35,266 nt of DNA, from positions 1 to 35,266 of IMG/VR virus record IMGVR_UViG_3300032105_000035. One strand, 5' to 3'. The position numbers and the translations under genes were made by a program. Below the pieces are notes generated by a model. That model did not search any database, was not told the origin of the DNA, and saw only the letters and a program-made list of their open reading frames with translations. How positions within the stretch are numbered: the stretch's first letter is position 1; every line of letters begins with the position of its first letter. Of this stretch, positions 1 through 35,266 are shown piece after piece. This DNA comes from a virus.

Positions 1-51
1 GGCTGCTTCTATTTTTGGGAACCAGTATGAGAGACAAGTTTTATCAATCAT
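1..51 (-). CDS. partial unknown protein, N-terminus only
   Basis: An ATG at 51 opens a frame that reads MIDKTCLSYWFPKIEAA and is still open at the left edge, so only 17 codons are visible. It starts 10 nt after the TGA of the preceding gene, with a weak purine-rich stretch (GAGTGAAGA) upstream. The N-terminus resembles a type seen in phage hypothetical proteins, but too little is present to assign a function. Confidence 0.45.
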   Translation of the reverse strand, partial: MIDKTCLSYWFPKIEAA

Positions 52-61
52 TTTTCTTCAC

Positions 62-505
62 TCATCCTTTCCCTTCTTCCATCACCCGATAGTTTTGCAA
101 ACCCAATGTTGGTCCATCATGTTGATATGGCACAGCCAATTCATGCTTGCAATCGACACATCGCAGGGCGACGATATGATTGTTACCTTCAGGAGTGACA
201 CGAAACAGGACATGGAATTCTGTCTTACCACAATCACAGATCGCCTGGCCGTTTACACCCAATGCCTCACTGACTTTCATATGAGGTGCTCCATCCTGTT
301 CGCCCTGCAACAGTTCCAAGTCAGAGACAGGCACTGTAAACCCAGGATAGTCCTCATCAGCGTTCAACGTGACAGTAATGTGCTCCTTCCCCGTTATCTC
401 AGTATCGTCCGACGCAAGACCATAATCATGACCGATTTGATCAAAAACGATTGTACCTGCAACGTAGTCAAACCTATCCTTCAGAAGCTTATATCTCTTA
501 GGCAT
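62..505 (-). CDS. hypothetical protein with a zinc-ribbon-like cysteine set
   Basis: 147 residues. The C-terminal half has CDCGKTEFH (about residues 90-98) and CVDCKHE (about 116-122). This C-x-C plus C-x-x-C arrangement is what a small zinc ribbon would show. The N-terminal half is acidic with no recognised motif. A strong ribosome binding site (TAGGAGG) lies about 9 nt before the ATG, so the start is well supported. No function can be assigned. DNA or RNA binding through the zinc ribbon is possible but only inferred. Confidence 0.8.
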   Translation of the reverse strand: MPKRYKLLKDRFDYVAGTIVFDQIGHDYGLASDDTEITGKEHITVTLNADEDYPGFTVPVSDLELLQGEQDGAPHMKVSEALGVNGQAICDCGKTEFHVLFRVTPEGNNHIVALRCVDCKHELAVPYQHDGPTLGLQNYRVMEEGKG

Positions 506-552
506 CTTCCTTTTCCTCCTACTTCTTGGTCTTCAGATAATTCCCATGACAA

Positions 553-996
553 TTAAGATGGGCCCAACGCATATCCGTCGTTAAACAACTCGTTCCATAC
601 CGATCGATAGTCCGTATCCGGACTGAGAGTATATGCATCAATCCTATCAACAAGCTTTTGCACTCGCTGTTGTGCTGCTTCATTATTCTCGGCAACGAAC
701 TGATAACCATAGTTGGCTGGTTGAAGAAGGGTAAACTTCTGTTCCGTCAACGGCTTTTCTTCGTCTATCCTTATCTTTGGGTCCACAGCATACATCATCA
801 GTTCATGCGTTACATCTGGTTTGTAAAGAATGAGTGGTTGTCCTCCTTCTACAACAGTTGTCAAATCATATAATAAAACCATATATTGAGACCAAACAGG
901 ATGTGCCCACGGTGCGTTTATCAACCAGGTAGCACTCCAGGCCCCACCAGGCTCATTCTGCAGTTCATCAAATAATTTAGATGTTTCTTTCGCCAT
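553..996 (-). CDS. hypothetical phage protein
   Basis: 147 residues, soluble, rich in aromatic residues near the N-terminus (WSATWLINAPWAHPVW), with no transmembrane segment or catalytic motif that I recognise. The start at 996 is preceded by GAGAGGAG about 9 nt upstream, and it overlaps the end of the upstream gene by 20 nt, consistent with one transcript. Function unknown. Confidence 0.75.
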   Translation of the reverse strand: MAKETSKLFDELQNEPGGAWSATWLINAPWAHPVWSQYMVLLYDLTTVVEGGQPLILYKPDVTHELMMYAVDPKIRIDEEKPLTEQKFTLLQPANYGYQFVAENNEAAQQRVQKLVDRIDAYTLSPDTDYRSVWNELFNDGYALGPS

Positions 997-1339
997 GATA
1001 AATAACTCCTCTCTCTTTTGATTTTAGAAAATATCGTCCAATCGCCTGTGCAACCATCCCCTCAAACTTTCCATTGGCAAGGCGCATTCTTCCTGGTGTA
1101 TCACCACAGTTTCCTGAGAATGTGATCTTTGCAACAACGTCATTCCTTATACCGATCGGCATCTTCTTCCTGGAATGGCAAGATATTCGAAGAAGTTGTG
1201 GTCTGTCAGGCCAGCGATAGTAACACACTTCTGAACCTCTTGATGCCTCAAACAAGACGAACCCAGCGTCCTTCACCATGGTTGCTGCCTTATCACACAG
1301 TTCCAGTGTTGAGTACGATGGCTTGCTCACTCTATACAC
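977..1339 (-). CDS. hypothetical protein, GTG start
   Basis: 120 residues if translation begins at the GTG at 1339, which overlaps the TAG stop of the upstream gene. A second GTG three codons later (1330) is an alternative. The protein is basic and carries no motif I can name. Tight overlaps on both sides argue that it is a real member of the operon. Function unknown. Confidence 0.65.
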   Translation of the reverse strand: MYRVSKPSYSTLELCDKAATMVKDAGFVLFEASRGSEVCYYRWPDRPQLLRISCHSRKKMPIGIRNDVVAKITFSGNCGDTPGRMRLANGKFEGMVAQAIGRYFLKSKERGVIYHGERNI

Positions 1340-1523
1340 CCAATTCTCTCAACTCCCGTTTCAATGGGACCAATACATCCCACAGTAATAAGTTTATCTC
1401 TCTTGCGTTTAGCTCGTTTTTAACCCATCTCATTCCATTAGGTTGAGTGATATCATCATTTGGCTCATATAGAATTTCCAGGCCATCATCAATGATTTTC
1501 ATTAAATCTCTTTTCTCCATCAT
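1332..1523 (-). CDS. small hypothetical protein
   Basis: 63 residues, charged and helical in appearance, without a recognised domain. Its ATG overlaps the TGA of the upstream gene as ATGA, a typical translational coupling arrangement. Function unknown. Confidence 0.65.
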   Translation of the reverse strand: MMEKRDLMKIIDDGLEILYEPNDDITQPNGMRWVKNELNAREINLLLWDVLVPLKRELRELGV

Positions 1524-1804
1524 TCCACTCCTAATTTATTCAATTCAGCACGAATCAGATCCGGAATGTGATCAACCAACCATTCCCCCGTCTGGAGATC
1601 CAGAACGACACTGGCCTCAGTCTCCAAAAAACCATCTTGAGCAATATGAGCAACGGAGATGACAATCCCTTTCAGAGCATAACCCTTCCTTGGCTTATCA
1701 CCACTATTGACTGCCGTTGCCAAATGTTGATAGTCATCCATTACGTCAATGAGAACATTGGCTCTTTTGATATCATCTCGTTCCATCTTTGTCTTTTCGG
1801 TCAT
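1520..1804 (-). CDS. hypothetical protein
   Basis: 94 residues, acidic, no recognised motif. ATG at 1804 has GGAG about 9 nt upstream. An internal ATG at 1786 is a less likely alternative. The gene overlaps its upstream neighbour by 32 nt and its downstream neighbour by 4 nt, so the set is probably translated together. Function unknown. Confidence 0.65.
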   Translation of the reverse strand: MTEKTKMERDDIKRANVLIDVMDDYQHLATAVNSGDKPRKGYALKGIVISVAHIAQDGFLETEASVVLDLQTGEWLVDHIPDLIRAELNKLGVE

Positions 1805-1961
1805 AGCATTTACTCCATATTTCTCTAGCTCTCTGTTTTAACATAACCCTCCTGTGGGCAGATAAATTCCCACCAAGGATATACATCACAAGCTCCTTCA
1901 GCAATTTGTATTTCTCCTTGTGAGAAATACCAGACTTAAAGATCTCACGTCCCTTACCCAT
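1773..1961 (-). CDS. small basic hypothetical protein
   Basis: 62 residues, strongly basic (many K and R), no recognised domain. It starts inside the last codons of the Nudix gene. The Shine-Dalgarno signal is weak (GAAGAAACGG), so the support is mainly the position in the operon. Function unknown. Nucleic-acid binding would fit the charge but is only a guess. Confidence 0.55.
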   Translation of the reverse strand: MGKGREIFKSGISHKEKYKLLKELVMYILGGNLSAHRRVMLKQRAREIWSKCYDRKDKDGTR

Positions 1962-2482
1962 CCGTTTCTTCAGCTATCCCCAAAAGTTGTTGACGCTGTC
2001 GACACTGTTGGACAATCGAAAACATACTAAATGGTATAATGAACGGATTACACCCACGGAGAGAATGATCAAGACCAATCATAGGAAGGATCCAATAAAG
2101 ATCCGGAAGAATATCCAACCGTGTAAGAAGACTGTCAAGAAACGAATTTGTATCAAATCGCTCCAACGGTTCCGCCTCATCTTGAGCCTTGGCAAAATTG
2201 AATGCTTCCTGATTGAACATCTTGAAGTAATAGACTTCCGTTTTTGGCAATGTAGAAATCATGACACCCAGTTTATACCAATTATCACGATCTGTTTCGA
2301 CACCTGTTTCTTCTTTGAACTCCCGGACCATACAATTGACTGGAGATTCATGTTCTTGTATCTCTCCACCAATGCCATTGAGAAGACCTTTTTTGCCAAT
2401 CAGGTCGTCCTTTACGCATCAGGATAAGATTGCTTCCCAGATCGTCAAAGCAGAATCCTACAGTGTAATATTCTGGTGTCAT
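1954..2482 (-). pseudogene. Nudix hydrolase interrupted by a +1 frameshift at an A6 run
   Basis: Two overlapping frames together give one Nudix protein of about 175 residues. The ATG at 2482 overlaps the upstream stop as ATGA and encodes MTPEYYTVGFCFDDLGSNL and on to RPDWQK. The frame then breaks at a run of six A (plus-strand T at 2389-2394). The rest of the domain continues one frame over as GLLNGIGGEIQEHES and REFKEETGV, a complete Nudix box with the REFKEE metal-binding helix. Nudix enzymes cleave nucleoside diphosphates linked to another group, and in phages often clean modified or excess nucleotides. With five A instead of six the frame is continuous, so the break may be a true mutation, a homopolymer sequencing error, or recoding. 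The second frame alone has its first ATG at 2331, which would lose the glycines of the box. Confidence 0.8.
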
Positions 2483-2937
2483 CTCAGCACCTTCTCTCCC
2501 TTTTTCATCCGTCTTATAATACTGAGTAATAGCAATCGTTCCGCCCCTACATTATACTCTCTATTATACGCTGGATGCATCTCACCCTTCTTCCAATTGT
2601 GAGGCATCATGTCCCTGACAGAACCATCATCCATGACATACAACAATCCCCAACCTTCCGAGAGATCCTCTATCCTGATCACTCCCATCGGACAAAGATA
2701 ATACCGATATTCCCCCATGGATCTACCAGACATTTGCTGATGGAGCTTCCTACGATCCTTCTTGAAGTCTCTCTGACTTGTCTTACATTCGACAAGGACA
2801 CTACTCCCCATATTAAACCCAAGCGCATCCGGTGTCTGAAACGCGGATGTGACAAGCTCCGAGACCACGATATGACAACCGTCTCGTTTCAACCACTTTA
2901 CTGCAATCTCGACTAAGTCACTGTGGGAGAAATTCAT
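2479..2937 (-). CDS. PD-(D/E)XK-type nuclease-like protein
   Basis: 152 residues from ATG 2937 (a GTG lies one codon before). GAGGT about 9 nt upstream supports the start. Residues about 36-53 read PDALGFN followed by SSVLVECKTS, which matches the core of the PD-(D/E)XK fold: aspartate after proline, then E-x-K on the next strand. After that come RRKLHQQ and YRYYLCPMGVI, a pattern I recall in phage proteins of this fold. The likely role is DNA cleavage or repair, but the exact substrate is unknown. It is translationally coupled (ATGA) to the Nudix gene. Confidence 0.6.
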   Translation of the reverse strand: MNFSHSDLVEIAVKWLKRDGCHIVVSELVTSAFQTPDALGFNMGSSVLVECKTSQRDFKKDRRKLHQQMSGRSMGEYRYYLCPMGVIRIEDLSEGWGLLYVMDDGSVRDMMPHNWKKGEMHPAYNREYNVGAERLLLLSIIRRMKKGEKVLR

Positions 2938-2948
2938 CACTCAATACC

Positions 2949-3443
2949 TCATGGACACCAACTTTTCCTCTTTCCTCCGTCATATGGCCGGCCATATCCC
3001 GCATTTATCAGGATTGTCGCTGCATCACCAAGGGACACGTTCACGTCTGCGATCACCCTTCCCGCATATTTTCCCAACTGAACATTATGTAGATGAACAA
3101 TCCGTTCCCCGCCAATCAACTTATCCAACGCTTTCTTAGCCAATTTGGCCGCGTCTTTTTCCGATTTGCATTTTGTCCTTATCTCCGGTGTATCAATCCC
3201 ACGCAGCCGGACCTTTGTCTTGATGAGAATTCCAGGCCATGGTTTAGCCAAGACATATATTGTGTCTCCATCATAGACTTTTACCACTTCTGCGGTTATC
3301 GGTCCAGAGATAATTTCCTTAGCATAAGCACTCCCATAGAGAACGGATAAGATAGCCACCATACCATGCAATCCCATCGTACAGCAAAATGCCCCTTCTT
3401 GTGTATTCATAATATCACTTCTCCTCTGTTTCGTCTTTAGCAT
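2949..3443 (-). CDS. exported staphylococcal-type (SNase/thermonuclease) nuclease
   Basis: 164 residues from ATG 3443, chosen because GGAAGGAG lies 7 nt upstream. ATG 3410, with AGGAG upstream, is the alternative. The N-terminus has basic residues, then a hydrophobic segment ending GSAYA, a plausible signal peptide. The body shows the SNase fold signature: VVKVYDGDT (calcium-site aspartate), VRLRGIDTPE (arginine, aspartate and glutamate of the active site) and LGKYAGRVIADV (second catalytic arginine). These enzymes cut DNA and RNA using calcium. A signal peptide implies action in the periplasm or outside the cell. A terminator lies just upstream, so it may have its own promoter. Confidence 0.85.
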   Translation of the reverse strand: MLKTKQRRSDIMNTQEGAFCCTMGLHGMVAILSVLYGSAYAKEIISGPITAEVVKVYDGDTIYVLAKPWPGILIKTKVRLRGIDTPEIRTKCKSEKDAAKLAKKALDKLIGGERIVHLHNVQLGKYAGRVIADVNVSLGDAATILINAGYGRPYDGGKRKSWCP

Positions 3444-3505
3444 TATCAATCTCCTTCCTCTTTTACTCACAAGCCCACACAGGAGGACTAGCTTACACCT
3501 ACTAA

Positions 3506-3529
3506 AACCCTATACCCTCGTCTCAAAAC
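3506..3529. repeat. 24-nt element, inverted copy at 16767-16790
   Basis: The 24 bases 3506-3529 are an exact reverse complement of 16767-16790 (core CCCTATACCCTCGTCTC). A match of this length is not expected by chance in 35 kb. Here it is intergenic and its last bases form the T-run of the terminator at 3525-3552. At the other site it lies inside the C-terminal codons of a gene. Confidence 0.85.
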
Positions 3530-3552
3530 CCCTCAGTCGGTCTTGGAGGGGT
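3525..3552 (-). terminator. intrinsic terminator after the 117-aa gene
   Basis: On the minus strand the arms ACCCCTC and GAGGGGT (plus 3528-3534 and 3546-3552) form a 7-bp GC-rich stem with an 11-nt loop, followed by TTTT. It lies between the gene ending at 3565 and the nuclease gene, so it would separate two transcription units. Confidence 0.65.
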
Positions 3553-3564
3553 CTCATTTATCCA

Positions 3565-3918
3565 TTACTGCCGTCGTGAACCCCCAGGAACTGGAGGTTG
3601 CCCCATTATACCACCTGCAGAAGCCAAACTTGTCATTTGAGCTTTCTTATTGATCTCTTGCTGAATGCAATGGTTTCGATATCCAATAAGAACCATCATT
3701 TTCTCCGTCTCATCCAGATCGGAAATTGATACCGAACAATACATCCCTGGGATCAACACCGTTTCAACATATTTGCTTTTCACTCTGATTGGATTCGACG
3801 GTGCTATTCTTACCTGGTTCTCGAACAGAAGAGCAACCGCTTCGGCAGGTTTTAGATCGTCAAACAAAAGCTCCAATGGAACTCCTGTCTTGTTGTTGAT
3901 AAAAATTACTGAGAACAT
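3565..3918 (-). CDS. hypothetical protein
   Basis: 117 residues from ATG 3918, chosen because GGAG lies 8 nt upstream. The GTG at 3927 is an alternative. The protein ends in a low-complexity glycine/proline tail (GGIMGQPPVPGG). No recognised domain. It is the last gene before an intrinsic terminator. Function unknown. Confidence 0.7.
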   Translation of the reverse strand: MFSVIFINNKTGVPLELLFDDLKPAEAVALLFENQVRIAPSNPIRVKSKYVETVLIPGMYCSVSISDLDETEKMMVLIGYRNHCIQQEINKKAQMTSLASAGGIMGQPPVPGGSRRQ

Positions 3919-3934
3919 AGATTTCACTCCCTAT

Positions 3935-4012
3935 TTACAATCGTCTCACTTCCGTATACCTCTTATCGTCAGGTATCTTTTTGTGAGTTCGTACACAATA
4001 TTTAATTCTCAC
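3935..4012 (-). CDS. possible 25-aa basic peptide, GTG start
   Basis: A GTG at 4012 overlaps the TGA of the upstream membrane protein as GTGA and opens a 25-codon frame (MRIKYCVRTHKKIPDDKRY and five more residues). It fills the otherwise empty gap between two genes and is strongly basic. There is no clear Shine-Dalgarno sequence, so translation would depend on coupling. Could be chance. Confidence 0.35.
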   Translation of the reverse strand: MRIKYCVRTHKKIPDDKRYTEVRRL

Positions 4013-4218
4013 AGTGCTGAGGTACCATCACGAACCGTCAATCTCGAAGATTGCTCCTCAAACTCCATGATAAATCTTGCTGCCGCAATCGCAAGTGCAT
4101 CAGCTCGTTTCAAAGTATGATAGTCACCAACAAGCATTATGATGACAACGACTACAGAGAAGCTTACAAATATTGATACTAACACAACAACCAAATATGT
4201 CGTCTCGATAACGATCAT
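4009..4218 (-). CDS. small single-pass membrane protein
   Basis: 69 residues. Residues about 7-30 (TYLVVVLVSIFVSFSVVVV and following) form one long hydrophobic helix, followed by a charged helix. The start at 4218 has AGAGGAAGAG just upstream and overlaps the upstream stop as ATGA. Function unknown. It lies in the cytoplasmic membrane if expressed. Confidence 0.7.
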   Translation of the reverse strand: MIVIETTYLVVVLVSIFVSFSVVVVIIMLVGDYHTLKRADALAIAAARFIMEFEEQSSRLTVRDGTSAL

Positions 4219-4445
4219 TTCTCTTCCTCTTTCTTTGGCACCGATACAGTTATCCTTTGAACCTCAAGAACACGATGACCTTCTGGAACTGCATCTAATG
4301 CCTTTAATATGGCTTTCGTCCGCTTTCTTGCTGCTTTAGGATCGGGCCAACCACACCATGGACACACACCTTCAGAATTCAATCCGTGATGACAATTTGG
4401 ACATCCACCTTTCTTTATTGGCAAGACTTCTACTGGGGACTTCAC
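4215..4445 (-). CDS. small zinc-ribbon protein
   Basis: 76 residues starting at a GTG that overlaps the SbcC-like stop as GTGA. CPNCHHG (residues 15-21) and CPWCGWPDP (28-36) form a four-cysteine zinc ribbon. The rest is a basic helix and a lysine/glutamate tail. Probably a nucleic-acid or protein adaptor, but this is inferred from the zinc ribbon only. Confidence 0.7.
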   Translation of the reverse strand: MKSPVEVLPIKKGGCPNCHHGLNSEGVCPWCGWPDPKAARKRTKAILKALDAVPEGHRVLEVQRITVSVPKKEEEK

Positions 4446-6295
4446 TGTATAAACGATCCTCTCTTTTTCGTCTTCTTTACAATAAGTGTTTCTTCAAAAT
4501 TACCATAATCCAAAGAACGGTGATCGACCAACCATATCTGTTTTCCAAGGGATCTTGCCCGATGGTACAATACATTCAGAAGATCCTCAATTCCTTCTTC
4601 TGATAAAAACTGGCTCGGCTCATCCCAGATCTCGATATTTGATACTATACCCATACGACCAAGGATGAGGTTAGACAATCCCATCGTACCGGCCAATCGC
4701 AATCGTGCCGTTTCCCCACCTGACACAGATTCCCATGGGACAGGGTCTTCACTCTCAGGAGAATGGACGAACATCTGGAACCCACGAGATACACCGCCAG
4801 ACTGAGTTTCCCGCTCAATATCAAATGTCACAATCCAGTCTTCCAATCCTAATTGCATCAAATTATTGTTGACTTCTATCTCGAACGTCTTTATTGCCTC
4901 CGACATGAGCATCAACCGGATATCCTTGAATCCTTTCACCCAGAACTTGGTTGCCACGATCTTTTGACCGATAGAATCACATTTTGACTGGAGTTCCTTC
5001 TTCCTGACTGTCAGTTCTCGAAGTTGTTCTCGCTTCTTCGAAAGAGAGATCTCCTGATGAGTGTCTTTCTTCAATTCGGCAATCTCATATCTCAACGACT
5101 CTATTTCTTCACCACACCCATCTTCCATATTTTTCAAATTCTGAATGTAGTCATTAATCTCATTCAGGTCTTCGTTTAAATCTTGCTTCCTCTCGTTGTT
5201 TTCCTGTTCCTTCAAAATAGCAGTGTCAAGACGATTTCTGGACTCCTCCAATTCTGTCAATAATTCATCTGCTTCTAACAAGATCTCTTTAAGCTCAGTG
5301 GTCACACGCTTTCGCTCTTTCTTGAGGTGGGTCGGTGAAACTTTCTGTAGACAATAGGGACAGATATCTGTTACTCCCGTGAACCTTTCCAACTCTTCTT
5401 CTAAACTTCTCTTCCGTTCCCCAACCGTCGCCAAGGCTGTCTGCACCCCTTCAAATTTATCACGATTACGATCAATACCCTTTGCAATCTTTGTATCGAT
5501 CCTTTCGCATTCACCGAGCTTTTTTCTTGCCGCTTTCTCTCTTGTCTTTTCCTTGACAAGATCCTTCTCTACATCTATCTGTTTGGCTTGCTCCGTCTCG
5601 ATTGAAGACCGGAGCTTCTTCAACCTCTTTTTCTTCTCAGCCTTGAAATCAGCGATTTCAATCTTCTCTTCATGAATCTGGTTCTTCAATTGTTCTCGCT
5701 GACCTGTCACGTTCGCCTTCTCTATCTCGATTTCGTAAAGTTCGTCTTCAAGTTCAGTAACAACTCGTGACGACTTTTTACTGCTTTCGATCCAAACGTT
5801 CAAATCCATAAGCTCTGAGAATATCGCAGACTTGCTTGCCGGAGGGAGTTCAAAGAACATAGTAGAAAATTGACCGATCATCATAGAATGCTGGAACATC
5901 TCTGGCGTTAATTTAAGTATTTTGGCGATCGTTTCCTGTTCTACTACCTTAAAATCCGCTCCATCCATGGCTAGAAGAAGCCTGTTAGGTCGCCAGCTCC
6001 TTTCTAGAACATAGTGGACCGGTCCTACCTTAAACCGGAGGACCGTCCTACATGGTCCATCAGCGCCCCACGTCCTAACGGCCTTTCCCTTCAGGTTTCG
6101 GCTCGTTTTTCCATACAAACACCAGAAGACCGCTTCCCATAAAGTGGTCTTTCCGGTTCCGTTAGCTCCCAACGTTGGCTCGGTTCTATTATCACCCGTC
6201 AAGAAATATAGTCCAGGAAGGCGATCGGCAAATTCCATCTCATGGACACCACGGAAAGAACGAAAATTCTCGATCTCAAGACTCTCAAGTTCCAT
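4442..6295 (-). CDS. SbcC/Rad50-like recombination ATPase (T4 gp46 type)
   Basis: 617 residues. The order is that of SMC-type ATPases. Walker A GANGTGKTT is at 43-51 and followed by a long coiled coil. The CPYC zinc hook is near residue 313, and after it comes the second coiled coil. The ABC signature VSGGETARLRLAG is near 525, Walker B IEIWDEPS near 550, and a terminal VDHRS switch histidine follows. With the adjacent SbcD/gp47-like nuclease it should form a complex that resects DNA ends for recombination-dependent replication, as in T4. Its length is close to that of T4 gp46 and well short of bacterial SbcC. The two genes overlap by 11 nt in the usual nuclease-then-ATPase order. Confidence 0.95.
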   Translation of the reverse strand: MELESLEIENFRSFRGVHEMEFADRLPGLYFLTGDNRTEPTLGANGTGKTTLWEAVFWCLYGKTSRNLKGKAVRTWGADGPCRTVLRFKVGPVHYVLERSWRPNRLLLAMDGADFKVVEQETIAKILKLTPEMFQHSMMIGQFSTMFFELPPASKSAIFSELMDLNVWIESSKKSSRVVTELEDELYEIEIEKANVTGQREQLKNQIHEEKIEIADFKAEKKKRLKKLRSSIETEQAKQIDVEKDLVKEKTREKAARKKLGECERIDTKIAKGIDRNRDKFEGVQTALATVGERKRSLEEELERFTGVTDICPYCLQKVSPTHLKKERKRVTTELKEILLEADELLTELEESRNRLDTAILKEQENNERKQDLNEDLNEINDYIQNLKNMEDGCGEEIESLRYEIAELKKDTHQEISLSKKREQLRELTVRKKELQSKCDSIGQKIVATKFWVKGFKDIRLMLMSEAIKTFEIEVNNNLMQLGLEDWIVTFDIERETQSGGVSRGFQMFVHSPESEDPVPWESVSGGETARLRLAGTMGLSNLILGRMGIVSNIEIWDEPSQFLSEEGIEDLLNVLYHRARSLGKQIWLVDHRSLDYGNFEETLIVKKTKKRGSFIQ

Positions 6296-7322
6296 GGTCT
6301 AACAACTCTAAACCGATGGTCTTTTCATCCGTAGGAACCTTTTGACTTTTACAGAACCGTTTGAAAGTGACAACTGGCTTTTCTTCCCTGATCTCAACTT
6401 CTAGATCGTCATCATCCAAACGCACTCGTTTGTGTTCCTCTACTTCTACACCACGAAGATCCACCCCAATCTTCTTACAGTTTCGGACCACCTGTTTCTT
6501 AAGAACTTGCCAATCTACAAACGAAGATCTTGGAATCCGTAATGTCACTCGGATACTATCCCCTTCATGAACCCCATCCAAGGAAAGGAGTGATTTTGGG
6601 GAACGAATTTTCAGAACGTGCTTCCGTGGCGCTGGAAAACGCAGAACCTTCAATCTGCCCTTCCCTGTAACCAACAACACACGTGGCTCGAACCGATCAC
6701 CAAAGTGAATATGATAGGGAGAACCTATATAGATCACCTTTCCAACTTTCTGGGGAACATGTATATCTCCTGAGAGGACCAAACCCTTCGCTCGACGAAA
6801 GAGCTTTGTTGACAGACCGTCCAACCTCCGACCGTTGGAAGCAAGCACTCCATTTATCGTCTGATGGAGCAAGACAAAATCAGCGTTTTCAAAATCCAAG
6901 TCTTCCCAATCTACATCACCCTCTCGATCATGAGGAACGAAAATATAATTGTGCTTGCTTGGTGGCTTGAACCACGATGGGATAGTTCCAACCTCACTGG
7001 TCTGAATCAGTGAAGTGATGAAAAACACATCTTTAAGACCAGAGATAAACCGAAAGAACGGATCGTTTGGATCTATACAGTCGTGGTTCCCCCGGAGAAT
7101 GTACACCGGAGCTACTTTAGCAAGCCTCTGGAGTTCATCCACAATACGGTTAACCAACACCGACGGATGTTTATCCTTCCGATCCGTCAAGTCCCCAAGA
7201 ATAAAATACGCATCAATCCTATACTTCTTTCCGACTTTCCTCAACCATGGAAAGAGCTTGAACTTATACTCATCTTCTGGAACGGCGCGGAGATGTAGAT
7301 CGGTGGTATAGAGAAATAACAA
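6285..7322 (-). CDS. SbcD/Mre11-like metallophosphoesterase nuclease (T4 gp47 type)
   Basis: 345 residues. It shows the calcineurin-like phosphoesterase motifs in order: DLHLR (residues 8-12), GDLTDRKD (about 43), RGNHDC (about 78), LLHQTINGV (about 150) and GDIHVPQKVG (about 185). These residues bind two metal ions in Mre11 nucleases. The C-terminal part would be the capping and ATPase-contact region. The start appears to be TTG at 7322 with AAGGA about 8 nt upstream, because the following codons already belong to the first metal motif. It partners the SbcC-like protein in end resection. Confidence 0.93.
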   Translation of the reverse strand: MLFLYTTDLHLRAVPEDEYKFKLFPWLRKVGKKYRIDAYFILGDLTDRKDKHPSVLVNRIVDELQRLAKVAPVYILRGNHDCIDPNDPFFRFISGLKDVFFITSLIQTSEVGTIPSWFKPPSKHNYIFVPHDREGDVDWEDLDFENADFVLLHQTINGVLASNGRRLDGLSTKLFRRAKGLVLSGDIHVPQKVGKVIYIGSPYHIHFGDRFEPRVLLVTGKGRLKVLRFPAPRKHVLKIRSPKSLLSLDGVHEGDSIRVTLRIPRSSFVDWQVLKKQVVRNCKKIGVDLRGVEVEEHKRVRLDDDDLEVEIREEKPVVTFKRFCKSQKVPTDEKTIGLELLDHGT

Positions 7323-7325
7323 TGA

Positions 7326-7976
7326 TCACATCCTTTCTCGTTTTTGCTTCTTCTTTTCCTGTGGCCACATACCAGCCATTGGAACCATTGAAAGAAACCC
7401 TTCAAGACCATAAATGAACATATCTGAATCTGACAACGAAATCCGTGCAAGATACCACCTACCAAAGAAGTCCGAAAGTAGCACATCACCATGTTCTTCA
7501 TGAACGATCCCGACCCCTTTCAATCCTTCTTCAATAGTATCTATCCCATCGTTATCGACGGCAATAACGTCAGGACACCGATTTTGCCGGACGATCAGCA
7601 TTGGATGTTTGCCTTCACGATGAGCTTCATTACAAACATCTTGCCAAGACTCTACAAACAATCCTTTATTCTGAGTGACCAACCGATGGAACTTGAAGTC
7701 TTTACGATGACGAAGGCTGACAACAAAGAGATCAAGAAACTTGCATCCGAGAGGATCAATTGCCGAAAGATCCCCTGACTGAGATTTAGATCCACCTCCC
7801 TTCTTTGCCTTGAGAGTAGCACGACCACCAGACATAGCGGACCGCCAAAGCAAATCATCCCGTTCACCGTTCGAGATCCACAAAGAAAGTCGCTTTGACA
7901 TTAGACGTTCGTAACCCCCTCCCTTCTTTGAAGAATGACGACCAACTTGTTGTGGAGTCCGTTTCTTCTTTGCCAT
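7326..7976 (-). CDS. possible PD-(D/E)XK-fold phage protein, active site uncertain
   Basis: 216 residues. The N-terminal part (KKGGGYERLMSKRLSLW, then RDDLLWRSAMSGGRATL, then SGDLSAIDPLG) resembles phage nuclease-fold proteins of the PD-(D/E)XK type. In those, an aspartate in the GDL segment is followed by E-x-K. Here the expected second strand reads DLFVVSLRHRKDF, with no glutamate in the canonical place, so catalysis is doubtful. Both termini are very basic. The start at 7976 has GAGGT about 10 nt upstream and abuts the stop of the upstream gene. It lies directly before the gp47/gp46 pair, so a recombination role is plausible. Confidence 0.5.
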   Translation of the reverse strand: MAKKKRTPQQVGRHSSKKGGGYERLMSKRLSLWISNGERDDLLWRSAMSGGRATLKAKKGGGSKSQSGDLSAIDPLGCKFLDLFVVSLRHRKDFKFHRLVTQNKGLFVESWQDVCNEAHREGKHPMLIVRQNRCPDVIAVDNDGIDTIEEGLKGVGIVHEEHGDVLLSDFFGRWYLARISLSDSDMFIYGLEGFLSMVPMAGMWPQEKKKQKRERM

Positions 7977-8174
7977 CTAGATGGACCTCGGATATTCGCG
8001 TTGGCAAGGGATTAGTGGTCCACCCATATCTACGAATGTTAAACCGTCACAGCGCCAAACGGGCTCTCCCCCTCTATTTTCATCCGTCACCAAACGACCG
8101 TCACAATGAGGGTCAAGACAGTTGTCAGGTAGAAAATGGCCCGTTTCTCCATGCCGTTTCGTTTCATACATCAT
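7977..8174 (-). CDS. small cysteine-rich protein
   Basis: 65 residues from ATG 8174, chosen because AGGAAG lies about 7 nt upstream and a longer frame would run through the upstream gene. Cysteines occur as DNCLDPHCDG, WRCDG and LIPC, a set that could bind zinc. Length and spacing do not match a family I can name. It overlaps the upstream gene by 11 nt. Confidence 0.6.
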   Translation of the reverse strand: MMYETKRHGETGHFLPDNCLDPHCDGRLVTDENRGGEPVWRCDGLTFVDMGGPLIPCQREYPRSI

Positions 8175-8442
8175 CTTTTGCTTCCTGATCGGACGAAAAC
8201 GACGTGTATTTATCACTAACCATTTGGCCATCGGCTCCCCGCTCGAACCCCTGAAATCCGGAAGCTTTAATCTCAGCCACCATGAGACACGCACCGTCCC
8301 ACTTGTCCCTTCCGAAACTGATGACGGCACCAAGGGTCAACGCCAATTCGGGCGTATCTGCTTCAACGATGATTGGCGGTGCCGTCCCACCTTCGTCATT
8401 GTCCCAATCCCAATCGCTGTCTTGAATAATGTAAAAGGGCAT
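8164..8442 (-). CDS. hypothetical acidic protein
   Basis: 92 residues from ATG 8442, whose A is shared with the upstream TGA (TGATG). AAGGAG lies about 6 nt before it. The GTG one codon earlier is a weaker start. Acidic, rich in D and W at the N-terminus (DSDWDWDND), no recognised domain. Function unknown. Confidence 0.65.
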   Translation of the reverse strand: MPFYIIQDSDWDWDNDEGGTAPPIIVEADTPELALTLGAVISFGRDKWDGACLMVAEIKASGFQGFERGADGQMVSDKYTSFSSDQEAKDDV

Positions 8443-8618
8443 CACTTCTCCTTTGCCGTCTTCGGGGGCATGGTCACCCGCCCGGATCCAGTCACCCGCT
8501 CAAACAACGATGGCGGGTTATCATCAATTAGTCCGGTGCCCTTGCAAGCCGGGTAGAGCTTTGAACCGTCCATAAAATCTCCGGTCCCTTTGCAATGTGG
8601 GCAATCAATTAGCACCAT
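8442..8618 (-). CDS. DnaJ-type zinc-finger-like small protein
   Basis: 58 residues. CPHCKGTGDF at 6-15 is a classical C-x-x-C-x-G-x-G repeat as in the DnaJ cysteine-rich domain. A second, degenerate copy (YPACKGTG, 22-29) has lost its first cysteine. The start has AGGAG about 8 nt upstream and the stop overlaps the next ATG. Similar tiny proteins are common in phages. Function unknown, with zinc binding expected for at least the first half. Confidence 0.7.
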   Translation of the reverse strand: MVLIDCPHCKGTGDFMDGSKLYPACKGTGLIDDNPPSLFERVTGSGRVTMPPKTAKEK

Positions 8619-8654
8619 TGTTGTCTCCTGGACGGACGTTGCTAAGATGTCTCC

Positions 8655-9731
8655 TTATTCATACTTCTTCCGTTTAGGCATAAATGATGTCTCGATAGCA
8701 TTCCAGTTCTTTGTCACCGACTTCGATATCTGGCGTATTGTTCTAGCCCGTTTCTTCGGTGGCAGGTTCTCGATCTTCTGAGCCAACCGTTTGATTGTTT
8801 TTGTCCTACCCCACTTGTTTGTCAGCTTCCCAATACTTTTCAACCACTCCAGGCTGGCCATTACGTCATCAACACCATACCCAAACACTAGAGGGAACTC
8901 ACACTCTCGAAAAGGAAGGCCAACCTTGTTCTTGTCACACTTTACCTTTACCCGAATAGCAACCGTCCGCCTGATCTTATGAATAGTCTTCCGCTCTTCC
9001 TTGAGCTGAGAAAGGTAGAAGACCTGAGATGCATAGAAATCTAATGCTCGTCCTCCTGATCGACGGGTCTTCCTACCAAATGTCCTTCCGATCCTATCAC
9101 GCACTTGGGAGATAATGATGACGGTGACATTCGCTCTTCCAAGATTACGAACAAGTCGTCGGAAGAGTTCTCCGAGCTTTTTGGCTTTCTCCATCCCATA
9201 CGAACCCTCGTCCATATCACGTCTCTGCTCCGCTTCATCAGACAGAGCGTCGAGTGAATCCAGGATGTACAGGCCCGGAACGCCTTTCTTAGATGTTTCC
9301 TTGACAGAGATCTGAAGCGTCTTAAAAAATTCTTCCACGGTAAACGCTTCTTCCACGAACTTAACTCGTTCAACCGGCATACCCAACGTTTCAGCATACC
9401 CTTTATCAAAAGTCGCTTCCACTTCATTATACCAGATGATACCATCTTCGTACGTTTTCGCAAAATTCGCCGCTGCCTCGATCGCCAACAACGTTTTACC
9501 CGTCGATTTATCTCCGATGATATTGATAATACGACCGACCGCATAACCTCCCCCAAGAACGCAGTCCAGAAGCCGACAACCTGAAGAAATGAACTCCACA
9601 GTCGGCTCGACATCGAAGTAGGCACCACCGTCTTCCGCTTTCGCCTTTTTCTTCCGACGCTTCTTTCGCTTCCGTTTCGGCGGTGCCTCTTCAACACCAT
9701 TGCCTTTCAACCTGATACGCTTGTTTCTCAT
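8655..9731 (-). CDS. RecA/UvsX-type recombinase
   Basis: 358 residues. After a very basic N-terminal extension (KRKRKKRRKKK), the RecA fold begins near residue 45. Walker A GDKSTGKT is near 73-80, the catalytic glutamate region IIWYNEVEATFD near 98-109, Walker B LYILDSLDAL near 153-162, and the ISQVRDRIG segment near 206. The distribution fits phage UvsX/RecA proteins, which form filaments on single-stranded DNA and drive strand exchange. It sits directly after the single-strand-binding protein gene and in the same operon as gp46/gp47-like genes, as in T4-like recombination modules. The C-terminal basic tail may contact DNA. Confidence 0.93.
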   Translation of the reverse strand: MRNKRIRLKGNGVEEAPPKRKRKKRRKKKAKAEDGGAYFDVEPTVEFISSGCRLLDCVLGGGYAVGRIINIIGDKSTGKTLLAIEAAANFAKTYEDGIIWYNEVEATFDKGYAETLGMPVERVKFVEEAFTVEEFFKTLQISVKETSKKGVPGLYILDSLDALSDEAEQRRDMDEGSYGMEKAKKLGELFRRLVRNLGRANVTVIIISQVRDRIGRTFGRKTRRSGGRALDFYASQVFYLSQLKEERKTIHKIRRTVAIRVKVKCDKNKVGLPFRECEFPLVFGYGVDDVMASLEWLKSIGKLTNKWGRTKTIKRLAQKIENLPPKKRARTIRQISKSVTKNWNAIETSFMPKRKKYE

Positions 9732-9740
9732 TCCTGAACG

Positions 9741-11279
9741 CTATTTCCTCTTCTTCTTAGACTTCTTCTTGTCAGACTTACGTTTCCCTTTTCGGATCTT
9801 ATTCAAACCCTTCCTGACACTCCTCGGTCCAGGTTGCTCATCACCGTTATCGTCGTCTTCGTCGTCTTCGTCTTCCTCAGCTTCTTCTTCATCTTCGCCT
9901 TCTGGATCTTCCTCCTCCTCTTCACCACTGTCTTCGGTATCATATTGGTCAGAGATTTCTTCCCAGACCGCAGAACGTAGAGACTTCAGACCCTTCTTGG
10001 TATCAGCAAACTGTGATGCATCAACATCCAGACCGTAGTCCTTGATGACTTCTTCAAGTTCACCCTCGTCCATCTCGTCCATCTCATCTTCTGTGGGAGG
10101 TCCATCATCATCTCCACTTTCGTCGGAGTCAACTTCTTCTTCTTCTTCTTCACCCTCTTCTTCTTCACCACCACCACTATCGCTGATTGCCTCAACAACA
10201 GCAGCACGTTTTTCCTTGAGCTTCTCATAATCATCGAGATCTACGTCAAGCTCATGTTCTTTGATTACTTCTTCAAGTTCCTTCTTCTTCATAGCGTTGA
10301 TCTCATCCTCATCTGGAACTTCAGAACTTTTATCATCGTCATCTTCCTCAGGATCACCTTCCTCACCATGTAATGCTTCGGCAACAGCGAAACGTTTATC
10401 CTTCAGTTTCTTAAAGTTGTCGAGATCAATATCCAGATCGTGTTCATCAATCTCAGCCTGGAGTTCTTTCTTGGTCATCTCCATGATTTCGTCTTCATCA
10501 GGAGCACCACCCTCATCTTCAGCTTCGTCGTCGTCCTCACGTTCAATCTCTCCACCAAACACCTTCTGAAGATACCCGACTGAATAGAACTTGAGTGTAT
10601 CCGGGATAGGATTCTCAACAACGAACTCCATCCACTCCTCAGCCAGTTCTTCATCCTCAGACAACGGAGTCGAACGATGTACGATCTTGAGACCCTTGTA
10701 TTTGGTCTTGAGTCCTGTCCCTATACGCTCAAATTCAACATCATACCCATCCTCAGGATCAGCAATTTGCATGACCTCACCAGAACGTTTATCATAGACA
10801 AGAAAAGCAAGATCGATCTCAACTCCACTCGGCATCAACCAAACCTTTGGACCATCATCCTCCTTGTCACGATCAATGACATAGACAGCGACTCGACTTG
10901 AAGTTCCAAGTTCCTTGACATATTCTTCTTCACCTTTTCGATGGGCTTCCTTTGCCTCATCACAGATAGGACAATCTTTATCGACCGTCTTCTCACGGCA
11001 AAGATAACTCTGCTCGTCGGGACCGATGCCGTAATGTACAAAGACATCCAGTCCATAGTATTCCTCATCCCCCCACGTCGGTGGGAGAATCCGAATCCTG
11101 TTCTCATGTTCAGCAGGACGGAACTCGGGGACACTGTCCTTCAACATTCGGTCAAATCCACCACGACTTCGTTCCGCTCGCTCTTTGATCTTTGCGGCTG
11201 TTTGTGGACGGTATTTGAAAGCCTTCCGGCTCTTTTTCTTAGAGCGTTTTGTCGACTTGCTACTCTTCTTTGTCACCAT
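9741..11279 (-). CDS. single-stranded-DNA-binding protein (gp32-like) with three C-terminal repeats
   Basis: 512 residues from ATG 11279, chosen because AAGGAG lies about 9 nt upstream. A basic N-terminus is followed by a gp32-like core: HENRIRILPPTW, a zinc-binding YLCREKTVDKDCPICDEAKE, then SSRVAVYVIDRD and KVWLMPSGVEIDL. The C-terminal half holds three diverged copies of a unit of about 43 residues, starting near 259, 322 and 395. They read KKELQAEIDEHDLDIDLDNF, KKELEEVIKEHELDVDLDDY and EGELEEVIKDYGLDVDASQF. The units look like LEM/HeH/SAP-type helix-extended-helix motifs and are separated by acidic linkers. The end is acidic, then basic (KSDKKKSKKKRK). T4 gp32 is about 300 residues, so this tail is large. 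Role: protecting single-stranded DNA and recruiting replication partners. Confidence 0.85.
   Translation of the reverse strand: MVTKKSSKSTKRSKKKSRKAFKYRPQTAAKIKERAERSRGGFDRMLKDSVPEFRPAEHENRIRILPPTWGDEEYYGLDVFVHYGIGPDEQSYLCREKTVDKDCPICDEAKEAHRKGEEEYVKELGTSSRVAVYVIDRDKEDDGPKVWLMPSGVEIDLAFLVYDKRSGEVMQIADPEDGYDVEFERIGTGLKTKYKGLKIVHRSTPLSEDEELAEEWMEFVVENPIPDTLKFYSVGYLQKVFGGEIEREDDDEAEDEGGAPDEDEIMEMTKKELQAEIDEHDLDIDLDNFKKLKDKRFAVAEALHGEEGDPEEDDDDKSSEVPDEDEINAMKKKELEEVIKEHELDVDLDDYEKLKEKRAAVVEAISDSGGGEEEEGEEEEEEVDSDESGDDDGPPTEDEMDEMDEGELEEVIKDYGLDVDASQFADTKKGLKSLRSAVWEEISDQYDTEDSGEEEEEDPEGEDEEEAEEDEDDEDDDNGDEQPGPRSVRKGLNKIRKGKRKSDKKKSKKKRK
9955..10503 (-). repeat. three tandem repeat units in the single-strand-binding protein
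   Basis: Protein-level repeats at about 10372-10503, 10186-10314 and 9955-10095. Each encodes a start like PDEDEI, a helix ending near ELEEVIKEH, an L-D-(V/I)-D segment and a second helix. Copies 1 and 2 are the closest. Copy 3 has lost the K-K-K-E-L start. Confidence 0.75.
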
Positions 11280-11424
11280 AGTCCTTATCTCCTTCCTCTG
11301 GCTCATTGAATTTTCGGAAAAATTTCCACTTCTCTGCATACCACGTAAGAATCACATATCGTCCTACTAGGATAGCGACGATCCCCAAGACCGCAATAAT
11401 TAGTAAATTGTCCCAAGGAAACAT
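11260..11424 (-). CDS. 54-aa single-pass membrane protein
   Basis: ATG 11424 lies two bases after the TAA of the upstream gene. It opens a frame starting MFPWDN, then a hydrophobic helix (LLIIAVLGIVAILVG), then a basic/aromatic segment (AEKWKFFRKF) and an acidic tail. It ends 20 nt inside the single-strand-binding protein gene. The upstream sequence GAGGGAA is a moderate ribosome binding site. The clear membrane-helix pattern and the fit between neighbours support a real gene. Function unknown. Confidence 0.6.
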   Translation of the reverse strand: MFPWDNLLIIAVLGIVAILVGRYVILTWYAEKWKFFRKFNEPEEGDKDYGDKEE

Positions 11425-11426
11425 GA

Positions 11427-11978
11427 TTAGATCCGTTCCCTCCCACTCTTCTTCTTTTTCTTCTTCCTTTTTCCCATCTTTGCCCGCAGTCCCCTAACCA
11501 CCGTTTCTCCCTCTTCTCTGGAACGAGGACCACCACTTATCACCGGGGACTGATAGTAACCAGCGATATACAACCTAGCCAATTCACGGAGCATATAACC
11601 ACGTTGAGAAAATGCATCTTTCAGTGCCTGAAGTTCTTCCATTTCTCGCCGTGCATCCAAATACTCACGAATTGATTCAATATGCGCCCGATGAGCAGCA
11701 ATTTGACCCCTAATCGCACCCTCCGTGACTTTTTCTCCTTTCTTTTTATTCGCTGCCTCTTCTCTAAGATCCATGTCAAGATTGGCATCAACGATTGCGA
11801 TTTCTTCTTTGAGCTTGTCCTTCTTGCTGACCGCAAGGACAAACATACGGGACACCCTGTAGTATAGATCTGATTGCATGATAATTGCTTCATCCAGAGC
11901 ATCACGATCTATCTTCAAATAACCCCGGAACTCGTCAAGTTTCTTGAGGAACTCTTTTCGCTCTTCCTTAGATACCAT
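11427..11978 (-). CDS. helical protein, possibly a UvsY-like recombination mediator
   Basis: 183 residues, almost wholly charged alpha-helix, with a very basic C-terminus (KMGKRKKKKKKSGRER). Segments such as DLYYRVSRMFVLAVSKKD, EKVTEGAIRGQIAAH and FSQRGYMLRELARLYIAGYY look like a phage family usually found between replication and recombination genes. Here it sits beside the single-strand-binding protein, recombinase and clamp loader. In T4 the small helical UvsY loads UvsX on gp32-coated DNA, and that role fits the position. The assignment rests on context and general resemblance, not on a diagnostic motif. Confidence 0.5.
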   Translation of the reverse strand: MVSKEERKEFLKKLDEFRGYLKIDRDALDEAIIMQSDLYYRVSRMFVLAVSKKDKLKEEIAIVDANLDMDLREEAANKKKGEKVTEGAIRGQIAAHRAHIESIREYLDARREMEELQALKDAFSQRGYMLRELARLYIAGYYQSPVISGGPRSREEGETVVRGLRAKMGKRKKKKKKSGRERI

Positions 11979-11987
11979 GGTCAGATC

Positions 11988-12959
11988 CTAATCTTCTTCT
12001 GTTTCAAATGTCGCATCGGCGATTGCCACCAAGACAGGGCCAAGCTTATCCTGAGAGGGGTATGGTTCTGTAAAGCACCTGAGAAGGTTTAGCAGCCGTA
12101 CAGCCTCGTTCTCACTCTTACAATTTAGGACACATGCGCTCAGGTAACTGGATATGATCAAACGAATGCTCTCTGGGTTGAACTGTTTCAGAGGTGTTAA
12201 AAATTTGGCTGTCTTGGACCAAGTGTATTTCCCTTTCACCAGATAACGACAGAGATCAATGACCTCCGAGTCTTCTCCTGCAACCCGAACAAGCTTGTAG
12301 ACTTCACCTGGTGCAGTACAATTCTGACATATGACGAGATTAACCAATGCCTGACGAGGACTTCCTTCCGCTGATGCAACAATCGCCTTCACAACTTCTG
12401 GGTGTATCTTTATCCCAACATCCTTCATGACAAACTTCACCAAAGACAAGATGTCATCATCTGAAACAGAATCTAAATGATAATATGCACATCGGGTCTT
12501 GATCGTCTTTGGCACCTTCGACGGTTCCGTAGTGCACAACACCCAATAAGCATGACGTGGTGGTTCCTCCAAGCTCTTAAGTAAAGCTTGCCATGCCTGT
12601 TTTGTGAGAGAATGTGCTTCATCGACGATGAGGCACTTCTTTGTCCCAAGCAAGGGGCGGTACTGAACGTGATCAGCAATAGTCCGCATGTCATCAACAC
12701 CCGTATGTGTCGCCGCGTCTATTTCATGAATCTCCGGATCCAAACATCCAACTTCCTTTGCGATAATCCTAGCCAAAGTGGTCTTCCCGACACCACTCTT
12801 ACCAGAGAACAGGAAACTATGTGATTGATCTTTCTTCAAGACTATTTGCAAGGACGAGATGACTTTCTCATGTCCAATAACCTCATCAAAATTACTCGGA
12901 CGATAGATGAGATGCAGTTCGGTAAACTCTTCTTCGTTTTCTTGCTTTTTCTTAACCAT
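11988..12959 (-). CDS. DNA polymerase clamp-loader ATPase (DnaX/gp44/RFC type)
   Basis: 323 residues from ATG 12959, which shares its A with the polymerase stop (TGATG). AAA+ motifs in order: LIYRPSNFDEVIGHE (about 17-31), Walker A SGKSGVGKTTLA (about 52-63), HEIDAATHTGVDDMR, typical of DnaX, Walker B KCLIVDEAHSLTK, sensor 1 WVLCTTEPSKVP, the arginine-finger segment KTIKTRC and sensor 2 GSPRQALVNL. It opens the beta-clamp ring and loads it on primed DNA. No second loader subunit is recognisable in the window, so it may act as a homo-oligomer or with a partner elsewhere. Confidence 0.93.
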   Translation of the reverse strand: MVKKKQENEEEFTELHLIYRPSNFDEVIGHEKVISSLQIVLKKDQSHSFLFSGKSGVGKTTLARIIAKEVGCLDPEIHEIDAATHTGVDDMRTIADHVQYRPLLGTKKCLIVDEAHSLTKQAWQALLKSLEEPPRHAYWVLCTTEPSKVPKTIKTRCAYYHLDSVSDDDILSLVKFVMKDVGIKIHPEVVKAIVASAEGSPRQALVNLVICQNCTAPGEVYKLVRVAGEDSEVIDLCRYLVKGKYTWSKTAKFLTPLKQFNPESIRLIISSYLSACVLNCKSENEAVRLLNLLRCFTEPYPSQDKLGPVLVAIADATFETEED

Positions 12960-15511
12960 CAAAAATCATCCGAATAGAAAGATCCGATACTTTCAAGTTC
13001 ATACCAATTCGGGCCTATTGACGCATCCACTGCAACGGGCACGTTTATAAAACTATACGGTGAAGTAACCATTTCCTTAATTATAAATTCAACATCATCC
13101 TCCAGGGACGATTCAGGCAAGTAGAAATCTAGTTCATCATGGATATATAGTCTTGCTTGATATTGTGAAATACCAGTATCTGTGTAATGTTTGGACAGTC
13201 GGTTCATCGCGTCTATTGCTATATCCGCTGCTGTCCCTTGTATGGGACTGTTGATTATCTTATTACCAGCAAGAGGTCCCCGCCGGCGGCGTCCAGTCAG
13301 ACACTCAACGTACCCATACTCCTCGTACTTATCCAATTCCCTCTCTTGCCAATCCTTGACCCCAGAGAACATATCCCAAAAATCATCAACTACTGGACCA
13401 ATGTTTTGGATTGGAATATTCAAATATCCACTCACTGAATGAGGACTGGCACCAAAGAAAAGCGGGAACACAAACTGGTTCTTTATATCATACCGAAACT
13501 CGGCCATCACTTCTTTGTCTTTAATCATTCTCTTCCCACCGATCCGTCGTGGATACTCATGAGCAACCCGTTCCGTCCATAACTGATGGATATCAACTCG
13601 CTGGTTTAGAAGATCGCAAAGAATCTTATCTTTAGACGCCATCCCAATGACAGACGTTTCCAATTGTTTATAGTCCACCGAGAAAAAGACGAATCCTTTT
13701 GGAGTGTTAAACTGAGACCGGACCTTCCTCCCTTCCGGATCTCGCTTCTCGAAATTCTGCTCGTTTGGAGAATTCGATGACATTCGACCAGTCCGAGCAC
13801 CATTTGGATTAAGTGTTGGATGAAGAAGACCATCTGGCCACAAATACTTTCCACCGTCTTCACTGATGCTGTCGACGTTGGTCGATTTCCGACGGGAGAT
13901 CTTCCGGAACTGCACGATTAGCTGTATCACTGGATGATCAATTTCCTGTATTGTCTCTTCCTTTGTATCCTCTAAATCATGAATCCCCAAGATACTGGAT
14001 AACATTTTATCAACATCAGGAGGAGAACCAGCATTGAACGGATGGAATTTATCCTCAAATTCATGAACAACGTCAAGATCAGCTAAGTCAGCTTCGATCC
14101 CTCTCAACTGCTTCTCCAACTGTTTACCGAGCCGACGGTTCTCATCCTGATCAATACAAACTCCAAACTTTTGCGTCAGTGCCACAGTGGCCGGTCGACG
14201 AACCTGATCTTCGTACGCTTCCAACAACTCTTCATTCTCAAGTATTTTGTCTTGGAGAATAAACAGTTTACACTCGTACTTACTGTCAAGTGCATTATAT
14301 AGAAGCACCGCATCAAGTGGTTCATTCTCCAAATTTGAACGGTCTATTGGAGAAATCGATTTCAACCAAAATCCAAATCGGATCATACAGAGTGTATCTA
14401 AACTAAGCATACCTCTCCGCTCATCAAGAATAAACGCTTGCGCCAATGTACAATCCCATCGTCCAACACGTACAAGCTTATCCCCATAGAAGTATGCTGT
14501 CCATTCCAGTTCGAACGGAAGACTGTGTGCAACCTTACGACACTTTGCCTTCTTGAGGAATCGTAGCCACAACTGATATATCTCCTTCCTTTCTTCGTCG
14601 GTCCACCCCGCCTGTGGATGATCAAATGGGAAGGCGAAAGCCTCAATCTCTGTAGCAACTGCAACCGAGAGGACCTTCGCTCCCGTTCCATATGGCCGCA
14701 ACATGTTGGTCTCATAATCCAGTCCAACTATTGGTTTCTTGGCGAAGTACTCCAATTGCTTCTTGACCTTCCGAAGATCCTTAGATCCATTGGTCCCAAG
14801 AACAGTCTCCACCCCATCGTAGACTCGATCCAAATCTTCGACTTCTGGAGTTGGCAAATCATCGATAATCTCAAGAAGCCAGGCAATGTCCCGCTCATAG
14901 ATTTGCTCTTCATCACTGAACACGACCCGGCCACGGATCTCTTTCCGCCTTCTCAAAAAACCAGCCGGGTGATAGACAGGATAGAACCAACAAACATGGG
15001 ATCCGATCTTAACAGGTACAAAACGTCCTCGCCAAAGAGATATCTTCTCCCCTTTGGTTGCCCACTGAAGTGGAACATTCCCCAAGCCAACAACAACCTT
15101 CGGCTTCGCCTTCTCTATATCTCTGACAACCGATGGACGACAACATTCCTGTTCAAAATAGGTGGGTGCCCTATTTTTATTCGTCTCCCCTAGCTTGGTG
15201 CTTGCTGGTCGTGTCCGAACACAGTTATTGTACCTCAATTTCTTCCGTATTTCCTTTGGGAAAGATCCCCGCAAGAACTTACCAGACCGGCCAACAAAGA
15301 ACTCTCCCTTTTTATCTTCGCCTTCCCCAGGACCTTCTCCAAGTATATAGATATCCGGGTTCTTTGCACCATGCGGTTCTATCTTTGGAGAGTTCACGTC
15401 AGCCTTGTCCAAAGGACAGGCCTTACATTCCATCTTGTGGAGCGTCTCAACAGACGGACGACCCTTTGGCCGAACTTCATCGTCAAGACCTGAAGCGAAG
15501 AAAAGGGTCAC
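12959..15511 (-). CDS. uracil-DNA-glycosylase / 3'-5' exonuclease / family A DNA polymerase fusion
   Basis: 850 residues from GTG 15511. The region before GTG reads from a TTG with no ribosome binding site of its own. GGAAGGAG lies 10 nt before GTG. Residues about 25-220 are a family-4-type uracil-DNA glycosylase: cysteines at 29, 32, 97 and 123/124 for an iron-sulphur cluster, GEGPGEGEDKKGEFF at about 58, and YHPAGFLR. Next is a DnaQ-like exonuclease (GLDYETN near 265, then KVAHSLPFELEW). The polymerase follows with ARTGRMSSNSPNEQN, motif A FSVDYKQLE near 609, the finger motif around NQFVFPLFFG, and motif C IHDELDF near 787. It is the likely replicative polymerase. SPO1-like phages have a comparable N-terminal glycosylase-like domain. 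Confidence 0.92.
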   Translation of the reverse strand: MTLFFASGLDDEVRPKGRPSVETLHKMECKACPLDKADVNSPKIEPHGAKNPDIYILGEGPGEGEDKKGEFFVGRSGKFLRGSFPKEIRKKLRYNNCVRTRPASTKLGETNKNRAPTYFEQECCRPSVVRDIEKAKPKVVVGLGNVPLQWATKGEKISLWRGRFVPVKIGSHVCWFYPVYHPAGFLRRRKEIRGRVVFSDEEQIYERDIAWLLEIIDDLPTPEVEDLDRVYDGVETVLGTNGSKDLRKVKKQLEYFAKKPIVGLDYETNMLRPYGTGAKVLSVAVATEIEAFAFPFDHPQAGWTDEERKEIYQLWLRFLKKAKCRKVAHSLPFELEWTAYFYGDKLVRVGRWDCTLAQAFILDERRGMLSLDTLCMIRFGFWLKSISPIDRSNLENEPLDAVLLYNALDSKYECKLFILQDKILENEELLEAYEDQVRRPATVALTQKFGVCIDQDENRRLGKQLEKQLRGIEADLADLDVVHEFEDKFHPFNAGSPPDVDKMLSSILGIHDLEDTKEETIQEIDHPVIQLIVQFRKISRRKSTNVDSISEDGGKYLWPDGLLHPTLNPNGARTGRMSSNSPNEQNFEKRDPEGRKVRSQFNTPKGFVFFSVDYKQLETSVIGMASKDKILCDLLNQRVDIHQLWTERVAHEYPRRIGGKRMIKDKEVMAEFRYDIKNQFVFPLFFGASPHSVSGYLNIPIQNIGPVVDDFWDMFSGVKDWQERELDKYEEYGYVECLTGRRRRGPLAGNKIINSPIQGTAADIAIDAMNRLSKHYTDTGISQYQARLYIHDELDFYLPESSLEDDVEFIIKEMVTSPYSFINVPVAVDASIGPNWYELESIGSFYSDDF

Positions 15512-15580
15512 CCTCTTAAAACTCCTTCCTAACAATTTTGTTAGTCACCCTCTTAAAACTCCTTCCTAATAATTTTGTTA
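15507..15580 (-). repeat. tandem 37-bp duplication of the polymerase ribosome binding site and start
   Basis: 15507-15543 and 15544-15580 are identical except at one position (c at 15533, t at 15570). On the minus strand each unit contains an inverted repeat (TAACAA/TTGTTA in one copy), GGAAGGAG and a GTG. The downstream GTG (15511) starts the polymerase. The upstream GTG (15548) starts a 10-codon frame. Confidence 0.9.
15516..15548 (-). CDS. possible 10-aa leader peptide before the polymerase
   Basis: GTG 15548 in the upstream copy of the 37-bp duplication has the same GGAAGGAG ribosome binding site as the polymerase. It encodes MTNKIVRKEF and stops with TAA four bases before the polymerase GTG. 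It could be translated and couple or compete with polymerase initiation. No evidence of function beyond this arrangement. Confidence 0.35.
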   Translation of the reverse strand: MTNKIVRKEF

Positions 15581-15586
15581 GAAGGC

Positions 15587-16678
15587 TCAACCCTTTTTAG
15601 AAGTCACAAACGACAAGTAGTTCTTACCTTTGAAGACTACCCAATAACTAGAAATAGCCATAGTCTCTGAGAATGGAAGAGTCTTGGCTACTAATCGCGG
15701 ATCAATCTCCACCTCTTGCTCAGAAATTCTTTTAGCTTCTACAGGATGATCATCCCACATCGATCCGGTGTCACCTTCAACTGACAGCGTGATTCCCTTC
15801 TTATGTCTCACCAAGGAACACGCACTGTTCAGGTTAGAAACAAACAAGCTCGCCTGTTTGACAGACTGGTCAAACCCCTCAGGAATCTCAAAGAACTCGT
15901 CATCATTGGAATATTTTAAAAGAGATTTAATCGTCTTCCGGAATGGAAGAGGCTTAATATGATCCGGTGGAAACTTTCCAAGAAGCTTCTCACCACCAGG
16001 AAACTCCAACAGGACACTGTCATTTCCAATGCTCATCGTTGCTTTCTTTACCTTGAGCGCTTTATACATGTCGATCGCAGTCTTGCACAATTCACGCGTA
16101 AGTATAAGATACTCCGGCAACTTTGACATGGATTTCTTCCCAACATATTTTGGGACCAACAACATTCTGGTAATAGAAACCCGGTTTGTCGAATACAGCG
16201 TCAGGGACTTGTGAAGACGCATCGTCACCCCGTTCTGATTCAATTTTCCACTCTGTGTATCCGAAAATTGCAAGCACTGAACGAGAGCACTGAAGAACTT
16301 GGCACCGATCTGGAGTTTGACAAGGATCTTGATGTCACCAACTTCCTTTGGGAAAACGAAAGGTATTTCTTCCGGACGGAACACAGGAAATTTAAACCGG
16401 CTTCCACCAGATTTCACCACCAATGTATCTCCCTTCAGATCCAACCCTATCGTCTTGGATCTAGCATTCTTTATTGCTCCAAACAGAAGCTCTCCAGGAA
16501 CCGCACCATCTATTGGAACATCACAAGGACTACTTATCGAAACACTGTCGTTGAACGCCCAAACATGTTCCCCATCAAAACAATAGCATGTCAGAATCGG
16601 CAAGGCTTCATAAAATGACTTTGGTGCCACCGCCATTCCGGTCAAACTCAGTGCAGGAAGGAGTTCCTTGACGTCCAT
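15587..16678 (-). CDS. DNA polymerase sliding clamp (beta/DnaN-like)
   Basis: 363 residues, the usual length for a bacterial beta clamp made of three similar domains. Sequence identity to DnaN is low, but several features fit: LPILTCYCFDG and VWAFNDSVSISS near the N-terminus, GELLFGAIKNARS, FPVFRPEEIPF, LTLYSTNRVSITRM, GGEKLLGKFPPDHIKPLPF and the C-terminal MAISSYWVVFKGKNYLSFV. It lies between the clamp loader/polymerase genes and nucleotide metabolism genes. The ring holds the polymerase on DNA. GAGGAA lies upstream of the ATG. A clamp of the bacterial type rather than the shorter T4 gp45 type is inferred from length and order of motifs. Confidence 0.8.
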   Translation of the reverse strand: MDVKELLPALSLTGMAVAPKSFYEALPILTCYCFDGEHVWAFNDSVSISSPCDVPIDGAVPGELLFGAIKNARSKTIGLDLKGDTLVVKSGGSRFKFPVFRPEEIPFVFPKEVGDIKILVKLQIGAKFFSALVQCLQFSDTQSGKLNQNGVTMRLHKSLTLYSTNRVSITRMLLVPKYVGKKSMSKLPEYLILTRELCKTAIDMYKALKVKKATMSIGNDSVLLEFPGGEKLLGKFPPDHIKPLPFRKTIKSLLKYSNDDEFFEIPEGFDQSVKQASLFVSNLNSACSLVRHKKGITLSVEGDTGSMWDDHPVEAKRISEQEVEIDPRLVAKTLPFSETMAISSYWVVFKGKNYLSFVTSKKG

Positions 16679-16691
16679 AAGGATTTATTCC

Positions 16692-17153
16692 TCAGGTTTT
16701 TCGAACTGGTTCATCTAGACCAGGACCAGAAGGGGCTTTTGAACCCCCTACAAGCGTCGCAGACGAGTTTTGAGACGAGGGTATAGGGTTATCCCCTACA
16801 AGCTCCTCTAACCGCTTACAAAGAAGAAAAGCCTCAGCTAGAAGAAGATACCGTCGGAGGTCTGCAACATCATCCAAGACCGTCTCCATCCGGGTGTCGT
16901 TCTCTACCGCTTCAAAAATATCGTATCCACAATCTTCAACCATTGCCTCAATACGATCCCACTTCCTCGCGAACATATGGAACAGCCCCGAACCACCGCG
17001 CCTGAAACATGATCCCTTGTACTGCACATCTTTATCCAGAAGAAGTTCAACATCATTCAAAGCAATCTCCATCAGATGAGCATGATATGGAAATGCATCC
17101 GCACTCGCCGGTTCAAACAGATTTTGTAAATCTCTATTTTTCATCATTGTCAT
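16692..17153 (-). CDS. DUF1599-like (nucleotide-modification-associated) protein
   Basis: 153 residues. The central part has DKDVQYKGSCFRRGGSGLF, then ARKWDRIEAMV, and later DDVADLRRYLLLAEAFLL. This order resembles DUF1599 (nucleotide modification associated domain 1), which has a conserved tyrosine/glycine segment, a K-x-x-R-(L/I) helix and a final D-L-x-x-Y helix. The family occurs beside thymidylate-synthase-like and base-modification genes in phages, and here the HD and thymidylate-synthase-fold genes are immediately upstream. The low-complexity C-terminal tail contains a 48-bp unit flanked by 11-nt direct repeats that carries the element also found at 3506-3529. Assignment by pattern only. 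Confidence 0.5.
   Translation of the reverse strand: MTMMKNRDLQNLFEPASADAFPYHAHLMEIALNDVELLLDKDVQYKGSCFRRGGSGLFHMFARKWDRIEAMVEDCGYDIFEAVENDTRMETVLDDVADLRRYLLLAEAFLLCKRLEELVGDNPIPSSQNSSATLVGGSKAPSGPGLDEPVRKT
16745..16803. repeat. 11-nt direct repeats flanking the second copy of the 24-nt element
   Basis: CCCCTACAAGC occurs at 16745-16755 and 16793-16803. The 37 bases between contain 16767-16790, the exact reverse complement of 3506-3529. This looks like a small insertion with a target duplication or a slipped duplication in the non-conserved tail of the gene. Confidence 0.75.
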
Positions 17154-17155
17154 AT

Positions 17156-17731
17156 CTAAATTTTCTTCAGTTTTTCAAAAAACACATATGGATTGACGCG
17201 TACCATATTGAGTACATCCCTCAATTCTCCTGTCAATAGTTGTTCATGTAGAAGAAGTTCGAGTCCATTATGTATCACGTCGTTAATCTGGGTATTTCCC
17301 ATCAACCGTTGCTCAATAGAGAAGAGAACCCCTTCCAGTCGATCACACATTTTCAACCAGACTTTCTCCTCCGCTGTCAACAATGAATATACAGCACCAA
17401 GACCGAGTCCATCCAAAACAACATGTTCGGCAGTCTTATATGCTTTCTTTAACTTCGGAAACTCATCAAGCATCGAAGCCGGAGGGTCCCCGACGAAACC
17501 CTCGGCGACATCATGAAACAACGCAGCCATAAGAAGATTCTTTGAAGGAGACGGATGAAGAACAAACAACAAGACCACCACGTTCCAACTATGAGACGAA
17601 ACCGTGTTCTCACCAATTATTGACAGTGTATGATACCGTTTGACATTACCACCCTTCCGAAGCAACCGGATCCGTTCGAATACGCTATCCTTGTTCTTCA
17701 TAAGATGGTCCATCGTCCCTGGCCCTCTCAT
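17156..17731 (-). CDS. HD-domain phosphohydrolase, YfbR-like 5'-nucleotidase
   Basis: 191 residues from ATG 17731, chosen because AGGAGG lies 7 nt upstream. It therefore overlaps the thymidylate-synthase-fold gene by 47 nt. Motifs: VKRYHT, ENTVSSHSWNV, ALFHDVAEGFVGDPPASML and MCDRLEGVLF, the spaced histidines and HD pair of the YfbR family. YfbR-type enzymes remove phosphate from deoxynucleoside monophosphates. In a phage this can supply or purge nucleotides, for example feeding an altered thymidine pathway. It lies between two genes linked to thymidylate metabolism. Confidence 0.8.
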   Translation of the reverse strand: MRGPGTMDHLMKNKDSVFERIRLLRKGGNVKRYHTLSIIGENTVSSHSWNVVVLLFVLHPSPSKNLLMAALFHDVAEGFVGDPPASMLDEFPKLKKAYKTAEHVVLDGLGLGAVYSLLTAEEKVWLKMCDRLEGVLFSIEQRLMGNTQINDVIHNGLELLLHEQLLTGELRDVLNMVRVNPYVFFEKLKKI

Positions 17732-18788
17732 ATACAATCCTCCTACGTTCCAACCATTCCAATCCTGCCTTTTGCCAGTCCATCGCATCGCAGTGGCACA
17801 TTCTCTTTTTTGCCAATTGAAATCTATGTGGATTATCCTTGTTTTTCCAAATAGCATGAGCCTGGTGAATTGGCCAAACCACGTTTGAAAAGAACTTTGT
17901 CTTAAAACTTGGTACGGCAGGACTTGGGGACATGAACAAACTCAGATCATCATCAAACATCTTAACACCAGCAGAATCATTTGTTTCTATCAGAGGATAT
18001 GGTCGCACAATTCCAGCTGTATATGGACAAAATGGTCCTCGGCGAAACCCATCCCTTGCACCATCAATGATTGGTCGGCACTTCTCAAACACATCAACAT
18101 ACGCATGAAAGCTACTGCTTATCTGCGTATACGTTCCAACCTCTATACCAACCATCGCAGCGAGGTATTCCTGAAACATGGAGAAGTGAACCGCATTTGT
18201 CCCATACGCACCCCAGATTGCGTCATTTGATCGACAGAAGATCACCATATCAAGTCGATCATCTCGCCGATAAAAATGAGCTACTAAATTACATGGAACA
18301 TCCTTGGATGTGATCCCAAGCTCCGTATCTTCAGTCTCGAAAAGATCCAGTTCACAATCCCAGAACTGCATGACTGCTCTCCTTGTATCAGGATGCTGCC
18401 TCAAGAGTCTGGATAAAACTACGAACTGATCTTGGGTATCCTGGTCGACCAGTGTAAACGTCGCACGCGAGCGGTGGCCATAGGAGGCTCTTAGGGTAAG
18501 CCCATCATCTGAAAACTCGCGCATGCGGCCCAGGTACGGCTCAATCCATGCTAAATCGTTCCGGCCAGCCAACATCCAAATCGATTCAAACAAATGAAAT
18601 GTAGGATTGGCATCCCGTTGTGTGTGAAAAATCACCCGCTCCCTCGGATGGGTAAACACTGTCGCTACTGGATAAGGAACCTCCAAAACATCTCCAGCTC
18701 TTGACGATCTCTTGACTCCATCAATCTCAAGCATTCTCAACCCTTCAGGAAGTGCTTGGTGAACATTACGGACTTTAATTACATGCAT
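17685..18788 (-). CDS. thymidylate synthase / deoxyuridylate hydroxymethylase fold enzyme
   Basis: 367 residues. Recognisable segments are ANPTFHLFESIWMLAGRND, LRASYGHR, SKDVPCNLVAHFYRRDDRL (the cysteine after proline is the expected nucleophile), MVIFCRSNDAIWGAYGTNAV and QISSSFHAYV. The asparagine in GTNAV falls near the position that selects dUMP rather than dCMP in this superfamily. It would methylate or hydroxymethylate dUMP with a folate cofactor. Which of the two cannot be told from sequence alone, but other neighbours suggest modified thymine. GGGAG 6 nt before the ATG supports the start. It is longer than bacterial ThyA (264 residues). Confidence 0.85.
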   Translation of the reverse strand: MHVIKVRNVHQALPEGLRMLEIDGVKRSSRAGDVLEVPYPVATVFTHPRERVIFHTQRDANPTFHLFESIWMLAGRNDLAWIEPYLGRMREFSDDGLTLRASYGHRSRATFTLVDQDTQDQFVVLSRLLRQHPDTRRAVMQFWDCELDLFETEDTELGITSKDVPCNLVAHFYRRDDRLDMVIFCRSNDAIWGAYGTNAVHFSMFQEYLAAMVGIEVGTYTQISSSFHAYVDVFEKCRPIIDGARDGFRRGPFCPYTAGIVRPYPLIETNDSAGVKMFDDDLSLFMSPSPAVPSFKTKFFSNVVWPIHQAHAIWKNKDNPHRFQLAKKRMCHCDAMDWQKAGLEWLERRRIVYERARDDGPSYEEQG

Positions 18789-18840
18789 ATCAATCTCCCT
18801 TTCTCATACCACATAACCCAAGATGTCAATATCAAGCTTC

Positions 18841-18975
18841 CTATATTCCCTTTACCAATTCAAAGACAAAGTCCATCCACCAGAGAACACCTGTAACAGA
18901 AAAGAATATGAGAAAAGTCGTAAACACCACTCTCTGCGCATTATTGATGATCCGCCGCCTCTTAGCCCTCAGCAT
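18841..18975 (-). CDS. 44-aa single-pass membrane protein
   Basis: ATG 18975 has GGTGAGG 4-5 nt upstream and encodes a basic start (MLRAKRRR), then a hydrophobic helix (VVFTTFLIFFSVTGVLWW) and a short tail, ending at 18841. The positive-inside pattern and the ribosome binding site support a real small membrane protein. Function unknown. Confidence 0.6.
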   Translation of the reverse strand: MLRAKRRRIINNAQRVVFTTFLIFFSVTGVLWWMDFVFELVKGI

Positions 18976-19051
18976 AATACCTCACCCCTATAGACCCTAT
19001 ACTGTTTCTTAGGCGTTTCCTCAATATTTATAAATCTATCAACCATTATTG
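18974..19051 (-). CDS. possible 25-aa peptide between two genes
   Basis: An ATG that overlaps the TAA of the upstream glycosyltransferase gene (TAATG) opens a 25-codon frame, MVDRFINIEETPKKQYRVY and six more residues. Its last codons overlap the ATG of the small membrane protein. Tight packing is the only support. There is no strong ribosome binding site, so it could be chance. Confidence 0.3.
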
Positions 19052-19816
19052 ACTGCTTTCAAATGCCTTCTTCCATCCGATGCGGACATCTACTCGCACG
19101 TTATCAAAATCCTTCCATGCGCTCTTTGTCTTCTTTTCCACAACGGTCACAAAGTCTGGGTGAAAATCATGAAGTTCATGAGCACAGCGCTCCATCATTT
19201 CCTTATCACGGTATAACGCACATCCCCCTTCAAATTGTGATCCTCTAGACTGACCCTGAGCAAATTCATAAGAGATACGATTCGGAAACCCCTCACGAAG
19301 CAACTGAAGTGTCATGTCAAAATCTTGCTTGCAATCAATCCTGTCAAATCTCGCCCCAACTTTCAAGACCTTGGGGACATTATACGCAAGCACTCGTTGC
19401 ATACGACCGATGTCTTTGTGTAATGTCTCTACATGATTATTGCCTTCTCTAGAACTGATCCCACAATGAACAAAATCATCCAACCAATCTTCAATAATGG
19501 AAAACATATCGGCAAAATCTTCTGGGGTACAGTAATGAAGGTGCCAATCATTCTTTCCCTTCCGTCTGTAAAAATATAGATCGTCATCCATCATAACGAT
19601 CTTCTCAGATCCTGCATTTTCAAGAATATACTGCCGAGTGGGACTGAGCATTGTGATCTCGGAAGGCAACACCATCAACCGAGGATATTCATATTCATCC
19701 GCCTCCGTCTCTTGAACCACCAACCACGTTTGTTCCAAGACATCTTCTGGAAACCGCGCGATTGTGTACTGTATGTCTATACGACCAACAGTGTGAACGA
19801 ATATTTTCAGACTCAC
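19046..19816 (-). CDS. GT-A-like glycosyltransferase, possibly TET-associated type
   Basis: 256 residues from GTG 19816. The longer frame would begin inside a terminator hairpin and is rejected. It shows YTIARFPED, TWLVVQETEADEY, LPSEITMLSPTRQYIL and then EKIVMMDDDLYFYRR, where DDD is the metal and nucleotide-sugar motif of GT-A enzymes. Downstream segments RMQRVLAYN, GARFDRIDCKQDFDMTLQLL and GQSRGSQFEGGCALYRD fit a sugar transferase. The layout resembles the phage TET-associated glycosyltransferase family, which sugars modified bases in DNA, but I cannot exclude a surface-glycan enzyme. A terminator upstream suggests a separate transcription start. Confidence 0.6.
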   Translation of the reverse strand: MSLKIFVHTVGRIDIQYTIARFPEDVLEQTWLVVQETEADEYEYPRLMVLPSEITMLSPTRQYILENAGSEKIVMMDDDLYFYRRKGKNDWHLHYCTPEDFADMFSIIEDWLDDFVHCGISSREGNNHVETLHKDIGRMQRVLAYNVPKVLKVGARFDRIDCKQDFDMTLQLLREGFPNRISYEFAQGQSRGSQFEGGCALYRDKEMMERCAHELHDFHPDFVTVVEKKTKSAWKDFDNVRVDVRIGWKKAFESSQ

Positions 19817-19828
19817 TCCAAAATCCCA

Positions 19829-19872
19829 ACAAAGAAAAGAAGAAGTGTGGACTTCTATAATCCACACTTCCA
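19829..19872 (-). terminator. intrinsic terminator before the glycosyltransferase
   Basis: Perfect 10-bp arms GAAGTGTGGA and TCCACACTTC (plus 19842-19851 and 19861-19870) with a 9-nt loop, followed on the minus strand by TTCTTTTCTTTG. It lies 17 nt after the stop of the upstream acidic protein. Confidence 0.8.
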
Positions 19873-19890
19873 AGTTTAAGCGGGGGCGTG

Positions 19891-20262
19891 TTATCCTCCC
19901 AAGGATCTTCCTTTTGGATCTGCATCACTCGGTCCGCTTGCGGAATCATCGCCTGGTTCATCTTCAGGCTTATCAGTGTCACCTTCATCTTCAGTTTCGG
20001 GTTCAGCTTCCGATTCTTCACCTTCCGTATCATCCTCTTCCTCTCCGTTTTCGCCACCTTCGTCGGAAGACTCTTCAGAAGCATCATCCGGATCAGTTTC
20101 GGCGTCAGATCCAGCCTCTGCTGCTTCGTCCAACACAACCGCTTCAGCGATCATTTGGTCTTTCGTCATGCTGCTCGTGTTAAGGTTTTCACCATGAGCA
20201 TCGAGCACGTGCTGCTCAATCTCCTCTTTCGTCATGTCTTCGTAATTGACTTTCTCTGACAT
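19891..20262 (-). CDS. acidic protein with an N-terminal LEM/HeH-like motif
   Basis: 123 residues from ATG 20262, with AAGGAG about 6 nt upstream. ATG 20265 is possible. The first 45 residues (VNYEDMTKEEIEQHVLDAHG, then SSMTKDQMIAEAVV) look like a helix-extended-helix unit similar to those at the end of the single-strand-binding protein. The rest is almost only D, E, S, G and P. Highly acidic tails often mimic DNA or bind single-strand-binding proteins, but no specific role can be named. A strong terminator follows it. Confidence 0.65.
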   Translation of the reverse strand: MSEKVNYEDMTKEEIEQHVLDAHGENLNTSSMTKDQMIAEAVVLDEAAEAGSDAETDPDDASEESSDEGGENGEEEDDTEGEESEAEPETEDEGDTDKPEDEPGDDSASGPSDADPKGRSLGG

Positions 20263-20276
20263 CATCGTCTCCTTTT

Positions 20277-21353
20277 CTATTTGGACACTCGTTCTATGCA
20301 TTTCAATATCCTGTCTATTGGCAAGCATAGATTACCAGACAGGTCGCGCTCACAAATAACAAATTGATACGTTTGGTTCAGCAAATTGCTTGTGAAAAAA
20401 TATACTCGATTTGTATAGTCATATGGATGGAATTCTATTACGTGCGCACCCTCCGGAGCAAATATATGATTGGTGATTCCTGCACCATGGATACCCATCA
20501 CAATCTTGGCATCAACAAATAATTCAACCTGATCTTCATGAGGCATCCCAGTCAACACAACATCCTCAAAACCCACCTCTCGTATCTTCCTAATCAGTTC
20601 ATCTTCGTTTGAAGCACTCCGACGGTTCACTTCATCCCGGCGTGAGACATAGATCATCCGTTCCAGTTTCCCAGTCCTAGGAAGGAACCTAGAACGGAGC
20701 CAATCAAGTTGTACTCTGGAATGACCACCGGGTGCCATCATGGATGAGAAAATCAACTTACCAACTCTTAACACTCCGTCATGACTGACTGTACCACGCA
20801 TCGGTACTTTCCAGACCTTCATCAATGTCTCTCCTTGGAAAGAGCGATCCATATTCGACATTATCAACGGCAGGTCTTTGTATTCAGGGAACTCATCCAA
20901 GATCCATAGACGAGGTAAAACTTCCAACAACCAATGGTGATAATTTGAAGAGTGAGGCCCTATAAACATAATCGCAGCGCCTCCGTACTCGCTTTGGTCT
21001 AACGTAGAAATATCGCAATGGATCGTACCGTTCTCCAACGGACCAAATACCGGAGGCACCGGAACAATCGTCTTCATCAATCCCTCGTTATGGTACGAGT
21101 CCAGATAAAAATACTCGTCATCAAAAACTAAGTTTTGTGTCGTTGCTACAGTAGCGTTGGGAATCTCATAAACAAAAGGCACGGCGGCGCGATGATTTAA
21201 CGAATAATGATGTGAAACCAATGAGTCGGTGAAAGCATGCGCATCAGGTTCATCTTCCAAATTTAACGGAGGAAAACAATCTATACATGATTCACCATAT
21301 TTTGAATATTTCAAGAAAAACGAATCAGACATATAACCTACTTTTAGACGCAT
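20277..21353 (-). CDS. GT61 (DUF563) family glycosyltransferase
   Basis: 358 residues. Diagnostic segments of GT61: SSNYHHWLLEVLPRLWIL near 134-151, MIYVSRRDEVNRRSASNEDE near 235-254, and MGIHGAGITNHIFAPEGAHV near 285-304 followed by IEFHPYD. These enzymes transfer a sugar (for example xylose or N-acetylglucosamine) to protein or glycan. The ATG lies directly after the stop of the radical SAM gene. With its neighbours it suggests a glycan or DNA-sugar modification role. The acceptor is unknown. Confidence 0.85.
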   Translation of the reverse strand: MRLKVGYMSDSFFLKYSKYGESCIDCFPPLNLEDEPDAHAFTDSLVSHHYSLNHRAAVPFVYEIPNATVATTQNLVFDDEYFYLDSYHNEGLMKTIVPVPPVFGPLENGTIHCDISTLDQSEYGGAAIMFIGPHSSNYHHWLLEVLPRLWILDEFPEYKDLPLIMSNMDRSFQGETLMKVWKVPMRGTVSHDGVLRVGKLIFSSMMAPGGHSRVQLDWLRSRFLPRTGKLERMIYVSRRDEVNRRSASNEDELIRKIREVGFEDVVLTGMPHEDQVELFVDAKIVMGIHGAGITNHIFAPEGAHVIEFHPYDYTNRVYFFTSNLLNQTYQFVICERDLSGNLCLPIDRILKCIERVSK

Positions 21354-22337
21354 CTAATCTTCCTTTTCCTCACTCTCCCAAGGACGGAGAACTGGCTCTG
21401 TCCAAGGACCACCTTTCATGGCGCGGTGAATTGCTTTCTCGTCTTCAAGATTTGGTTTCCTCAACTTCTTCTGCCCTCTATAGTCTGGGAGCAACCCGAC
21501 ACGGAACGATGTATTGTCACAACCAGCACACTCACCAAAGTCCCGATCCTTGTGATATAGCTTACGACGGGCAGCCATGAACGCAGCATTGTTCCAAAGA
21601 TCGTCAACTGATTCGTAATCCTCAACGTCCCCACACTTATATAAACCACGCCAAGAGTTGCAACACAGAAGAACATTACCATCGAACCGAAAAACCAATT
21701 CTCTAAACGGTCTGGCACATCTCTTGGCCAAGGGTTCCTCAAGTTGTGGTGCTCCAGCACCGCAGTGGTTATTGACGATTTTGTTTCCAAGTCTCGACGC
21801 CTCAATTGCTGCCTTCTCGAAATCTTCAATCAAGATGATACGTTGCACAGACGCTTTGACCTTACTATACGGTGATGGGCCACCAGGATAGTCGGTCACG
21901 GGAACGTCTCTATACTGCCGAACTTGTGCCTCAGTCTTTTTGGATGCTTCATAACAATCCATCGCCAAGATGTTCAGACCACAATGAAATAACCGATCCA
22001 GATTTTTGAAGACACCAGGTTTCCGTAGCAGAGGGATCCCGTTGCTCGTCACCATGATATGTGTATTTGGGAGATCCTTTCGGAAGATTCTGATGATCCT
22101 GGCCGTATCTGGGTTCAGTAAAGGTTCACCTCGCATCGTGAATTCAATCTTGCTGTTCCATCCAGCCTTTGATATTCGTCGAGATATTACTCTCGCCATG
22201 TCTAGACCCATGAACAGGTATGGACCACCTGGCTTTTCACGGATCCCACGAAGACCACACATCTGGCAGTATAGATTGCATCCTTCGGTCAATTCGACCT
22301 TGATTGTGTTTGGACGTTCTTGATGATAGGTTCCCAT
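21354..22337 (-). CDS. radical SAM enzyme with SPASM-like C-terminal cysteines
   Basis: 327 residues from ATG 22337 (AAGGAA 9 nt upstream). LTEGCNLYCQMCGLRG at about 17-32 has the C-x3-C-x2-C iron-sulphur motif of the radical SAM superfamily. EFTMRGEPLLNPD gives the glycine/glutamate step after it, and MVTSNGIPL follows. The C-terminus carries RCARPFRELVFRFDGNVLLC, then CGDVED and GECAGCDN, a SPASM-type auxiliary cluster set. Such enzymes alter peptides, sugars or other small groups by radical chemistry. It lies between the acyl-carrier-like and GT61 genes. The substrate is unknown. Confidence 0.88.
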   Translation of the reverse strand: MGTYHQERPNTIKVELTEGCNLYCQMCGLRGIREKPGGPYLFMGLDMARVISRRISKAGWNSKIEFTMRGEPLLNPDTARIIRIFRKDLPNTHIMVTSNGIPLLRKPGVFKNLDRLFHCGLNILAMDCYEASKKTEAQVRQYRDVPVTDYPGGPSPYSKVKASVQRIILIEDFEKAAIEASRLGNKIVNNHCGAGAPQLEEPLAKRCARPFRELVFRFDGNVLLCCNSWRGLYKCGDVEDYESVDDLWNNAAFMAARRKLYHKDRDFGECAGCDNTSFRVGLLPDYRGQKKLRKPNLEDEKAIHRAMKGGPWTEPVLRPWESEEKED

Positions 22338-22342
22338 CACGT

Positions 22343-22624
22343 TTATTCCTTCTGATCTACTTTAATAACAGGATCCCTACCAACCTGTTTTGAAGCGATC
22401 ACATCGACTAGATCCTTGAACGTTTTCCATTCATCACCAAATTCTTCTTCTGGGATCTCTATATTGAAAACAAGTTCACAATCCATGATAAGCTCTATCA
22501 TATCAAGATCGTCGGCACCAAGATCGTCTTCCATTTCGGAGGTTTCTATAACCATGTGTTCAGGAACACCAAGATGTATAGAAACAATTCGACGAAGTTT
22601 TTCTGTGAGTTCATTCCGCGTCAT
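22343..22624 (-). CDS. acyl-carrier-protein-like protein lacking the pantetheine serine
   Basis: 93 residues from ATG 22624, which overlaps the FkbM stop as ATGA. The fold is clearly that of an acyl carrier protein: RRIVSIHLGVPEHMV, then EMEDDLGADDLDMIELIMDC, then LVFNIEIPEEEF and WKTFKDLVDVI. In a functional carrier the central motif is D-S-L, with the serine bearing 4'-phosphopantetheine. Here the codon is GAC GAT CTT, D-D-L, so the normal attachment is impossible. It may be a scaffold, a regulator, or a mutated carrier. Confidence 0.85.
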   Translation of the reverse strand: MTRNELTEKLRRIVSIHLGVPEHMVIETSEMEDDLGADDLDMIELIMDCELVFNIEIPEEEFGDEWKTFKDLVDVIASKQVGRDPVIKVDQKE

Positions 22625-23319
22625 TGTCGCACCCAAACACCAACGGTATTACGCCACTGTTTTGTAAATCTTGGTTCACGTTCCGTTGAAAATCCCTGAA
22701 TCACCAACGATTTCACAATATCTAAGGAACGCTTTAAAGAATCCTTATTCATCTTGTGAAATTCAATCGACAACTTCTTGGTATCCAAAGGAAGAGACGA
22801 AAGATCACTTTCAAGTAGGAATTCGCTTCCCTCTATATCTATTTTTACGACCGATGGTTTATGCTGGTACAGAAGATCCAGAAAGCCCACTGATGGAACC
22901 GTCCTATAAGGTCGGTTATTCTTCGCAATAAGGCTGTGTCGCCCTTCACTACGCCCACCGGCAACATACAGCTTACACTCTTTACCGCTCCCCCATCCTT
23001 GGACACACGCAGCATAATTTAACGTTGCTGAAAACTCCTTCCCTAAATTTCTTCTGAGCAATCTGAAGTTAGGAAGATATGGTTCTACACAAATGACAGA
23101 CTTGACTCCACATACCAATACCCACTTTGAAAACCCACCAATATGTGCGCCAAGATCCAATACGATGTCATCAGAGTTCAGACCTAACTTTTCATTCTCA
23201 TTTGGTATTGCCTTCACCAGATCCAGATCCGTCGTCTCCGGACGGTGGTAGATATCAAAAGATGGCCGGTTAGGGCACCGAGGCCAACTAACTTTTGATT
23301 TGATGACTTCTACAACCAC
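22621..23319 (-). CDS. FkbM-family SAM-dependent methyltransferase
   Basis: 232 residues, starting at GTG 23319. DIVLDLGAHIGGFSKWVL at about 51-68 is the SAM-binding glycine motif and SVICVEPY at about 74-81 the acidic loop. SVVKIDIEGSEFLL at about 154-167 is the FkbM signature. FkbM proteins O-methylate sugars or polyketides. Its presence in a phage cassette with glycosyltransferases suggests methylation of a sugar group, on DNA or a glycan. The ribosome binding site GGGAGG is rather far (14 nt). Confidence 0.85.
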   Translation of the reverse strand: MVVEVIKSKVSWPRCPNRPSFDIYHRPETTDLDLVKAIPNENEKLGLNSDDIVLDLGAHIGGFSKWVLVCGVKSVICVEPYLPNFRLLRRNLGKEFSATLNYAACVQGWGSGKECKLYVAGGRSEGRHSLIAKNNRPYRTVPSVGFLDLLYQHKPSVVKIDIEGSEFLLESDLSSLPLDTKKLSIEFHKMNKDSLKRSLDIVKSLVIQGFSTEREPRFTKQWRNTVGVWVRQ

Positions 23320-23338
23320 GAGTACGTCTTCATCCTCC

Positions 23339-23464
23339 CTACAAAGCGCAACCGATGTCCAGCCCGACCCCGATGCCTAGACCGAGCAAAACAAATGGCG
23401 TAAGAAAAATAACCGCACCGATTGGCCACGGTGCATCCAAAAACCAGTTTCTTATTTTGTACAT
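23339..23464 (-). CDS. 41-aa membrane protein with its ribosome binding site in a hairpin loop
   Basis: ATG 23464 is preceded by TAGGAGG with 5-nt spacing. It encodes MYKIRNWFLDAPWP, then a hydrophobic segment (IGAVIFLTPFVLLGLGIGVG) and ends in DIGCAL. The start region forms a perfect 16-bp hairpin with the Shine-Dalgarno in the loop and the ATG in the 3' arm. A single-pass membrane protein is the best reading. Function unknown. Confidence 0.65.
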   Translation of the reverse strand: MYKIRNWFLDAPWPIGAVIFLTPFVLLGLGIGVGLDIGCAL

Positions 23465-23492
23465 ATCACCCTCCTAGTGATATGTACAAAAT
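23454..23492 (-). promoter_or_regulatory. 16-bp perfect hairpin presenting a Shine-Dalgarno in its loop
   Basis: Arms ATTTTGTACATATCAC (23454-23469) and GTGATATGTACAAAAT (23477-23492) are perfect reverse complements, and the 7-nt loop on the minus strand is TAGGAGG. The start codon of the 41-aa gene is inside the 3' arm. The structure would strongly control translation or bind a protein. As DNA it is also a near-perfect palindrome. Confidence 0.85.
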
Positions 23493-23569
23493 GACAACGA
23501 TGCCGACGTTAATTCCATTGACTTTTTCTCCGTACCTACACCACTATACGATAAAAACTTACGCTTAAA

Positions 23570-24457
23570 TTACGATGGTGGATAAAATCTTGCTCTCATT
23601 TTTCCTTCTCCTAATCGAACACGTTCATACTTATCATGTTCACAAAGCGAATGTTCGATTTCTCGCATTTCAAGAACAGGAAAATCATCTGGAAGAAACT
23701 TACCACTCAATGAAAGAAGCTTTCGCATTTCATCGATGGCTTGGTCACGTGGTAATGGTTCTCTATCGCGGCGATACCTTCCCTTAATACGACGACCAGC
23801 AACTCTATGAAGGCCACGGATAGCCCCAGGACCTGGATTCGCCCAAGTCATGATGTCCGTTGCGCCTCGGAGATACCGCGTGTGTCTTAAATCCGTCACA
23901 ACCTCATAGGCTATAAACGGACCAAACCCTGGCCGACCACGAAACTGGTTCCACGCTTCTTGTAAGGTCACAACTTGCGTCACCGACGAAAGACCACCTT
24001 GGACAAACGGCGGAGGATCATGGTACAACACATCAAGTATCTTAAAAGCGGTCTGACCAGATTTTGGACCACCAAGAGTTCCAGTCAACATGTATGCTCC
24101 AGTATATGCCTTCTCTCCCCGTTCTCGTCGGTCTTCGATCAACTTCATCAGCCGAGCAGGATCCCACTTCTCTGGAAATCCAAACTCAGCCAACGTGTCG
24201 ATGAAGTTTATCTGTCTGGCAAGAGCCATAGCAAACCAAAGCATTGGATGGTCTGCATAAGGCTCCCGCCAGTTTTCTCGGATCCAGATAGTGGTCCTGT
24301 CCAGTTCACGAAAAACATTGCAGAACCTATACGTTTGGAGTATCTTGTCTTTTGTCCAAGGAAACGGTCTCTTAGTGATGCTCCGACGTAAATAAATAGC
24401 GTGCCGTTCTTTCATCCACCAGAAGAACCGCCTCAGCTGGCTCTTTTTAAACGTCAT
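23570..24457 (-). CDS. 5-hmdU-DNA-kinase-type helical-domain protein (aGPT-Pplase2 family)
   Basis: 295 residues from ATG 24457, with GAGGT just upstream. The protein follows the known pattern of the family closely: RFFWWMKERHAIYLRRS, RPFPWTKDKILQTYRFCNVF, RELDRTTIWIRENWREPYAD, HPMLWFAMALARQINF, GEKAYTGAYML and the C-terminal SLCEHDKYERVRLGEG. In phages with hypermodified thymidine, this helical domain occurs in the 5-hydroxymethyl-deoxyuridine DNA kinase, usually next to a P-loop kinase domain. Here there is no P-loop, so the domain stands alone and the kinase part, if any, would be elsewhere. It supports modified thymine in this phage. Confidence 0.8.
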   Translation of the reverse strand: MTFKKSQLRRFFWWMKERHAIYLRRSITKRPFPWTKDKILQTYRFCNVFRELDRTTIWIRENWREPYADHPMLWFAMALARQINFIDTLAEFGFPEKWDPARLMKLIEDRRERGEKAYTGAYMLTGTLGGPKSGQTAFKILDVLYHDPPPFVQGGLSSVTQVVTLQEAWNQFRGRPGFGPFIAYEVVTDLRHTRYLRGATDIMTWANPGPGAIRGLHRVAGRRIKGRYRRDREPLPRDQAIDEMRKLLSLSGKFLPDDFPVLEMREIEHSLCEHDKYERVRLGEGKMRARFYPPS

Positions 24458-24469
24458 CAAGACCTCAGA

Positions 24470-25138
24470 TCAGGACTTTTTCTTCTTCAGCTCCTCAACG
24501 GAAACATTTCCACGTTTTACGTCCGTCCGGATGTTTCCGCGTCCACCACCAGCCTTGATGTACGCAGACACTTTCATGCCCTCTTTATAGAGAGCGAACT
24601 TCTTGAATGCAGCTGTCCCTGGTCGGCGTGGGTTCTCCTTCACTTTCAAGTGAATGATCGCATCATTGGAGAATTGAGCAGGACGACCAGGCTTGCCAAC
24701 ACTTGTCTTCTTCTCAGCTGACTTTTTGGCCTTGCTGCTCGTCGCCTTCTTCTTGGACTTCTTGGTTGCCACTTTCGTCTCCTTTTCTTCCTCTTCAGGT
24801 TCATCACCTTCTTCATCGTCTTCTTCTTCAGAAGGTTGCTCATCGTCTTCTTCTTCTTCACCCTCTTCCTCTTCCTCTTCCTCATCCTCTTCGGGATCAG
24901 GTTCAAGATCAGACTCGTTAACGTTTTCAAACTCCACAACTTCCTCCTCTTCCTTTACAGCAGCGATGGCTTTGTTCAGCCAATCCGTAACGGGCTCTGG
25001 TAAGTTTTCCCAATCCGAATCAGAGAGTTTGTTCCCCTCAATAGCCAAACGCTCCAGAAAGTGTGTTCTGGACTCTTTCCTTCCCTGCTTAATACCTGTT
25101 GCTTCACAGAGGATGTCTTCTATCTTTTTACTATTCAT
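24470..25138 (-). CDS. acidic-linker protein with a domain shared with the sigma-like protein
   Basis: 222 residues. The N-terminal part (EDILCEATGIKQGRKESRTH, then WENLPEPVTDWLNKAI) is a conserved-looking helical domain. The middle is a run of E/D followed by a lysine-rich stretch. The C-terminal 60 residues (NDAIIHLKVKENPRRPG, KKFALYKEGMKVSAYIKAG, IRTDVKRGNVSVE) match the C-terminal part of the neighbouring 282-aa protein. Probably a DNA-binding or assembly module. Function unknown. The ribosome binding site AGGAGG lies upstream. Confidence 0.7.
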   Translation of the reverse strand: MNSKKIEDILCEATGIKQGRKESRTHFLERLAIEGNKLSDSDWENLPEPVTDWLNKAIAAVKEEEEVVEFENVNESDLEPDPEEDEEEEEEEGEEEEDDEQPSEEEDDEEGDEPEEEEKETKVATKKSKKKATSSKAKKSAEKKTSVGKPGRPAQFSNDAIIHLKVKENPRRPGTAAFKKFALYKEGMKVSAYIKAGGGRGNIRTDVKRGNVSVEELKKKKS

Positions 25139-25188
25139 AGTCGAATCCTTCCTCCTACCAGTCCTATGTCATTATTAATCGTATATAC

Positions 25189-25217
25189 ATTATACACAAA
25201 CGTACGACAACGTTATC
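25189..25217 (-). promoter_or_regulatory. possible promoter before the acidic-linker gene
   Basis: A perfect TATAAT (plus 25189-25194) lies about 50 nt before the gene starting at 25138. Its expected -35 region 17 nt upstream is GATAAC, a poor match to TTGACA. The gap of 77 nt has no gene. Weak candidate. Confidence 0.3.
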
Positions 25218-26064
25218 AGGAACCAACAACTATTCGTAACCGCTGCTTCGTAAATCGCAACAAATCCAAAGCTGTCAATCCTGGTCTCTGTTTTGGGATC
25301 TTAAGAGAAATATTCCCCCGCTTCATATCGGCATGGATGTTTCCGCGAACGGTGCACATACCGCTTTTCTTGCCAGCAGCGATATACTCCACAACCGTCA
25401 TTCCGTCTTCGTACAGCGAATAGCGAACATATGCCTTGGTTCCCTGACGGCGTTGATTACCTTCCTTTAGCATTTGGATTATGGCATCATTTGGGATCCC
25501 ATTGTGTCTTTTCACCTCCAAATCTTTTGGATCTCCCTGGAAAATAATCCGTGCTATGCGATTCTTTCCAAGATACTGTTGCTTGACCGATACCCCTCTT
25601 TTCTTGGCATCGGCTTGAAGGGTCTGTGAAATTAATCCTGACTCCATTGCAGCAATAAACATCTGCATTGGTTTTGGACACTGTCGAATATACGTCCTCA
25701 TCTCACCTTCGTTCGGTAAGGATCCTGGCATCATGTCAAAACAATTTACCTCTTTGCCATCCCGCTCACTGATATTAGAGATCAATAATTCTCGATCCTT
25801 AGACGCTTTCTTAGTGAGATCTGTAAAATGATTTATAAACGCTCTCTTATAGAGCGCCATGAAATGCGCCCCATTTTTGGCACAACCACCCCCATATTTC
25901 TTAGCACAAACAAGAAATATGAGATATGCCTCCTGGAACATATCATCAAAATCCCCCTGACAATGTAATCGCCAGAGGTTCTTTCTTATAAATTTGACAG
26001 ACCAGCCCGATATGGACCTATTAAATTTGGGGACGAATACAAGACGCTCCCGCTTATTTTTCAT
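25216..26064 (-). CDS. sigma-factor-like protein (region 2 type) with an extra C-terminal domain
   Basis: 282 residues. WSVKFIRKNLWRLHCQGDFD, then DMFQEAYLIFLVCAKKYGG and HFMALYKRAFINHFTDLTKK, is the pattern of sigma-70 region 2 (core binding and -10 recognition) as found in phage sigma factors. The middle section (about 95-185) has GLISQTLQADAKKRGVSVK and could be a helix-turn-helix region 4 equivalent. The part after about 200 (NDAIIQMLKEGNQRRQG, VRYSLYEDGMTVVEYIAAG, NIHADMKRGNISLK) is shared with the next gene. It may direct transcription of phage genes. The start codon is weakly supported. Confidence 0.7.
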   Translation of the reverse strand: MKNKRERLVFVPKFNRSISGWSVKFIRKNLWRLHCQGDFDDMFQEAYLIFLVCAKKYGGGCAKNGAHFMALYKRAFINHFTDLTKKASKDRELLISNISERDGKEVNCFDMMPGSLPNEGEMRTYIRQCPKPMQMFIAAMESGLISQTLQADAKKRGVSVKQQYLGKNRIARIIFQGDPKDLEVKRHNGIPNDAIIQMLKEGNQRRQGTKAYVRYSLYEDGMTVVEYIAAGKKSGMCTVRGNIHADMKRGNISLKIPKQRPGLTALDLLRFTKQRLRIVVGS

Positions 26065-26220
26065 TTTGACGCCACCCTGTCACCTCAAAAGAGGAAGGCA
26101 GTCGACTGACCCGGACCCTGGTCGACCAACAGGTTTAAGAGGAGATGATACGCCGAGCCTCGTAACCCTATGACCTTACAATAACCCCATAAGACTAAAT
26201 AATAAAGGGGCTTCTCAATA
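26065..26220 (-). other. 156-nt intergenic region with a weak terminator and palindromes
   Basis: No convincing gene. On the minus strand, just after the primase stop, AAGCCCC and GGGGTT can pair around an A/T loop and are followed by ATTGT, a weak terminator. Two 8-nt palindromes (GGTCGACC, AGTCGACT) lie 12 nt apart near 26100-26130. Possible regulatory site before the sigma-like gene. Confidence 0.4.
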
Positions 26221-27240
26221 TCAATCAAATAACGAAAGCACACTGTTTTTGTTTTGAAAAGTAATTTCACCAGGATCTTCAATACCACTTGGTAGCATGA
26301 TTATCTCAGTTTCAAGAGGAGCTAAAGAAGTCTGGAGTATCATAGCGGTTTCCATAGCCCCACGATCCAGGACAATACACACCCGTTTGAAAAAATCTGA
26401 AAGTTCGTGTATAATCCAAATCTGTTCTTCACTGAACGCAGTGCCAAAAATACAAGTCGCACGGATACCATGCTCAGATAAGAAATAGTCCATATGAATC
26501 GCGTCAAATGGTCCCTCAGTGATGGCTAGAATATCACCTCTTTCCTCAATCAATTCCAACTGACGATATAGACAGTTCTTGATACTCATCGGTGCCCTGG
26601 GATTTGCGGTTTTCTCGTGGCTCACTGACATGTAACGTATCTTTTCCAAATCAGAAATGGTTCGTCCGGTCCAATTGACCAACTGATCCCCCATGAACAC
26701 CGGGATGATTATGCGGTTCTTCCACACACCAGAAAGCACATACCGAAGACCATACTGTTTTCCCAACAATTCAATATCCTTTGGTTTGAAACCACGTCCA
26801 TCACATAGATACCAGATAAACCGCCGAGCCAACCGTTCATGACGAAGCCGACGGAACCCATTTAGAAATCGTAATTCAACACGATCCTTAGAGATAGATT
26901 TTTCCCCATCATCGATATCATCTCCTGGTTCCAATAAGGTTTCTATCTCCTCTAGAAAATCATCAGGAATAAATGCTTGTTCCGAACGAAAGTAATGGTC
27001 AGCCTCCATGTAAGAACAGTTGAGCAACGCCATGATCAACCGATGAGGTCGCCGCCCTCGGTGATCCTTTATCCTCCAACAACCCCAGACTCCAGAAGCG
27101 ATATGAATACCAAGGTGCTGAGATGGATCTGCTGGACCGCACATTGGGCATTTTATATTCACATTTCCCGACGAAACATTCGGACCAGATGTCACGTACG
27201 GAATCTTCTGTTCTATCAAGAACTCAACAAAGTTAAACAT
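26221..27240 (-). CDS. DnaG-type DNA primase
   Basis: 339 residues from ATG 27240. The N-terminal zinc-binding part reads NIKCPMCGPADPSQHLGIH and GVWGCWRIKDH, giving a C-x2-C ... H ... C set. The TOPRIM domain follows: AITEGPFDAIHMDYF (glutamate of motif 1), then VCIVLDRGAMETAM (aspartate of motif 2) and EDPGEI near the C-terminus. The role is synthesis of RNA primers on the lagging strand, with the DnaB-like helicase encoded two genes upstream. It is much shorter than bacterial DnaG and has no C-terminal helicase-binding domain that I can see. Confidence 0.85.
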   Translation of the reverse strand: MFNFVEFLIEQKIPYVTSGPNVSSGNVNIKCPMCGPADPSQHLGIHIASGVWGCWRIKDHRGRRPHRLIMALLNCSYMEADHYFRSEQAFIPDDFLEEIETLLEPGDDIDDGEKSISKDRVELRFLNGFRRLRHERLARRFIWYLCDGRGFKPKDIELLGKQYGLRYVLSGVWKNRIIIPVFMGDQLVNWTGRTISDLEKIRYMSVSHEKTANPRAPMSIKNCLYRQLELIEERGDILAITEGPFDAIHMDYFLSEHGIRATCIFGTAFSEEQIWIIHELSDFFKRVCIVLDRGAMETAMILQTSLAPLETEIIMLPSGIEDPGEITFQNKNSVLSLFD

Positions 27241-27276
27241 CACAACATCCCCGATAAATTTTTAGCTTTTGTTTGA

Positions 27277-28833
27277 CTACACCCACTTCTCCCTCCCATT
27301 GACCAACTCTTTAAACAGATTCTTATCCTGTTCCAAGCTCCAAAGCATCTTCTCTTCAATCGTTCTTCTCATAAACAGGTCGAAGTACACAACCGGGAAC
27401 TCCTGCCCATCACGCCAGGTCCGCCCCTCCGTCTGTACCCTGATCAATGGATCTACTGGTGTCTCATAGTACACAGAGTAACATGCTACCTGAAGATTCA
27501 ACCCAAAAGAACCGGAACTGTTATTGACTACAAAGAACCGACAGTCAGGATCAAACATAAATCTATCCAGAACCTTGTCCTTGTCCTTTGTCCCAGACCA
27601 TAACCTCTCATGATCTATCCCTTCATCCTTCAATGCCTCCCCGATAAACCGACCTGATAGAATGAACTCATGGAAAATCAACATCTTCTTTCCCTCAGGA
27701 ACCTCAGAGACCTTCTGCATCAATGCGTCCAGCTTTGGGTTCCCACGAAACACGATCTCGATCTTCTTGTCATCATCTTTGACACCAAGGAACCCAGAAC
27801 AAATCTGACGAAGTTTGATAAACGAATTCTTCTGTATCTCAAAGTTCCGACGCGCCTTTATAACTCCCTGAACAACCTCATCATAATAAGTCCTTGCCTC
27901 ATCTGGGAGATCAAGTTCCACCGGAACCCAATTTTGCTCTGGCATATCATAACAGTCGGTTATTTCATAACGAATGGACCGGCTCTTCACGAACCGTCGA
28001 AGGATCTTAGTCTTCTTCTTATCAAAAGTATAATCACGACCACCCCAATAGTTCTTCTTCATCGTATAGAATGCTGCTCTATATAATCCCAACGTCTCCC
28101 CTAAAGTCGCGCCATTATCCAACAAGAAGAACTGGCTCCAGAACGCGATCGGGTCCTTGCCAAATGGGGTTCCGGTCATCTCATACCGTAACGGTATAGT
28201 CTTCACAAGTTGCCTACAGACCCGAGAGGTGAGCGACATCTTATTCTGAACCGCCGTGCTTTCATCCAGCACAATGAAGTCAAACATATCAGCAAGAATC
28301 TTGATCCGTTTATTGTTCAGGACCGTCTTCCACTTCTTCTTATCCCTGTTCCTTCCTTTGTTCCTGACACGCTTAGTACAGAACGCAACCAACCCCTGAT
28401 AGTTCAACACAAACAAATCCCCATGCTTCTGCAAAAGCTCCAGTCGTCTCTTACTCCCACCCTTCAATCGAATACATTTCAATTCCGGTGTATGTTTTCT
28501 ACACTCGAGATAAAATCCACGGATATTGACTACGTTTGGAACAAGGACCAACCCACACGAACATTCCCCAGCCAACTTGCGGTACAAAAAGACGTCCAGA
28601 ATGATTTTCGTCTTCCCAGTCCCAAGATCCAAGAGAAAAATTAAACACTCCTTATCGATACCGATGAGGAAACAGACCTTCTGATGAAGACGAGGATCCG
28701 TATGGAACCGAACAGCTGGGGACAGATCATCAATGACCTTATCCAGCTCTTCCTCTGAAATATCCTTCATCCATTCAAAGGTTTTGACCTTCCGGTTCAG
28801 AAAGTCTTCAACTGGTTGCTGACGAATCACCAT
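27277..28833 (-). CDS. SNF2/superfamily 2 helicase
   Basis: 518 residues from ATG 28833, which overlaps the TGA of the DnaB-like gene. Motif I FLLDLGTGKTKI at about 65-76, Ia LVLVPNVVN, II FIVLDESTAVQN, III EMTGTPFGKDP, V NSSGSFGLNLQ and VI RVQTEGRTWRDGQ are all visible. The Q-x-x-G-R-x-x-R-x-G-Q pattern is typical of SNF2-like ATPases. In phages such proteins (for example T4 UvsW, of the same superfamily) remodel recombination intermediates and switch origins. The position between primase and helicase genes fits replication. Confidence 0.88.
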   Translation of the reverse strand: MVIRQQPVEDFLNRKVKTFEWMKDISEEELDKVIDDLSPAVRFHTDPRLHQKVCFLIGIDKECLIFLLDLGTGKTKIILDVFLYRKLAGECSCGLVLVPNVVNIRGFYLECRKHTPELKCIRLKGGSKRRLELLQKHGDLFVLNYQGLVAFCTKRVRNKGRNRDKKKWKTVLNNKRIKILADMFDFIVLDESTAVQNKMSLTSRVCRQLVKTIPLRYEMTGTPFGKDPIAFWSQFFLLDNGATLGETLGLYRAAFYTMKKNYWGGRDYTFDKKKTKILRRFVKSRSIRYEITDCYDMPEQNWVPVELDLPDEARTYYDEVVQGVIKARRNFEIQKNSFIKLRQICSGFLGVKDDDKKIEIVFRGNPKLDALMQKVSEVPEGKKMLIFHEFILSGRFIGEALKDEGIDHERLWSGTKDKDKVLDRFMFDPDCRFFVVNNSSGSFGLNLQVACYSVYYETPVDPLIRVQTEGRTWRDGQEFPVVYFDLFMRRTIEEKMLWSLEQDKNLFKELVNGREKWV

Positions 28834-30269
28834 TTCCGAGCCAATCGCTCCAATGACGAGGAATAGAATGTGTCCCAATAGATGGAACGCATTTCGGCTG
28901 ACTGAATGATAAATTGTCCTCGGTTGTAATTCTGCGTAATCAGGACAGAAATATTAGCTCCTTCATCACGACTCTTCGAAACGTGTAAACGCGCCAGCCC
29001 TAACCGTTCCTCTTCCTTTGTCTGACTATACGTGATGACCGTGTCCGCCGTGGCAATCTTCGAGAAATCTTCAGCGACATCTATCTCCGTAATGAACGTC
29101 TTCTCAACACCACGACGACTGGACTGAGTCGGAGTAACCACAGCAAAATTACGTTCCACCGCAATTCCTCTAAGATCTTTTCCGATTTCTCCGAGTTCCA
29201 CCCTTAGATAGTGAGGGTTTAATTTCATAAGATCAATATAGTCCAGGATAAACAAGTCCGGGACAAAGTTACACGTACTCTCCAAGAGATCCAGATATGA
29301 CCGCAACATTGGTATCGTCAACTGGCCCATCGGAAACTGCTTGACAACCAGATTCTCCATCTTCGTTCCCCATTTGCCAATCTTTTTTATCAACTTCTTC
29401 CGCATCCCTCGCTGATCAAGTGATCCTCTTGCCCTGACATTCCGCTTCTTCTTTATTGCAATGAGACGATCATCTTCAAACTTCAAGACCGCTTCTGGAG
29501 TCGCTCCTTCTCGCTTGCTCAAATTAAAGAAAGACTGAAAATATCTTTGAAGCATCCTCTCTTCTGAGATCTCCAACGAAACATGACACACCTTTGCACG
29601 CTGAATGATTGCCTCCTTCCCAAGATGGATGCACCACCAAGTCTTCCCACGTCCTGGCAATCCTATGAAATACTGTATCGTCCCAGGACTAGGACCAAGA
29701 AACCGATTGTCCAGTTCAGGTATCCCAGTCCGGAGCGTTTTTTCCTTCCACTCCTTCTTCAAGAAACGGAGGCTTCGCTTCGTATCAGCAAGAAACACCC
29801 CAGGATCAAAAACGGTTGGTTTGAGTGAAGCTCCCTTGGATAATACCTCGACCGCTTGTTCCGATGCATCAGACGCACCGGATTGAAGTATCCGCGCTGC
29901 CTCATAGACCGATCGCTTCAGTTCCTGCTGTGCAACAAACTCATGGACTTCAGAGATGACATAATCAGCATCTATCGACTTCCTGCTTGCATGGATCTGA
30001 TTGAGTATCTTCTTATAGACCCTAGCCTTCCGCGAATCCTTTCCGGTCAAGATCGGTTCAAGCAGATCAGATATATGCTTCTTTGGGGTCCGGTGGTACT
30101 TGTCTATGAAGTCGATAGCGCTCGCAGCTATCTCACGATAAACACCTTCAAAAAGATCAGCAGCGACCAATCCCCGTAGGACCTCTGCTTGCTTCTTCTT
30201 TCCAAAACACAACAGGACAACGATGTTATGCTGAACGAATGTTGAAAATCGTTCTTGACCAATATTCAT
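28827..30269 (-). CDS. DnaB-like replicative helicase (gp41 type)
   Basis: 480 residues. The N-terminal helical domain (about 1-140) is followed by the RecA-like motor. Walker A IGLPGRGKTWWCIHLG starts near 198, the SLEISEERMLQRYFQ segment near 231, Walker B DLFILDYIDLMKLN near 340, PTQSSRRGVEK near 380 and SKSRDEGANISV near 437. It should form a hexamer that unwinds the fork and works with the primase. Spacing to the lipoprotein gene is 3 nt. It encodes the standard partner of the clamp/polymerase genes further downstream. Confidence 0.9.
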   Translation of the reverse strand: MNIGQERFSTFVQHNIVVLLCFGKKKQAEVLRGLVAADLFEGVYREIAASAIDFIDKYHRTPKKHISDLLEPILTGKDSRKARVYKKILNQIHASRKSIDADYVISEVHEFVAQQELKRSVYEAARILQSGASDASEQAVEVLSKGASLKPTVFDPGVFLADTKRSLRFLKKEWKEKTLRTGIPELDNRFLGPSPGTIQYFIGLPGRGKTWWCIHLGKEAIIQRAKVCHVSLEISEERMLQRYFQSFFNLSKREGATPEAVLKFEDDRLIAIKKKRNVRARGSLDQRGMRKKLIKKIGKWGTKMENLVVKQFPMGQLTIPMLRSYLDLLESTCNFVPDLFILDYIDLMKLNPHYLRVELGEIGKDLRGIAVERNFAVVTPTQSSRRGVEKTFITEIDVAEDFSKIATADTVITYSQTKEEERLGLARLHVSKSRDEGANISVLITQNYNRGQFIIQSAEMRSIYWDTFYSSSLERLARKW

Positions 30270-30272
30270 CTT

Positions 30273-30752
30273 TCATTCCAAACCAAGAACCTTATATCCT
30301 CTTCCCTCCAAACATCGGACCAAGACAGCATCTCTTTTCGTCATTGTTGAGGTGTAACCATAAGCCAGTCCTGGTATCCCAGCGCCAGCGGCACCAATCA
30401 TTGCCCCTCTTTTAGGAATACCAAGAACGGCCCCAGTCGCAGCACCAGTTGCGGCACCAACAATTGCGGCACCTAGAGCTGATTCTAAAGTTCGGTCTTT
30501 TATCCGGGATGAAAGGACTATGCAATCACGTAAATCACTTCTGTATTTTGTCTTGTCAAAGTCCATACTCTTTTCGTCAATTATTGGTAACGATGAGAAC
30601 CTCATTTTGGAATCACCGATGACTTCTCCAGTGTCTGAGAAAGCAGTGACTAGCTTTCCATCGACAACTTTGAAATAATACGGTGAATGTTTTCTCGCTT
30701 GATCAGCGCACGCTGCTACGAACAGGCATAATAGTATTGTCATGTATTTCAT
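30273..30752 (-). CDS. glycine-zipper lipoprotein
   Basis: 159 residues. The N-terminus MKYMTILLCLFVAACADQ is a lipoprotein signal with the lipobox VAAC, so the mature protein starts at cysteine 15 and is lipidated. Residues about 92-130 form a glycine zipper (GAAIVGAATGAATGAVLG, then GAMIGAAGAGIPGLAYG), as in bacterial outer-membrane lipoproteins. Lipobox plus zipper implies a Gram-negative host envelope. Possible roles are exclusion of other phages or envelope disturbance, both speculative. Start has GGAGGTGA 6 nt upstream and overlaps the upstream stop as ATGA. Confidence 0.8.
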   Translation of the reverse strand: MKYMTILLCLFVAACADQARKHSPYYFKVVDGKLVTAFSDTGEVIGDSKMRFSSLPIIDEKSMDFDKTKYRSDLRDCIVLSSRIKDRTLESALGAAIVGAATGAATGAVLGIPKRGAMIGAAGAGIPGLAYGYTSTMTKRDAVLVRCLEGRGYKVLGLE

Positions 30753-31411
30753 AACTCACCTCCATTATTTTTCATCTTCATCTTCAACTTCAACTCTATC
30801 CACCAAACAGCTGTTCCGGACCTATGCTCTGGCTTCCCCAAAATATCATTGACAGCTTTTATCACCCCATAACAAACCCCTCCTGAACCACCACCCTCAA
30901 TCGTGGCATATTGTTCAACCAACTCTGGATCACACTCATCAAGATGTTTTATATAATCGTGACCTGAAATTATCCCACCTGGCTTTGTCACATGTAATGC
31001 TGCCTTGATATCATGACAAACAGCATCGTACACATGATCAGCATCAATGAAAACCATATCCGCAAAAAATCTAGGGAAGTTAAACACTTCACTGATATCA
31101 CCAACCACAATAGTCACATGATCACGATAAGACATGGTTCTATCTACAAAAGCAGCCAACACCTCCCCAGGTGGAGCTTCGGTTGCCTCATCATTTGGGT
31201 TTCCTTTGAAGTGATCAAAACAATATAAATGGCCTTTCGCTTCCACTATCTGTGGTAGCATAGCCAAAGCCGATCCTCCTATATGAGAACCAAATTCAAA
31301 AATGATCTCTTTACCAGTTGACAATTCGCGAAGAATGTCATAATCTCCGGGGGTCATCAAGTTGGTTAGTCTGCTCATCTGATTCAACCATCCAATTTCT
31401 CTGTCGTACAA
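30749..31411 (-). CDS. class I SAM-dependent methyltransferase (Methyltransf_24 type)
   Basis: 220 residues from TTG 31411 with GAGGAAGA just upstream. ATG 31378 is a possible shorter start. EIIFEFGSHIGGSALAML (about 35-52) is the glycine-rich SAM loop, GHLYCFDHFKGNP the acidic strand, ADMVFIDADHVYDAV and KPGGIISGHDYIKH the later motifs. The HDY/DADH residues are those of the Methyltransf_24 group, which includes O-methyltransferases acting on sugars. The substrate is unknown. It is separated from the other methyltransferase by the replication genes. Confidence 0.8.
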   Translation of the reverse strand: MYDREIGWLNQMSRLTNLMTPGDYDILRELSTGKEIIFEFGSHIGGSALAMLPQIVEAKGHLYCFDHFKGNPNDEATEAPPGEVLAAFVDRTMSYRDHVTIVVGDISEVFNFPRFFADMVFIDADHVYDAVCHDIKAALHVTKPGGIISGHDYIKHLDECDPELVEQYATIEGGGSGGVCYGVIKAVNDILGKPEHRSGTAVWWIELKLKMKMKNNGGEL

Positions 31412-31430
31412 TCTTCCTCAGCAACAGCAA

Positions 31431-31784
31431 TTAGTGTATTCTCTCCTCTTCATTCTCAAGAAATTCCCAGTTCTCGTCAAACTTTAATGACAAAGCACTG
31501 TAAATGAACTCCTGAACGTGCCATACCAGTTCTTTATCTATTCCAGCAAGCTCTTCATTCGCTAGTTGTTTGGCATGCGACATTCCAATCGACATCACCA
31601 TCACAGATATATACCTGATCAAAACGATCATACCTTCTCCTGGATGTAGATCATGATCCTCCCACCAACCGTCAAGCATCCTACATAACTCTTCCCAACT
31701 CTCAGTCTTCAGTAAATCACTGTGTAGCAATTCATCTATCTGGTCGTCGTCCATTGGTAACGTCCACATTCTTGGGTGTTTCAT
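31431..31784 (-). CDS. hypothetical acidic helical protein
   Basis: 117 residues, acidic, helical, with no transmembrane segment or known motif. The start at 31784 has GGGAG about 10 nt upstream and lies 14 nt from the neighbouring gene. Function unknown. Confidence 0.7.
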   Translation of the reverse strand: MKHPRMWTLPMDDDQIDELLHSDLLKTESWEELCRMLDGWWEDHDLHPGEGMIVLIRYISVMVMSIGMSHAKQLANEELAGIDKELVWHVQEFIYSALSLKFDENWEFLENEEERIH

Positions 31785-31798
31785 ACTTCTCTTTCTCC

Positions 31799-32332
31799 CT
31801 ACAACCTATCCGCCGTAAAAGGCTTTTCTGACGTGAGCACAGAAAGTAATCCTACTTCCATATACCCTGGGAATGCTGAGTGAATGAGTTCCGGTGCCTG
31901 ATCCAAAAATGTAATCAGTGTGTGCATCGACATCGGTAATGTCTTCCTTGACTCCCCAATCCTCATCTCCTTTATATGTGTCGTGACGATCCTAACTAGA
32001 ATCGTATACAGCTTTGGCTTCTGGTTCTTAAGCACCCCAGGAAAGAACTCCTTGGTAAAGTCAAAGACCATTGCAGACTTTTCCATGAACATCTTATAGT
32101 CTCGAGATCGTCTGACGAACACGCTGTATTTCATCTTCCTATGAACACCATACTCCCCCAAGACATCAGACATGACTCGGTAAAGAATCTCCTCGTCGCC
32201 AGTCCCTACCAACACGGAAGCTTCCTTCTTCCACGACAGCCGGCCATTGACCTGATGAGCGACTTCTTCAAGCTCCTTGACGGAAAGGCTTGGTATCGAA
32301 TCTAATGCACTTTCCAGAGCCTTCTTTGTCAT
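31799..32332 (-). CDS. hypothetical protein
   Basis: 177 residues, mainly helical and basic in the middle (RKMKYSVFVRRSRDYKMF). It overlaps the upstream gene by 4 nt (ATGA). No recognised domain. Function unknown. Confidence 0.7.
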   Translation of the reverse strand: MTKKALESALDSIPSLSVKELEEVAHQVNGRLSWKKEASVLVGTGDEEILYRVMSDVLGEYGVHRKMKYSVFVRRSRDYKMFMEKSAMVFDFTKEFFPGVLKNQKPKLYTILVRIVTTHIKEMRIGESRKTLPMSMHTLITFLDQAPELIHSAFPGYMEVGLLSVLTSEKPFTADRL

Positions 32333-32676
32333 GACAACCTCACCCGCTTCCGTTTGTGTTGCTTCTTGGAAGCAAAGCGAGCAAACGCTATGTCCTCAGC
32401 CGTCGTAGGATTGCCCAAGGAGCCGGTTGTACGTCGGTTTAGCACCATAGCACCTAACTGACGCTTAGTGATCTCCTGTGCTCCGTATTTGACGGCAAGG
32501 GCACGTTTCGACAAACAAATATCATAGTGATCCTTCTGATACCAACGTTGGGCAACACCAATCTTGTTCGCCATCTTATGCAGTTCAGTCTCGTCATCGG
32601 CAATCATATGACACATCAGCATCCGTCTGTATGGAGCACGCATGTCGTCAACGAAAACAGTCACTCTAGACTCCAT
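32329..32676 (-). CDS. DUF4031-family protein
   Basis: 115 residues from ATG 32676 (GAGG just upstream). An ATG 18 codons earlier lies inside the upstream gene and is not used here. The body VTVFVDDMRAPYRRMLMCHM, then ELHKMANKIGVAQRWYQ and HYDICLSKRALAVKYGAQEI, matches the DUF4031 pattern of V-D-D-M-R, C-H-M, G-V-x-x-R-W and H-Y-D-x-S. Role of the family is not known. It is common in phages and bacteria. Confidence 0.8.
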   Translation of the reverse strand: MESRVTVFVDDMRAPYRRMLMCHMIADDETELHKMANKIGVAQRWYQKDHYDICLSKRALAVKYGAQEITKRQLGAMVLNRRTTGSLGNPTTAEDIAFARFASKKQHKRKRVRLS

Positions 32677-32692
32677 ACCTCTTTTGGTTTTC

Positions 32693-33004
32693 TCACAACA
32701 ATTCTCCGTCCTCAAACTCGTGTCGTCCATTTACGTCAAAACGAAGATAAGGTGGACCTTCTCTTGGACAATCCATTGTATTCATATCAGACGCTTTACC
32801 GCTCAAGATGAAAATGGTACGCCAATTTTGGCCATAAACTTCCACCATGATAAGACCCAAGCGTGTTAATTCACGGGTGGCTTCGCTAGGGGATATAATA
32901 CCGGCTTTTAAAAGTTGGAGGTACGTCGGTGCCCTTTGGCCTTTTAAAGCTGCTTTCTCAAACTCATGAAAACATTGTGTTTGGTTATATGTCAAACCAG
33001 TCAT
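32693..33004 (-). CDS. winged-helix DNA-binding protein
   Basis: 103 residues. TYNQTQCFHEFEKAALKG, then RAPTYLQLLKAGIISPSEAT, then RELTRLGLIMVEVYGQNW, gives helix, recognition helix and wing of a LexA-like winged helix. No protease or ligand domain follows. It is likely a transcription regulator. Its ATG overlaps the stop of the upstream helix-turn-helix protein, so both are expressed together. Confidence 0.6.
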   Translation of the reverse strand: MTGLTYNQTQCFHEFEKAALKGQRAPTYLQLLKAGIISPSEATRELTRLGLIMVEVYGQNWRTIFILSGKASDMNTMDCPREGPPYLRFDVNGRHEFEDGELL

Positions 33005-33474
33005 TTCGGAACCTGCCCATATATATCGGTATAACGTTCGTCCCCTTTCGGCACAGGCAAAAGATTGAACCCAAGGACATTGATCAGTGCCTCAATATTG
33101 TTGATTAATCCAATACCTCGATTTCTCATTCTAATAAGTGTATCAACAGCTACCCCCGATTTCTTTGACATCTCCTTATAAGAGATCCGCCGCTGTTTCA
33201 TTTGATGAAGGACAAACCGCACTAGATGGCTCCCTGATTGTGGGATCTTTCGGGGGACACATTCTGCATGGCTTTTTATTTTGCTTGCAACAATTTTACC
33301 ATTCGGTGCCACTGGTGTCGTCAAGATCCGCTTCGGTGACCAACCTTTCTTCCTCCGAGCATAAAGAGTCCCTGGTTTGATACCCATTCGTTTTGACCAC
33401 TGCGTCAAATTCATGGTCTCACCCTGATAGGTGAACAAAATGTCAGTTCTACGTTGTTGTCCGTGCCAGGCCAT
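33001..33474 (-). CDS. protein with two helix-turn-helix regions
   Basis: 157 residues. The N-terminal part (FTYQGETMNLTQWSKRMGIK, then LYARRKKGWSPKRILTTP) is the Y-x-G-E-x-x-x-L-x-x-W phage helix-turn-helix type. The C-terminal part (LVRFVLHQMKQRRISYKEMS, then KKSGVAVDTLIRMRNRG, then LINVLGFNLLPV) is a Cro/CI-like helix-turn-helix. No Shine-Dalgarno is visible before the ATG. ATG 33414 with GGTGAG upstream would cut the first domain. It is probably a regulator. Confidence 0.65.
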   Translation of the reverse strand: MAWHGQQRRTDILFTYQGETMNLTQWSKRMGIKPGTLYARRKKGWSPKRILTTPVAPNGKIVASKIKSHAECVPRKIPQSGSHLVRFVLHQMKQRRISYKEMSKKSGVAVDTLIRMRNRGIGLINNIEALINVLGFNLLPVPKGDERYTDIYGQVPK

Positions 33475-33486
33475 TTCATACTGTAC

Positions 33487-33714
33487 TCATACTTGATGAT
33501 CAATCTTCGTTATGACATATCCAGCAGCTTCCAGATCGGAAAGAATGTCGTTGGCTCTGTTGTATGCAATAGCGATCCTCTTCGTATCATTTAAATATCA
33601 GGCTTGATAAAGAGGGGAACCGTCTCCATTCCAAGATTTGTCCATTCTAAGAAACGGAGCCTTGTCAATTTGTCGTGCCATCCGTTCACATAGAGGCATT
33701 TCGTCTTGTTTCAT
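33487..33714 (-). pseudogene. small protein interrupted by an in-frame TGA
   Basis: ATG 33714 (AAGGTGA upstream) encodes 38 residues beginning MKQDEMPLCERMARQIDK and stopping at a TGA at 33598-33600. The same frame stays open for 36 more codons, ending TGA at 33487. Residues after the stop (DTKRIAIAYNRANDILSDLE and on to AAGYVI) look like a coding amphipathic helix. Because TGA is used as a normal stop throughout the window, this is either a nonsense mutation, a sequencing error, or readthrough. Confidence 0.55.
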
Positions 33715-33730
33715 ATTTCTTCACCTTCAT

Positions 33731-33883
33731 TTATTTTTGCTCATCATAATTCTTCCACTCAAAATATAGATTGTCACACCTAGGGCAATTATCTGAGTGA
33801 GGATATTTCAAAGGAAAAGAACCACCTTCCACTCTAGTTTCCCATTCGTGTCCACAGTTCCAGCATTTGTATTTCGCAACCAT
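33731..33883 (-). CDS. 50-aa zinc-ribbon protein
   Basis: ATG 33883 shares its first base with the upstream TGA (TGATG), with AGAAGAGG just before it. The protein is MVAKYKCWNCGHEWETRVEG, then about 20 residues later NCPRCDNLYFEWK. The two C-x-x-C pairs form a typical zinc ribbon. Function unknown. Confidence 0.65.
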   Translation of the reverse strand: MVAKYKCWNCGHEWETRVEGGSFPLKYPHSDNCPRCDNLYFEWKNYDEQK

Positions 33884-33999
33884 CACCTCTTCTGGACCGT
33901 TAGAGAAGAATCCATGGCATCCCGGTTCGCTTTTCCTTGGGTAGACGTTGACACTTCGGTGCCTTGTGGTGTTCCGTCACTTGTTATCCTAATTTTCAT
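33883..33999 (-). CDS. 38-aa protein, possibly a truncated phage family member
   Basis: ATG 33999 with GGAGG 6 nt upstream encodes MKIRITSDGTPQGTEV, an N-terminus I have seen on longer phage proteins, then a serine/threonine-rich end of about 22 residues. It may be a shortened version. Its stop overlaps the next start. Confidence 0.55.
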   Translation of the reverse strand: MKIRITSDGTPQGTEVSTSTQGKANRDAMDSSLTVQKR

Positions 34000-34117
34000 G
34001 ACCATCCTCCTTCCTGTCTAGATCATATCCGATTTGTTCCAGCACATACGAGTATCGTGCGTGCGCTCCACATATGGATATATTATACTGATCTTCTCCA
34101 GTCGTCTGTAAAGACAT
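33989..34117 (-). CDS. 42-aa protein overlapping the HNH gene
   Basis: ATG 34117 lies inside the last codons of the HNH gene, with GGTAAGGGA just before it. It encodes MSLQTTGEDQYNIS, then ICGAHARYSYVLEQIGYDLD and an acidic/basic end, and stops at 33989 inside the next gene. The composition looks like coding. No family recognised. Confidence 0.45.
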   Translation of the reverse strand: MSLQTTGEDQYNISICGAHARYSYVLEQIGYDLDRKEDGHEN

Positions 34118-34679
34118 TTCCCTTACCATGATTACATTCACCACACAACACCTGGAGGTTATCTGGATCCAGCCGAAGATGCCAGAATTTCTTAATTGGT
34201 AATATATGGTCCACGTTTATTCGTACGCCATCATCCGGTTCCGCACCACAACATTGGCAACGACGCCCATGTTTCTTAAGCGTCTTGTATCGTAGACGTC
34301 GCCAAGCTAGACTTTCGTAAAATAGTTTAATTCTTGCTTCTTCTGGTAAAGACAGGTGCTTAAACTTTCTTTTCTTAGATTTCAGCCCCTTCAGGTTTTT
34401 CACCAGATACTTTTCTGTCTGTGGAAGTGATATTGTCATATGTTCTTGGCCATTGATGGCCAGAAGCACCCTGGAATATCTCGCGTGGAAACCAGAAACG
34501 CTTCCACGCTTCATTCTAAATCCCCACCCTAATTTCTCATATGACAATTCCAAAACCTTCCGGTAATCCCCTTCTGTATCAACAATTACATTTTCCTCCA
34601 TCAACCAATTGATCACTGCAATTCTCTTTTTCTCCAATTTCCTAAGTGTTTTCTCCAACCGTTTTTTCCTATTTCTCAT
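34083..34679 (-). CDS. HNH endonuclease
   Basis: 198 residues from ATG 34679. A TTG start 13 codons earlier is unlikely. After a basic coiled N-terminus, the last 70 residues hold the HNH domain: KHGRRCQCCGAEPDDG (first zinc cysteines), INVDHILPIKKFWHLRLDPD (histidine of the motif), then NLQVLCGECNHGKGNV (second cysteines and N-H). HNH proteins nick or cut DNA, often as free-standing homing endonucleases in phages. There is no visible intron here, so it is probably free-standing. It is the first sizeable gene after the leader. Confidence 0.85.
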   Translation of the reverse strand: MRNRKKRLEKTLRKLEKKRIAVINWLMEENVIVDTEGDYRKVLELSYEKLGWGFRMKRGSVSGFHARYSRVLLAINGQEHMTISLPQTEKYLVKNLKGLKSKKRKFKHLSLPEEARIKLFYESLAWRRLRYKTLKKHGRRCQCCGAEPDDGVRINVDHILPIKKFWHLRLDPDNLQVLCGECNHGKGNVFTDDWRRSV

Positions 34680-34767
34680 TTTTGATTCTTCTTTGATCCT
34701 TAGGTTTGAACCCCACAAGGCACAGATCCCCCTTTACCCGGAAAAGGTTCCAGGGGGACTGTGCCAT
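34669..34767 (-). CDS. possible 32-aa peptide before the HNH gene
   Basis: ATG 34767 with AAAGGG about 9 nt upstream encodes MAQSPWNLFRVKGDLCLVG and 13 more residues, ending 11 nt inside the HNH gene. It spans a strong imperfect hairpin. Possible small gene or leader. Uncertain. Confidence 0.4.
   Translation of the reverse strand: MAQSPWNLFRVKGDLCLVGFKPKDQRRIKNEK
34719..34765 (-). promoter_or_regulatory. long imperfect hairpin before the HNH gene
   Basis: Arms GGCACAG and TCCCCCT (34719-34733, one unpaired base between) pair with AGGGGGA and CTGTGCC (34752-34765), giving about 14 bp with one bulge. In the minus-strand transcript it lies in the region just before the HNH start. On the plus strand it is followed by ATGATTTTT, so a plus-strand terminator is the other reading. 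Confidence 0.55.
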
Positions 34768-35266
34768 GATTTTTGACCCTTTAGGAATCACCCATCACTT
34801 CGGCACTGCATTCACTTTCCAAAGGCACCCACGTCTGAATGCTCCGATCGACGCTACGGCTATGGATACTTCTCCTGATCACCGCTTTCTTTGACAGCAT
34901 ACCCAGCAGTAACAATCACAGTCAGTATGCGTCGTTGTGTATTACTTCTAAATGTCCTTCCCCTATACCAATTGATATATAGGAAAGAAAACTATTTTTG
35001 TTGAATAGATTTTTAGCTATAGTGATTATTGATATCTCCCTGTTCCGGCCCAGAGCCGGATCTTCCCCCGGTAGGAACCCTCCCTTCCTAACCGGGGGTC
35101 TTTAACTATAAGCCTAAAAACTAAACAAAACCTAATCAAATATTCGTCGTGTGCTTTTACTCTCTTCATATAGATCAGTTCTTCAAGAGCAATTATAATT
35201 ATCTACACATCATTTTCTGAAAAGTAATCTGTGTTACTTTCTGAAAACTCACATCACATCATTTTC
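34768..35266. other. non-coding leader region with hairpins and A/T-rich stretches
   Basis: About 500 nt without a convincing gene. It holds two tandem hairpins (35044-35060, TCCGG/CCGGA; 35065-35098, CCCCCGGTAGGAA against TTCCTAACCGGGGG with a CCCTCCC loop) and A/T-rich stretches around 34960-35030. There is a possible -10-like TATATA at about 34973-34978. The second hairpin is followed on the plus strand by TCTTT. Likely holds promoter or regulatory elements of the operon. An origin of replication is possible but not shown. Confidence 0.5.
35206..35266. repeat. 12-nt direct repeat with an inverted repeat at the right edge
   Basis: CACATCATTTTC occurs at 35206-35217 and 35255-35266. Between them AAAGTAA (35221-35227) and TTACTTT (35234-35240) form an inverted repeat, and TTTCTGAAAA occurs twice. 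The pattern runs to the window edge and may continue. It looks like a protein-binding or promoter array. Confidence 0.6.

Follow-up and report, generated by a model that had tools for sequence, protein, structure and literature searches.

A predicted thymidine-hypermodification cluster in an uncultured phage, with a TAGT-family glycosyltransferase apparently in the place of the 5-hmdU kinase

Introduction

The hypermodified thymines known from M6-like phages are built on phosphorylated 5-hydroxymethyluracil (5hmU). In the case of kinetoplastid base J, JBP dioxygenases act on thymine in DNA and a glucosyltransferase follows (cf. PMC4111573). The DNA of Pseudomonas phage M6 (Yuavirus) contains 5-(2-aminoethyl)dU (PMC6449724), and in Bacillus phage SPO1 thymine is replaced by 5hmU (PMC5977210). 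As for glycosyltransferases, the characterised T-even TAGT places a second glucose onto glucosyl-hmC (PMC13216743), and T4 beta-GT is able to glucosylate 5hmU in DNA, in single strands or hmU:G pairs only (PMC4111573). The TAGTs of TET phages are already known, as is the co-location seen in pelagiphages. For the clade II pelagiphage cluster, the available part of the report draws no replacement of a kinase by a glycosyltransferase; it neither proposes a glycosyl-hmU product nor refers to a radical SAM/FkbM/GT61 cassette (PMC9599517). In the accessible parts of the literature examined, no description of a TAGT replacing the kinase was found.

Here we analyse a window of 35,266 nt, the IMG/VR record IMGVR_UViG_3300032105_000035, which is a linear phage fragment of about 35 kb. 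Judging from its genes, we consider it probable (roughly 0.7) that one cluster directs the hypermodification of thymidine by a pathway that adds a sugar to 5-hydroxymethyl-dU (5hmdU), not a phosphate, with the HMUDK_hel protein (hel) as the DNA-side partner.

Results and Discussion

Gene content of the window

The features of the cluster are given in Table 1. Profile searches confirmed the thymidylate-synthase-fold enzyme, the YfbR-like nucleotidase and the stand-alone 5-hmdU-kinase helical-domain protein (hel) that an initial annotation had read from the DNA. The DUF1599 assignment of the small protein next to the nucleotidase was rejected, since neither this protein nor five homologues matched any Pfam family significantly. 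The TAGT, GT61, radical SAM/SPASM, ACP-like and FkbM genes had been overlooked in that annotation.

Table 1. Features of the predicted modification cluster and of the polymerase gene in the window
Feature	Position	Strand	Evidence
DNA polymerase A with N-terminal UDG-superfamily domain	12959..15535	-	PF00476 E 5e-58; PF03167 E 1e-17
Small conserved module protein, family unassigned (not DUF1599 by Pfam)	16692..17153	-	homologue in 70/80 TAGT loci
HD/YfbR-like 5'-deoxynucleotidase	17156..17731, start possibly 17857	-	PF12917 E 1.4e-7; 40% identity to M6 gp059
Predicted dUMP hydroxymethylase, thymidylate-synthase fold	17685..18788	-	PF00303 E 4.5e-13; phrog_5131 E 4.8e-107; 46% identity to M6 gp058
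TAGT-family GT-A DNA glycosyltransferase	19046..19873	-	PF20691 E 7e-17; phrog_842 E 4e-42
GT61 glycosyltransferase	20277..21353	-	PF04577 E 3e-24
Radical SAM/SPASM protein	21354..22340	-	PF04055 E 3e-9; PF13186 E 2e-8; CNLYCQMC motif
Acyl-carrier-like (ACP-like) protein without phosphopantetheine Ser	22343..22636	-	PF00550 E 7e-7; GADDLD
FkbM-type methyltransferase	22621..23319	-	PF05050 E 2e-5; TIGR01444 E 8e-13
HMUDK_hel / aGPT-PPlase1 protein (hel)	23570..24460	-	PF18723 E 5.5e-49, 167 bits (cut-off 25); 45% identity to M6 gp055

Phage M6, whose proteins are the closest to all three, shares with the window the dUMP hydroxymethylase, the HD nucleotidase and hel (identities in Table 1), and hel stands alone in both. 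This core, homologous and partly syntenic to that of M6, together with the dUMP-hydroxymethylase signature described below, makes hypermodified thymine, as first proposed in the initial annotation, a well-supported prediction. The two phages differ in what surrounds the core. M6 has a P-loop 5-hmdU kinase, an amino acid:DNA transferase, a PLP enzyme and another radical SAM protein, none of which is present in the window; M6 gp051 and gp052 (amino acid:DNA transferase PF18724, PLP enzyme) gave no significant match there. Instead, the window carries the TAGT, FkbM, SPASM radical SAM and GT61 genes. With the ACP-like gene, these fill the interval between hel and the hydroxymethylase, whereas in M6 just two small genes separate them. 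Megablast against the phage collection returned no direct relatives of the window, Rfam and tRNA scans of it gave no matches, and promoter and terminator scans gave site counts close to those of shuffled sequence.

A proposed route to glycosylated 5hmU

In the pathway that we propose, the thymidylate-synthase-fold enzyme would turn dUMP into 5hmdUMP, a step for which its residues argue strongly. The HD nucleotidase may then shift the pool away from dTMP, host or phage kinases would produce 5hmdUTP, and the polymerase would insert it instead of T. After replication, as the gene replacement and linkage described below suggest, the TAGT would glycosylate the hydroxymethyl group with a nucleotide sugar as donor, and the product would be a base-J-like glycosyl-5hmU; hel would recognise or present hmU in DNA as partner of the kinase or of the TAGT. 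More speculatively, the FkbM, radical SAM/SPASM and GT61 proteins might tailor or extend the sugar. The DNA would thereby be masked from restriction and other DNA-targeting defence. As in base J, the product would be 5-hydroxymethyluracil bearing a sugar within DNA, with the difference that the hydroxymethyl group would arise at the nucleotide level, via the hydroxymethylase.

If this is true, phages also make a base-J-like, sugar-coated thymine through a widespread replacement of the kinase by a glycosyltransferase, and the hel family is a general reader of hmU-DNA, not a component of one kinase. An uncharacterised DNA base would then be predicted in a cultured, sequenced phage, Brevibacterium phage LuckyBarnes. 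Such systems might also be a source of enzymes for tagging 5hmU in DNA, for which reagents are limited. A wider and more tentative reading, possible in our view, is that a second, kinase-free branch, which glycosylates 5hmU, exists in uncultured phages (many of which, to go by the published pelagiphage parallel, are marine), that hel is an interchangeable hmU-reading subunit docking either a kinase or a glycosyltransferase, and that in the lineage of the window the radical SAM/SPASM and FkbM proteins edit the sugar further into an undescribed DNA base.

The hel protein and its two proposed partners

Dozens of uncultured phages carry the gene set as well, and so does one cultured, sequenced isolate, LuckyBarnes. 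Among distinct IMG/VR loci, hel, TAGT and hydroxymethylase occur together in 77 of 88; they lie on one strand in 70/70 and in the same order in 68/70, with a median span of 2.9 kb. The hel tree indicates that the partner of hel is swapped repeatedly between kinase and TAGT: its starred branches force at least seven changes of the TAGT label, and a kinase locus (L010) is the sister of a TAGT locus (L012). We therefore propose hel as a common DNA-side partner for either enzyme. Some loci (L011, L013, L016) hold hel and the hydroxymethylase with neither kinase nor TAGT. Conversely, hel is not strictly required everywhere, because ctUhy936 has TAGT and hydroxymethylase without it.

Alternatively, hel might itself be an enzyme acting on 5hmU or glycosyl-hmU, of an aGPT-PPlase or glycosylase-like kind, its pairing with kinase or TAGT reflecting successive steps. 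Indeed, the best fold match of the hel model (pLDDT 90) is a catalytic protein, the PaMx11 5-PmdU glycinyltransferase gp46, followed by OGG1-type glycosylases, all weak (E 0.15 to 1), and the polar residues R51, D54, D190, T194, D202, E274 and K277 are strongly conserved. A search of the PDB by sequence gave no match for hel. In Bacillus phage SBSphiC a single reading frame encodes hel fused to the kinase, and hel is retained across two unrelated transferases; both observations fit a partner role, although both are compatible with catalysis. We regard an enzymatic hel as unlikely, while giving it real weight.

Absence of the kinase

The initial annotation had taken the missing P-loop half of the kinase as an anomaly from which a variant route might follow. 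The kinase is indeed absent from the window, and the variant route looks right; the reason given for it was wrong, because M6, PaMx11 and others carry hel and the P-loop kinase as separate genes. What distinguishes the window phage and its relatives is that the TAGT looks, from gene content and position, to occupy the place of the kinase. In kinase phages, a P-loop gene of 187-211 aa lies upstream of hel, directly or one small gene away, and TAGT phages are without it; in the window the slot adjoining hel holds an acidic Lys-rich protein. In loci with an M6-like chassis (L014, L022), the TAGT adjoins hel and the ADDT/PLP/rSAM/kinase block was not seen.

The separate kinase suggested as a check was sought in the window by profile (PF18748) and among open reading frames of the right size by an N-terminal Walker A, and in the approximately 2 kb by which a second assembly (a Patescibacteria-binned contig) extends the phage; none was found. 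The PF18748 profile yielded no kinase in any of the 48 TAGT records. On its own it was judged insufficient, since it overlooks divergent kinases (those of L005 and L019), and it was therefore supplemented with a custom profile and with Walker A scans. Neither PF18748 nor the Walker A scan recovered a kinase in the complete genome of LuckyBarnes, nor did profile and Walker A scans in three contigs of 65-80 kb (G003, G016, G018), and TAGT and kinase did not co-occur in any set examined.

These results bear on the possibility of an M6-like route with an unseen kinase elsewhere in the genome, in which thymine is phosphorylated and aminated and the TAGT is an extra or has another target. The 35 kb linear fragment, the likeness of hel to that of M6 and the kinases overlooked by PF18748 leave some room for it. 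Against it stand the occupied slot next to hel, the lack in the window of counterparts to two M6 proteins, the amino acid:DNA transferase and the PLP enzyme, the 48 kinase-free TAGT records and G016, a close and syntenic relative of the window phage (79.8 kb) in which profile and Walker A scans found no kinase. We consider this route improbable.

The predicted hydroxymethylase

The thymidylate-synthase-fold enzyme of the window keeps C146, R166, N177, H207 and Y209 of the SPO1 gp29 signature, has the RSND..WG motif, has lost W80 and carries H147N and L172W; C146, N147, W172 and N177 are present in all 86 distinct relatives. The dCMP hydroxymethylases of T4 (gp42) and Klebsiella phage pKp20 show an ND/Y pattern, unlike the N177 and W80 loss of the SPO1 type. 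These active-site residues strongly suggest a dUMP hydroxymethylase of the SPO1 gp29 type, and the W80 loss and H147N speak against an ordinary thymidylate synthase. The UDG-polymerase A fusion of the window is likewise found in the SPO1 polymerase gp31; in contrast, the SPO1 genome yielded no TAGT.

A cytosine-directed enzyme, yielding a T-even-like glycosyl-hmC, or a plain thymidylate synthase, yielding no modified base, is accordingly very improbable. The cytosine route can draw on the T-even TAGT acting on glucosyl-hmC (PMC13216743, PMC13390438) and on the LuckyBarnes report, which named its enzyme a dCMP hydroxymethylase (PMC6588365), but Asn177 and the SPO1 signature hold in 86/86 distinct relatives and the dCMP enzymes differ at this site. 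With TET phages and T-even-like systems the window shares the glycosyltransferase family PF20691 with its DDD motif; it differs in that its TAGT is linked to hel and to a uracil-type, not a cytosine-type, hydroxymethylase. A TET/JBP dioxygenase (PF12851), absent from the window, occurs in just 1/48 TAGT records and was thus rejected as the supplier of the hydroxymethyl group.

The TAGT and the possible sugar-tailoring genes

The window TAGT has the invariant DDD motif as its DxD metal motif, and its true start probably lies near residue 20. A sequence search of the PDB gave no match; the model (pLDDT 86) matches the GT-A enzymes TarP/TarS in Foldseek (E 5e-6 to 2e-5). Because the T-even TAGT acts on glucosyl-hmC, the acceptor in the window system could be an already modified base (PMC13216743).

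Of the neighbouring genes, GT61, which has no counterpart in the relatives examined, possibly performs a second sugar step, FkbM possibly an O-methylation of the sugar, and the radical SAM/SPASM protein possibly a tailoring of sugar or base. Glycans, among other substrates, are common targets of the GT61 and FkbM families, and phages often carry sugar genes; that these proteins and the TAGT act on protein, cell-surface glycan or a small molecule, leaving plain 5hmdU in the DNA, is nevertheless highly doubtful, the TAGT belonging to a phage DNA glycosyltransferase family and being locked to hel and hydroxymethylase in order and strand. A homologue of the radical SAM/SPASM protein lies between hel and TAGT, or adjoins the TAGT, in L006, L020, L057, L060, L061, L071 and L084, and FkbM is again found near hel/TAGT in L006, L020, L057, L082 and L090. 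In the ACP-like protein, Asp replaces the Ser, and the same is seen in the second assembly.

Organization of the module

The first genes considered in this region formed part of a larger module whose named members all lie on the minus strand of a linear viral record of 35,266 bases. The initial annotation had found four of these genes; its DUF1599 name for the 16692-17153 product was unsupported, and the central cassette had been overlooked.

Genes of the module, in the direction of transcription (hel, 5-hmdU-DNA-kinase helical-domain gene, PF18723; TAGT, GT-A DNA glycosyltransferase, PF20691)
Gene	Position	Strand	Remark
Acidic Lys-rich protein	24470-25138	-	
hel	23570-24460	-	
FkbM methyltransferase	22621-23319	-	
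ACP-like	22343-22636	-	
Radical SAM/SPASM	21354-22340	-	
GT61	20277-21353	-	
Small acidic ORF	19891-20328	-	
TAGT	19046-19873	-	
TS-fold enzyme (hydroxymethylase)	17685-18788	-	
HD/YfbR	17156-17731	-	
Small conserved protein	16692-17153	-	
Distant beta-clamp-like protein	15587-16678	-	Match below Pfam cut-off
UDG-polymerase A	12959-15535	-	

A second assembly (L223, a 35,935-base contig from a Patescibacteria MAG bin) matches the window at 99.98% identity across 12.9 kb (window 17573-30460), differs around window 56-563 and extends the window by ~2 kb. Another CPR-binned contig (L238) carries hel-FkbM-TAGT-hydroxymethylase, and the Patescibacteria/CPR binning gives a weak hint of the host. The 24470-25138 and 25216-26064 products share a C-terminal segment (GT.A..+..LY..GM.V..YI.AG), and homologues of one or both occur near hel in L006, L014, L020, L021 and L022.

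A glycosyltransferase apparently in place of the kinase

Pseudomonas phage M6 is the closest characterised relative, with 46% identity for the hydroxymethylase (gp058), 45% for hel (gp055) and 40% for the HD protein (gp059). Its DNA contains 5-(2-aminoethyl)dU, made via 5hmdU phosphorylated by a DNA kinase (PMC6449724). A stand-alone hel is the normal state in M6, because the M6 kinase (gp054, PF18748) is a gene of its own immediately upstream of hel; the missing kinase half, first regarded as an anomaly, is thus none. The real difference from M6 is that no kinase adjoins hel in the window.

In the kinase phages compared (M6, Sonora, PaMx11, Epa43, CN2, RHph_TM26, Koji, L005 and L019), the gene immediately upstream of hel, or separated from it by one small gene, encodes a P-loop protein some 187-211 residues long whose Walker A motif falls near residue 7-13; for CN2 the script-called open frame was longer at the start. 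A Walker A scan revealed no such small ORF in TAGT phages, whole-record searches found PF18748 in 0/48 TAGT records, and no candidate kinase was present in the complete Brevibacterium phage LuckyBarnes or in three 65-80 kb contigs. Moreover, in L014 and L022, IMG/VR records with an M6-like backbone, TAGT adjoins hel, and the amination and kinase block was not seen in the sequence available for each. A recognisable kinase is absent from the TAGT-phage sequences examined.

In gene order, TAGT comes after hel and before the hydroxymethylase. The confident model of the TAGT protein (pLDDT 86) matches GT-A glycosyltransferases including TarP and TarS, and the DDD motif is invariant.

Searches with TAGT and hel alignments gave 80 loci each, with both other genes in 73/80 and 76/80, respectively. 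These sets overlap, and the three genes occur together in 77 of the 88 non-duplicate loci; since the queries derived from this module, the counts apply to its own subfamily of TAGT and hel rather than to TAGTs in general. The genes always share a strand, in the order hel-TAGT-hydroxymethylase in 68/70, with a median span of 2.9 kb. The single kinase-bearing locus among the 88 is a short fragment without TAGT. Among 32 hand-checked hel-bearing records, 14 had the kinase, 9 TAGT, none both and 9 neither (Fisher p 0.002, on the assumption of independent records, which holds only in part).

Six loci (L011, L013, L015-L018) have hel and hydroxymethylase without kinase or TAGT. L011 has among its neighbours an FkbM homologue and a weak match to GT-B glycosyltransferases, methyltransferases of other kinds adjoin L013 and L016, and L018 has an FkbM homologue; these are possibly further partner types.

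Hydroxymethylase and target base

In an alignment with E. coli ThyA, T4 gp42 (dCMP hydroxymethylase) and SPO1 gp29 (dUMP hydroxymethylase), C146, R166, D169, N177, H207 and Y209 are conserved in the window enzyme and W80 is lost. It also has N147 and W172, like SPO1 and M6. In the TS family, Asn at site 177 is associated with uracil and Asp with cytosine. At that site T4 gp42 and Klebsiella phage pKp20 have a different motif, RNDYAW. This uracil-type hydroxymethylase signature was present in 86/86 distinct enzymes of related loci, and the best sequence match of the window enzyme among solved structures is to a CMP hydroxymethylase, not to a thymidylate synthase. Among the polymerases compared, the UDG-polymerase A fusion is common to the window, SPO1 gp31 (N-terminal UDG-superfamily domain), L006, L009 and L020, and absent from M6, L014 and LuckyBarnes. 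SPO1 DNA carries 5hmU in place of T (PMC5977210).

A 2013 proposal, as reported in PMC4111573, has TAGTs acting on 5hmU made by JBP-like enzymes; TET/JBP occurred in 1/48 TAGT records (whole-record searches). A pelagiphage paper (PMC9599517) notes the joint occurrence of TS, a nucleotidase, a putative glucosyltransferase and hel (as aG/PT-PPlase1), labelled thymidine hypermodification. In our analysis, the enzyme residues are uracil-type, and hel is the neighbour of the glycosyltransferases. Neither the kinase-for-TAGT replacement nor glycosyl-5hmU as a phage product was found in the freely accessible literature searched. Judged from gene content, the DNA of the window phage probably contains glycosyl-5hmU, and the proposed pathway is directly testable in a cultured phage (LuckyBarnes).

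Proposed role of hel and of the putative tailoring genes

The hel model (pLDDT 90) gave weak fold matches only, the best being PaMx11 5-PmdU glycinyltransferase gp46, then OGG1-type DNA glycosylases, which agrees with, without proving, a helix-hairpin-helix DNA-binding fold. In the hel tree the partner label changes repeatedly, starred branches forcing at least 7 changes (TAGT) and at least 5 (kinase), and Bacillus phage SBSphiC has kinase and hel in one reading frame. Most simply read, hel would be a partner on the DNA side that either transferase can use; the rival reading gives hel a catalytic role of its own.

Radical SAM/SPASM homologues adjoin or lie near TAGT in L006, L020, L057, L060, L061, L071 and L084, as do FkbM homologues in L006, L020, L057, L082 and L090. 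Since one supported TAGT subgroup holds most radical SAM-bearing TAGTs, the window's included, a linked function is suggested, such as sugar editing with methylation. GT61 and the ACP-like gene were seen only in the window phage and its second assembly; in both assemblies the ACP-like protein has Asp replacing the phosphopantetheine-bearing Ser (GADDLD), and it cannot act as a normal carrier. Speculatively, the tailoring genes might further edit the sugar.

L006 (4791-11285) has two TAGT genes, the second in two overlapping frames (10453-10827, 10767-11285), reflecting a frameshift, an assembly error or a split gene. Alphaproteobacterial contigs of 0.2-2.7 Mb, e.g. Hyphomicrobium (L224, L225, L227, L241), carry hel and hydroxymethylase along with the 16692-type gene, with neither kinase nor TAGT found within 6 kb; such a region would be a prophage or a chromosomal island. 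Distant hel homologues (L245, L246, L260; 27-30% identity) are present in the haloarchaeal genomes of Haloarchaeobius, Haloferax and Halomarina.
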